A DNA stretch of 64,000 nt from Hemerocallis citrina (taxonomy: Eukaryota; Streptophyta; Magnoliopsida; Asparagales; Asphodelaceae): positions 247,455,818-247,519,817 of the forward strand of contig CM030364.1 of NCBI GenBank assembly GCA_017893485.1. Reading direction: 5' to 3'. The notes beneath the pieces were generated by a model that had not been told where the DNA came from, did no database searches, and saw only the letters and a program-made list of their open reading frames with translations. Both the position numbers and the translations under genes were made by a program. Positions 1 to 64,000 of the stretch are shown piece by piece (positions within the stretch are counted from its first letter, which is position 1; the number at the start of each line of letters is the position of its first letter).

Positions 1-2671
1 TTGTGATGGCCATGGTATTTATGAACCACGATATGAGCCCAAGGCAGATGATCATGTTTGAGAATCTTTCAAATCCATTTACCAAGCAGTGCGATGTTTT
101 GATGTCTAAGATTAAAAATACCCAGGCCTCCTTCATGCTTAGAATTACAAAGTAAATTCCACTTACAAAGGTGTTTCACCACTTTGTAATCGAAAGAGCT
201 AGACCAAAAGAAATTCCTTCTAATTTTATCAATCCTGGTGATAACCCAGGTGGGCACAAAAAAGAAGGACATCATATACAATGGGATAGCTGAGAGGATA
301 GAATTAATTAAAACTAATCTGCCACCCCGTGATAATTGACAGGCAGACCAAACGTTAAGTTTAGATTCAACTTTCTTAATCATAGGGGTCCAATCGTTAT
401 GATGCAGCTTACCCCATCACAATGGAATGCCCAGATAAAGGATGGGAAATGATGCTGAGGCGCAGTTAAAAAATGCGCTATCTCAACTTGTCTACTGGTG
501 GAACCTCCAAGCCAAAGCACAGAGGTCTTGTTAAAATTGATCGTCAAACCTGATGCTTTCTCGAAAATATAAAGCAGAAGCTTGAGATTGCGATGGGTTT
601 GTCCATTATGTTTGGCAAAGAGTATAGTATCATTCGCGTATTGCAGAATAAGAACTCCTCCAAAACCATGAAAACCACCGAGCCCTTTCGATGATATTAG
701 CGTTCCATGCTTTAAGATGATGCTTGCTAAATACATCAGCCACGAGGGCAAATAAAAGGGGGAGAAATAGGGTCACCTTGGCAAAGACCGCATTTACATT
801 TAAATTTCCTACCCTCAGTACCATTAATTTTGACAGAGGAGGTACCAGCGAAGTGGCTGGATTTAATCCAAGAAATCCGTGTAAGGCCAAAACCTCTGTT
901 GATGAGAACTTCAAAGAGGAAGCTCCAATTGATCTTGTCATGGGCTTTTTCAAAGTCTAGTTTTAAAAGAATCCCTTCGGTGTTAGAATGGTGACACCTA
1001 GATATAATTTCTTGTGCCGAAGCCACACTATCAAGAATAAAACGATCTTTAATAATCCCGATTGAGTCGGGTCAATCAAGGGTGAAATCACCAAATTGAG
1101 GCGGTTGGAAAAAATTTTCATAATGATTTTGGATAGAGAGTTCAGGAGGATAATCGGTCTGAGGCCAAAACCTTATTAGCACTGATAATTTTGGGAATCA
1201 GCACAATATGTGCGTAGTTAATGCGGTCAAAAAATAGATGACCCAGGAAAAGATCAGAGAACATATCAGAAATTCATCCTTAAGTAGATCCCAAAACCTT
1301 TGAAAGAACAAGGTGGGAAACCCATCAGGACAAGGGGCCGAATCGCTCCGAAGAAGACCGCTACTTTAATCTCTTCAATGGTGAAGAGAGTTTCAAGACT
1401 AGAAAGATCGTGTTTCATCGTCGTATGGTTGGCTCCAATTAAGATGAATAGAAAAGGGATTAGATGAGCTGATAAGGTTTTTAAAGAAATTAAGAAAAGA
1501 AGAATGAAATTCAGATTTAGAGAGTAATTCAAAATTATTGTCGATAATAGAGGTGATCCTGTTACACCTTTGTCGATCAGAAGCGAAGTTATGGAATGAC
1601 GTTTTGCATTCTCCATCTTTGAGCCCTTCGATTTTAGCATGTTGTGCCCATTTCATATGCTCAATGTGTAAAATAGAAGCATACTCTTTTTTTACACTCG
1701 CTTCTCTGATTCCTGTTGACTTAAGAAATAAGACCAATTTCTCCAACTTGGACATTGAATGGATAGTAGAAAGAAGAAAATTTTTAAGGATATGAGAGTT
1801 GGCAAATCTCTCTTTGTGCCATATCTTGCAACCATGTTTAACCGCGCATGCAGTTTAAGCAGTATCCGACCAAGGCCATAAGACCCCACGATAGATGATA
1901 GATAATTAATGACAAGATTGACGAATATTGGGTCCTCTAGCCAAAATTTCTCAAATAGAATTTTGAAAGGTTTTGAAAAATTGTAATGAGAATGCAGCAC
2001 AATAGGAATATGGTATGAACAAGGATTCGGCAATGCTTGAACAAATGAATTATGAAAGAATGAAATCCTATCTTGAGTGAGTAGAAAACAGTCCAATTCA
2101 GTCATAGAAGGGGGGAGACGCATATTGGACCAAACGGAGGCTCTACCATTGATAGGTAAGTCAATGAGATCAAGAGAACGGATACAGTCATTGAAACGAT
2201 TGGATGTGCTCGAACTTGAAGTGTTTCCCAATCTTTTGTGACTAAACCTAGTGATATTAAAATCCCCAAAAAAAATCCAGAAACAATTAATACTACTAGC
2301 AAAGGCAGAGAATTCATTCTAGAAATCTTAACAATGGTCTGCGGTTGACAATCCGTGGATCGAGACTACCGTAAGATTCATGTTGAATTCCGTCCATTGC
2401 AGACAAACTATCAAAAAGAATTTTAGATGTGGAGTAGAGATCAAAATAAATATGGTAGGTTTAAATCAAAGAAGGATGCCCCCGCAGGTATTGATCACAT
2501 CGAGGCTAATCCATTTAGTGATCAAAGAACCACCAAGAGAATGGGTAATCGAAGGAGAAATGGAATGGACTTTAGATACTTGAAAAGAAATCAAGCCACA
2601 ATGGCTAGATTGAATCAATTGATAGATAGCTTCTTGTTTATGGGTTCTACCTAACCCATGTATATTCCAAG
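1..2671 (-). pseudogene. LINE ORF2 (endonuclease-reverse transcriptase), decayed, main part
   Basis: This is the body of a non-LTR retrotransposon ORF2, which would nick target DNA and copy its RNA there. The endonuclease start is visible on the minus strand near 2620-2665 as WNIHGLGR. Further on are LDLIDLPINGRASVWSN and TELDCFL (about 2200-2090). The RT follows: a GFPP block near 1320, FEKAHDKINW near 950-910, then QYANDTILF near 640-615. The usual plant form is FADDT, so one catalytic Asp reads Asn. The C-terminal LSRGGRLVLINSIL and GGLGIFNLRHQNIALLGKW region lies at 383-69. The reading frame shifts several times, so it is a pseudogene. The first codons are not here: they sit at about 45,585-45,602, beyond the inserted LTR S1. 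The 3' end of the LINE lies before position 1. Confidence 0.9.
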
Positions 2672-3133
2672 AAACTGTAACCCACGTTTCCGTCTATATG
2701 TATTTTCTGTGTATTTTTGTATTTCAATTCTTTATAAGTTCTTTTCCGCTCTTAAATTTATTCTTATTCATCTTGGATCTTCTATTAAAGTCATCAATTA
2801 TATTTGTAATTATTTTCAAATGATTACATATTTTAACAAAAATTTTATTCCATTGTAGAAGTTTATCTCTTTTCTTATTTTAATTACTTAGCCCAAACCA
2901 AGTCTATTATTATTATTCGATTATTTTAATTAATTTGAAACTCAAACTCCTAATCAATTTTATAATTTGTTTATTAAATTCCTTCAAGAATTATTCTTTT
3001 TATTTTCTGCCCAAAACCCTAGTTCATGCTATAATTATTTTATTATTGAAAGAAGCCCAATCAATTCCATAATTTGGTTAACTATTTATTTTGTAAGCCC
3101 ATTCATTTTAATTATAATCATTTTCATCTTAGC

Positions 3134-3137
<4 letters not shown>

Positions 3138-3170
<33 letters not shown>

Positions 3171-3724
3171 AAACACAAAGAAAGCTATCAAGTGGCTCTC
3201 ATTCAATAAGGTTGAAATCAAGGGTTCAGATTTAACCTCACAAACCATATTTTCCCGCCCAAAAGTTTCCCCCCAAAACTCAAATTCAAATCCCCCCAAA
3301 ACAACTCTTATATTTATTTATTTATTTATTATTATTTTTTCTCTCTCTCACTCTATCTCTCTCTCACACTCAATCTCTCTCTATTTACTCAGAAATTTAT
3401 ATTTTCAGATTTCAAGTTTGTAAATTTTCAGATTTTTTATGCATTTTTTATTGCTCATGTTACATTGAAAAAAACAAATATCTCATCAACAGTTAAATTT
3501 CATCATTTTCCACACTCAAAGTTCTAAGAAATTGGATTTTACAACCCCATTTATAATTATTTTTCAACATATACTAATGCAAACATGGATTTTTATGTAC
3601 AACTAATTATTGTTATACTATTCAAACTTGAGCTACATAATTGTTGTTTTATTGTTTACAAGACTTTCATATGTTGTATCGTTTCGAAGATGTGCCGTAG
3701 GCACGTGCCCACGGGCAAATCTAG
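3138..3724 (+). mobile_element. Small non-autonomous Helitron (3' end clear, 5' end approximate)
   Basis: The 3' end shows the Helitron signature: two short GC-rich hairpins (GTGCC-gta-GGCAC and TGCCC-ac-GGGCA at 3693-3717), a short spacer, then CTAG followed by T at 3725. The proposed 5' end lies in an AT repeat followed by AATAAAACACAAAG and AGTGGCTCTC, a style common in plant Helitrons. The AT microsatellite hides the exact 5' TC. It has no coding capacity. Confidence 0.55.
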
Positions 3725-3770
3725 TATATATATATATAGATTTGCACCCACGCCCATGGGCATAGGGAAG

Positions 3771-4128
3771 TCTTCTGTTGTGCACCACCTATGGTGCACA
3801 CGGCGTGTGCACTCGGCCTTCCCGCCTTCGTATCGACGATCCGAACCGTTCACATTGATCTAAACATCTAAATTAGTCTAAATATGTAAAATCAAATCAT
3901 TTGAAATTCATTTGCCCATCCATTGAAGTGTTACAAAATTCTATGGCTAAAAATTATTATTTTTATAGTCATATGATGGATGGATAAATGAATTTCAAAT
4001 GATTTGATTTTACATATTTAGACTAATTTAGATGTGTAGATCAATGTGAACGGTTCGGATCGCCGATACGAATGCGGGAAGGCCGAGTGCACACGAGTGC
4101 ACACGGAGGCGTGGTGCACAATGGAAGA
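3771..4128. mobile_element. Foldback/MITE-like element with about 154-bp inverted arms
   Basis: The left arm (3771-3924) and right arm (3975-4128) are near-perfect inverted copies with a spacer of about 50 bp. Both contain GTGCACTCGGCCTTCCCG, the CCGAACCGTTCACATTGATCT block and AAATCAAATCATTTGAAATTC. It lies between AT microsatellites directly after the Helitron end, so its target duplication cannot be told from the AT run. A transcript would fold into a long hairpin. Confidence 0.8.
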
Positions 4129-4405
4129 TTAAGATTTTCTTATATATATATATATATATATATAATTTTCTTCTTAGTTTGTGAAAGCCTATTACTCCAA
4201 TTCAATTCCTAGCCCAACTCATCTAAATCAAGACCCAAATAAAATGTCAGCACAATCTCTTCTCATTCCTATAACCTACCTCATTAAACTAATTAATCGT
4301 CCCACTAATTCACCACTTCGTTTCCTAACCAAAATTCGACCCCACTCTCCTTAATTACTGCCCTCAATTAACAACTCTCCACTAAATCCCAAATTACTAT
4401 ATTAT

Positions 4406-4411
4406 TATAAA
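4406..4411 (+). promoter_or_regulatory. TATA-like box of S1
   Basis: TATAAA is followed by a C/T-rich pyrimidine patch (CTCTCTCCCCGC and similar), like the TATA plus CT-rich leader of plant LTR promoters. The long C-rich stretch to 5069 codes for nothing I recognise; open frames in it come from its low complexity. Confidence 0.45.
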
Positions 4412-5632
4412 CCCCTCCCCACTATTTCTCTCTCCCCGCTTCTTTCTCTCTCCCCGACTCTCTCTCCCTCTCTCATTCTCCCTCCTCTGTTTCTTCAAAC
4501 CCAAACAGAGCACGCTCACCCCCCTAATCTTCATCTTCTTCCTTTGCCTCCCTTCGCCTGCGCTCCCTCGAGCCACCACTACTGCTCCACCACCGCTCGA
4601 CTACCCCGACCATCACCCCGTCGACTCCCCCTGCCTCCGTAACCCAACCGCAGCATCAACTCCGTCGCTCGCCCCACCTTGCAGCAACCGCACCTCGCCA
4701 CCGCGCACACCATCCTCACCTCTAGAGCACCCTCTTCCTCCGCTCGACTGTCGCCTCCACCATCGACCTCCAGTGCCGTTCCAAAGCCCCTGCCATCACC
4801 GCCTCTTCGCCTCGTTGTCAATGCCCCGTCGCACTGCTCTTCCTCCACTTTGCCACCCTGCTCGCCGCCTTGTCCACCACAGTCCCTGCAACCCTCCTCG
4901 TCGCCGCCTCCCAGTCGCCACCGAACTCTCGCCCTCTCCAACCATCCCGACTGCCTCCTTCTCCGCCATCCCAAGTCCCTGATGACTGCGCTCCCGAGCC
5001 TTGCCGTCGACAATCGCACTACACCCTCATTGCCGCAACGACCACCTCGCCGCTCGAGCCACCCCCAGCTGTAATACCCTAAACTTTCATTTTAATCAAA
5101 ATATTGATTTTCACGTGTTGTGCACGTGCAAATTTCATGTGTACATTTATTTATTTATTTTTATATATAAAATTTCATTTTTATAGTATGAACAATTATT
5201 TTCTTCCTTTATTTTTCTAAAAGCCTATTTCATAAAGCCTAAACAATTATTTTCTTAGTTGAGCCCACTTTAATAATTCTTTATTTTATTATTCTTTTGG
5301 CCCACAAGCCTAAGCCCACTAATTGTGAAGCCCACAAATTTAATTAATCAATTAAATGGTCACACTTGTCATATAGACACAAAATGTGAACAATTTGATT
5401 AATTAAAATTATACAAACTTCAAATAAGGGTACTAGGGGGCATATGCATGCACGTAGTGTGCAATGCACACCATTTTGGAGGTCGGTTTGTGCATGAAGT
5501 GATGGGGAGTGGGTGTGTGTGCATGAGTAGTTATGTGAGTGTGGGTGGTTGCTACAACTTTCCCTCCTATCCTACCCATCCATTCTTTAACTATCTAATG
5601 AATCCTAGCCCTCCAATCCATCCTAGAATTAG

Positions 5633-5640
5633 TATAAATA
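5633..5640 (+). promoter_or_regulatory. TATA box of S2
   Basis: TATAAATA is directly followed by a C tract (5641-5650). S4 has the same arrangement on the minus strand. Confidence 0.6.
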
Positions 5641-6733
5641 CCCCCCCCCTCCCCTATCTACATGTATTCTACACTAAGAGATCAATGAAAGAAGAAAACT
5701 ATATTGGAGATATATATTAGTGTGAATGTGAGTAGTGTGTGTGTCCCTACCATTGGATGCCGGCCATCATTCCCCACACAAGGAGCTCTCGGTTTGACAA
5801 GGAAGCAAGGAGAAGGAGGTTCTTTTGCACCGCAATCTAGGAGGAGAAGGCACTCTCTCGCATTCTAGGGACTCTAGGGGCTTTAATTGGCTTTTTCTTC
5901 AAAGAGGTGGGTGTTTCTCATGACTTCTAAGATAGAAATCATGTTAGGAATGAACTGAATTGTTATTAGAAAGTAACTAGTTGAAATGAAATTCATGCTT
6001 GCCTAATTAGAGAAGAACTGATAAACTAGTAGATGTATGTTAATTTGATTGCTAGATTTATTTATTATGAGTAAAAGTGAATGTTCTCATTGCTTCTAAT
6101 GATAGTATGCATACTAGGTATGTTTTAATGCAATTATGTGAATTAACTAGTAAAAGGTTAGAACCATGTTTGTTGATTAAAGTATTAAAGTAGAACGATA
6201 TATTAGAGATGAATTGATGGAATAATTTATTAAGAGATGATTGTTAATTGTTGTAGTAGAATTCTCCATTGTTATATGTGCCATATGAGTATTAGAATAT
6301 ATGGAAGAATGTATTTTTGCAAACAAATAATTGAATGCATCATGTGTAAATTAGTGGATAAAAATATAAGTTTTATTCATTAAGAAAGATGATTTTGTGT
6401 TCTAAAAACATCATAGTTGTCAATAAATAAGAGAACATTATTGTAGTGATTTTGTGTGGGAAACTATCTTTAATTATGAAACAATATGCTTTAGTTTTCA
6501 AATGTCGAAATTGTGTTTATGGAATACAAACTAAGGCTAAAATATATGTTTTTAAAGTGTTAAAAATACTCTTAAAAATACTGGTTACTATAGAATTGAA
6601 TGTATCTTCATTCTGGAAATTTTTATTTTCAAAAGAGGAGAAAAGAGACATTTTTTGTTTTGAGAATTTTTGAATTATAGTTATGAACAGAGAGCAAGAT
6701 CAAAACCTATTTTAATTATTTTCTAATCGATAT

Positions 6734-6810
6734 GTCCACTTAGACCAATTGGTCGGCAATACCTTCGGTCGCTACAGTAAGGGGGAGGTCTCGGGTTCGA
6801 TACTAAGGCT
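6734..6810 (+). promoter_or_regulatory. tRNA-like module 1 in S2 (A box + B box)
   Basis: An A-box-like TAGACCAATTGG (6741-6752) lies about 42 nt before a B-box-like GGTTCGATACT (6794-6804). The spacing matches a Pol III type 2 promoter. The T-arm pairs poorly, so it is not a working tRNA gene by eye. Confidence 0.45.
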
Positions 6811-6884
6811 TTTGTTTTATTTTTTTGTTAAAAACCCAAATTGCCGAGAATGGATACACAGATATTATAACCCATGGTTTAAAC

Positions 6885-6960
6885 GTTCGGCGGCTTTGGC
6901 GCGTTGGTCTTGTGCGCTGTCTGTTTCACCGCTGGTTGTGGGTTCGAATCTGGGTGGGGG
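6885..6960 (+). promoter_or_regulatory. tRNA-like module 2 in S2
   Basis: A B-box GGTTCGAATCT (6941-6951) is preceded by an A-box-like TTGGCGCGTTGG (6896-6907) about 34 nt upstream. The A box is weak and the T-arm is imperfect. It sits about 90 nt after module 1, as the second of a pair. Confidence 0.4.
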
Positions 6961-7761
6961 TTTTAGTTTAGAAAAAATGTTTTTTTGAGGATTTTTGATT
7001 AAATTGAGTTTTTAAAAACAGAATAAAAATTGGAAAAATTAGGGATTAATTACTGAAAAATTATTAGAACTTTATAAGAAAATTTATATAACTTTTGATA
7101 AAGTGTGATTAAGAAATTGGGATTTTTGCAAAAAAGGACTTCTTTTTGAAATTAAATTGTCTTTTTAAATAAAAGAAAAATAAATGAAAATTTTGAGTTA
7201 TAAAAGATGAAAAATTAGTAATGAGGAATTTTTCGAAAGTGTGCTTGATGCGATTAATTGGACTTTTATTTTGTGCTTGTAGTAAGATTTGGAAATGAAA
7301 ATAATAGTCTTGTGGAATACATGAATTATTGATTACTACTAGTTGAAATTTATTCTTACCTATAAATTGCACGTGAAATTAAACTATTGTTTGTGATGAT
7401 TTATGAAAGATGTGAATACATGAATACTATTCTTATGAAATATGAATTGTGATTAATCATGAAAAGACCTTATGAGTATGAAAAGCTCGATATTGAAATT
7501 ATGAGTTGAAATTGAGAATTAGGGTATAGCCAAGCCTTATACCGGCAATAAAGGAAATGTGGAAATGATATTTTGAAATAAGAAGACCAAGGTTTAGGTC
7601 ATGTGAATTAAATGAATAAGACCGGTATAATGGAAGTGCTACACTCTAAGGGTTGATTTTATTCATGATTCAATTAAACTAAGGATTAGATACATAGTGA
7701 AGATGTGATGAAAGTAAGAGAAAAACATTGAGTACGAGGGCCATTGGATTGGCGGCGTGAG

Positions 7762-7925
7762 AGTATTCACAGGATGTCCCATGATGAGTCATGATAGGGC
7801 GTGGATACTGCTCCAGAGTACCATCCCGGTGGCGACGCTCGTGGGGTGTTTGACGACTGCGGGTGGTGTCATGTCTATGGTAGGAGCTGAATTACCACAG
7901 GATGCCTGCATGATGAGTCATGTGA
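7762..7925 (+). promoter_or_regulatory. Pair of repeats carrying ATGAGTCAT (bZIP/GCN4-like) in S2
   Basis: CACAGGATG followed by a palindromic ATGAGTCAT occurs twice (7784-7792 and 7913-7921), about 129 bp apart. S4 has the same pair. TGAGTCA is the core site of plant bZIP factors such as the GCN4-motif binders; binding here is an inference. Confidence 0.35.
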
Positions 7926-8286
7926 CAGTGCATTGGGATTCCCTCCAGGGCGCCTAGACATGAGTTCGTGGGTCAGAAAACATCTAGGATACTTACCGTA
8001 ATTACAGTAGTAGATTAAGTCATGATGAGAGATTGAACCCTACAAGATGAAGAACGGTTAAGGGTTTGCCCTCAGGCCTATGTCGTATGGGCTGCATAGA
8101 CTCTGAACAAGTGCGCATTAGTGTCATATAATACAATAATTGCATTAAGGACTAAGTGCACATTCACAATATGGCATCAATAGGATAGTCCCTTTAGCTT
8201 TGTTTGTGAACAAATTTGTGGTTTGCTAAGTATTATGAATCGTTATACTGTTTCTAGCATAGAGAGGATGGCTGTGTATAATATTT

Positions 8287-8306
8287 CGTTAGTTGAATGA
8301 ACTGAC
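8287..8306 (+). other. Conserved small hairpin near the 3' end of S2
   Basis: GTTAGTT-gaatg-AACTGAC can pair over 7 bp with one G-T wobble. The same place in both T1 LTRs and in S4 also folds, with different bases. Confidence 0.5.
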
Positions 8307-9061
8307 ACGCCCACAGTTTTATATGCAGGGTAAAGATGCTTGACACAATTGAAGTATACATGCTGCTCAAGATTGATTTAAATGTTGTTTTATGTAAATT
8401 ATTGTAAATTTGCTTCCGCTGTGACAATGTACAAGTGTAATGTAACTCTAATGAAAGAAAAGTTTTTATTCCCTTATAAAATTGTACGAAAGAAGTGTAA
8501 AGATCCTGTGGAACTTCGAATTCAGTTGTATTTTGGAATTCGGGGTGTTACACCAGCACTCCTTGTAACACCCCGCAAAATTGGAAATGAATTTTGCCCT
8601 TGTGTGTTATGCATGTGTATTTTGTACCGTTACTAGTAATATTTGTAACGTATTTTTATTACGTATTTTGACTTCCGACTATCTATGCATTTCCTGTATT
8701 TTTATTAAAAGTGTATTTTTCAAATTTGCATGTGTGATGCACGTGCTATTTTCCATCCTCATATTATTATTCTCAATTATCTATTTCTTTGCATGAACAA
8801 GTTTTAATTAGCCTTCTTCTGATCCATGGACTTAAAGTAAATTCTAGCCCATTAGATTAAATTAAAATAGAGCCCATGTATTAAACCCAGCAATTATAAC
8901 CTAATTTAAGTTAGCATACACTAATACATGGCAAGTTACAAATTTTAATATGTAGATATGTGAATATTTATATATGCATAATATAGTGTACGGCTTATAT
9001 AATAAAAGTGATTAGTGTAATAAGTGGGTGTTAATTGTATAGTGTACAGCATATGGTAATG

Positions 9062-9092
<31 letters not shown>

Positions 9093-9449
9093 TCACGTGC
9101 TTCAAAGAGCATAATGCTATGATTATATATATGGTGATGGTATAATAATGGAATAATGTGTAGGTGTAAAAGGGTCCCACGGAAGATGAAACACAACAAG
9201 TTATGCATGCAGAGCATGTTGTTGTTTCATGCCGTTGACGTGGCAAGGGGAAGTGGGGCTCTCACGTGTGCAGGTGAGGAGATGGCCGGATTTGGATTGG
9301 AAGGAGAGAGAGTAAATGAAAGTTAAGTTTTGAAGAGTGGGCAGATAAAAAGTTAGGGGTTTTGGGAGTTTAGAACATGAAGAGATGGAAGAATTAAAAT
9401 GAGAAGTTATTAGGTGGGAGATTTTGCAATATAGTCCCTAATCTAGACC

Positions 9450-9457
9450 TATAAATA
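9450..9457 (+). promoter_or_regulatory. TATA box of T1 5' LTR
   Basis: TATAAATAGCCACC is followed by CTTCTCTTTTCACACC and a purine-rich leader. The 3' LTR keeps the same sequence at 20486. Confidence 0.65.
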
Positions 9458-10224
9458 GCCACCATTTCTCTTCTCTTTTCACACCAAAAAGCAAAACAAA
9501 CTAAGAAAGAAAGAAAAGAAAGAGAGTAAGAGAGTTCCATTCTTGCTAGGAGAATGAGCCATTGCTAGGAAGAGAAGCCTTACTAGGAGCTAGGAGTCTT
9601 TGGAGCTAGAAGTGGTGTTCTCCTTTCTTTTCATTGTTCAAGCTTCACAAAAGGTGGGTGTTCTCTCACTTTCAAAATTTTTAGAATTTGCATGCTAATG
9701 AAAGTAAATGAGTAATTTTGAAGTGATAAAATAGAATAAACTATACTATGATTGTGGTGAGATTAATAGTGAATCATGTCATGTTTGATGAATTAACATT
9801 AATCATGAAGTAGTTAATGAGAAAAGAAGCAATCAATCATTTTGCAATTTCACTAATAATCATGAATGAAGAACTTATTGGTTGCATGAATGATGGTTGG
9901 AGATTTCCCTTTTGTTAAGCAAATGAATATATTAGTTTTGTAAAATCAGTACTATTGAATTTATATACAAGACATAGAATTGTGTTACTTGGAAAGATTG
10001 AAATTTCATGTTTAATTAGTGGAAAAGAAACTATTTGGAAGCTATTTCATTTCTCTAAAATATGATTTATAATTCTATAGTTTACTATTGGAAAGTGAAT
10101 TCAAATTTTTTTTGAATTCGGTCTAACAAAAAGATTAGAGTGAATAGAAAAATCGAATTTTTTTGAAAGAAAAGAGATAAAAGAAAGTTTGAACAAAAAG
10201 CTAAGAATTAGATTCTTAGTCGTC

Positions 10225-10300
10225 AGGCACAGTTGGCCTAGTGGTTGAGTGTTGTGCTGGCCTTCTCTGTGGTCCTGGGTTCGAAACCCGTTAGGCCCCA
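10225..10300 (+). promoter_or_regulatory. tRNA-like module 1 in T1 5' LTR
   Basis: A box TGGCCTAGTGG (10234-10244) sits inside TTGGCCTAGTGGTTGAG, close to the TGGCCGAGTGGTTAAG of Ser-type tRNAs. B box GGTTCGAAACC is at 10278-10288, with GGG/CCC pairing of the T-arm. The module ends in GGCCCCA. The acceptor stem is at best 3 bp, so it is tRNA-like and not a tRNA gene. Confidence 0.6.
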
Positions 10301-10380
10301 ATTATTTTTCTGTTGTTTTATTTTATCCAAAGGCCCGCAACTATAGTGTACAAAATGTATCGTTTAAGAAACCGAACACT

Positions 10381-10462
10381 AGGCACGTTTGGCCTAGTGG
10401 TTGGCGCTGGTTTGCTTGGGCGTTGGCTCAGTTAGTCGGGGGTTCGAAACCCTAGACCGACA
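10381..10462 (+). promoter_or_regulatory. tRNA-like module 2 in T1 5' LTR
   Basis: It has the same A box TGGCCTAGTGGTT (10390-10402) and the same B box GGTTCGAAACC (10441-10451). An outer GTCGG/CCGAC stem encloses the B-box arm. It starts about 156 nt after module 1. Confidence 0.6.
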
Positions 10463-11866
10463 TTCTCATTTTTTTGGTGTTTCAATCCATTTAATGAGTC
10501 TTATGACATCTAAAAATTTAGGGAAGAATCCTAGTGCTATAAAATATGATGGAGAATTTATAAAAAATAGTTTTAAAGATTTTCCTTGTTTATTGAAAAG
10601 CAAAATAGACATTTGAGATCAAAATGAGACATTGTTTTGTACTAAAAATGAGACTTTGTGTTGTGCTAAAATGAGACATCGATTTTGTGCTAAAAAGGAG
10701 CAAAATGAGAAATGAAAATTGAGCTTTGTCAGGAATAAATTATTAATGAGATTTATTGGTAGAATGAGAATAAATTATCTATGTGAATAAATTTCTCTTG
10801 ATGTGATGATTCACTTATGCGAATTTAGAGTACTTGGTATATGTTGAAATATGAATTGGTTATTTGCACTTAAGTTATTAAAGAGATTGATGATGGATGA
10901 AAATTTGTTCATGAAAAATAATTGTTGTTATAAATCATGAGTAGTATTAAGATAAGATTTGAGACAATTGTGAATAGGTTGAAGATAAGGATAATCTAAA
11001 TTTAAGACATGATTATTAAAGGGTATGTGTACCCATGATTCTTGTGCATGAATTGTTGAGTTTTGGAGTTAGTAAAACCTCGTTACCGGAAATGTTGAAA
11101 TGAAAAGAATTGAGATATAATTTTGAGATATGATTGTGGATCTATCTCGGTATTTGTGATTATGACCGATAGGAGGTAAGACTAATTCTAGGCTTGGAAA
11201 TCTATTCATGTCTTGAACTAAATAATTAGGAACATAAGTGAAGATGTAGTAAACCTGGGCAAACTTAAGTGGGTTGCTCTATATAGTCGGCGGTGGATCT
11301 CCGTGGCTATAGACCCAGTTGGTGGACTGTGGTTGCTCTGTGGGAGACTTGTTTTATTTTGAAATCTGGGATTATGAGGACGGGTCAATGGTGGATTCCA
11401 GGATCTTGAGTAATCGGGAGGATTGTTTTTATTTACTGTCTCCACTGTATATACGTATCTCGTGGCTAGATGGTCACTTGCGGGATGATTCGCACGATAT
11501 AATAGCCAGAGAGGCTGGGATCTGTTATAATTGCCAGAGAGGCTGAGATCCATGTCCGTGGAATGATCTAAACCTTGTTTTATTACTGGGTAGTTTCATG
11601 GCGAGGGATCGAACCCTTTATTGTGGAGTACGTAGGCGCTTGCCCTCGGACCTATATAGTGTGGGATGCATAGAATCCGAACAAGTGTGCATTAGTGTCA
11701 TCCTAGAATAAAATATGTGTATTAGGCATTAAGGTGTGGCATACACTTATATATTTAGCGTAGTCACATTTCTACACTTTATTGTTCATTCAACTGTTGT
11801 GATTTTTATTAAAGTAATGAGATCATTATATGTACGACATAAAGAGGATAGCCGAGTATAATATTT

Positions 11867-11888
11867 CGTCAGTTGTAATCAACTGACG
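11867..11888 (+). other. Conserved hairpin near T1 5' LTR end
   Basis: CGTCAGTTG-taat-CAACTGACG is a perfect 9-bp stem just before CTACAGTCTTACATGCAGG. It may lie near the RNA 3' end or R/U5 border; that role is inferred. Confidence 0.6.
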
Positions 11889-12140
11889 TACCTACAGTCT
11901 TACATGCAGGTAATGGAAGTTCATGAAGCAATAAAATGGATATGCTGATACTATTTTGTTTAAAGATTTTGTATTTATTTCATTGTAATTTTTTATTCTT
12001 CTGCTGTGTAAACAAAGTGTACTGTAACTCTGATGTATTATTGAAAAAGTTTTAAATTTTCTAGTAAAATTGTACGAAGTGAAGTAAAGATCCTGTGGAA
12101 TCTCGAATTCGGCTTTATTTGGAATTCGGGGCGTTACAGA

Positions 12141-12152
12141 TGGTATCAGAGC
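12141..12152 (+). other. T1 primer binding site (initiator Met tRNA)
   Basis: TGGTATCAGAGC lies 2 nt after the 5' LTR. It is complementary to the 3' end of plant initiator Met tRNA. Confidence 0.9.
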
Positions 12153-12644
12153 AGGCTTCGTAAGTAGTACAAATTTATAAGGAACGACACCCTAGAGTGG
12201 ACATTAGAAGTGTAAGTTTCAGTTTATAAAGATTTAAATGTAAGTAATTTATATTTGTGTTGCTTTATACACTGATGTTTTCTCTTCCTATTAGATGGCT
12301 GGAGTCGTGAATGAAGTAGTTATTGACTTCCATTCATGATTCTCCTCATATACATTGATGTGAGATTGTATGCGAGCATGTTATTCCTCCGTATCAGAGT
12401 GGCGCAGTTGAAGCGTGGTTGGTTGACCCTACATTCACAATACACGTAGACACACTTCCCTTTCAAATTATTTTTTTCGTGAATTTTATCGTAGTACTTT
12501 TCAACATTCAATATTTTTCAAATAAATATTTTTCTTATACTATTAAACACCCATCGACTATGTTTCGCTTTATTGCATTGTTTTCCAAACTATTCCGCAA
12601 TTAAAGACTTAATTGATTTTTCTTCTATCTAATGTTTTCCCTAA
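12153..12644 (+). other. T1 interior, left part
   Basis: It is non-coding. An ATG at 12296 opens only 14 codons before a stop, which could be the remnant of a gag start. No zinc knuckle, protease or RT motif is present. S3 interrupts it at TSD CCTAA. Confidence 0.6.
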
Positions 12645-13189
12645 TGTCACGCCCTGCTTTCCAAAAAGAATACGGAATACGGATACGGGACAAAAGCCCA
12701 GCGAATGATTTTCATCATCCATAAGCTATTCAAGAAATCTTTACAACATTCACAAGAATCATCAGAGTCGGAAGCAAAAGAATCAACCACATGCACATAT
12801 GAGCCAAAATACCAACAAGAATACTTGAAACCAAATATATAATCTCAAATAGTCATGATTTGAATAAAACAATTATCTTGAGTCACATTGCCTAAATACA
12901 AGAATAAATCCAAGTACAAGAATACAATATTGTTCAAGCAAACTACAAGAAATAATAATAATAAAATGCAGCACTAATACTTCATGTCTCTGATACCATC
13001 TGGAACTTGTTCTCCAAAATCTGCAATTCAACAAATGCAGGAAAGAGGAAAAGAGATAAACAAGTACCCGTCAATTGCAAGTTACGGACCACTTATAATG
13101 TAGGATACAAGCACATGGGAAAACTAACTAGCAACATGGTATAAGTATGATGTCAACATAAACAACTAGTATGGCAAAGTGAACAAGTG

Positions 13190-13625
13190 TAAATGGCATG
13201 AATCAAGTGTCAAGTAATCAAGTATCATGTAAACATGCATCAAGTATCAAGTATCATGTAATCATGTATCAAGTGTCAAGTTTCAAGTCTCAAGTATCAT
13301 GTTGTCAAGTATCAAGCAAGCATGTATCATGTTCAAGTATCATGTATCAAGTCTTGTAGTGATTACTATCTAGGTAGCACTTCATGCAGCCCACCTTATA
13401 TGGTTGCTACAACAAACAGTTTCACTTTAGATTTCAAAGTGGACCATAAAGGACAGTATACTCTAGGACAAGTCAAATAATCGAGCTCCATGCTCCAAGT
13501 ATCATGTATCATGTAATCACGTGTCAAGTTGTGCAAGTGGCAAGTATCGTGTCTTACGTGAAAGTATCAAGTAATCACGTGTCAAGTATCATGTCTCAAG
13601 TAATCACGTAAGATTAGTGGATCCC
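13190..13625. repeat. Degenerate short-period repeat in S3 (AAGTATCATGT-type)
   Basis: Many copies of CAAGTATCATGTA, CAAGTGTCAAGT and ATCACGTGTCAAG fill the stretch. It is split by a non-repeat insert of about 130 bp (13,350-13,490). It looks like slippage of a 7-12 nt motif. Confidence 0.7.
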
Positions 13626-15514
13626 CTTCTGAGTACACGTTTCTGAATTATCCACTATTAGATCTGTCCCTTAAACCCCGGCTTGGTTATTTATTATTAA
13701 TTTCAAACAAGCATGTATATGTGCAAGATATATCAAGAATAACATAGCATGATCATGTGACAAGTGCAAGTTGCAAGGTAAACATGTACGAGTGCAAGAT
13801 ATCTCATAAAAGACTAAATTTGACAAATCTCAAGTTCAGGACAGCAAGACCATACTGTAGTAAAACAGTAATTTCCGGTGTTACAAACATCCAAATCTGG
13901 ATCCGTCAAAGGATCTGAAAAATAAACTTCCACACGAATCCAGCGAATATAAATAAGTTATATATTAATTCACAAAAACATAGCTCAAAACTAATTTGAA
14001 TACAAAAGTAAGTTCAGCCAGAAATCAGGAAGACGAATTCAAGAATAGGAAAACAACATGAAAAAACATTAAATAAATCCATAAAAAAATGGGGTATTCC
14101 CCTATATGTCCAGTATCAAAATATAAAGTTTCAAAATTTTCCAGTAAAATTTGATCAGTCATCAAAAATAAGAAAACATCAATAAACGATAGTTTGGCAA
14201 ATATGGAATTCCCAACACTGATGTACAAAAACTATGATATCTTGCAACCAGTGAAACGAAATCCAATTCTTACAAAGGGATATGAAAATAGATAAAATAT
14301 ACTAACTTTCATATTCACAAACATTTTTCATACAGTAAAAAAAATCAGGGTAAAAATACGATTCTTTACATAACATCGAGCAAAACACAGCAAGTATTGT
14401 TTTCATAAACGAGCATGAAACGACATATAAAACTCATCAATAAAATTCACAAAAATTCTGGGTAATCCCTAACTAGATAAAGAAACACTGACCAAAGTTT
14501 TGGATCATAATAATATATGTAGAATCAGTATCAAAATCATTTAGTGATCAAAATCATCGAAAATCAAAATCTGGAAAAAATTGACACCTCTGTAGTAAAA
14601 CAGTCATAACTCACACATACGAAAACAAAATCGAGCAAGGTTAGAGGGGTTTGAAAATAGACGAAATTCTCTGAAACTCATGTTTTATACTGGAACTAAG
14701 ATACTGACTTCAAGACAGTCCAAAACAGCAAACAAAACAGATCAGCGACAAAATACATATTTTTTCCTTTAACAACTCAACATATATCATACAAAATTTG
14801 TTCAAAACACAACCAAACATCAAAATCGAGTCTACCAAGTGTCCAAACATCATGCGTTAGGGTATCCAGCATGTCCACACCAAATATATCACATGGGTCT
14901 CAACCAAATCACGAATTCTCACAAAAGTCTCACATACATGATCAAATCAAGAACGGGTAAAACTTAAGTTATTCCATGTCATATTGTGTCGTGAGGCAAC
15001 TATGGTCAAGTTTTCACAATAGAGACAAAATTCATCAAACATAACACAAACAAGAGTCGTCTCTAGACCCAACTACACTATAGGTGGTATTTTTGACTTG
15101 TATCATACAAAGAAACTTGAGTACAAGTTACTTGTCTTAACCGAAGATGAAGAACGACGAAAACCAAGACTAACGAGCAAAACCCACAAAAGAAAATCCA
15201 CAAGTGAATGAATCCAAGCAAACTTGAGCGAAAATCTCCACACGAACAAACTGCACAAAGAGAGATCAAGAGAGAGGGATGGCGATGGTGGCTTGCGACC
15301 ATGAGAGAACACCAAGCGAGAGAGGGGTCGAGGTGCAAAAGGGTTGTATGATGGTGGTGTTCGGAGTGTGAAGGGTGGTCGGCCAAGAGGGGAAGAGGAG
15401 ATGGGGGCTCGGGTTATCGGGGTGTGCACATAGGCCGGAGGGGGGGTGGCTCTGCCTGGAGGGGGTTTGGGGTGTGCGGCGCAAGCAGCGGGAGAGAGAG
15501 GGATTCCGGGTTGA

Positions 15515-15578
15515 GGGAGGCTAGGGTTAGGGTTTGTGATTAGGGTTTAGGGTTAGGGGGATTAGAGATGTATATATA
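15515..15578 (-). promoter_or_regulatory. S3 promoter: TATA box and telo-box cluster
   Basis: On the minus strand TATATATA is followed within about 50 nt by several AACCCTAA units. Telo-boxes (AAACCCTAA) are known near the start of many plant housekeeping genes, so this LTR may use a similar promoter. They could also be simple-sequence expansion. Confidence 0.45.
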
Positions 15579-15997
15579 TGAGGGGATTAGGGTTAATGGG
15601 TAATTCGGTTGTGGGTAATTAAGAGTAATAGTAGGATTTGAATTAATGGGTTTCAAATAGGATACAAATAGGATTGTGGATTTTAATTGGTTTTGGTAAT
15701 CTTATTAGGGATCAACAATAGGATTGAGAAAAGGATACAACCAACCACCACCACAAGCACCCAAGAAAATAAAAATAAAGAGAACGAGACCAAAATGAAA
15801 GAAAGAACAAAATAATGAAGAACGAAACAAAAGAGACAACCAATCAAACACAAAGAGCTCAAAATGAAATAAAATGAATATATATATATTGAAAACAACT
15901 CCAATATACGGTTCAGAAAGGATACAAGAGAGAAAATATACCAAAATGAAAAATACACTCAAAAATACACAAAAAGAAAAACAGGGGTTACACCTAA

Positions 15998-16265
15998 TAG
16001 TAGTTTTGTATGAAAATTTCTTTCTTTATGGTTATATTTATTTCCCTATGTAAGTTTTCTCGTTTCGTTCTTATAAAATTTTGATACTCATAGTTTTCTT
16101 ATAAAAAGTTTGTCTTATTTTTCCTTAATATTTATTTTTAAGCTACAATTATTTCCTTAAAGTTTGCTGTTTTTTAAATTCAATATGATATTTTCTTGGC
16201 GTGTACAAAATACAATCTTTACCCTAGCGAGTTCCGGGGATGGAACTACTCTAAGGGGGGGAGAG
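15998..16265 (+). other. T1 interior, right part, with polypurine tract at 16253-16265
   Basis: It is AT-rich and non-coding, then TTCCGGGGATGGAACTACTC and the purine run AAGGGGGGGAGAG touching the 3' LTR. The run is the expected plus-strand primer. Confidence 0.8.
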
Positions 16266-16599
16266 TGTATCACCCCGCAAAATTGGAAATGATAATTTTG
16301 CCCTTGTGTGTTATGCACGTGTATTTTGTACCGTTACTAGTAATATTTGTAACATATTTTCATTAAGCATTTTGATTTCCGACTATCTATGCATTTTTCG
16401 TATTTTTATTAAAAGTGTATTTTTCAAATTTGCATGTGTGATGCACGTGTTATTTTCCATCCTCATATTATTATTCTCAAGTATCCATTTCTTTGCATGA
16501 ACAAGTTTTAATTAGCCTTCTTTTGATCCATGGACTTAAAGTAAATTCTAGCCCATTAGATTAAATTAAAATAGAGCCCATGGATCAACCAGCAATTAT
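16266..16599 (+). repeat. T1 3' LTR, segment 1
   Basis: It starts TGTATCACCCC and matches 8564-8895 of the 5' LTR. S4 breaks it at ATTAT. Confidence 0.9.
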
Positions 16600-16858
16600 T
16601 GTAACTCCCCGAATCCCAAATACACTGAATTCGAGATGTTCTGCAGGATCTTTCCACTTCCTTTAGTACAATTTTACAAGGAAATTTGAACTTTTCACTT
16701 TACATCAGAGTTTACATAAAACTTTACACTTTACATTACACAGCGGAAGTAAAATTTACAACAAATGAATAAATGTACAACAACATTGCATAATCTTTAG
16801 TCATCTGTTCCTCTTTAATCTTTATCATGTCATTTACCTGCATATAAGACTGTGGGTA

Positions 16859-16878
16859 CGTCAGTTTATTCAACCGAC
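16859..16878 (-). other. Conserved hairpin near S4 end
   Basis: On the minus strand CGTCGGTT pairs with AACTGACG over 8 bp with one G-T wobble, at the place of the T1 hairpin. Confidence 0.5.
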
Positions 16879-17229
16879 GAACATTATATACGGCCATCCT
16901 CTCTATGCCAGAAATAGTATAACTTATTTTCCATATTTGACAAACACAAACTTGTCACATACCAAACTAAAGGGACTACCCTATTGATGTCGTGTTGTGA
17001 TTGTGCACTTAGTCCTTAATGCAATTATTTATATTAGATGACACTAATGCGCACTTGTTCGGATTCTATGCGTCCCATACTACATAGGTCCGAGGGCAAG
17101 CCTCTTAATCGTTCTTCATCTTTGTAGGGTTCAATCCCTCGCCATGACTTAATCTACTACTGTAACTACGGTGAGTATCCTAGATGATCTATGAGTAAAG
17201 CACGTGTACAGAAAACCTGGAGGGGAATC

Positions 17230-17398
17230 CCACGCCATGTCTTGACTCATCAAGCATGCATTCTGTGGCAATTCAGCCTCCTTCATGGCACACGATCCTC
17301 TTGCAGTCACCAAACATCCCACAAGCATGGCTAAAGTCCGATCATTACTGAGTTGTGCCCACGCCATGTCTTGACTCATCAAGCATGCATTCTGTGGC
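17230..17398 (-). promoter_or_regulatory. Direct 41-bp repeat with bZIP-like core in S4
   Basis: Two copies, 128 bp apart, contain CCACGCCATGTCTTGACTCA and CATGCATTCTGTGG. TGACTCA is the TGAGTCA core of the S2 pair on the other strand. Between them the sequence is unrelated. Confidence 0.45.
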
Positions 17399-18142
17399 TC
17401 ACACACCCGCACCGTAAACTCTAGTTCTCATACTCGTATTTTCCTCTCACTTTCATCACGTCTTCACTATGCACTATTCTTAATTTAATAGAATCATGAA
17501 TAAAATCAAAGCTCTAGAGTTAGCCTCTCCACTAAACCGGACTCATTCATTTATTCAAACATGACCAACCTTGATCTTTCATTTCAATATTTCATTTCAT
17601 TCCTTTCCAAATGCCGGGGGAGACTTAGTTACTCTTTTGTTTCAATTCCAATTCACAATTTCCAATTGAGCATTTCTAACTCATAAATTCATATTCATAA
17701 TCAAACAGATTTCTTTTTCAATAGCAAGATCTCTGAATTATTCAATAGTCCATAATCATACATGGAATTTATATACTTCATCAATTATTAATTTCACATT
17801 GCAATTCACATCACTAACGAATATTCACATTTCATATTTTTCACACTATTCTCAAATGAGAATAATTCACATCCATCACACAATAAAATTTCTCTCTTTT
17901 ACTATATTAATCTTCTAATCCTTCATTTCAAATTCTTTTTGCAAGATATAATTTCACAACAATAAAAATATAGAACCATAGTTCTATTTACACATTTTAT
18001 TCTCAAATCATATTTTATTTCATGCAAATAATTCCCAAATTATTTTTATAAAGTCCTACATGTTTTTACAAGAATAGTCATATTTTTTCTATAATTTTTT
18101 TGATCACAAAAACACTCAAAAATATGTTTTTCTCAACACTGC

Positions 18143-18220
18143 CGAAACCAAGATTCGAACCCAGAACCACGAAGAACACAGCCGACAGCACAAACCACTA
18201 GGCCAAAGGTGCTAGACGGT
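18143..18220 (-). promoter_or_regulatory. tRNA-like module 1 in S4
   Basis: On the minus strand TTTGGCCTAGTGGTT (A box 18195-18205) precedes GGTTCGAATCT (B box 18151-18161). The A box is identical to that of T1 although the surroundings differ. Confidence 0.55.
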
Positions 18221-18297
18221 ATAAGTACGGCTGAGAGCTTTAAATGCTCTCGGCTGCAGACTTAAATTCTTTTCCCAAAAATGCAAAAGTATGTTAC

Positions 18298-18370
18298 TAA
18301 GGGGATTCGAACCAGCAACCTCAGAGAAACAGGCCGCGCGCTCCGACCACTTGAGGTACGTGCTCAGGTT
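18298..18370 (-). promoter_or_regulatory. tRNA-like module 2 in S4
   Basis: On the minus strand TACCTCAAGTGG (A box 18347-18358) precedes a fully canonical B box GGTTCGAATCC (18303-18313). A small hairpin-rich spacer separates it from the other module. Confidence 0.55.
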
Positions 18371-19291
18371 GTCAATTACAATTCGAAATTCTTTTTAAAA
18401 CAATTCTCTCTGTTATTAAAAACCATTCGATATTCAACAAGTCCTCATTTCATTTTGCTTCTATAGAAATTACTGTAAAATTCCAGATTAATTATTTCTC
18501 ATCTAATTTACATATCAGTATGAAAAAGTAATTTTTTTCAACAATTAAAACATATTTTCATACAATTAATTCGAATTCTACATTATAACTACCCCATTCT
18601 TTTCATTTCGACATTTCTTAACCATTAACACTACTAATCCCTTAATTAGCAAACTTCACATTAATTCTCTATTTAATCTTTTACCAAACATACAAAATTA
18701 TATCTTAATTCATTTATTTCAATGAAACACAAGGATTTATTCAAACACACAAAGTAGCATTGTCAATCTACTAACTTTTTGTATATAATTTGTGTTGTAG
18801 CTAATGAAACTATCTTTAATAATTCATGGCCATAATTAATTCACTCACAATTTAGCCTTTACTAATAGAACCACATACACTTTCACATCCACATTTCAAT
18901 CAATCCATAGGTCATTTTTATCAATCAAATGCGTACTCTTATTAATATTTTTCATGCATCATTTTCATTCACATCTAGCATATATTCCTATTTAGAAATA
19001 TAGAAAATTTACCCACCTTATATGGAGAGACTACACTAGCAACCTCCTAGACGAATGTCCTTGCAATGAGAGTGCTCCTCCTCCTAGTCGACGCGCACAC
19101 AAGCCTCCAAGCACACAACCCGTGAGCTCCTTCCCTTGGTAGTCGGCCTCTCCTTTTCTAGTTGATGCAAGCACAACTCCCACACACAACTCAATCTTTT
19201 AACTCACTAAAATAACTACTAGATAATGTAATTTAGACTATAGGTTTGGAAGAATTAGTAAGCACAAGAATAACTAGCCAGGGGGGGGGGG

Positions 19292-19299
19292 TATTTATA
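19292..19299 (-). promoter_or_regulatory. TATA box of S4
   Basis: TATAAATA on the minus strand runs into a 10-nt C tract, exactly as in S2. Confidence 0.6.
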
Positions 19300-19900
19300 C
19301 TAAAAATCAAAGAGAATGGAGGGCTAGGATCAAGTAATTGGTTATAAGATGGAGGGCTAAGATTGAAGTAGGAGTTAGAAACAAATGGTTTAGATTTAAG
19401 GAGGAGTTATACTAACCACCCATAATCAAGTAACCACCACACCATGATCCCACTCAAATTTTTGGTTTCCCTCCAAGATTACAACCAGCCTAGCTTTCTT
19501 TGTGCATATTGCACGTGTACGTGCAATGCACGTGCATGCAATAGCCTCCAAAAATTGTACATTTTATTTTATATAAAAATAAACTTTAATTTTTTATTCT
19601 ACATTACAAGTCATATTTAAAAATAAATTAACTAATGGGCTTTAGTTTATGGGCCAAAAATAATTATTTTAAAATAAAATAAATGAATTACATTTTTGGG
19701 CTTTTTAAAAAGAAAAGGTTTTTTGTCTAATTGAAAGAAGGCTTTATAGAAAAATAATTACAAGCACATATTTAAAAATCTATACTCATCATGATGAAAA
19801 TATCATAACATTTAATTCAACAAAAAAATATTGCACGTGCACACTACGTGCAAAATAAAATAATTTTTCATTAAATGAAAAATCAGGGCATTACAATTAT

Positions 19901-22060
19901 AGCATAATTTAAGTTATCATACACTAATACATGGCAAGTTACAAATTTTAATGTGTATATATGTGTATGTTTATATATGTATAATATAGTGTATGGCTTA
20001 TATAATAAAAGTGATTAGTGTAATAAGGGGTGTTAATTATATAGTGTACAACATAGATAGTAATGTGGAGATTGGGGGGGGGGGGGGGGGGGGGGGGCTC
20101 ACGTGCTTCAAAGAGCATAATGCTACGATCACGTGCTTCAAAGAGCATAATGCTACGATTATATATATGGTGATGGTATAATAATGGAATAATGTGTAAG
20201 TGTAAAAGGGTCCCATGGGAGATGAAACACAACAAGTTGTGCATGCAGAGCATGCTGTTGTTTCATGCCGATGATGTGGCAAGGGGAAGTGGGGCTCTCA
20301 CGTGTGCAGGTGAGGATATGGCCGGTTTTGGATTGGAAGGAGAGAGAGTAAATGAAAGTTAAGTTTTGGAGAGTGAGGAGATGAAAAGTTAGGGGTTTTG
20401 GGAGTTTAGAATATGAAGAGATGGAAGAATTAAAATGAGAAGTTATTAGGTGGGAGATTTTGCAATATAGTCCCTAACCTAGATCTATAAATAGCCACCA
20501 CTTCTCTTCTCTTTTCACACCAAAAAGCAAAACAAATTAAGAAAGAAAGAAAAGAAAGAGAGTAAGAGAGTTCCATTCTTGCCAGGAAAATGAGTCATTG
20601 CTAGGAGGAGAAGCCTTACTAGGAGCTAGGAATCTTTGGAGCTAGAAGTGGTGTTCTCCTTTCTTTTCATTGTTCAAGCTTCACAAAAGGTGGGTGATCT
20701 CTCATTTTCTAATTTTTTAGAATTTGCATGCTAATGAAAGTAAATAAGTAATTTTGAAGTGATAAAATAGAATAACCTATACTATGATTGTGGTGAGATT
20801 AATAGTGAATCATGTCATGTTTGATGAATTAACATTAATCATGTAGTAGTTAATGAGAAAAAGAAGCAATCAATCATTTTGCAATTTCACTAATAATCAT
20901 GAATGAAGAACTTATTGGTTGCATGAATGATGGTTGGAGATTTCCCTTTTGTTAAGCAAATGAATATATTAGTTTTGTAAAATCAGTACTATTGAATTTA
21001 TAGACAAGACATAGAATTATGTTACTTGGAAAGATTGAAATTTCATGTTTAATTAGTGGAAAAGAAACTATTTGGAAGCTATTTCATTTCTCTAAAATAT
21101 GATTTATAAGTCTATAGTTTACTGTTGGAAAGTGAATTCAAATTTTTTTTGAATTCGGTCTAACAAAAAGATTAGTGTGAATAGAGAAATCGAATTTTTT
21201 TCGAAAGAAAAGAGATAAAAGAATGTTTGAACAAAAAGCTAAGAATTAGACTCTTGGTCGTCAGGCACAATTGGCCTAGTGGTTGAGTGTTGCGCTGGCC
21301 TTCTCTGTGGTCTTGGGTTCGAAACCCGTTAGGCCCCAATTATTTTTCTGTTGTTTTATTTTATCCAAAGGCCCTCAACTATAGTGTACAAAATGTATCG
21401 TTTAAGAAATCGAACACGTTTGGCCTAGTGGTTGGCACTGGTTTGCTTGGGCGCCGGCTCAGTTAGTCGGGGGTTCGAAACCCCAGGCCGACATTCTCTT
21501 TTTTTTTGTGTTTCAATCCATTTAATGAGTCTTATGACATCCAAAAATTTAGGGAAGAATCCTAGTGCTATAAAATATGATGGAGAATTTATAGAAAATA
21601 GTTTTAAAGATTTTTCCTTGTTTATTGAAAAGCAAAATAGACATTTGAGATAAAAATGAGACATTGTTTTGTACTAAAAATGAGACTTTATGTTGTGCTA
21701 AAAATGAGAGATCGATTTTGTGCTAAAAAGGAGCAAAATGAGAAATGAAAAATGAGCTTTGTCAAGAATAAATTATTAATGAGATTTATTGGTAGAATGA
21801 GAATAAATTATCTATGTGAATAAATTCTTATTGATGTGGTGATTCACTTATGCAAATTTAGAGTACTTGGTATATGTTGAAATATGAATTGGTTATTTGC
21901 ACTTAAGTTATTAAAGAGATTGATGATGGATGAAAATTTGTTCATGAAAACGAATTATTGTTATAAATCATGAGTAGTATTAAGATAAGATTTGAGACAA
22001 TTGTGAATAGGTTGAAGATAAGGATAATCTAAGTTTAAGATATGATTATTAAAGGGTATG
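19901..22060 (+). repeat. T1 3' LTR, segment 2
   Basis: It continues the LTR after S4 and matches about 8,900-11,030. It has a shorter G tract (about 20074-20097). The 29-30 bp unit ATCACGTGCTTCAAAGAGC is duplicated near 20,098-20,157 and explains the length difference from the 5' LTR. TATAAATA is at 20486. G1 interrupts it at GTATG. Confidence 0.92.
21264..21494 (+). promoter_or_regulatory. tRNA-like pair in T1 3' LTR
   Basis: Module 1 (21264-21338) and module 2 (21414-21494) repeat those of the 5' LTR. TGGCCTAGTGG and GGTTCGAAACC are unchanged in both, with substitutions between them. The second B-box arm improves here (CCCC in place of CCCT). Confidence 0.6.
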
Positions 22061-22632
22061 TGTTACCGCTAAATCTGGTGTGGAGGCAAACAGATAGAAT
22101 TTGTGGATTCTTTGGGGTATCGAATAGCCAAACTTGAAACCTTTCCAACGGAGTTTGACCGTGATCTGCCGCCGTCAACCTGCAAAAAGTGCGAAACACC
22201 GGGGTTGATCCCGGTGATGCACCCTCCGACGCTCAAGTCAGTAATCAGAAAGATTATGAAAGAGCTTTTGCTGGCAAAAGATTGATTACCTCTTAATAGT
22301 GGGGGATGGGGGGTATTTATATCCGCCTTAGGGACCAGTTTCGGGATAAGATCAAATCCTTATTTCCCAGGTGAATGGATAGAAGTGAATCAGGACCGTT
22401 GATTAGGTATAATCATAAACCCTAATTCTACCCAGCTGGACCGGGTTCTCTTGCGAGTTAAAACCCGCACCCAGTTGGGATGGATCCGCTTGTGGGTTAT
22501 AGGGCCTTTGGAAAAAAGAGCCAGTACCCGCTTCAGACCCGTTTGTAGGTGAAATTACCATTTTACCCCTGATCTTTAAGATTCGCATCCGATTTGGACG
22601 GTTCTGATTTAACCCTATTTTTAGCCATATCA
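22061..22632 (-). repeat. G1 3' LTR
   Basis: It pairs with 40584-41152. It contains CACCGGG-gttgat-CCCGGTG, a 7-bp hairpin. Confidence 0.92.
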
Positions 22633-22650
22633 CGAGCCCCCCCACTCCCG
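22633..22650 (-). other. G1 polypurine tract
   Basis: On the minus strand CGGGAGTGGGGGGGCTCG directly abuts the 3' LTR, so it primes plus-strand DNA. Confidence 0.75.
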
Positions 22651-23325
22651 AAGACTGAGTTTAATCAGCCTTTGAGGAGTAGTTTCACTGTTTTAATGGC
22701 CTGCGGAGTTGTATCGGAGTCCAAATGAGGGGTGTCGAGTCTTTGTATAAGGTATTATGGTGATTTTCAGAACTAGTTGCATGCTCAAGGTTATTCTTGA
22801 GCTCTCCTGAACTTTTAGTGATTTTTCTTAATTTTTATCTATTTTTTGAACCATTTATTTAAATTTGCGAAGCGGTGATTTATTGTTCGGGGTCCTTAAT
22901 TAATAATTCTAAGCAATAATTATTTATCCAGGGGCTCAAAAATATTTTCCCAAATTTATAATTATTTTTTAGAATTTTTAATTAATTTTCCTGAATTTTT
23001 AATCATTTTTTTTGCAATTTTTAAATAAATAATTCGATTTTAATAAATAGAAATTAATTTTTAATTCGATTTATGACCGGGCGCGTTCTGGGCCCTTCAT
23101 CAGCATAGGGTGAAAATTTTGGGGAGATCTAATGCTTGTGGTCGCTTGAAGGAGTCCCTCTCTTCGTTAGGTGGTTTAGTTGCTTCGGCATCGTTGTCGA
23201 CCCCTCTCAATCGCATGTTATTAAGGAGGCCGAGGTCTAGGGAGGTTCGGCATCCTCTGTCGAAGAGCAGAGATACTTTGGCGAGGCTACAGGCGCTGAG
23301 AGGGGGTCTGGCGAGCCTTTGCCGA
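22651..23325 (-). other. G1 3' untranslated region, non-repeat part
   Basis: It is AT-rich to about 23,080, then GC-rich and grading into the 68-bp array. G2 has a counterpart at 48,960-49,490. I see no gene. Confidence 0.6.
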
Positions 23326-23329
23326 AGTT

Positions 23330-24410
23330 CGGAGTGGGTTTTTCTATGTTTGAGGGTCGGTGCCAAGAGCACTCGGCAAGGTATGACGAGGTCCAAGAGG
23401 ATTTTTTTCTCGTTTGGGTGTCGGTGCCAAGAGCGCTCGGCAAGGTGTACCGAGGTCCGAGGGTGAGGACTTTTTCCGCATTTGGGTGTCGGTGCCAAGA
23501 GCGCTCGGCAAGGTGTGCCGAGGCCCAAGAGTGAGGATTTTTTCCCTCGTTTAGGCGTCGGTGCCATGAGCACTCGGCAAGGCGTGCCGAGGTCCAAGAG
23601 GATTTTTTTCTCGTTTGGGCGTCGATGCCAAGAGCGCTCGGCAAGGCGTGCCAAGGTCCAAGAGTGAGGATTTTTTCCTCGTTTGGGCGTCGGTGCCAAG
23701 AGCGCTCGGCAAGGCGTGCCGAGGTCCAAGAGTGAGGATTTTTTCCTCGTTTGGGCGTCGGTGCCAAGAGCGCTCGGCAAGGCGTGCCGAGGTCCAAGAG
23801 TGAGGATTTTTCCCTCGTTTGGGCGTCGGTGCCAAGAGCGCTCGGCAAGGCGTGCCGAGGTCCAAGAGTGAGGATTTTTCCCTCGTTTGGGCGTCGGTGC
23901 CAAGAGCGCTCGGCAAGGCATGCCAAGGTCCAAGAGGATTTTTTCTTCGTTTGGGCATCGGTGCCAAGAGGGCTCGGGCAAGGCGTGCCGAGGTCTAAGA
24001 GGATTTTTTCCTCATTTTGGCATCGGTGCCAAGAGCGCTCGGCAAGGCATGCCGTGGTCCAAGAGTGAGGATTTTTTTCCTCGTTTGGGCATCGGTGCCA
24101 AGAGCACTCGGTAAGGCCTGCTGAGGTCTAAGAGGATTTTTTCCTCGTTTGGGCATCGGTGCCAAGAGCGCTCGGCAGGGCGTGCCGGGTCTAAGAGTGA
24201 GGATTTTTCCCTCGTTTGGGCATCAGTGCTAAGAGCGCTCGGCAAGGCCTGCCGAGGTCTAAGAGAATTTTTTCCTCGTTTGGGCATCGGTGCCAAGAGC
24301 GCTCGGCAAGGCGTGCCGGGTCCAAGAGTGAGGATTTTTCCCTCGTTTGGGCGTCGGTGCCAAGAGCGATCGGCAAGGCATGCCGATGTCCAAGAGTGAG
24401 GATTTGATGG
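23330..24410. repeat. Tandem array, 68-bp (some 61-bp) unit, about 16 copies
   Basis: Each unit reads like TTTTTTCCTCGTTTGGGCGT, GGTGCCAAGAGCG, CTCGGCAAGGCGTGCCGAG, GTCCAAGAG(TGAGGA). CTCGGCA-aggcg-TGCCGAG is a 7-bp hairpin. Shorter units lack GTGAGGA. Long open frames on both strands here come from the repeat period and are not genes. Tat-lineage 3' regions are known to breed such satellites. Confidence 0.92.
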
Positions 24411-24767
24411 CCAGGAGATGACAGGCTGGCCTGATGACTTAACCTTCTGACGACTTTGACCGTTAGCCATTAATGCAACCGTACGACTTGGTGTGGTCAT
24501 TAATGTGACGGTACAGCTCTTTTTGTCGCTTGGTGTAAAATGGGCCTGACTGTTGATTTTCTTGAGGCCCATTATCCCAGTTCTGTGTGTCAAGCTCTAT
24601 AAGACTCCACCCCCCCTCATTTTTCACTTCTCCAAGTTTTTTACTCGGGTAGTGATTTTCTACTATCGAGAGCTCCCGGTGATCATCGACCGCTTTCCGG
24701 TGAATATTCCGACCGCAACTATCACTTCAAGGTAACTTATACTTAGTTTATTTTAAGTATATAAAAA
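24411..24767 (+). promoter_or_regulatory. Upstream region of the antisense gene in G1
   Basis: It holds repeats of TTAATGCAACCGTACG and TTAATGTGACGGTACAG, TATAAGACTCCACCCCCC (near 24,598) and a C/T-rich leader up to ATG 24768. G2 keeps the same layout (CTCTATAAAACTTCACCCCC near 50,281), so this is the likely promoter. Confidence 0.5.
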
Positions 24768-26841
24768 ATGTCACTTTCCCCTGTTTCGGAGCCCTCCCCC
24801 TCGGCTGGCGAAGCACCGTCTCCGGGTAAGAGAGCTCACATCGATAATGGCAAGAGGGTATCTGGTCGAGACACAATCGTGGAAGATCCGAAACGTATGG
24901 GGGAGTTCGGCAGATTGTCAGGGGTGCTAACAGGGCTCCATAGGGTTCGGGAGCTTCTAGAGGAGCACGCTGAGTGCATAGTTCATAGGAGGGGGCGAAC
25001 CTTTGAGGAGAATGCGGCAAGAGAGACCTTGGAGGCAGACAACACGGTTTCTATCCTCAATGAGGTGGACCTGGCAGCAATCTGGGATTGCTTCCAAATC
25101 CCGGAGCAGTATGAACTGATGCTGCCGGGCCCCGGGGTTAGGGCCAATTCACCAATGCCAGTAAACATGTGTTTCTGGCCGGTCGATGCCTTCATCGCCG
25201 GGGCACGGCTCCCTCTCCACCCGTTCATGATTTAGGTACTTAGGTGGTTTGGGGTCAGCCCCATTCAACTTATGTCGAACGCGTGGAGAGTCATCAATGG
25301 GTTCGTGCTCCTCTGCCAGACAGCCGAGGTCGAGCCGGAGTTGAAGGTGCTCCAGACGCTTTACCGACTCCACCAGTAGAACCGGTCTGAGTTCCGATAT
25401 TATTTGGTCCCGAGGCATGGCGCTCGGCTCGTCATCTGCCCCGACACCATAAAGCACTGGCGCGACAAGTACTTCATAGTGCGGAGTCACGAGGCATGGC
25501 CCATTCCTTCCGGCTGGGTGGAGGAGGTGACGAAGCGAGTGAGGGAGTCGCTAGTGCTCCATCCCAAGGAAGAAGATGCAGTTCGGGTTTTTCTCGACCG
25601 ACCCCAATTTGACTGGCAAAATCTGACCGAAGACGTTCTCTTCAGGGGAGGGCTCTACCGCGTAGATCCTAGTACGCGGCTTTATCTGTGTTTTCCTTTT
25701 GTCCTTTTTATTTTGCTTGATTATAACTTGAGTTTTAAACAATCTCTCTTGATGCAGAGACTATGGACTACGACGCGGTGCTAGCGCAAAGGGCCGCCCT
25801 CCGGAGCAAGGCGCCTAAGAAGTGCAAGAGGGTCGCAACCAAGCTGACCGCTCCGAAGGCTCAGAAGGTTGTCAGTGCCGCCGAAGAGGTGGAGGTGCCG
25901 GCAGTCGTGACCTCGAGCCGGGCTCCGGTTGCAACCTCGGCATCGGCCGAGGCAGGCGAGTTCCCGATTGCCACTGCGCTCGGGATGGAGGTGCCCCCAC
26001 TGACGATGGATGCCGAGGTACTGCTCACGGAGGAGCACAAGAAAATCTATGTTCCGGACTGGCAGGTTCAGAAATTCGATGGATTTCTCGGCGACTCGAC
26101 GTCGAGCATGCAGGCGGTGAAGCACCTGGTGACGCCAAAAGATCTAGCCACCATGGACGCCAGAAGCATGGGCGACGATGCCTTCGAGATCGCATGCTCG
26201 GCGGTAACTTGCATGTTGGATTTTCTAACTTCTTTTGTTTTTCTGTTGTTCGACCGCAGATAACCATCCACTTCGGTCATCTCATGGAGAAGATGACGGA
26301 GCTGGAGAAGGACCTCAAGAAGGAGGCCGATCGCGCTCGGGCTGAAAAAACTCGCCTCACCAATGAGCTCGACAAGTTGAAGGTCGAGGCGGAGGGAAAG
26401 GCGACAAGGCTCGAGTACCTCGAGGGCCTTGTCACGAAGCTCGAGGGCGATCTGCTTCGGCAGAGGGAGGAGTTGGCCAAGCAGCTGGCCGCGGCGGTGG
26501 AAGCCAAGGTTGCAGTGGTGAAGGAAGCCGAAGCGGCGACCATGGAGAAGGCGCAGGGCTTTCTTGCCGTCAACATGGCCAAGGCGTATGCCCAGGCCAT
26601 CGCGCAGGTGTCAGAGCGCTATCCCGAGGTTGATTGCTCCGGATGGCACCTTTTCCCCGGCCACGTCAACAGCTTCGACCCCGAGTCGGAGGGGGAAGAA
26701 GGGGATGATGAAGAGGACGCTGAGGTCGAGGTCGTCGACGAGGTCCAGGGGTCAGTGGTGACTCCACTGGCTATGTTGGCACCTTTGGGAGAGTCTGACC
26801 CCGTCCAAACTCGTCACCCCGGGAAAGAGGTCGTCCCCTGA
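24768..26841 (+). pseudogene. Antisense extra gene of G1, exons 1-3 (gypsy-type 'putative transposon' domain protein)
   Basis: Proposed exons are 24768-25671, 25758-26203 and 26260-26841, with GT-AG borders and matching phases; G2 keeps the same borders. Exon 1 encodes SGRDTIVEDPKRMG, then FQIPEQYELMLPGPGVRANSP, MCFWPVDAFIAGARLPLHPF and ICPDTIKHWRDKYF. This resembles the Pfam 'putative gypsy type transposon' family (from memory, Transposase_28) found in extra ORFs of Tat elements. Exon 3 is a coiled coil (EKDLKKEADRARAEKTRLTN) with an acidic tail. TAG codons at 25233 and 25377, absent in G2, break exon 1. Function is unknown. A polyadenylation-like TTTTTTGTAATGAATGAAAA follows at about 26,920. 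Confidence 0.75.
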
Positions 26842-27161
26842 CTTCTTCTTCTTTCTCTCTTTTGTTTTTATCCTTTGTACCTCTAAATGTATTGCCTAAT
26901 TGCACACTGGCCACCGCATTTTTTGTAATGAATGAAAATATAACATTTTAGGCTCGATCATGTGTTTCTTTCGGGAAAAGCTTTTACAAATATTTTCAAG
27001 AAATTTGGCTAAGTGTTCACGCTACTCCGCCCAAAGTTTCGGCTGTGTATAAACAAAAGATTAGTCTTTGCCGTGTACACGCTGCCTTGCTCTGGAGTTG
27101 GGTGTGAACCAAATTTGCCAATTTTTACTGAGCATATTTGTTGTTTGCCTCAAATTTTCAG
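26842..27161 (+). other. Intron or intergenic spacer within the antisense gene region of G1
   Basis: It is T-rich and non-coding, ending in TTTTCAG at 27155-27161. If AAAGAG|GTCGTC (near 26,830) is a donor, both sides are phase 0 and the next exon would belong to the same protein. Alternatively the first gene ends at the TGA (26839-26841) and a second begins here. Confidence 0.45.
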
Positions 27162-28082
27162 CTCGCCGAGGTGACCCAGCTCGTCGAACCCACCAATGCA
27201 TGGGAGGAACTACGTTCCGAGGTCGGTTTAGGGGCGACGAGGTTGTGTCTGACTAGGTGCCGAGAGCGCCTTTATGAAGTTGAGTTGGGGTTGCGCAGGG
27301 CTGAAAGTGAGCAAAATCATCTGCAACTGATTGTTGGTCGGCGAGACACCGAGATTCGGCGTCTAGAGGGCAGGCTTGCTGAGATAGCCCCCGTAGACGA
27401 GAATGATGGCTCGTCAACAGCTTTCAATCTTGGCCTGAGGCTTAAGTGCCTCCGACACTCGTTGTCGAAGATGACAACAGAGAGAGACGATCTGCTCACT
27501 GAGATTCACCACCTACAGATAGTGGAGGAAGAGTTCCTGGTGGAGGAAGGGGAATTGACTGCAGTGGTGGGCAAGTTAATGGCTGAACGCTACGAGCTAT
27601 CGGCGGAGGTCGACGCGTTGAAGAGGGCCACAGTAGACAAGAGTATCGAGGTTACTCAACTCCGCCGAATTATTGCCAGTAGTCCTGGTTTCGCGAGCTC
27701 CGCTGTGCACCCTCGCTTCGAGGTAGCCGTGAAGGACGATTCTCTGAAACAACGCATAGTCGAGCTGGAGGCGGAAGTCGCTCGCCTCAAACCTCATTCG
27801 GGACCAATCAATGTCAGAAGCACTTCGTGCACCCGCGAAGAAAGTGAGCGAGGTATCTCATTTTACGAGCTTGCAACCCGACCGCCTGTGGTTCGACAAA
27901 GTCCGAGCGATGCCCAAAGTGGTGTGGCTGTGTCGTCGAGCGGGGCTTCCGCTGGTGCGACTATCAGGAGTAGCGCCGAAGATACGTCCCAGTTCGCGAG
28001 ACTAGGGACGAGTTCCGAGGTTCGGTGCTGCCATCCACGGGTATCTTTAAAGCGGAATATCCCTGTGCCTAGGAGGCATTGA
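27162..28082 (+). CDS. Antisense extra gene of G1, final exon (coiled-coil protein)
   Basis: It is an open frame of about 306 codons that lacks an ATG at its start and follows a good acceptor, so it reads as a 3' exon. It begins LAEVTQLVEP. Two heptad-rich stretches follow: RERLYEVELGLRRAESEQNH with RRDTEIRRLEGRLAEI, and LSKMTTERDDLLTEIHHLQI through LSAEVDALKRATVDK. A serine-rich tail ends in a basic SLKRNIPVPRRH. The G2 copy (52843-53092 plus 59765-60435) is homologous throughout. The G1 frame is unbroken. I recognise no domain beyond coiled coil. Confidence 0.65.
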   Translation, partial: LAEVTQLVEPTNAWEELRSEVGLGATRLCLTRCRERLYEVELGLRRAESEQNHLQLIVGRRDTEIRRLEGRLAEIAPVDENDGSSTAFNLGLRLKCLRHSLSKMTTERDDLLTEIHHLQIVEEEFLVEEGELTAVVGKLMAERYELSAEVDALKRATVDKSIEVTQLRRIIASSPGFASSAVHPRFEVAVKDDSLKQRIVELEAEVARLKPHSGPINVRSTSCTREESERGISFYELATRPPVVRQSPSDAQSGVAVSSSGASAGATIRSSAEDTSQFARLGTSSEVRCCHPRVSLKRNIPVPRRH

Positions 28083-28375
28083 AGCTCTTCTTGTTTCCCC
28101 AGTGTCGTATTTTGTCCAAGTATTACGAGGTGACTTTGTAGTTTTGGCTTCTCAACACTTGTAATTCCATTGTAGAGAAAAGTATCGTGACCTGTAATTT
28201 TGTTGTAAAGCGGAGTACTGTTTGTACTGTCTTCTCGAATTTTGTGTATAAAGTGAGGCTTTTTCCCTTCTTGGACTTGTGTGTTTTGTTAGCCTTGTTG
28301 TTGTATTGCTTATAAAGGGCGGACTACTTTTAGTTGGCTTAAGAGCGAGGTACAGAGGTAGTGCCAAGCCACGCT
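28083..28375 (+). other. 3' flank of the antisense gene in G1
   Basis: It is T-rich, with TTGTATAAAGTGAGG-type sequence and TTGTAATTTTGTTGTAAAG. It resembles a plant 3' UTR and polyadenylation region. No coding. Confidence 0.4.
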
Positions 28376-29130
28376 TCAAACCTCTAACTCGCGAATTGTA
28401 AGAGAAGGCAGTTTCTTGTAGTGGAGAGCAGCCTTTTGAAGAATTACTTCAACTTTAGAGTAAGGATTTTTCCCTCGTTTGGGCGTCGGTGCTAAGAGCA
28501 TTCGGCAAGGTGTGCTGAGGTCCGAGGCTGAGGGTTTTTTCCTCGTTTGGGTGTCGGTGCCAAGAGCGCTCGATAAGGCGTGCCGAGGTCCAAGAGAGGA
28601 TTTTTCCCTTGTTTGGGCGTCAGTGCCAAGAGCGCTCGGCAAGGTGTGCCGAGGTCCAAGAGAGGATTTTTCCCTCGTTTGGGCGTACGGAGGTAGTGCC
28701 GAGCCACACTTCGAACCTCTAACTCGCGAATTGTAAGAGAAGACAGTTTCTTGTAGTGGAGAGCAACCTTTTGAAGAATTACTTCAACTTTAGAGTGAGG
28801 ATTTTTCCCTCGTTTGGGGGTCGGTGCCAAGATCGTTCGACAAGGTGTGCTGAGGTCCGAGGCTGAGGGTTTTTTCCTCGTTTGGGCGTCAGTGCCAAGA
28901 GCGCTCGGCAAGGCGTTCCGAGGTCCAAGAGAGGATTTTTCCCTTGTTTGGGTGTCGGTGCCAAGAGCGCTCGGCAAGGTGTGCCGAGGTCCAAGAGAGG
29001 ATTTTTCCCTCGTTTGGGCGTACGGAGGTAGTGCCGAGCCACAATTCGAACCTCTAACTCGCGAATTGTAAGAGAAGGCAGTTTCTTGTAGTGGACAGAA
29101 GCCTTTTGAAGAATTACTTCAACTTTAAAT
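28376..29130. repeat. Higher-order repeat of about 335 bp, 2+ copies, containing the 68-bp family
   Basis: A block with CCTCTAACTCGCGAATTGTA and GAATTACTTCAACTTTA recurs at about 28,380, 28,718 and 29,053. Units of the 61-68-bp hairpin repeat fill the space between. The array thus brackets the antisense gene on both sides. Confidence 0.85.
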
Positions 29131-29239
29131 GAACCATAGGAACCAAAGGTTAGCTCCTCCAAAGTATTCTTCTCCCATGTCTAGTCTAGTCGTAGAAACT
29201 TCGTTGGTTATCCAGCTAAGTTGTTCGGACCTCGAATGC

Positions 29240-29715
29240 GTCGTTTGAAATGAGTTTTAACGGTTATGGGAGCAGTTCCGAATGGAAAACCACTTCTAGC
29301 TCGCTTAAGAGCGAGCGTGCGAAGCGGAATCGTGCCAAGTTTTGGACTCCGAACACGTCGTTTGAGTGAGTTTCAACGGTTGTGGGAGCAGTTCCGAATG
29401 GCGAACCACTTCTAGCTCGCTTAAGAGCGAGCCTGCGAAGCGGAATTGTGCCAAGTTTTGGACTCCGAACACGTCGTTTGAGTGAGTTTCAACAGTTGTG
29501 GGAGCAGTTCCGAATGGCGAACCACTTCTAGCTCGCTTAAGAGCGAGCCTGCGAAGCGGAATCGTGCCAAGTTTTGGACTCCGAACACGTCGTTTGAGTG
29601 AGTTTCAACGGTTGTGGGAGCAGTTTCGAATGGCGAACCACTTCTAGCTCGCTTAAGAGCGAGCCTGCGAAGCAGAATCGAGCCAAGTTTTAGACTCCGA
29701 ACACGTCGTTTGAGT
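29240..29715. repeat. Tandem array, 116-bp unit, about 4 copies
   Basis: ACGTCGTTTGAG recurs at a spacing of 116 bp. Each unit contains GCTCGCT-taag-AGCGAGC, a 7-bp hairpin. G2 carries the same family at 61,490-62,190. Confidence 0.92.
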
Positions 29716-29905
29716 AAAAGCGATTAAAGGCCTTAAATAGAGAGATACAAATAATCACAAGGAAAATATGGGAGAAGTTCTTTATTGATAACTGCTAATC
29801 GGCTGCTTCTAAGTTGCAAGCCGTTATTACAATGAGAAAGTAATGAAGCAAATACAAATAAAATGATAGGAATGGCTCGACATTTAAAGGTACTCGGAGA
29901 GGCGT

Positions 29906-32556
29906 TCAAGCGCTCTCTTGGTACTTCAGTAAATGGTTGGCATTCCAAGTTCTGGGTATCTCTCTGCCTTCAAGTTCCTCTAGACGATACGCTTCGGGAC
30001 GGATTACCTTGGAAACTTTGTACGGTCCTTCCCAATTCGGAGCTAGCTTACTCTTTTGACTATGGAGCAAGATAGCTAGCTTTCTGAGGACCAAGTCCCC
30101 TTCCTTGAGATCTGTGGGACGAACCCTTTTGTTGTAGGCCTGCTCAATCCTCCTCCGATAATTTTGCTGGCGAATAGAAGCTCTTTCACGGAGCTCATCA
30201 ATCAGGTCCAAGTTTGTTCGGAGTTCTCTGGCATTCTGCTCTTCTTCATAGGCCATAAGGCGAGGAGATGGTAGACCGACTTCCAAGGGGATCACAGTCT
30301 CGGACCCATAGGTGAGATTGAACAGCGACTCTCCTGTGGGGGTCCGTTTCGTAGTGCAGTAGTTCCACAATACGTTGGGGAGCTATTCTGCCCATAAGCC
30401 TTTGGCCGACTTATCTAGCCTTTTCTTGATGCCGGAAAGAATCTGTCTGTTGGCATTCTCCACTTGACCATTGGATTGAGGATGGGAGACGGAGGAGAAA
30501 CGTTCCTGGATGCCGAGGTCTTCACATAAAGATAAAAAAGCTGCCCATGTAAACTGTATTCCGTTATCTGTTATGAGGACCCGAGGTACGCCGAATCTGC
30601 AGATCACATTTTTCCAGAAGAACTACAGCACTTTTTTTTCTGTAATCGTAGCCAATGGCTCGACCTCTATCCATTTAGAGAAGTAGTCGATCGCCACGAC
30701 TAGGAACTTGAGCTGACCCGGAGCTGGTGGAAATGGACCTAGCAAGTCCATCCCCCACATCGCGAAGGGAACCGGATTTGAGAGTGATGTGAGTTGTGCT
30801 TGGGGTAGATGGCGAATGTTGGAGAACTGTTGACAAGGGCTGCATCGCCCAACATGTTGCTCGGCGTCTCGGAGTAGGGTAGGCCAAAAATACTCATAGT
30901 TCAATACTTTCCTGGCGAGGGACCTCGACCCTGAATGGGCTCCACCTACACCTTCTTCTGGAGAGAGGCATCTCAAGTAGGGACTGCCATCTACTTGGGT
31001 GTAGGAGCATTTGTACAAGACTCCTTCAACAAGGGTGTACCGCTCCGCTCTCGTTCGAACTCGGCGAGCTTCTTTAGGGTCTCCGGGGAGGAGCCCATCC
31101 CTGAGGAATTCTATCAAAGGTTTCATCCAGTTATCCTGAAGTTGGATGGGCAGCAACTCCATCGAGTCGGGGGCTTCTTCTTCTATGATTTGTCTTAGGA
31201 GCACTTCAATCAGGACGGTCTGCTCGAGACCTTGAAGGGAGGAGGAGGCCAATTTGGAGAGGACATGTGCTTGGGAATTTTCTTCTCTAGGGATCCGCTG
31301 GATCAGCGCCTCTTCGAATGAAGCCATGAGACTTTGGACCTTGGCTAGGTACTTAGCCATTCGGTCATCTCGCGCTTCGTACTTCCCTAAGACTTGATTC
31401 ACCACCAGCTGCGAATCACTGAATATTCGGAGACGTTGTGCCCCTGCCTTGCGAGCCATACCGAGGCCGGCTATACGGGCTTCATACTCCGCTTTGTTGT
31501 TGGAGGCCTTAAAGTTGATGCGGAGGGAGTATTGGAGAATGAAGTCATCTGGGCCTGCCAGAATGATCCCGGCTCCGCTCCCTTTGATGCAAGAGGACCC
31601 GATGGGAGGCCCATTCGCTACTTAACTGACCTCTAGGGTGGTGCTTTCAACAATAAATTCAGCTAAGACTTGAGCCTTGATTGCGGTTCGAGTCTGGTAA
31701 GATATGTCATGCTGACTCAGCTCGATCGACCATTTCATCAGACGGCCTAAGGTCTTGGGTTTGTGTAGAACTTGCTTAAGCAGCTGGTCGGTTAGAACGA
31801 CCACCGAGTGGGATTGAAAATAAGGGCGAAGCTTCCTGGCTGCCATAACCAAGGCGTATGCTATCTTCTCCAATCTTGGATAGCGGAGCTCAGCTTCCCA
31901 AGTACCTTGCTCACGTAATAGATAGGCTTCTGAGCCTTGTCTTCCTTCCTCACTAGTACAGTGCTGAGGGTTTGCTCGGAGGCAGCTAGGTAGAGGTAGA
32001 GTGTTTCTCCGGGGATAGGCTTGCTGAAGAGAGGGGGATTGACCAGATAGGCCTTTAGCTGATCGAACGATTCTTGTTGTTGTTGGCCCCATTCGAAGCC
32101 CTTAGCCCCCCTGAGGGCCTTGAAGAAAGGAAGACACTTTTCTCCCGACTTGGATAGGAAGTGCCCTATGGCCACGAGGCGCCCCATGAGCTTCTGAACC
32201 TCTTTCACACTTGTAGGGAGTGCCATGTCCAGTATGGCTTCGATCTTCTCGGGGTTGGCCTCGATTCCTCTTTGGCTGACCATGAAGCCTAGGAACTTTC
32301 CCGACGAGACTCCGAACCCACACTTGTTTGGGTTGAGCCTCATATCATGCTTTCTCAACACATCGAATGCTTCTTAGAGATCGGTAACATGGTCGGCCCC
32401 ATGGATGCTTTTAACTAGCATATCATCAACATACACTTTCATGTTGTGGCCAATCTGATTCTGGAAGATCTTATTGACTAGGCGCTGGTAGGTGGCACCG
32501 GCATTTTTCAGCCCGAAGGGCATTACCCTGTAGTAATAAATCCCTTGATCGGTGAC
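29906..32556 (-). pseudogene. G1 pol, 3' part: RT end, RNase H, second RNase H, integrase
   Basis: Read on the minus strand from 32,556: YYYRVMPFG, then YVDDMLV (catalytic RT), NPNKCGFGV and FLGFMVSQRGIEANPEKI. The first RNase H region follows (YLAASEQTLSTVLVRKE, KPIYYVSKVL, VVLTDQ). Then comes a second, Tat-type RNase H (RIFSDSQLVVNQVLGKYEAR, IPREEN). The integrase shows CSPCQQ, GMDLLGP, ITDNGIQF and NGQVENANR (D, D, E), and a C-terminal WEGPYKVSKVIRPEAYRLE with no chromodomain. Several frame breaks: a stop after the RT (EAF preceded by a stop near 32,375) and shifts near 31,870, 31,620 and 30,615. S5 separates it from the N-terminal RT. Confidence 0.9.
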
Positions 32557-35500
32557 TGTAACACCCCAAATTTTTTTTTTTTTTGAAAACTAAGCCTCCA
32601 AATTCAATTCTTTCAATTTCTGTGTCACTTTAAACATAAACTAAGAAAGTTATATTTCAAGGAAAATTTTGGCAGAGTTTCTCCTCTGTAAATTTTGCCC
32701 CGAAACACAAATAGCTTACGGAATTCTGCTCAAAATTCCGTAGCTCACAATACACACAATAATTTCACGGGCTCCCCAGGCCAAAATGAGCAGAAACATA
32801 CAGGCAATATAATATAATACTCTAGGGGCCAAACTCATAACGGATTATCAAATATCAAATAAAAATTATAAATTTCTTTGAAAAACGAGGTAAAAATTTA
32901 GAAAATCCTTGTGAAACCTACCACAGAGCCCGGTACACCACAACGAGATGGGTACGGGTCACAAACATACCATACCACCCCATACTATACTCATCATCAT
33001 CATATACATGCTTATACATCCATAATACAATTTAGATCATAAATTTTACTATTCATATAACTAATTAGTACAAATTTTTAAAATAAAACTTCATCCTACC
33101 AATCCATGCCTCACCTCTGCACTGATGAGAACCTGTAACAGTAGGGAATCTAGGGTAGTCCTCAGACTCTCCTAACCCCCCAAACACTAAGGGGTCAGCC
33201 ATTTCTGGTGTGAGTATAGTTATTAATCTAATAAATTATTAAATCGTATAAGGAAAATAAATTAACTTACAACCATCAAGATAAGAAGATGCACCTTGAA
33301 AATCTGAACTTAAAAACATCATCAATACGACTTTATAACAAAATACTCTTCAAATCTGCATCCAATTATAAAATTACCCATAATTCACACATTTCACTAA
33401 ATACTTCACATCCACCTCATATTTACCCTTATTTTATACTCGCACAATACAAATTTCCATTCACTCCATTCCTTTTCAATTTAAATCCCCAACCCGAATA
33501 TTTATTCCTCCACAATTATCATCATATTAGCACTTCGCTATTTCTATAAATATCACTTACATGATGCTATTACATCTTTCTTTAATAACCATTTATATGG
33601 ATATAAACTCATAATACAACATACTTTCTGCATTAACCATTTTCATCATAACCACTTTCATAGCACAAGTATTTATTTTAGTGTATTAAATCATGTATCA
33701 CATCAGAAGCATATGCATTCATTCCCTTAATGCCATATTCATTCACGTCATATAACACAAACATAACCTCTCCTTACACATTATAATTAACTTGCATTTC
33801 ATCACATCATCACCGTATCACTTATGCGAATGCACATTCTTATTGCATCAAAACACGTTTTATAGTTCATTCATAACTCACTGCACCACTTTAGTAATTT
33901 CTTTTTCTTATAAACAATAAATCTTATTATCATTTGCACTTAATCCCCAAACACAATCTGGGGCCACCACATATCACACCCCATAGCCGATAGCTTGGGT
34001 AATAATCACTGCACCTCAAACACACAGTTTGGGTAATATCACATCACATCTCAAGCCGACAGCTTGGTTATTAATTCACTTCAATCACTTATCATCTTCA
34101 CTTTATTTCATTTCTCATTTCCATTCATCATTACCACTATTATACCAACTCACCCTGCGAATTATGCCAAGGCAGGTAGTTCCCACAATTTCCACAGAAA
34201 TAGCGGGCAGGTAGTTCCTTGACACAATTCCAAGGTGTAACAACTCATATCAAACTGTATTTTACTTTAATGATCATATACATAATACAATTACTTCGTA
34301 TTATTCATAAGAACACATGTCACTTTTATTGTTATCTTCATCTTAAATTAACCACGTACTGCATTTATCACTTCTTTTCACACACTAACTCATAACTCAT
34401 TTTCTTTCACATTTACTTCATTCACAACTACTTTCTTTCTCATCCACAATTCACAATTCACTTTCCACTTTCTTTACTTTCACATTTTTATTAACACTTA
34501 GTTATTTTATTAGTTTGTCGACCAGTGAGCCACAGTATCCCAACATACTAAAAGCCGACAGCCCAGTAAACATGCGGTCCGATGCTCTCCCAGAGTCTTA
34601 CTCGTCCGAGGCTACGTCTTCCTCCTAGCCGAACTAGCGAGGGAACACAGCACTCCTAGTCCCACTAGGGTGCCTCCTCGCGACGTCCTGTCATCGAGGG
34701 AAAACCACAATCCCCTAGTCCCACTAGGGTACTTCCTCCCAGCCGAAGCAAGCAAGGTAAACACTCACCACTAGTCCCACTAGGGTGCTTCCTCGCGACA
34801 TCTGTCATCAAGGGAAAAAACCACAATCCTCTAGTCCCACTAGGGTACTTCCTCCCAGCCGAAGCCAGTGAGGTAAACACTCACCACTAGTCCCACTAGG
34901 GTGCTTCCTCGCGATAGCTGTCATCGAGGGAAAAACCGGGCCTCAAGCCGATAGCTTAGGCGATAAAAATCACTTACCCCAAACATAGTTTGGGTCCACT
35001 ATTCCCAAGCCGGTCCTTGGGCGTTAGGAGGTCTAGCCCAAACCCCCAGGATTGCTGTAGGTACTGGTCAACAAAACCATTTGTTATCTCATCTTTTCAT
35101 CTTATTAAATCAACACAAAGCATCCCAGCTTTTAATTAAACAATTGCCACATTCTTGACTTTAATCATGTGAATAATAACACATTTTATTAACACTTACC
35201 ATCGTATCTTTTATCTTGCATTTGATGCAAATATGATGTCCACGATGTAATTATCATCTCAGTAAATCACATATACATACACCTAGTCATTTAACATATA
35301 AACCAACATGTCATATTATTGCATATCACGAATGCACCACGTTATTTATTTTTTCATAACATCACCCATTATGAATACTATGCTATTTACTACTCCATTA
35401 AATCAGATATAAGCATACACCATGTTACATCATAAATAACAGAATTATAAGGTGTTAGTCTGTATCATAAGCGTATTAAAATATATAATTCATCACAGAA

Positions 35501-37440
35501 TAATATCATATTATTACCCATTAATTCACTTCGAACATAATTAAAATGTCAACATGTACCCAATTATTAATTTCATCAACTATTGCATCACACGTCATAA
35601 TCATCTATATATATATCACAAATACACACCACACATACGGGTTTCCCAGAAAAAGGGGCCAAAATCACTTATTTCCTCTAATTAAATCTTATAATATCTA
35701 ATTATAGCATACTAGCTCATACACCATGCTCCATGTAATCATAATTGCCTATAAGGGCCTATATGCCCCAAAACATGCACAAAATATGCACTGGATAAAA
35801 ATATGCATAAACAATCTAATATAATTAGTTTTTATACTTCAACACATCACAATAACCCATACTATAGATTTTATATACTTAAAATAGTCACTTTCACCAC
35901 ATATCTCAAAAACCCATTTTGGATCCTTAAAAATCCGTATTTTCAACAAAAACCCACTTTTAGCATAACTCCCACAAAACATATCAAAAGGCCACGAAAT
36001 TCGACCACAATATAAAATATTTATAATTACACATACTCACCTGATGGATCGAGCCAACGATGTCCCACGTCCGTCCTGTAGCCAGTCGAAGTTCGACTTT
36101 TTCCACCTAAATAGGAAAGTATAGGATCGATTAGCATGAAACTCAAAACTCGACCTACGGATCTCCAAATTCAAATCCGTCTTCACCCACATGTCACAAA
36201 TAACATACGTAGGCGAGCTGCAACGACGGTTTCAAATTCGAACCCCAACACAAGAACTTACCTATTGATCGGAGGCTTTCTAATAGGAAAATTTCCTATT
36301 TCCTAATTTCTTCAATCCCTTTCTCCTAATATCTCAAATTAGGGTCAACAACAATAATGAGACTCATCTACGCCTCCGAAGTCATCAAATTCTCACCTCT
36401 ATATCGCTCGGGCATTTCACTGAATACCCGGCGTGCACTTTGCACCTATAATCCATTTTACTCAATTTAATTGAGCTGGAAGCCTATAAAAATCATCCTA
36501 AATTCTTATTAATACTTTCATAATATTCTATACCCTCATATGCATTTTTTACAATTATTTGGATCGAGTTTTCTACCCGATTTCAAAAACTCTATAGTTC
36601 GAGTTTATGCCAAAATCACTACTCCCCATTTTATTCTAATGGCTCACTACAATTTTTATCACCATACAAGAGATAATTCTTATATATATATATATATATA
36701 TCTATTTTACAAACCCAAAACCCTAATTTACTAACAACTTGTTATTTCTCTAACAATCCACTAATTCCTCAAATCTTCTACTTCGAACACCTCTAAATCT
36801 CTCTACCATAATAATCCTACTCAATAAAACTAATCACACTTAATTTTATACGAATAAATAAAATAGGATATACCTTTTCGAAATCCTTTCGAAAATCCAA
36901 CACTTCCACGATGTAGAGAACCCCTCAATTAGCATACCCCTCAGTTTAATTTGGATTTGGTGAAGGAACAAAGTGGATTGGAGCGGGAGAAGAGGAGGCC
37001 GAAAGTTGGGTTCGGTGCTTCTCTGGTTTCAATCGGAATGGGAAAGAAGGGAGAAGAAAGAAAAAGGAAATAAAATAGGGAAGGGGTTATATTGGAAATA
37101 TAATATATTTTTTTAATAATAATAGAAAGGTACAATTACCCATAAGTCCTCCAAATCCAATACATTACAAATAAACCCCAACTTTTTTATAATAATAACA
37201 CGAACAAGACAAATACATTAAATTATCTTGTAATAATTCCCCTAAAATTATAAAATAAAATAAACTATATTTCCTCACACAAAATCTCAACTCATGGTTC
37301 CAATATATCAATAATACCAATCTCCCACAAATCTCGACACCAATATCAATATTTAAAATAAAATACATCAGAATAATTTTCATCACTCAAAATATATAAA
37401 AACAGGCATTTTCGGTATTTCACAGATTCGAGGTGTCACA
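32557..37440 (-). mobile_element. S5: giant solo LTR, 4,884 bp, in the G1 RT
   Basis: It is flanked by GTGAC (32552-32556 and 37441-37445). It begins TGTAACACCCC on the plus strand and ends AGGTGTCACA. A TATA-like AATATAACCCC and a CT-rich leader on the minus strand (about 37,095-37,020) set its orientation. No coding motif or primer site. It contains AT-rich sequence, a repeat block at 34,640-34,930 and an (AT)n tract near 36,682-36,700. The rest of its length holds nothing I can name. Confidence 0.85.
34640..34930. repeat. Tandem repeat in S5, unit about 125 bp, with CTAGTCCCACTAGGG
   Basis: CTAGTCCCACTAGGG occurs five times, alternately followed by TGCTTCCTCGCGA and TACTTCCTCCCAGCCGAAG. 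The full period is two motifs. The motif is an imperfect palindrome (CTAGT/ACTAG). Confidence 0.85.
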
Positions 37441-38743
37441 GTGACGAAGGAGGTCTTTGGATATCCGGGGGGAACATTCTAATTTGATTGTATCCAGAGA
37501 AGGCATCCATAAAGCTCAACAGCTCATGGCCCGAAGTAGCGTCAATCAGGGTGTCGATGCTGGGGAGAGGGAAAGAATCCTTTGGGCATGCTTTGTTCAG
37601 GTCCGTAAAGTCGATGCAAATTCTCCAGCTCTCGTTGGCCTTCTTAACCATAACAACATTGGAGAGCCATTCGGGATAGTTGACTTCTTGTATGAATCGG
37701 GCCTTGCGGAGCTTGTCCACTTCTTCCTTTATAGCTTGTTGCCGCTCAGGGGCAAATTTGCACCTCTTCTGTTGGACCGGTTTGGACCCCGGAGCAATGC
37801 TTAGGTGGTGGACGAGGAGCTCCTCAGAAATTCCTGGTATATCGACAGCCGACCAGGAGAAGAGGTCATGGTTCTTCCTGATGCATTGGACTATGTCGGA
37901 ACATAGGGCAGATGGGAGGGTCTTGCTGATAAGGAACTTGCGGTTCGGATCTTGCTCGAAAAAGAGCACTTCCTCCAGCTCATCCACCGGTTCGGACATA
38001 GGTTGGGCATTCCCCTGGGGGATCTTAAGGGTCTCGAGGGAGAGGACAGGACCCCCGGTGGAGGTCATGTAACACTTGCGGGCCATCTCTTGACTACCTC
38101 TTACTTCCTCTACACCTGACATTGTGGGGAACTTCATTTTCAGATGATAAGCCGACGGGACGGCCTCTAAAGCGGCTAGGCCGGGTCGGCCTAGAATCAC
38201 ATTGTAAGCAGCTGGGATGTTGACGACCATGAAATCCATCGGCTCTGTCTGGGTAGTAGGAGTTTTGCCAGTGGTTACGTCGAGGGTGATCACCCCTTCG
38301 ATAGTCACTGGCACTCCCGTGAACCCATGGAGCATGTAGCCGGCGGGCTTGAGCCTGTCCCGTGATAACTTGAGTCCTCGGAAAGCTGCCAGGAAGAGGA
38401 TGTTAACAGAGCTACCATTGTCCACCAGAATCCTCTCCACTTTAAAATTTGCCATATGGAGGTTGATCACTAGTGCATCACAATGGGGGGTTCGGACTCC
38501 CTCTAAGTCTTCATCTGAGAAAGTGACCGGGACTCCAAAGCCTTTGGGAGGGGGTATGCCATGAACCGAATTGACTTTTCGTATGAAAGCCTTCCGGAAA
38601 GAGTTGGAGGTTCCTCCCATGGGACCTCCATGAACGAGATGCAAGATGCGTTCCTCTTCAAACTTGGGAGTCTCGTCGCGCCTTTCGGGATGCTTGTTAG
38701 CCCCCCTGGGGGGAGGAGGAAGATCAACTCGGTCCTTTCTCAC
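37441..38743 (-). pseudogene. G1 pol, 5' part: protease and N-terminal RT
   Basis: The minus-strand frame holds the aspartic protease motif RILVDNGSSVNILF (D-N-G in place of the usual D-T/S-G, as in many Tat elements), GRPGLAALEAVPS, then the RT N-terminus: LSIAPGSKPVQQKR, KEEVDKLRKARFI, YPEWLSNVVMVKK, RICIDFTDLNKACPKD and FMDAFSGYNQI. It runs about 430 codons without a stop to the S5 insertion, which cuts the RT just after the first catalytic Asp region. Confidence 0.9.
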
Positions 38744-38836
38744 AAACTTAGACAGCTACCCTCTCTGGATGAGGGCCTCAATTTCATTCTTCAGGGTCCG
38801 ACAGTCGTTGGTGTCGTGGTCGTAGTCTCGATGATA

Positions 38837-40560
38837 TCAGCACCACTTTTTCTTGTCCCTCTTCTTGCCGGGGGTATTCATCTTCGAAGCAGGAGGTAGA
38901 ACTCCTTCCTTCTCGACCTCCATGAGAATGGTAGAGATGTTGGCATTAAAAGGGGTAAACTTCTCAAATCTGGGAGGGGCGGCGCTGGCCCCCGTTGTCC
39001 TTCTGGAGCTTCTTAGCCCCCTCTTCTTCAGCTGCCTTTCTCTTGGTCCCAGAGTAAGACCCCTCAAAAGTGGGGCGATGTTCAGCTTCCTCAGCACAGA
39101 TATACTTCTCGCTTCTGAAAAGAAGGTCGGAGAAGTTTTGCGGTAGCTTCTTGGCTAGGGAGGACCGAAGGCTTGAGTTGAGGACGTTTGACTAGAAGGC
39201 TGCAGTGGCGACCGATTGGTCGAGGAAGGTAATGGACCTAGCTTCCGCGGTAAACCGCTTCACATATTCTCTCAGCTTCTCACCCTTCTTCTGACTGAGG
39301 TAGAGCAGTGAAATACTAGTCTTCTCGGTGCGGCGGCTACTCACGAAGTGGGTGACGAAGAGGGTCTCAAATTGTTCAAAGGAGAATATGGAGGATGGGG
39401 CAAGACGAGAGTACCATTCTCGAGCCGGACCCTTGAGAGTAGCTTGGAAGGTTTTGCACAGTAAAGTATCGGAAGCTTGGTGGATCAACATGAGGGTCTT
39501 GAAGCTTTCGATGTGGTCCATGGGGTCTGACTCCCCAGAGTAAGTCTCAAACTGCGGGGGCTTGAAGCCCATTGGAATGTGTGCCTCCATGATCGTTCGA
39601 GAGAAGGGGGGTCGGCTTGGACGGAGGGTCCTTCCTCTCATCTCTTCTTCTTTATCCAGTTGACCGAGGCACCTCTCCATCTCATGGAGACGGCGGTAGA
39701 CCGCATCGTCCCTTCGACGATAGCCAAGCGAACCTCTGGACTCATCTTCATAAGAAGGGGAGCGCGGAGTTCGGCGATGGTAGCTAGGGGAATGGCGAGG
39801 ACTGTGTGGCGGTGACTTGGAGCTTGAGAAGGGGTTAAGGACCGATTGCGAGGACTTTGGACCGGAGGAAGAGTGGGGATCCTCTGAGCATTGTTGTTGT
39901 TCGGATGGAGGTTGAGGGCATGTAGGATTGTAGCCTGGAACTCTTGGAATTCAGCTCGGATGATAGGTCTGTTATCGTCCCTCGGGGGCTGCCGACCAGC
40001 AGGAGAACGATGTCTTCTTCGATGGTACTCAGGGGACTCTCTCCGCCCTCTGCGAGGAGGGGACCTCCAGTGGTTGCGGTGACGAGGAGATCGCTCATTT
40101 GGACGTTCCGGGCGGGAAGCTCCCTCATGGGCCCGCCTTTCATCCAAACGATGGCGAAAGTCCTCTTCTTTCTACTGGTTGAGGAGGGTATTGCGAAGGT
40201 CTTCGGAAGGCCGGGGGTTGTGAGATGCCATTGAATCGGTAGAAGAGTTGTGTACGGAGATGCGGTCTCGATGAGGAGGTTGCTTCTGAGGGTTGGGGCG
40301 AGAGGCCCATGCGCCAGCATTCTGGGGCCCGAGCGGAGCCCTTTGGGATTGAAGGTTCTAAAGAGGAGGTTGCTCCTGCTGTAGGGGCTGATCAGGCTGA
40401 GGAGAGAGTTGTCCCTGCTGCTGGACAGTTTGGAGGGGGATCTCCTGTTGTGGTTGAGGAGGAGTGGTTCCACGGTTGGACCCTTTGGATCTCAATTTTT
40501 GGGGAGGCATGGCTAGAGGTGATCTAACCGAGGGAAGAGGAAGGATTGCTATTCATGGTC
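38837..40560 (-). pseudogene. G1 gag (frames broken)
   Basis: The retrotransposon gag core lies at 39680-39192: FETYSGESDPMDHIESFKTL, then TFQATLKGPAREWYSRL, then EQFETLFVTHFVSSRR. An Arg/Pro/Ser-rich N-terminal part (40147-39638) precedes it: RNHWRSPPRRGRRESPEYHR. A third frame (39097-38837) leads toward protease. The first ATG after the primer site (about 40,555) meets a stop within a dozen codons. Gag would form the virus-like particle; this copy is broken. Confidence 0.8.
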
Positions 40561-40565
40561 GATTT

Positions 40566-40580
40566 CCCACAGTGGCGCCA
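40566..40580 (-). other. G1 primer binding site
   Basis: TGGCGCCACTGTGGG on the minus strand lies 3 nt inside the 5' LTR. TGGCGCC starts are usual in Tat and Athila elements. I cannot assign the tRNA firmly. Confidence 0.7.
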
Positions 40581-40583
40581 ATC

Positions 40584-41152
40584 TGTTACCGCTAAATCTG
40601 GTGTGAGGGCAAACAGATAGAATTTGTAGATTCTTTGGGGTATCGAATAGCCAAACTTGAAACCTTTCCGCCAGAGTTTGACCGTGATCTCCCACCGTCA
40701 ATCTGCAAAAAGTGCGAAACACCGGGGTTGATCCCGGCGATGCACCCTCCGACGCTCAAGTCAGTAATCAGAAAGATTATGAATGAGCTTTTACTGGCAA
40801 AAGATTGATTACCTCTTAACAGTGGGAGATGGGGGGTATTTATAGCCTCCTTAGGGACTAGTTTCGGGATAAGATCAAATCCCTATTTCCCAGTGAATGG
40901 ATAGAAGTGAATCAGGGTCGTTTATTATGTATAATCATAAACCCTAATTCTACCCAGCTGGACCGGGTTTCTTGCAGGTTGAAACCCGCACCCAGTTGAG
41001 ATGGATCCGCTCGTAGGTTATTGGGCCTTTGGAAAAAGATCCAGTACCCGCTTCAGACCCGTTTGTAGGTAAAATTACCATTTTACCCCTTATCTTTAAG
41101 ATTCGGGCCCGATTTGGACGGTTCCGATTTAACCCTATTTTTAGCCATATCA
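40584..41152 (-). repeat. G1 5' LTR
   Basis: It pairs with 22061-22632 and differs by scattered substitutions and small indels. Confidence 0.92.
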
Positions 41153-41157
41153 GTATG

Positions 41158-42267
41158 TGTACCCATGATTCTTGTGCATGAATTGTTGAGTTTTGGAGTT
41201 AGTAAAACCTCGTTACCGGCAATGTTGAAATGAAAAGAATTAAGATATAATTTTGAGATATGATTGTGGATCTATCTCGGTATTTGTGATTATGACCGAT
41301 AGGAGGTAAGACTAATTCTAGGCTTGAAATCTATTCATGTCTTGAACTAAATAATTAGGAACATAAGTGAAGATGTAGTAAACCTGGACAAACGTAAGTG
41401 GGTTGCTCTATATAGTCGGCGGTGGATCTCCGTGGCTATAGACCCAGTTGGTGGACTGTGGTTGCTCTGTGGGAGACTTGTTTTATTTTGAAATCTGGGA
41501 TTATGAGGACGGGTCAATGGTGGATTCCAGGATCTTGAGTAATCGGGCGGATTGTTTTTATTTACTGTCTCCACTGTATATACGTATCTCGTGGCTAGAT
41601 GGTCACTTGCGAGATGATTCGCACGATATAATAGCCAGAGAGGCTGGGATCTATTATAATTGCCAGAGAGGCTGAGATCCATGTCCGTGGAATGATCTAA
41701 ACCTTGTTTTATTACTGGGTAGTTTCATGGCGAGGGATCGAACCCTTTATTATGGAGTACGTAGGCACTTGCCCTCAGACCTATATAGTATGGGATGCAT
41801 AGAATCCGAACAAGTGTGTATTAGTGTCATCCTAGAATAAAATGTGTGCATTAGGCATTAAGGCATAGCATACACTTACATATTTAGCGTAGTCACATTT
41901 CTACACTTTATTGTTCATTCAACTGTTGTGATTTTTATTAAAGTAATGAGATCGTTATATGTACGACATAGAGAGGATAGCCGAGTATAACATTTCGTCG
42001 GTTGTAATCAACTGATGTACCCACAGTCTTACATGCAGGTAATGGAAGTTCATGAAGAAATAAAATGGAAATGCTGATACTATTCTGTTTAAAGATGTTG
42101 TATTTATTTCATTGTAATTTTTTATTCTTCTGCTGTGTAAACAAAGTGTACTGTAACTCTGATGTATTATTGAAAAAGTTTTAAATTTCCTTGTAAAATT
42201 GTACGAAGTGAAGTAAAGATTCTGTGGAATCTCGAATTCGGCTTTATTTGGAATTCGGGGCGTTACA
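41158..42267 (+). repeat. T1 3' LTR, segment 3
   Basis: It resumes after G1 and matches about 11,030-12,138. The hairpin at 41996-42017 (CGTCGGTTG-taat-CAACTGATG) keeps pairing through two G-T wobbles relative to the 5' LTR. Confidence 0.92.
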
Positions 42268-42360
42268 CTCCTCCACCGTCCCGCTTGCACCGCCCTTCAG
42301 CCGCTACCTCGCACCTCCTCACCGTCGCTCAAAGAAGCTTCGCCCTCACCATTGATGCCT

Positions 42361-43578
42361 TGTAATACCCCAGATCTCGGCGAACAGTCGACTGGTGGGT
42401 AGATCAGTCGACTGGTATGCACGGGATTTGAGATTGAGATTGAGAAATTTAGTCCCACATGGAAGGTTTGATAGGATAATTTGAGTATAAATACTATTAG
42501 CCAATGATCAAGAGTCACCAATTCGGTTAACCACCTTTTGAGAGGCAGCCTGTGGTGGGCAGTTGTACTACATAGTATTTATAATTTGTCTGAGTATTGG
42601 GGCGGGGCGTTACAAATGGTATCAGAGCTGACTTTCGACACACCAGGTGTATCTGCACGTCGAAAGGGTCTTGAAGGCCTATTCGTGGGGTACACAGGAG
42701 ATGATTCTCCGGTTATGTTCGCGTGTCGAAAGGGTCTACGAGCCTATTCACGGAGCATACAGAGGTGCTAGAAAGGGCGGTCCTACACTAGATGTGTGCC
42801 CTGTACTCAGCGAGGACGCTGATCCCTAAGGGGGGTGTATGTAATACCCCAGATCTCGGCGAACAGTCGACTAGTGGGTGGATCAGTCGACTGGTATGCG
42901 CGGGATTTGAGATTGAGATTGAGAAATTTAGTCCCACATGGGAGGTTTGATAGGATAATTTGAGTATAAATACTATTAGCCAATGATCAAGAGTCACCAA
43001 TCCGGTTAACCACCTTTTGAGAGGCAGCCTGTGGTGGGCAGTTGTACTACATAGTATTTATAATTTGTCTGAGTATTGGGGCGGGGCGTTACAAATGGTA
43101 TCAGAGCTGACTTTCGACACACCAGGTGTATCTGCACGTCGAAAGGGTCTTGAAGGCCTATTCGTAGGGTACACAGGAGATGATTCTCCGGTTATGTTCG
43201 CGTGTCGAAAGGGTCTACAGGCCTATTCACGGAGCATACAGAGGTGCTAGAAAGGGCGGTCCTACACTAGATGTGTGCCCTGTACTCAGCGAGGACGCTG
43301 ATCCCTAAGGGGGGTGTATGTAATACCCCAGATCTCGCCGAACAGTCGACTGGTGGGTAGATCAGTCGACTGGTATGCGCGGGATTTGAGATTGAGATTG
43401 AGATTGAGAAATTTAGTCCCACATGGGAGGTTTGATAGGATAATTTGAGTATAAATACTATTAGCCAATGATCAAGAGTCACCAATCCGGTTAACCACCT
43501 TTTGAGAGACAGCCTATGGTGGGCAGTTGTACTACATAGTATTTATAATTTGTCTGAGTATTGGGGCGGGGCGTTACA
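42361..43578 (+). mobile_element. Tandem TRIM: LTR-internal-LTR-internal-LTR
   Basis: It is flanked by TGCCT (42356-42360 and 43579-43583). The three LTRs are 42361-42614, 42840-43093 (254 bp each) and 43319-43578 (260 bp, one extra GAGATT). Each starts TGTAATACCCC and ends GGGGCGTTACA, with TATAAATA inside. The two internal parts are 225 bp. Each starts with TGGTATCAGAGC (42617-42628 and 43096-43107) and ends with AAGGGGGGTGTA (42828-42839 and 43307-43318), and codes for nothing. The parts fit a terminal-repeat retrotransposon in miniature. It lies in S1 sequence. Confidence 0.93.
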
Positions 43579-43583
43579 TGCCT

Positions 43584-45584
43584 CCTTCACCTCCTTCCTC
43601 CTTCCTCTCGCCAGCACCGCAGCAGCCCCTCAAAGCCCCAACTGCCTACTGCCTTTGTTCATTGCAGTGCCATTTTTGCTATTTGCTGTCATTTTGTGTA
43701 GCCGCTGCCATCGCCGAAGTCGTCGTTGTCCCTTACTATGTGCAGCTGTTGTTGTTTCTTGTCACGTGCATTGCACGTGCTATTGTGTGCACGTGCTTAA
43801 CATGTGTCTTCGTGTACGTTGGTTGCACATGTGTTCGCTGTGTCCGTTGTTTGCATGTATTGCCGCCGAGATTCTCGTCCCATTATTCTTTTACATTGGT
43901 AGTGTTTATCTAATAGGAAAGCGTCCCTTGAACTCATTTTTATTGTTCTAGTTCAAGGAAACATTCATTGAACTCTGGCAAGTAGTAATTGAATTGAGCA
44001 TCATAGCTAATTGAATTTCATTATTGATTCATTATTTATTCGTTATTTTCTTTATCGCATCATGTTTTTCATTCATTGTATTATGATCATGCCATTGTTA
44101 TCGATATAAAACTTGAACCGTAAATTTATTGCATTATTGAACATTCAAATATGCTGCCCTGTCGTTTGCCCGAATTGGTACTGAAGTTTCGACCATGTTC
44201 CTGACATCGAAACTTAAAAACTTGTACATAAGATTATAGCACACTGAATCCTAAATTCGGAACATCTTACGATTCTCAATCCGATTTATAGATTGGAAGT
44301 TATCACTATTTTAGTACTGGCATGTTATAATTTTCAGAATCGAGACTGTGCACGAAACCCGTAAAGAATTGATTGATCGACCTAATTACTGTGACTATTA
44401 TGTATTGTGTGAATATGCGCTGGAACCGGCAGAGAGTCTAGTTTCTAGAATCTCTGATGGAATCAGATTTGCATTCCCGTAGCAGTGGGAAAGTGAGTTT
44501 GAGTACCAATAGGTGCTGCTGTCCAGAACCTGTATTGTTATGTTTTTGTACATAATCCCGTTATTTTTCGTATTTAATGAATTGAACCATGTATATTTCA
44601 TGTATTGTATAGTCTTGATATCATCTTGAGATTGTACTAGTACTACTGGTCTCGTCGATTGTACCCGTTTCATTAGTATTGATACCATCGTCCTTATTGA
44701 TCGTATTGATTGCATGTCCATAATTGATCGTAATAAAATGATAACAAGATGGGGTAATAAGGGTAAGACTTAGTAGTGGACAATATAGAAAAGTATACTC
44801 GAAAGGGGATATTGGTCACAACCCATATTGGTCATTGTCATCGATCATATTGGTCATCGATTGATTGTGGATTACTGACTATAGTATCCCGATTTATCGT
44901 ATATTTATCATCGGTCATCGGTCATCGGTCATCAGTCATTGGTTATTGATATTGCAAGACCCGGGTACATGAATCTGTAGAATTCATCACTATTGTCTAA
45001 ATGTTCACTTGATTGTATGCACCCGAATCTGTGGTATGGGACGCATGATTGCATGCATTAGATAGGTTAATAAAAGACTGATAGACATGAGATAAACACT
45101 GAACATTGACACTGATACTGAATATTGGTTATTGAACATTGATTCCCGATTACTGAATTATTGATTATCGAGTTTTGATTTTGTTATCGTTTATCATTTA
45201 TTGACTCCGATATCGTTCCAATTTCTATTCTTGTTATATAGTCCTTTACTTCCTTCACTACTTGCTACTACTTTTTGCTCGAAGCTTGCTCTAACAGGTT
45301 CTCTTCCTCTTTCTTTTGAGTTAATATTATACAGGTACAGATGATGAGATGCTGAAGGATCTTCACGTACTATTATTGCATTGCATTTTACTAGGCTTAT
45401 TGTAAGTTCTTGTATCTCAGATATTGGTTATTGCATTTTATTCTTGTTTATGTGATTATTATTGTATTGTTGAGCTTACCGGCATTATACAGCTTATGGA
45501 ATATATGAGTTGATATACTTATATCATTCGTTGGGCCTCAGTTACGTGCTCGTGTTTTCATATAATGGGAAGCGGGGCGTGACA
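43584..45584 (+). other. S1 LTR, right part
   Basis: It is C-rich to about 43,720, has GTGCATTGCACGTGC-type palindromes near 43,770, then AT-rich sequence with short TCATCGG repeats. It ends with the S1 terminus. No gene is seen. Confidence 0.7.
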
Positions 45585-47900
45585 GAAACACTAATCATAA
45601 CACAATTTGTTCTCATTAGCTCTGGATATCTCTAAATTCCTGATTGAATCTAGCTCTTCAAGAGTAGAAGGGTTAAATACAAACCCCATGCTAGAGGCTA
45701 GATCAATCATGTCAGAGTTAGATAGGAATCAAAGTGAATTTGATAAATTGATCCTAGCGGATCTTCGTGGGCGAAATCCTTCGAAATCGGCAGGATTTAT
45801 AGGTTTCTAATTTGAGCAGCTAATGATGCTTTGGACGAAGTAGAAAGATTAGAATCTTTCTTGGCTCTAATACGCGCACTAGTGTGAATTAAAGAATCTT
45901 TATTAAATCGCTTGTTGTATTTTCTGTTGACGGTAGGGGAGTGTTGAGAAGAAGTTTTGGCAGAGGAAGGAGAAGGAGAAATGTTGGATGCAGTATCCAC
46001 CACGGGATTATAATCAATATCGTTAATCCCATCTGAGATGGGAAGGAAGGAAGGATGGTTATTAGGTAAATAATGTTAGAACAATCATGAACAGAGGAAG
46101 GAATAAGAGGAAGAATAAGTGGAATTTTACGAATATTAAGATACGAAACTAAATGATTATCCTTCGCATAACCAATAAGGGAATAGATGAAGAAGGAAGA
46201 GATGTTGTATGCTACTAACACGTAGTTAAGAAGATACTGCAAACCCAGATACTAAAATATAGAACTAAGACTACAAATAAATGAGAAAGCAAAAGAATTA
46301 CCCTGATGCTTTACAGTACACGAAAAGAAATCAGAAGATCGAGTGTGGAATAGACCTTGCACCAGGAGGATTTCTTTAGAAAGATCTTTAACTCCTTCAT
46401 ACAGAAGGTTGACGGAGTCCACCCCCTCAATAGAAAGAGGAGTTGTAACAGCATAAGCATTGAGTGATGTGGTTGGAGAGGAAACTAGAACGATCTGTTT
46501 GGATATTTCCCACAGTAGAGAAATGCAAGTTGACACTCCAGGCTGGCCAATTACTATCAATGTTAGAGGACAGCGGGATAAAATCTCCAGAGGAGGAAGT
46601 CGACACAGGTTTCTTAGGCATTGGAGAGACTATGGAGGACTGAGAAGTTACTGTCGAAATTGAAAGCAGTGGGAGAGGGGTTGATGGTTTGGTAGCCGTA
46701 TGGGATGCGATGGCTTTACGGGAGAAGGGAAAATATATTTTTCTCATGGATCCCTTCATGATTAAAAGATTTGTGATGGCCCCGGTGTGGCAATCGTAGG
46801 AGAGGGCTTTGTGTAATTACCCTCCAAGGAGACAGAAGGAAGAGAAGATGCCAGGGTCTAAGAGGAAATAGAGTGGGTAGAGGGTGGAGAGTCATGGTAA
46901 CTGATAGAGATGGAGAAAATAGAGTCTCCAACTCGGATAAGCTGATATACAGTCAGTAAGGGGGGTTCATAAGAACTCTGCTTCCACTTGAAGGTAGCCA
47001 GATGCAAGGAGAGAAGTAGACGAGGTACATGTGATATCTCCAATACATTTTGTCTTGTCGGATACCAAGCACGGGGTGTCACAGAATGTGGGTACGCCAA
47101 GAATGGAAACTTTAGTCAAGTGGGATTGAAGAAGCGGTGTCACAGAGCCGGTGAAAGCCCATGTTCTGATCATGAGGCTAATAGAGCCAATATAGAAACA
47201 TTTTTTGGCCACTAGATCCATCAAGATTTGGGTAGCTGGACATTTAATAACTATATCTCCATTAGGAAACGCATTCACGAACCAAGACCAATCTACAACG
47301 TTGCAAGTGTTGCATAAGAACGAATCTAAAGATGAGTTGGAGATAGAATCTCTAAAGAAAGAGGCTGCCCCAAAAAAATCAAGTTTTTCGAACTTAACGA
47401 TCACCTCCTGTGATAAGGTACAACACATCATCATCAGAGGTATCATAGGCAAGGAAGGAGTGGAAACCGAAAGGAGTTGAGAGGATGGGGGAGTCAGGAG
47501 CAAGGCAGAAGAGTCAGAGAGTTTAACTCTTTTGGGTTTTATGGCTTGAATATCTGCTAATTTAGATTTAAGAGAGGAGAAACCAAGTGCTGCTAACCTG
47601 ATCCGAAATCAGAGCGTCCAAAGGGAGACCAAGAAGGTTTTGGTGGGAGAAGCATATTTTGCGAGAATGACCCAACTTGTCGCAAAAGAGACACTTCATC
47701 TTATTTTTGCAGAAAATTTTGAGGTGACCTGATTGTAAACAACGAAAGCAAATAGGGTATTTAATCGGATTTAGGGGAGAATGTGAAATAGTGGGGCGAG
47801 AATGAATAGACTCGAGGGAAAAAGAGGTAGAAGATGACCCTCGAATGTTCTGGAAACTGGGCCTAGATAGCATAATGGGTTGTAATTGGTGCAGCAGACT
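45585..47900 (-). pseudogene. LINE ORF1 (zinc-knuckle nucleic-acid-binding protein) and start of ORF2
   Basis: On the minus strand two zinc knuckles appear first (about 47,760-47,650): CFRCLQSGHLKIFC and CLFCDKLGHSRKIC. A DUF4283-like region follows at 47,503-46,967, with FEKLDFFGAASFF and LMIRTWAFTG. A low-complexity Ser/Pro-rich tail with frame shifts leads to about 45,800. The ORF2 start codon is at about 45,600, followed by four codons before S1 cuts in; the frame resumes at 2671. ORF1 would coat LINE RNA. Frames are broken, so this is a relic. Confidence 0.8.
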
Positions 47901-47924
47901 TTTTTTTTGGGTTTTTAACTACGT

Positions 47925-48376
47925 TGGCCCATGAAAGGCCCATGAAGAGGCCCATAGTTCAGAAAAAATGGAAGTGGGAGATGCCGATTGACTTATTCAA
48001 CTACTCTTATGATCTGGAGCTGATTGACATTCCAATTAATGATAAGTTCTTCACTTGGTCGAATATGCAAGCAGTCCTCATTATGGCTAATCTAGATAGA
48101 GTACTAGTCTCCATGGACTAGAAAACGAATTTCCGGCTGGCATCTACAAAATCACTTCCAAGACCAACCTCGGACCACGTCTCAATCATTCTCTACACAA
48201 GAGAGCAGTGCATTCGAAAATTGAGGAAATTCACATTCAAGAAGGCCGACTGGAGATTCAGGGATTTCACCACATGTTTATAGGAAAATGGGATTTACCA
48301 ACCCAGGGTACGGATGTTGTAGCCTACTGGTGTGAAAAGGTCCGGTGGCTACGCAAAAGATTATGAAGATGGAACC
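47925..48376 (+). pseudogene. LINE endonuclease fragment, opposite strand
   Basis: The plus-strand frame reads LELIDIPINDKFFTWSN, then LDRVLVS, a stop, then KSLPRPTSDHVSIIL, FTFKKADW. This is the C-terminal half of a LINE endonuclease (the SDH motif near its end). It is a different LINE copy from 1-2671 and in the opposite direction. G2 truncates it; GAACC (48372-48376) may be one copy of the G2 target duplication. Confidence 0.75.
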
Positions 48377-48941
48377 TGTTACCGCTAAATCTGGTGTTGG
48401 GGCAAACAGATAGTATTTGTGAATTCTTAGGGGAACCGAATAGTCAAAACCATAACTTCTTCTGCCGGAGGCTGACCGCTGACTCCTGCCGTTCACCTGC
48501 AAAAAGTGCGAGACACCGGGGTTGATCCCGGTGATGCACCCTCCGACGCTCAAGTCAGTAATCAGAGAAGATTATGAGAGAGCGCAAATTGGAAAAAGAT
48601 TGATTACCTCTTAATGGTGGTGGATGGGGGATATTTATAGCTGCCATTGGGATCAGATTAGGAATGTAATCCCTGATTCCCAGTGAAAGGATAGAGCGAA
48701 TCAGGACCGTTGATTGAATGCAATCAGAAACCCTAATTTTATCCTGATGGACTGGGTTCATCGCGGGTTGGAACCCACACCCAGCTGAGATGGATCTGTT
48801 TGCAGGTTGGTGGGTCTTAGAGGAGAAGACACAGTACCCGCTTCAAACCCATTTGTAGGTGAAATTACCTTTTTACCCTCAGGCTTTAAGATTCGTGCCA
48901 AGTTTGGACGGTTCCGATTTAACCCCATTTTAGTCATATCA
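48377..48941 (-). repeat. G2 3' LTR
   Basis: 565 bp, clearly homologous to the G1 LTRs, and keeps the CACCGGG/CCCGGTG hairpin. Confidence 0.9.
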
Positions 48942-48959
48942 CGAGCCCCCCACTCCCGA
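48942..48959 (-). other. G2 polypurine tract
   Basis: On the minus strand CGGGAGTGGGGGGCTCG abuts the LTR, with one G fewer than in G1. Confidence 0.75.
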
Positions 48960-49495
48960 AGACTGAGTTTGATCAGTCTTTGAGGAGTAGTTTTACTGTT
49001 TTAATGGCTTGTGGAGTTGTATTGGAGTCCAAATGAGAAGTGTCGAATCTTTGTACGGAGTATTGTGGTAATTTCTGAGTTAGTAACGTGCTCTTAGATC
49101 GTTCTTGAACTCTCCTGAATTTCTGGTGCTTTTCCTTTGATTGTGATCTAGCCTTGCGAAGTGATGATTCGTTGTTCGGGGGTCTTAATTGACCATTCTA
49201 GGTAATAATTATTCACCCAGGGGCTCGAACGTGTTTCCCTGGATTTATAGTTATTCTTTAGAATCTTTAATCGATGTTTAGATAGTCGACTTGATGTTGT
49301 TTCCGCTGTTCCATGGCTTAGAAACTTCAGCTTCGTTGCCGACCCCCTCCTAACGCTCACCATGAAGGAGACCGAGGTCCATGGGGGTTCAGCATCTCTT
49401 GTCGAAGAGCGAAGACACTTCGGCCACTCTGTAGGCGCGAAGAGGGTGTTCGGCAGATCTTTGCCGAAGTCCGGGGCGCTTCTTCTTCATGTAAG
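48960..49495 (-). other. G2 3' untranslated region, non-repeat part
   Basis: It is homologous to 22,651-23,325 of G1. No gene is seen. Confidence 0.6.
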
Positions 49496-49499
49496 AGGG

Positions 49500-50035
49500 T
49501 CGGGGCAAGAGTGCTCAGCGACATGCGCCGAGGTCTATTTTCCCCACGCAACATGGTCGGTGGCAAGAACGCTGGCAGCATGTGCCGAGGTCTAACTTTT
49601 CCATGTAACATGGTCGGTGGCAAGAACACTCAGCAGCGTGTGCCGAGGTCCACTTTTTTCCATGTAACATGGTCGGTGGCAAGAGCGTTCGGCAGCATGT
49701 GCCGAGGTCCACTTTTTTCCATGTAACATGGTCGGTGGCAAGAGCGTTCGGCAGCATGTGCCGAGGTCCACTTTTTTCCATGTAACATGGTCGGTGGCAA
49801 AAATGTTCGGCAGCATGTGCCGAGGTCCACTGTTTACCATGCCACTTTTTTCCATGTAACATGGTCAGTGGCAAGAACACTTGGCAGCGTGTGCCGAGGT
49901 CCACTTTTTTTCATGTAACATGGTCGGTGGCAAGAACGCTCGGCAACGTGTGCCGAGATCCACTTTTTTCCATGTAACAATTTTTTCCATGTAACATGGT
50001 TGCTGGCCAGAACGCTCGGCAGCTTGTGCCAAGGT
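49500..50035. repeat. Tandem hairpin array of G2, unit about 61 bp, about 8 copies
   Basis: Units hold CCATGTAACATGG, GGTGGCAAGA, (C/T)TCGGCA-gcatg-TGCCGAG and GTCCACTTTTTT. The CGGCA/TGCCG hairpin is shared with the G1 array while the rest of the unit differs. Open frames across it are period artefacts. Confidence 0.9.
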
Positions 50036-50454
50036 CTTGGGTTGTGATTTTTGGCAACATAGGAAACGTCAGGCTGAGTTGACGGCTGTTGACCTTCTGT
50101 CAGGTGTGACAGTCATTAATGCAATGGCTACTGATCTTCTGACAACTCTGACAGATGTGACAGCCATTAATGCGCTAGTATAGCTAGGCGCAGTAAATAA
50201 TGTGACGGTTCAGGTCATTTTGTCGTCTTGTGTAAATGGGCTGGCTCTGTGGGCCCATTAACCTCGTTTCGTGCGCCAAGCTCTATAAAACTTCACCCCC
50301 CCTTCTCATTTTTCACTTCTCCAACTTTTTACTCAGACGGTGAATTTGGGTTGGTGAGAGCTCACGGTGATCATCCATCGCTTTCCGGCAAAAATTCCGA
50401 CCGTTCCTATCACTTCAGAGGTAAATTATACTTAGTTTTTTCCCAAGTATAAAT
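50036..50454 (+). promoter_or_regulatory. Upstream region of the G2 antisense gene
   Basis: It has TGACAG(C/T)CATTAATGC repeats, then CTCTATAAAACTTCACCCCC (TATAAAA at about 50,284) and a C/T-rich leader. It is conserved with G1. Confidence 0.5.
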
Positions 50455-52565
50455 ATGTTCCTTTCTCCTATCTCTGAGCCCTCCCATCCTGCTGCCGATG
50501 CTCCCTCTCCGAGTCAGATAGGTCGCCAAGACAAGGGCAAGAGGGTTTCAGGTCGGGACACTATAGTAGAGGATCCGAAGCGCATGGGGCCGTTCGGCAG
50601 GTTGCCAGGGCCGTTGAACAGACTTCAAAGAGTTTGAGAACTTCTGGGGGAGGATGCCGAGTGCATTATTCACGGGAGGGGGAGAGCCTTCGAGGAAAAC
50701 GAGGCAAGGGAGACCTCCGAGGCCGAAGAAACAGTATCAATCCTTAGCCTGGAGGATTTAGTAGTGATCCGGAGTTGCTTCCAAATTCCGGAGGAGTACG
50801 AGCTTATGCTGCCGGGTCCGGGGGTTAGGGCAAATTCGCCGATGCCAATAAACATGTGTTTCTGGCCGATCGATGCCTTCATCGCCGGGGCTCGGCTACC
50901 TCTCCACCCGTTCGCGATCCAAGCGCTGAGGTGGTTTCGGGTCATCCCCATTCAACTGATGCCGAACGTATGGAGAGTTATCAATGGGTTTGTACTCTAC
51001 TGCCAAATGGCTAGGATCGAGCCGGAGCTGAGGGTATTCCGGACTATCTACCGGCTTCATCAGCAGAACCGGTCAGAGTTTCGGTACTACCTAGCTCCGA
51101 AGCATGGAGGTCGGCTCGTCGTCTGCCCCGACTCCATCAAGCACTGGCGAGATAAGTACCTTATAGTGCGGAGCGCAGAGGCGTGGCCCATACCCACCAG
51201 TTTTGTGGAGGAGGTGTCGAGGCGAGTGAAGGAGTCACCGGTGCTTCACCCTCAAGAAGAGGAGGCAGTGCAGACTCTTCTAGACAGGCCGAAGTACGAT
51301 TGGAGAGAGCTGACCGAAGACATTATCTTCAGGGGAGGGCTCAGCTGCGTAGATCCCAGTACGCGGCTCTTTCTACGTTCTTATTCATTTTTTTTTACTT
51401 TGCTTATTCCAACTTGTGTCTTTAACCGGCTTCTTATTTGATGCAGAGGCAATGGATTTCGACGTGGTGATGGCGCAGAGGGCCGCCCTTGGAAGTAAGG
51501 CGCCAAAGAAGCGCAAAAGGGTTTCCACCAAGCTGCCGCCTACGAAGGCTCCGAAGGGTGCGAGCATAGCCGAGGGGGTGGAGCCTCCAGCTGTGGTGAC
51601 CCCAAACTCGACCGCAGGAGTAGCCTCGGCATCGACTGAGGCAGAGGACTTCCCGATCTCCACAGCTCTCGGGATGGAGATGCCCCCGCTGACGGTGACG
51701 GCCGAGGAGCTCCTAACTGAGGAGCACAAGAGGATCCACATTCCGGACTGGCAGGTTCGGAAGCATGATGGGTTCCTTGGCGACTCCTTGACGAGTATGC
51801 AGGTGGTCAAACACCTGGCGACGCCAAAGGACCGAGCCGCCATGGAGGTCGGCCATGCAGGCGACGACGCCATCGAGATCGCGCGCTCGGTAGTTTTGAT
51901 AAGTGTCGAATTTCTGTTTTTGTTACTTTCACTTTTGATTTTTCTAACTCTTTGCACTTTTTGTTGTTTTGTTGTAGATCGTCGTCTACTTCGGTCATCT
52001 TTCGAAAAAGATGACGGAGTTGGAGAAGGAGCTGAAGCAAGAGACTGATCGGGCTCGGGCCGAAAAGGCTCGAATGGGCACAGAGCTCGACAAGCTGAGG
52101 GTCGAGCTCGAGGGGAGGTCGACGAGGCTCGAGTACCTCGAAGGCCTGGTCGCGAAGCTCGAGGCCGACCTTCTGCGGTAGAAGGAGGAGTCGGCTAAGC
52201 AGCTGGCCGAGGTAGCGGAGACCAAGGATGCCGTGGTAAAGGGGGCCGAAGAGGCCACCATGGCGAAGGCACAGGGCTTCCTTGCCCAAAACATGGACAA
52301 GACCTATGCCCAAGCCATCTCTCAGGTGTCGGAGCGATACACCGAGGTGGACTGGTCGGGGTGGAGGCTGTTCCCGGGCCATGTCGAGGGCTTCGACCCT
52401 GAATCAGAGGAAGAAGAAGAAGAAGGCAACGATGAGGAAGACCGCGAGGTTGAGGTCATCGGTGAGGTGCAGGTTACCGAAGTGAACCCGCTGGCGATTC
52501 AGGCCCCATCAGGGGGGTCTGTCCCCGTCCACTCTCGATGCCCCGAGAAAGAGGTCGACCCTTGA
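50455..52565 (+). pseudogene. Antisense extra gene of G2, exons 1-3
   Basis: Exons 50455-51358 (904 nt, the same length as in G1), 51447-51889 and 51978-52565 have GT-AG borders at the same places as G1. Visible blocks are SGRDTIVEDPKRMG, FQIPEEYELMLPGPGVRANSP, MCFWPIDAFIAGARLPLHPF and CPDSIKHWRDKYL. The coiled coil (ELEKELKQETDRARAEKARM) and acidic tail lie in exon 3. Nonsense codons are at 50635 (TGA) and 52179 (TAG); G1 has sense codons at both. The stretch 50764-51358 is open. Confidence 0.75.
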
Positions 52566-52842
52566 TTTCTCCTCTTTTTGTTTTCTTTTATTTTGTCTTT
52601 TGAGTTTTGTCTTGTCCTGTATTGCCTAATTCTGGACTGGCCACCGCATTTTTTGTGATGAATGAAAGAAACTTTTGAGCTCGATCCCGTGTTTAGACAA
52701 AAAACTTTTGAGCTTGAAATTCGACTAAGTGTTTAAACAAAGAACTTTTACCTTAGGTGCATGTAGCTTTTGTTCAGGGGCCGGATGAGGATTAAACTTG
52801 TGACTATTTACTTAGCCCCTTCATTTGCTTTCATCTTTTCAG
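52566..52842 (+). other. Spacer or intron in the G2 antisense gene
   Basis: It mirrors 26,842-27,161 of G1, including GCCACCGCATTTTTTGTGATG, and ends TTTTCAG. Confidence 0.45.
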
Positions 52843-53092
52843 CTTGCCGAGGTGACCCACTCAGCCGAACCTACTTGCTCCGGGGAGGAGTTTTGTTCCG
52901 AGGCCAGCTTGGGGTCGACGAGGCTGTGTTTGGCCAGGTGCCGAGAGCGCCTTTATGAAGTCGAGTTGGGGTTGCGCAGGGCTGAGAGCGAGCAAAACCA
53001 CTTGCAGGTGATCTTGAGCCGACGGGACAACGAGATTCGGCGACTAAAGGGTCGGCTTGCCGAGATTCCTCCCATAGACGAGGAGGATGGCT

Positions 53093-54623
53093 TGTTGTGC
53101 AATCTAGATACCTAATTAAATAGATAAAACTAGACACAAATTAAAAACCTCGCAAGTGTACGAATCGTTTGGAGAAGCGTAGTGACGAGCAAGGGTCGAT
53201 CCCACAGAGATTGTAGATTTTAACTCACTAATCAATAAAATAGAAAATAGAATCTTAAAGTGTTGATCTAAAAGTCTAAGAAAATGAAAGGATAAAAATC
53301 TAAATTAAATAGCATCACAAATTCAGTCACAAATGTCTATTAAAGTAGTTGGGTTTTGATCTCCACCAATAGTCAGTAATGCTGAGTTATCCACTAGTCT
53401 TATTACTCATGTTTGTTCTCTTCAAGGGCATGGTATCTACTCCTTAAAGTAATGTTTCCCTAAGCCAAGAATTAGGCATGGTATCTACTCTAATTCGTTT
53501 CTTTCATTAAGTATTTAGCATGGTATCTACTAAGTTGCACTTAAAGAAAACATAAGAACAGTGGAAACGAACAAACACTCAAGGTTCTAGAAATTGGTAT
53601 CAGATCTAGATCCCTTAAGTTGATTAAACCAAGAACCCCTAGAGATTCCCTTGTTACAAGTTATGAGCACGAGATACGGGTCGTCTCAATATGCTCATAT
53701 AACAGCTTCAGATCTACACTGCACAACTTGATAAACTTAAGTTTTGTATGCCAGTCGACTGGCTGTCACTTCAGTCGACTGTCCCTAGAACATCTGAACA
53801 AGTTTGTTTTATGTAAATTGTTATTCGTTTAATCAGGTTTAATCAATAAGTAATAGAGTAGCATTTAGAAAAATATAAGCATTACATGACTACGGTTTCA
53901 ATCTACCCAACTATGAAAGTTAGTTGCACATAATACAACCTTTATTGATTAATATAATAGAGTTCATGACTACAATAGAAATAAGAACTAGAGAGAAAGA
54001 ACAGAAGAACGCGGATTTTTATGATGTTGACGTTGAGCCCAATCAACAGTCGACTCGTTCTCCTTCTTTGATGCTTGCTGTCGATGGCCTTCCTGGCTGA
54101 TCCAGAGATAGTCCGAGAGATAGAGAGCTTCCGCTGCTTCTTTCTTGGTTGGAATTTATAGAACAAGAGAAGAGAATTAGGGTTTGCATTCTTCTTTTAT
54201 AGAAATGTCCTCTTCTTTTTATTTATTTCCTTTCTTATCTTGATCTGCGTTTATTTCTTTCTCTTTTCTTCTTTTCTTCATTTTCTGTTCTGATTTGGAT
54301 TTAGATTTGGACGAATCTTCAAATATCTTATCTGTTAACTCTGCCGCCTACCAGTCGACTGGTGTTGGAGTAAGTCGACTGTGTCGAGACTTCTGCGTAA
54401 ACTTGATTTCTCTGTTCAGTCGCCTGTGTGGAAGAATCAGTCGACTGATGCTCTGTAATATTCTGAGTTCATCCTTAAAATCCTGAATCTGCTTCGTTTT
54501 GCTGTTTTAGGCTGTTTCCTATGGAAAAGAGAAAATAAGAGTTAAATACCACATATAGAGCTTTTAAATGTGCATTTGCAATAAGATTATTGCTCCCAAA
54601 TGTGAATAATATTATGTTCATCA
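53093..54623 (-). repeat. A1 3' LTR
   Basis: It runs TGTTGTGC to GTTCATCA on the plus strand. It contains GGTATCTACT repeats (53,420-53,535) and paired CAGTCGACTG sites (53752/53772, 54352/54372, 54417/54438; single at 54047). Confidence 0.93.
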
Positions 54624-54641
54624 AATACCCCCAAACTTAGC
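54624..54641 (-). other. A1 polypurine tract
   Basis: On the minus strand CTAAGTTTGGGGGTATT abuts the 3' LTR, a form usual in Athila-type elements. Confidence 0.8.
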
Positions 54642-55304
54642 TTTTGCTTGTCCTCAAGCAAACTAAAATTATGAACAAGGGGAAAATAATAATACTCACC
54701 CTACCACACCAAGAGTTTTCTTTATGCGAGCATCAAAATTGTAATAGAAAGTATAAACAATTTTAGATAAAGTAAAACTAAGCATACCCACTTTCTCCAG
54801 TGCAATTGTTTAGTCACAACTCCAAACCCAATCATACTTGTCATGCAATTAATTATAGTTATAGTATGTGACACTCCATCTGCGATTATCCCTTTTCTCT
54901 ACTACAAACCGAGTAGCAAACTAGAGTTTTTTTTTTTTTTCATATAGTCTCTTCTTTAAAGTTGTCACTTGCCTTTTGACGCGAATGCAAAACATTTTTG
55001 ATGAATCCACCCGGTTACTCAACAAGTCACAAACTTTAAAGTGCTTTGCATACTCATATTTCAAGTTGCCGTTTGACGTAAAGGTAAACATTGGTGATGA
55101 ATACCCCTAGTTACTAAGCACTCAAAACATTGGAGTAGATTGACTTTATTCAAATATATATATATATTTTATCACTCTATTTACTTAAACTCAATTTAGG
55201 ACTAGATCTAAAGGGAATAATCACCAGAAAAAGCATCACATTTGTTTATTATGTATACTCGCATGACTCATACAATTTTGTAAGGAATTATGAAACTCAA
55301 CAAT
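54642..55304 (-). other. A1 3' untranslated region before the gap
   Basis: It is AT-rich and non-coding. It has two similar stretches around TTGACGCGAATGCAAAACAT and TTTGACGTAAAGGTAAACAT (54,960-55,130), a degenerate duplication of about 115 bp. Confidence 0.55.
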
Positions 55305-55804
55305 NNNNNNNNNNNNNNNNNNNNNNNNNNNNNNNNNNNNNNNNNNNNNNNNNNNNNNNNNNNNNNNNNNNNNNNNNNNNNNNNNNNNNNNNNNNNNNNN
55401 NNNNNNNNNNNNNNNNNNNNNNNNNNNNNNNNNNNNNNNNNNNNNNNNNNNNNNNNNNNNNNNNNNNNNNNNNNNNNNNNNNNNNNNNNNNNNNNNNNNN
55501 NNNNNNNNNNNNNNNNNNNNNNNNNNNNNNNNNNNNNNNNNNNNNNNNNNNNNNNNNNNNNNNNNNNNNNNNNNNNNNNNNNNNNNNNNNNNNNNNNNNN
55601 NNNNNNNNNNNNNNNNNNNNNNNNNNNNNNNNNNNNNNNNNNNNNNNNNNNNNNNNNNNNNNNNNNNNNNNNNNNNNNNNNNNNNNNNNNNNNNNNNNNN
55701 NNNNNNNNNNNNNNNNNNNNNNNNNNNNNNNNNNNNNNNNNNNNNNNNNNNNNNNNNNNNNNNNNNNNNNNNNNNNNNNNNNNNNNNNNNNNNNNNNNNN
55801 NNNN
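55305..55804. other. Assembly gap (500 N)
   Basis: Exactly 500 N, a placeholder for a gap of unknown size. An apparent open frame across it is meaningless. Confidence 0.99.
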
Positions 55805-56106
55805 CCTAAAGTAAATAAGTATCCTTACTATTACTTTCTAAGAAATTGTTTATCCTAAAAAAAATCAAAAGACTCCAAATGTAACTAACTAATAATGTAA
55901 CTAACTGATACCCCTAAACTTAGATGGAACATTGTCCGCAATGTTCGCACAAAACTTAAAATGTAGGCATGTGTCACCACCTAGTTTGAAGGAAAGAAAA
56001 TAAAGAAATAAAGAAATAAAATAAATAAATAAATAAATAGAGAGTGTAAATACTCCCCTGAGAAATTGGGTTGCCTCCCAATAAGCGCTGTGTTTCTTGT
56101 CTTCAG
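55805..56106 (-). other. A1 sequence between gap and coding region
   Basis: It is AT-rich. On the minus strand the coding region is followed by AGCGCTTATTGGGAGGCAAC, a conserved motif after pol in Athila elements as I recall it. Confidence 0.55.
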
Positions 56107-58034
56107 CTAGACTCGATGAGTTTGTGCAATGTATTGAATGGCTCGCGGCTCACAACTCATCTTATTATAAGGTTTCCCCCTCTGCCCATTCACCTTGAAC
56201 GTTTGATTTTTCATCAACGCTCTATGTGGGGAAACCTCTGCAACAATGTCTGGACCGTACCATCTTGACATAAGCCTGTCTGCAAGGGTCCACCTTAGTG
56301 CACCTTTGTGATTTTGCAAGACTCCCTGCAGCCTTGCTTCTTTGTGCATCCTGAAAGTTGCAGCAACCGTCACAGGTAATGTCTGGTCTTCTCCCACGTA
56401 TTCAGACTTCAAATGGTCATGTAGTTGCTTCAGCTCCATGTCTGGGATCCTGGTAGCAGTCGACTTATTCCATTCATCAGTCGACTTGTCTTGTTCATCA
56501 GTCGACCTGTCCTGGCAAACACTATTGTTATCAGCTACCAATTTTTCAAATGCAGGTGCAAGCTTACCTGAATATGACTTTGGAGTTTCAAGGTGATGTA
56601 CTGTCTCGGCAATCCTCCAGTCATCGTATTCCTGTTCAACATGAGATAATGTTAGAGGGTGTGTAACTGTTTCTTGTAATGGATCAACACTATGTTCCTG
56701 AAATGTTTGGTCACAAATTTCCTGAACCACATCAACATTATAACATTCATGATCATCGTGTGGAAATTGTGCTGCATCAAACATTGTAAACTCAATCTCT
56801 TCCTCTAGTGTTGTCTTTGATTGGAGCTGTTCTTGTCCTCCAGGGTTGGGTATGGTTTGTGATGGGAATTCTCCTTCCTTTCTTTCACTTAACTCCGTAG
56901 CAATTTGACCAATTTGAATTTCCAATTTTTGAATGGCCTGTCCTTGTTGATTGCTTGTTTGTTGTTGCTGTTGGAGTAATTGAAGAATGGTGGATTCGAA
57001 GTCCAACTTATCCTGTTCTTGTGCTGGCCTATCATACCCATTCCCACCCTGGAATTTCTGCGTATGCCCTGGTGCGAATTGATTGCCTTGATGGTTTTGC
57101 CACCCTGGGTTATATGTGTTGGAAAAAAAATCGTTCTGGGGCGGGTACATTCCCTGTTCTACGTAGTTTGTGTGCTCCTGATCTGCGAAAGAAAACATGG
57201 GACATGAATTAGTTGTATGATTAGAATGAAGACAAATTGCACAAATTTCTTTTGGTTGGCTTTTTATGCCACCCAACGTTGAATTCACAAGCATATCAAT
57301 CTTTTTGTTCATGGTTTCCATTTCTAATCGCATGTTGTTATTATGAGAAATTTCGTATACTCCCTGTTTTTTCGAAAGACCCCTCCTTGTTGAGAATTGT
57401 TGTGAGTTCTCGCTAAGTTCTTCAAATAACTCTATGGCCTCCTCAGCACTCTTCCTCATTAACATTCCATTGCAACGTGCATCTACAATTGCTTTGTTAG
57501 CGTCATTTAAGCCCTCATAAAATGATTGTACCTGATCATCCTTAGGTATATTGTGCGTAAGACACTTGAGAAGCTTGTTTTTGAAGTCCTTCCACGCCTC
57601 GAAGAATAAATCGCCATCTTTTTGTTGGAAAAGTAGAATCCCCTTTTTAGTTGTCTGGTATTCTGAGCTGGAAAGAACTCCTTCAAGAATTTTGTTGCCA
57701 ATTGTTCCCATGACTGAATTGATCCTGGTTCCAAAGAATTATACCACAATTTAGCATTAAGTTTTAAAGAAAATGGAAACAAGATTAACCTGATTTGTTC
57801 AGGGGTAAGCCCTTGGATGCTTTGTGTCCTGCAAAGATCAAAGAAATCTTGCAAATGTAGGTGCGGATCTTCATCTAATCTACCATTGAAGTGGGGAACC
57901 ATGCTAAGTAATTGGGGTGATAGATGCATATTCCCTGTGACATTAGGTTGAAAATCTATGCCAGACGGTTGCTCAATATTCTTTGGAATGAATTTGTCTT
58001 GCATTGGTACTCGATTTAATACTTTTTCACCCAT
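56107..58034 (-). pseudogene. A1 gag fused in frame to pol remnants (Athila type), one frameshift
   Basis: Gag would build the particle. The N-terminus (58034-57650) shows PHFNGRLDEDPHLHLQDFFD, QGLTPEQIRLILFPFSLKLN and WEQLATKFLKEFFPAQNTR. The frame then shifts near 57,650 to one reading FQQKDGDLFFEAWKDFKN, with a zinc knuckle CAICLHSNHTTNSC (near 57,250-57,200) and a Gln-rich coil. Past gag the same frame reads ELKQLHDHLKSEYVGEDQTL and GALRWTLAD, like the linker before RT. It jumps to SRWYGPDIVAEVSPHRA and QTFKVNGQRGKPY, like the integrase C-terminus. Protease, RT, RNase H and integrase core are missing. A Ser-Thr-Asp repeat comes from CAGTCGAC copies (56457-56508). Confidence 0.85.
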
Positions 58035-58203
58035 TGTTGCTTTTTGAGTTCTTCGCTGTACAGTCGACTGGTCCTTGGAGACAGTCGGCTGGTCTGAGTC
58101 TGTGCAAAGTTTAACCTGAAAGAAAATATAAGAAAAGAAAAAGAAGAAATAAAATAAAAGAAAAAGAAAAAGATTTTACTGATTTGTAAGTTAAAATGCT
58201 AAC
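58035..58203 (-). other. A1 5' leader
   Basis: It is non-coding and purine-rich on the plus strand, with one CAGTCGACTG/CAGTCGGCTG pair (58061 and 58082) just upstream of the gag ATG. Confidence 0.7.
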
Positions 58204-58223
58204 AATCCCCGGCAGCGGCGCTA
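58204..58223 (-). other. A1 primer binding site
   Basis: On the minus strand TAGCGCCGCTGCCGGGGATT. It is near the Asp-tRNA-type site of Athila (TGGCGCCGTTGCCGGGG) with changes at the start, and 6 nt from the LTR. Confidence 0.75.
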
Positions 58224-58229
58224 AAAACT

Positions 58230-59759
58230 TGTTGTGAAATCTAGCTATCTAAATATATAGATGAACTAAACACAAATTAAAAACCTCGCAAGTGTACGAA
58301 TCGTTTATAGAAGCGTAGTGACGAGCAAGGGTCGATCCCACAGAGATTGTAGATTTTAACTCACTAATCAATAAAATAGAAAATAGAATCTTAAAGTGTT
58401 GATCTAAAAGTCTAAGAAAATGAAAGGATAAAAATCTAAATTAAATAGTATCACAAATTGAGTCACAAATGTCTATTAAAGTAGTTGGGTTTTGATCTCC
58501 ACCAATAGTCAGTAATGCTGAGTTATCCACTAGTCTTATTACTCATGTTTGTTCTCTTCAAGGGCATGGTATCTACTCCTTAAAGTAATGTTTCCCTAAG
58601 CCAAGAATTAGGCATGGTATCTACTCTAATTCGTTTCTTTCATTAAGTATTTAGCATGGTATCTACTAAGTTGCACTTAAAGAAAACATAAGAACAGTGG
58701 AAACGAACAAACACTCAAGGTTCTAGAAATTGGTATCAGATCTAGATCTCTTAAGTTGATTAAACCAAGAACCCCTAGAGATTCCCTTGTTACAAGTTAT
58801 GAGCACGAGATACGGGTCGTCTCAATATGCTCATATAACAGCTTCAGATCTACACTGCACAACTTGATAAACTTAAGTTTTGTATGCCAGTCGACTGGCT
58901 GTCACTTCAGTCGACTGTCCCTAGAACATCTGAACAAGTTTGTTTTATGTAAATTGTTATTCGTTTAATCAGGTTTAATCAATAAGTAATAGAGTAGCAT
59001 TTAGAAAAATATAAGCATTACATGACTACGGTTTCAATCTACCCAACTATGAAAGTTAGTTGCACATAATACAACCTTTATTGATTAATATAATAGAGTT
59101 CATGACTACAATAGAAATAAGAACTAGAGAGAAAGAACAGAAGAACGCGGATTTTTATGATGTTGACGTTGAGCCCAATCAGCAGTCGACTCGTTCTCCT
59201 TCTTTGATGCTTGTTGTCGATGGCCTTCCTGGCTGATCCAGAGATAGTCTGAGAGATAGAGAGCTTCCGCCGCTTCTTTCTTGGTTGGAATTTATAGAAC
59301 AAGAGAAGAGAATTAGGGTTTGCATTCTTCTTTTATAGAAAGGTCCTCTTCTTTTTATTTATTTCCTTTCTTATCTTGATCTGCGTTTATTTCTTTCTCT
59401 TTTCTTCTTTTCTTCCTTTTCTGTTCTGATTTGGATTTAGATTTGGACGAATCTTCAAATATCTTATCTGTTAACTCTGCCGCCTACCAGTCGACTGGTG
59501 TTGGAGTAAGTCGACTGTGTCGAGACTTCTGCGTAAACTTGATTTCTCTGTTCAGTCGCCTGTGTGGAAGAATCAGTCGACTGATGCTCTGTAATATTCT
59601 GAGTTTATCCTTAAAATCCTGAATCTGCTTCGTTTTGCTGTTTTAGGTTGTTTCCTATGGAAAAGAGAAAATAAGAGTTAAATACCACATATAGAGCTTT
59701 TAAATGTGCATTTGCAATAAGATTATTGCTCCCAAATGTGAATAATATTATGTTCATCA
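58230..59759 (-). repeat. A1 5' LTR
   Basis: It is the partner of 53093-54623 and carries the same paired CAGTCGACTG sites (for example 58888 and 58908). Confidence 0.93.
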
Positions 59760-60435
59760 TGGCTCATCGACAGCCTTCACTAATGGGCTAAGGTTGAAGT
59801 GTCTCCAACTCTTTCTGTCAAAGATGACAGCGGAGAGGGATGATATGCTCACCGAAGTTCACCACTTGCAGATTGTGGAGGCTGAACTTCTGGCGGAGGA
59901 AGAGGAGCTGACCAAGGCAGTGGGCAGGCTGATGACCAAACGTGACGAGCTGACGGCAGAGGTCGACGCGCTGAAAAGAGCCACAGTGGACAGGGGCATC
60001 GTAGTCACTCTCCTCCGCCGGATTATCGCCACTCACCCTAGCATTCCGAGCTCCGCCGTACCTCCTCGCTTCGAGGTAGACATAGCAGACGACTCTCTGA
60101 GACAAAGGATTGCTGAGCTGGAGGTTGAAGTGGCTCGCCTAAAGCCACATTTGGGGCCAATTAATATCAGGAGCACTTCATGCACTCGCGAGGAGGGTGA
60201 GCGAGGCATTTCATTTTATGATCTCGCGACACGTTTGCCCATAGGCCGACCAAGTTCAAGTGATGCCTAAAGTGGCGTGGTGATTTCATCGAGTGGAGTA
60301 TCCGTTGGCACAACTGTCAGGAGCAGCACCGAAGACACGTCTCAATTCGCTGGTTTAGGGACGAGCACTGGGGTCAAGCATTGCCGCCCTCGAGTGTCTT
60401 TGAAGCGAAACATCCCTGCGCCAAGGAAGCGTTGA

Positions 60436-60655
60436 AGATTTTTTGTTTTCCCAGTTTTGCATTTTGTCTAAGTGTAACGAGTCGGCATTGTAGTTTTTGC
60501 TTTTGGAAGTCTTGTAGCTTAGTTGTAAAGAAGATGCCGCTTTGTAATTGTCTCCCCACACTTAATCGAAATGATGTTCGTTTTTCTTTTTTGAACTTGT
60601 GCATTTTTGAAACCCTTCTGTTGTTGTGTTACTCATGACTATCTTTAGCGTGCCG
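60436..60655 (+). other. 3' flank of the G2 antisense gene
   Basis: It is T-rich and similar to 28,083-28,300 of G1, as a 3' UTR would be. Nothing else is seen. Confidence 0.4.
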
Positions 60656-60985
60656 AGGTTCGGAGCTAGATTTTCACTCGTTTGGGCCTCGGTGCCAAGA
60701 GCGCTCGGCATTGCGTGCCGAAGTCTATAGCTAGATTTTTGATCGTTTGGGCGTCGGTGCCAAGAGCGTTCGGCAAAGCGTGCTGAGGCCCTAGAACAAG
60801 ATTTTTGCTTGTTTCGGCATCAGTGCCAAGAGCGCTCAACTAGGCGTGCCGAGGTCCAGAGCAAGGTTTTTGCTTGTTTGGGCGTCGGTGCCAAGAGCGC
60901 TCGACTAGGCGTGTCGAGGTCCAGAGCAAGATTTTTGCTTGTTTGGGCGTCGGTACCAAGAGCGCTCGACTAGGCATGCCGAGCA
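60656..60985. repeat. Second hairpin array of G2, about 5 units of 61-63 bp
   Basis: Units carry TTGTTTGGGCGTCGGTGCCAA, CGCTCGGCA or CGCTCGACT, and CGTGCCGAGGTC. In the last three units CTCGACTAGGCGTGCCGAG has a weaker stem. Confidence 0.85.
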
Positions 60986-61485
60986 CTGCTTCGAACCTCT
61001 TGGCTCGTGAATCTGTGAGAGTGAGTTTCTTGCAGTGGAGAGCCATCTTTTGGAGGATTACTTCAACTTTAAACGAACCATAAGAACCAGAGGTTAGCTC
61101 CTCAGAGTACTAGGCACTGGTCGACAATGTACGAGATTCTAGAGGTGATTTCATAGTCCAGTATTTGATCAAGGACTAGGTGTGTCGCAGATTTTTGACT
61201 CTGCTTCGTCATAAAACCAAGAATTTTCCAGGCCGGGAATTCACCAAAGCTTCTAACAAGTTCATGTTTGAAGCTGATATCTTCTCTTGAGGAAACACGA
61301 AGAATATAGCAAATTCATATCAATGACCTTCCAATCTGCGAGGATCAAGAGATGCAGTGTACCAAGACTAGCATACGAATAGTAGACCTAGCATCAGCTT
61401 CTCCTATGTTTAGTATAGTTGTATAGGTTTCAGTCTTCTCCTACATCTAGTCTAGTTGTAGGAATTTTGCACGCAGCGGCGAAGC
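60986..61485. other. G2 spacer between arrays
   Basis: It shares GAATTACTTCAACTTTAAA-type and CATCTAGTCTAGTTGTAG sequence with 29,100-29,210 of G1. No gene is seen. Confidence 0.5.
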
Positions 61486-61489
61486 GAGA

Positions 61490-62190
61490 GTATATTTCAA
61501 CGGTTGTGGGAGAAATTCCGAATGGCGAACCCTTTCTAGCTCGCTTAAGAGCGAGCTTGCGAAGCGGAGTCGAGCCAAGTGTTGGACTCCGAACTCGTCG
61601 TTTGAGTATGTTTCAACGGTTGTGGGAGCAATTCCGATTGGCGAACCACTTCTAGCTTGCTTAAGAGCGAGCTTGCGAAGCGGAGTCGAGCCAAGTGTTG
61701 GACTCCGAACTCGTCGTTTGAGTATGTTTCAACGACTGTGGGAGCAATTCCGAATGGCGAACCACTTCTAGCTTGCTTAAGAGATAGCTTGCGAAGTGGA
61801 GTCGAGCCAAGTGTTGGACTCCGAACTCGTCGTTTGAGTATGTTTCAACGGTTGTGGGAGCAATTCCGAATGGCAAACCACTTCTAGCTTGCTTAAGAGC
61901 GAGCTTGGGAAACGGAGTCGAGCCAAGTGTTGGACTCCGAACTCGTCGTTTGAGTATGTTTCAACGGTTGTGGGAGCAATTCCAAATAGCGAACCACTTC
62001 TAGCTTGCTTAAGAGCGAGCTTGTGAAGCGGAGTCGAGCCAAGTGTTGGACTCCGAACTTGTCGTTTGAGTATGTTTCAACGGTTGTGAAAGCAATTCCG
62101 AATGGCGAACCACTTCTAGCTTGCTTAAGAGCAAGCTTGCGAAGCGGAGTCGAGCCAAGTATTGGACTCCGAACTCGTTGTTAGAGTATA
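61490..62190. repeat. Tandem array, 116-bp unit, about 6 copies (G2)
   Basis: CTCGTCGTTTGAGTATG recurs every 116 bp. Each unit holds AGCTTGCTTAAGAGCGAGCT, a near-copy of the G1 hairpin with a G-T pair. Confidence 0.92.
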
Positions 62191-62382
62191 AAGAAGTTAA
62201 AAACAGAGAGATACAAGCAATTCACAAGTAAGATATGAAGAAAAATATTCTTTATTGAAAACTAATAGTCGGCTGCTTCTAAGTTGCGAGCCGTTATTAT
62301 ATTGGAGAAGTAAAGAAGCAAAAGTAAAATACAAGTGAAGGGAAAGGAACGGTTCGACATATGAAAGTACTTAGAGAGGCGT

Positions 62383-64000
62383 TCATCCGCTCTCTTGGTA
62401 CTTCAAGAGATGGTCGGCGTTCCAAGTCCTGGGAATCTCTCTTCCTTCAAGGTCTTCTAGACGGTATGTTCCGGACCGAACCACTTTGGTGATCTTGTAG
62501 GGTCCTTCCCAATTTGGGGATAGCTTGTTCTTCTGACTGGGGAATAAGATAGCTAACTTTCTGAGGACCAAGTCCATTTCTTTGAGGTTGGTGGGACAGA
62601 CCCTCTTGTTGTAGGCCAGCTCGATCCTCCTTCGGTAGCTTTGTTGGCGAATCGAGGCTCTTTTACGGAGCTCATCAATCAAATCCAAATTCGCCCGAAG
62701 CTCCCTGGCATTCTGCTCTTATTCATAGGCAATGAGGCGAGGAGAGGGTACACCGACTTCCAAGGGGATCACAGCTTCATACCCATATGTGAGATTAAAT
62801 GGCGACTCTCCTGTAGGGGTCCGTTTCGTTGTGCGGTAACTCCATAGTACGTTAGGGAGTTGATCAACCCATAAGCCTTTAGCAGACTTATCCAGCCTCT
62901 TCTTAATACCGGAGAGGATTTGTCGGTTGGCATTTTCTACTTGACCATTTGACTGTGGGTGGGAGACGGAGGAGAAGCGTTGTTGGATGGCGAGGTTTTC
63001 ACATAGAGCTCGGAATGCGGCCCCTATAAATTGTGTTCCATTATCTGTTATAAGGACACGTGGGATGCCAAACCTGCAGATGATGCTCTTCCAGAAGAAT
63101 TGAAGTACTTTGTTCTCGGTGATTGTAGCCAAGGGCTCGGCCTCTATCCACTTTGAAAAGTAGTCGATTGCCACGACTAAGAATTTGAGCTGGCCGGGCA
63201 CTGGGAGAAACGGCCCTAATAAATCCATTCCCCACATTGCAAAAGGGATCGGACTTGATAGGGAGGTGAGCTGAGCTTGGGGGAGGTGACGAATGTTGGA
63301 ATACTTTTGACAAGAGCTGCATTGCCGAACGTGTCGTTCGGCATCTTGGAGGAGGGTAGGCCAGAAGTATCCATAATTCAACACCTTCTGGGCGAGTGAT
63401 CTGGACCCTGAATGTGCTCCGCCTATGCCTTCGTGAAGCTCTTGTAAGGCATATGTAGCTTGTTCCGAGGAAAGGCACCTTAAGTAGGGTCGGCCGTCTA
63501 TTTGAGTGAAGGAGCGTTTGTACAGGACTCCCTCAACAAGGGTGTACTGCTCCGCTCTGGTTCTGACTCGATGAGCTTCTTTTGGGTCTTCGGGGAGGAG
63601 CCCGTCCCTTAGGAATCTTATTAGGGGTTTCATCCAATTATCCCGAAGTTGAACAGGCAGTGACTCCATCGAGTCGGAAGTTTCTTCTTCTATGCTCGGC
63701 CTCAGGAGTACCTCAATCAGGACAGTCTGCTCGAGACCTTGGAGGGAAGAAGAGGCTAACTTGGAGAGGGCATCTGCTTGGGAATTTTTCTCTCTGGGGA
63801 TTCACTGAATAAGTGCCTCTTCGAATAGAGCCATGAGATTTTGGACCGTGGCTAGATAATTAGCCATTCGGTCATCTCGTGCTTCGTACTCGCCCAAGAC
63901 TTGATTTACGACCAGTTGAGAGTCACTAATATCCAGAGACGTTGTGCTCCTGCTTTGCAGGGCCATTCCGAGACCGGCTACAAGGGCTTCATACTCCGCT
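62383..64000 (-). pseudogene. G2 pol, 3' part: RNase H end and integrase (partial)
   Basis: On the minus strand the RNase H region enters from beyond 64,000 with frame breaks (near 63,940 and 63,800). From 63669 there is a long open frame: zinc-binding LHEGIGGAHSG with RQCSSCQK, and the integrase core GMDLLGP, ITDNGTQF, NGQVENANR (D, D, E). It ends at an in-frame TAA at about 62,717-62,719; G1 reads GAA there. Past it the frame continues in 62688-62383: RKLAILFPSQKNKLSPNWEG and a tail without chromodomain. So the integrase core is intact but its end is cut by one nonsense codon. Confidence 0.9.

Follow-up and report, generated by a model that had tools for sequence, protein, structure and literature searches.

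Within one stretch of the genome of Hemerocallis citrina, four large LTRs each carry two short modules with the A and B boxes of a tRNA-type RNA polymerase III (Pol III) promoter, and the question raised by this locus is what these modules are and why such large LTRs should have kept them in pairs. The stretch analysed here (the window, to which all coordinates below refer) comprises 64,000 nt of the forward strand of assembly GCA_017893485.1, contig CM030364.1:247,455,818-247,519,817.

Paired box modules in the window

The LTRs of the window (3.3-3.6 kb) belong to two solo LTRs, S2 and S4, and to one element, T1, which is flanked by its TSD on both sides and whose 3' LTR is complete, though split in three (Table 1). 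The primer site of T1, TGGTATCAGAGC, is presumably of the tRNA-iMet type. A large retrotransposon derivative (LARD) combines long LTRs with a long non-coding internal region, a description that T1, taken alone, fits (LTR of 3,575 bp and internal region of 4,127 bp, with no plus-strand ORF >86 aa and no Pfam match in the four ORFs scanned).

In all four LTRs, the two A-box/B-box modules proposed by the initial annotation were confirmed; they occupy the same place, 784-1264 nt from the TATA box, in agreement with the ~0.75-1.3 kb given there, although the start points assigned to them were slightly off the exact boxes and are corrected by the positions in Table 1. When at most one mismatch was allowed per box, the window gave nine hits, eight of them within the four LTRs, whereas 30 shuffles in 2-kb blocks averaged 1.5 hits and never exceeded 4. 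Additionally, when B-like sites with at most one B mismatch were ordered by their summed A and B mismatches, the modules of T1 and S4 took ranks 1-6 in the 64 kb. The S2 boxes are weak relative to these, with module 1 (two mismatches) tying with two other window sites for ranks 7-9 and module 2 (three mismatches) tying with seven. Modules 1 and 2 of T1 resemble each other.

B-like words also occur elsewhere in the LTRs, one antisense copy being an example. The modules of the T1 5' LTR look as if they were placed within a leader intron: splice-like sites are conserved, and the modules sit between them.

Table 1. LTRs, box modules and putative intron of the window (spacing in nt, from A start to B start)
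Feature	Position	Strand	A box	B box	Spacing	Remarks
S2, solo LTR	5070-8552	+				TSD CCAGC
S2 module 1	6741-6804	+	6741-6752	6794-6804	53	T4 5 nt past B
S2 module 2	6897-6951	+	6897-6907 (2 mismatches)	6941-6951 (1 mismatch)	44	T4 9 nt past B
T1 5' LTR	8564-12138	+				TSD CTCCT at 8559-8563; primer site directly after LTR
T1 putative leader intron	9652-11910	+				AG/GTGGGT (match at 9652) to TGCAG/G (match at 11901-11910); splicing predicted
T1 5' LTR module 1	10234-10288	+	10234-10244 (perfect)	10278-10288 (perfect)	44	TTTTT 16 nt past B
T1 5' LTR module 2	10390-10451	+	10390-10400 (perfect)	10441-10451 (perfect)	51	T7 17 nt past B
T1 internal region	12139-16265	+
T1 3' LTR, first piece	16266-16599	+
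S4, solo LTR	16600-19895	-				TSD ATTAT; nested in T1 3' LTR
S4 module 2	18151-18205	-	18195-18205	18151-18161	44	T5 28 nt past B
S4 module 1	18303-18358	-	18347-18358	18303-18313	45	T4 14 nt past B
T1 3' LTR, middle piece	19901-22063	+				holds both modules
T1 3' LTR module 1	21272-21326	+	21272-21282	21316-21326	44
T1 3' LTR module 2	21421-21482	+	21421-21431	21472-21482	51
T1 3' LTR, last piece	41153-42267	+				beyond nested element; followed by TSD CTCCT

Conservation and pairing across families

The boxes had been described as identical between the two LTRs of T1 while neighbouring bases differ, which is correct, with no difference among the 44 box bases, but not significant at 4.1% divergence (P=0.16). 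Between families, the identity of the A boxes is 0.73-0.74, compared with 0.47-0.53 for the spacers and 0.54 for the background, so that at this level the boxes do not decay like their flanks; AT-rich windows downstream are conserved to the same degree as the A boxes. Among near-diagonal matches of S4 to T1 outside the last 550 bp of the LTR, the best is a module (78%, E 9e-8), and the comparison of S2 with T1 gave no match at the modules.

A family set of 14 representatives with 28 modules was compiled, 11 of the 14 having been retrieved without the A box in the search pattern; the loci behind this set, like the other genome loci used for the single-module, tRNA-scan, coding and conservation analyses, were retrieved by boxes from one contig. 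Of the 28 modules, 18 have an A box with at most one mismatch 43-45 nt upstream of B, a match seen at 5 of 1,836 control positions, and the other 10 have two or more A-box mismatches at that distance. A T4 follows B within 31 nt in 24 of 28 (control 26%), and the interval between A and B is free of T4 in 26 of 28 (control 54%). The parts of a type-2 unit (an A box, a B box at tRNA spacing and an oligo-T terminator) are present in the family set, with exceptions in 10/28 modules for A and in 4/28 for T4. Together, the identities, the match between S4 and T1 and the family set uphold the earlier view that paired modules of tRNA-type, Pol III-type character are common to several LTR families and kept, relative to spacers and flanks, between them.

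In the 3.78-Gb genome, exact B boxes 125-155 nt apart form at least 4,279 pairs, against 7 for the reversed pattern used as control. An origin by chance or base composition, to which the B-like words elsewhere in the LTRs (such as the antisense copy) might lend themselves, has a negligible probability, being refuted by this excess and by that of the A boxes in the family set. Among 20 loci picked on one module, 14 had a second at two mismatches or fewer, and 2 more were among the B-box pairs. A set of 20 LTRs sampled by PBS was intended as a box-independent estimate of prevalence; it held a module in 4 and a pair in 1, versus 2 and 0 for the reversed pattern, and a looser threshold (14/20 versus 8-12/20 in controls) did not discriminate. 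This outcome counts against a wide prevalence of the modules, in a sample confounded by further families that share this PBS and by additional insertions, with 12 of the 20 stretches giving no match to module-bearing loci.

The attribution of the modules to large gypsy-type LTRs is borne out by two module pairs (L032 and L033) on the same strand, 8.6 kb apart, which we regard as two LTRs. The region between them (L059) contains, in order, gag, PR, RT, RH, an integrase zinc finger, an SH3-like domain and a chromodomain, the latter at 23.3 bits, just below Pfam's 25.1; the integrase core was unseen where the frame is fragmented. Relatives of the elements were found neither in collections of viral contigs nor in those of bacterial and archaeal contigs.

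Folding, origin and possible role of the modules

The tRNA and covariance-type scan of the LTRs with Rfam and ARAGORN found no tRNA fold, the window modules included; beyond the window, 16 module loci gave no cloverleaf and 14 no Rfam tRNA. Fold z-scores of the window modules range from +1.0 to -2.7, seven of the eight being within 1.5 of zero, and a conserved secondary structure was rejected on these values. A linker hairpin (GCCGAGAGC...GCTCTCAGC) occurs in some families only. It is very improbable that the modules work at the RNA level, by giving the genomic RNA a tRNA-like structure for processing, packaging or priming: module 2 of the T1 5' LTR does fold better than its shuffles (z = -2.7), and T1 module 1 has a mascRNA-like match below threshold (14.1 bits, gathering 42.5), but the modules have no fold in common, the other T1 copy of module 2, in the 3' LTR, has a z of -0.07, and the 14 loci are without an Rfam tRNA.

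The modules could also be relics of SINEs or tRNA pseudogenes, caught in an ancestral LTR and passively carried, which we consider distinctly unlikely. The A box of a genuine SINE of this genome, TGGCCTAGTGG, is identical to theirs, plant tRNA-derived SINEs start with the same A/B-box head, and, of the six distinct modules in the window, S2 module 1 and T1 module 2 show a SINE-like A-B spacing (~50-54 nt) that matches the SINE of this genome; furthermore, Kojima proposes that Helenus, a group of short elements discussed below, originated by SINE insertion (PMC10886601). Plant tRNA-derived SINEs, however, have a poly-A tail, their own TSDs and a body after B, and the modules are without all three. 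Independent SINE insertion, which the initial annotation had also considered, does not agree with the flanks: no SINE-type target duplication beyond control was found around the window modules or pairs (the longest flanking repeat, 10 nt at S4 module 1, was attained in 31 of 600 control intervals) and, judged by reading, none of these modules has a 3' poly-A, whereas among six copies of the genuine SINE five have a poly-A and four a duplication recognised by eye. Moreover, a T4 comes directly past B, where a SINE body is expected, and the boxes outlast spacers and flanks between families. A SINE or tRNA-gene source may account for the origin of the modules, not for their persistence, and a remote origin of this kind is possible.

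The reading that we prefer, and consider moderately probable on the sequence evidence, is that the modules are two type-2 (tRNA-gene-type) Pol III promoter units of ancestral origin, which several related large-LTR Ty3/gypsy families inherited together and selection has kept. The pair would have passed to one family coding a chromovirus-like gag-pol and to T1 and other relatives that have no long ORFs. TFIIIC would bind the boxes and Pol III would yield short RNAs (~100 nt), with selection presumably acting on occupancy or on the act of transcription and not on the RNA itself, because neither spacer nor fold is conserved. The most likely use would be a local recruitment of TFIIIC/Pol III that keeps the LTR open or bounded when the Pol II promoter of the same LTR is silenced. 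That the modules are TFIIIC-only sites (of the extra-TFIIIC type), with a boundary or nuclear-positioning role and little or no Pol III transcription, is rather unlikely: conserved boxes with an unconserved spacer and fold fit a binding function, but the oligo-T stop after B and the absence of T4 between the boxes, both enriched, are unneeded for binding alone, and the A boxes are retained at tRNA spacing.

Paired promoters at fixed spacing amid drifted sequence suggest that a second RNA polymerase serves these elements. Under the promoter-unit reading, a wider proposal, which we hold to be possible rather than probable, is that a plant chromovirus lineage, coding members included, has long carried two conserved Pol III units in tandem in a leader intron of each LTR, and with them an additional promoter system, possibly resistant to silencing. 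With each copy, solo LTRs included, the host would then gain two sites for Pol III/TFIIIC, amounting to thousands of pairs; at 4,279 or more exact pairs in this genome, the elements would be a big source of dispersed TFIIIC sites.

Comparison with known Pol III promoters in LTR elements

The initial annotation knew of nothing like paired tRNA-like promoters in giant gypsy LTRs. This stands for the paired form, of which our literature search, with subscription papers mostly outside its scope, recognised no description in plant gypsy LTRs, but not for the components, since tRNA-like sequences in LTRs (Helenus) and Pol III cassettes in foamy virus LTRs are described. The Pol III miRNA cluster of BLV differs in being internal and not in the LTR and in yielding miRNAs. 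It resembles the window modules in its type-2 Pol III promoter, which is active in a provirus with a silent 5' LTR (PMC4992882). In foamy viruses, the LTR contains Pol III miRNA cassettes with terminators, several in some viruses, and A/B boxes are reported for those of feline foamy virus (PMC6950176, PMC8674446). These cassettes are located in U3 and encode stable hairpins, whereas the window modules lie downstream of the TATA box, in a plant host, and, according to the fold z-scores, have no such hairpin between promoter and terminator.

Among plant elements, Cassandra TRIMs share a Pol III promoter in the LTR, which is transcribed (PMC10886601); theirs is of the 5S rRNA type, in elements of 565-860 bp, compared with the tRNA type in large LTRs found here. 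The closest description concerns Helenus (TRIMp3), short non-autonomous elements (311-1263 bp) with, as described, one tRNA-like sequence in the LTR, for which Selaginella moellendorffii is the only plant species named (Kojima 2024, PMC10886601). Both have tRNA-type A and B boxes inside the LTR, usually without a functional tRNA (the tRNA derivation of the window modules being putative), as well as a 5-bp TSD in plants, a PBS and a PPT. Helenus, with its short elements and single unit, differs from the 3.3-3.6 kb LTRs of the window, with their paired mid-LTR modules and one coding carrier; T1 itself is without a Pfam match in its scanned ORFs, yet the L032 and L033 pairs flank a gag-pol region. 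According to the same source, a likeness to part of a tRNA is seen in "not a few" Repbase LTRs, of which it pursued short ones only, its screen being limited to TRIMs <1000 bp; it argues that Pol III promoters in LTRs go with short length because of the weak processivity of Pol III, and that any autonomous partners have to rely on Pol II (PMC10886601). Conserved side units in giant LTR elements, coding ones included, would part the promoter from genome synthesis, and suggest a role in chromatin or through small RNAs.

Paired A/B-box modules in the window LTRs

Each of the four LTRs in the window (the 5' and 3' LTRs of element T1 and the solo LTRs S2 and S4) contains two modules formed by a tRNA-type A box and a B box, which upholds the pairing reported in the initial annotation. 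The paired B boxes are 147-163 nt apart and lie at 48-54% of the LTR length (in S2, the T1 5' LTR and S4). There are nine A/B-box matches in the window versus 1.5 in shuffles, and among all B-like sites the T1 and S4 modules occupy ranks 1-6, with S2 module 1 sharing ranks 7-9 and S2 module 2 level with seven other sites further down. In five of the eight modules the A-B spacing is 44-45, as in a standard tRNA gene, being 51 in T1 module 2 (both LTRs) and 53 in S2 module 1. No module contains T4 internally, and T4 or longer follows each of the eight after 5-28 nt. A third B-box-like motif (GGGTTCRATCYC) is present near the 3' end of all four LTRs, within an otherwise conserved block and with no T4 in the following 30 nt.

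The primer site of T1 is one which we take to be of the plant initiator-Met type. Its 4.1-kb internal region has no plus-strand ORF above 86 aa and no Pfam match (four ORFs scanned), and its 3' LTR is interrupted by S4 and a nested element of ~19 kb. Both S2 and S4 are flanked by 5-bp duplications, their likeness to T1 being mainly in the final 550 bp (70-71% identity); the alignment between S2 and S4 extends further (67% over ~2.1 kb). Outside the last 550 bp, the top near-diagonal match between S4 and T1 is a module (78%, E 9e-8), and no module match was found between S2 and T1. The nearest relative of T1 module 1 is S4 module 2 instead of S4 module 1, which occupies the equivalent position, and the two T1 modules resemble each other, a pattern of sequence likeness for which module exchange or duplication is the likely origin.

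Features of the window and their coordinates
Feature	Position	Strand	Remarks
T1 LTR element	8564-42267	+	TSD CTCCT at both ends
T1 5' LTR	8564-12138	+	primer site TGGTATCAGAGC next
Putative leader intron, ~2.2 kb	9652-11910		splice-like pair; matching sites in S2, S4 and T1 3' LTR
GGGTTCRATCYC motif	11605-11615, 41734-41744, 17128-17138, 8029-8039	antisense to LTR	B-box-like
Inverted repeat	3804-4095		120-nt arms, MITE-like; miRNA family matches sub-threshold
Tandem array	23320-24405, 28457-29021, 60648-60983		~68-bp units

Identity of the modules

ARAGORN and Rfam detected no tRNA in the window, in the module loci (sets of 16 and 14) or in the SINE loci scanned alongside. A conserved RNA fold was rejected as module identity on the basis of folding z-scores within 1.5 of zero in seven of the eight modules, and of the discrepancy between T1 5' module 2 (-2.7) and its counterpart in the other T1 LTR (-0.07). 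A tRNA-type SINE family (L003-L008) has its A box in common with the LTR modules, together with a body after the B box, poly-A (5/6 copies) and long flanking TSDs (4/6, by eye). The window modules show no flanking duplications beyond control, such as the separate SINE insertions contemplated in the initial annotation would have: the longest repeat is 10 nt (S4 module 1), and 31 of the 600 control intervals give one at least as long. The modules are not considered SINEs.

Distribution and conservation across families

Throughout the genome (3.78 Gb, 701 contigs) there are 1,173 exact TGGCCTAGTGG...GGTTCGAANCC matches (part of them accounted for by the SINE) versus none with the reversed pattern, and 4,279 fixed-gap B-box pairs versus 7. 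At least 19 same-strand couples of such pairs, among the matches listed, are 7.4-9.4 kb apart, the spacing expected of two LTRs in one element. A second module (<=2 mismatches) is present in 14 of 20 loci picked through one module; at this threshold none was found in the other six, L011 and L025, which do have a B-box pair, and L012, L017, L024 and L028. Three identical module matches (G000:C1:245333359, 245342453 and 245351547), spaced exactly 9,094 bp, probably reflect a tandem LTR-internal-LTR-internal-LTR array.

Thirty B-box-pair loci, together with S2, S4 and T1, formed 14 clusters at 80% identity, from which one representative each was tested (28 modules; for 11 clusters the A box was outside the search pattern). 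An A box (<=1 mismatch) lies 43-45 nt before the B box in 18/28 modules (5/1,836 control positions), T4 follows the B box in 24/28 (26% in controls) and the A-B interval is free of T4 in 26/28 (54% in controls). The A boxes are better conserved between families than the spacers and background, with mean pairwise identities of 0.74/0.73 in A boxes, 0.47/0.53 in spacers and 0.54 in background columns; the B-box values (0.93, 0.92) were left out of the evidence, since these boxes were ascertained. Some AT-rich windows downstream of the modules reach 0.72-0.81, so conservation in the LTR is not limited to the boxes. Between the two T1 LTRs, the identity of the boxes claimed initially was borne out (0/44 bases differ) but is not significant at 4.1% divergence (P=0.16), as expected of copies drifting after insertion. 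A palindrome (GCCGAGAGCATTTAATGCTCTCAGC and variants) occurs between the modules of some families only (L029, L030, L034, L038, L041, L052).

LTR-PBS junctions fitting the general pattern number 8,813 (none reversed). In a sample of 20 GATGG-type junctions (predicted module position 1.63-1.81 kb upstream), a module was in place in four and a pair in one, versus 2 and 0 (reversed), 0 and 0 (antisense) and 1 and 0 (complement); a looser threshold gave modules in 14/20 versus 8-12/20 in controls, and two pairs versus 0-1. Twelve of the 20 stretches have no match to module-bearing loci. Paired modules are a trait of a set of families, not of all elements with the same PBS.

LTR setting and known systems

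All window LTRs have the same order: TATA, AGGTGGGT 200-285 nt further, the modules, and TGCAGG ~230-240 nt ahead of the LTR end. Among 20 seven-kb loci, 13 have AGGTGGGT 580-900 nt upstream and 15 (including L014, of doubtful context) have ATGCAGG on the downstream side at 0.9-2.3 kb, versus 0 reversed in both cases. Since the splice-like pair AG/GTGGGT and TGCAG/G is kept in the LTRs of many families, we infer from these motifs a leader intron, inside which the modules would lie. Two module pairs on one strand, L032 and L033, enclose locus L059, which encodes gag, protease, RT, RNase H and an integrase zinc finger, with a chromodomain match slightly below the Pfam cut-off; no integrase core was found in the L059 pieces.

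Pol III cassettes occur in an LTR of foamy viruses (PMC6950176, PMC8674446), and BLV with a silent 5' LTR uses a Pol III promoter (PMC4992882); the Hemerocallis citrina modules may be likened to both, but lack their hairpins. Helenus and Cassandra have Pol III promoters within very short LTR elements, and Kojima mentions in passing other LTRs similar to tRNA (PMC10886601). The Hemerocallis citrina elements differ from Helenus and Cassandra in size, pairing and coding capacity.
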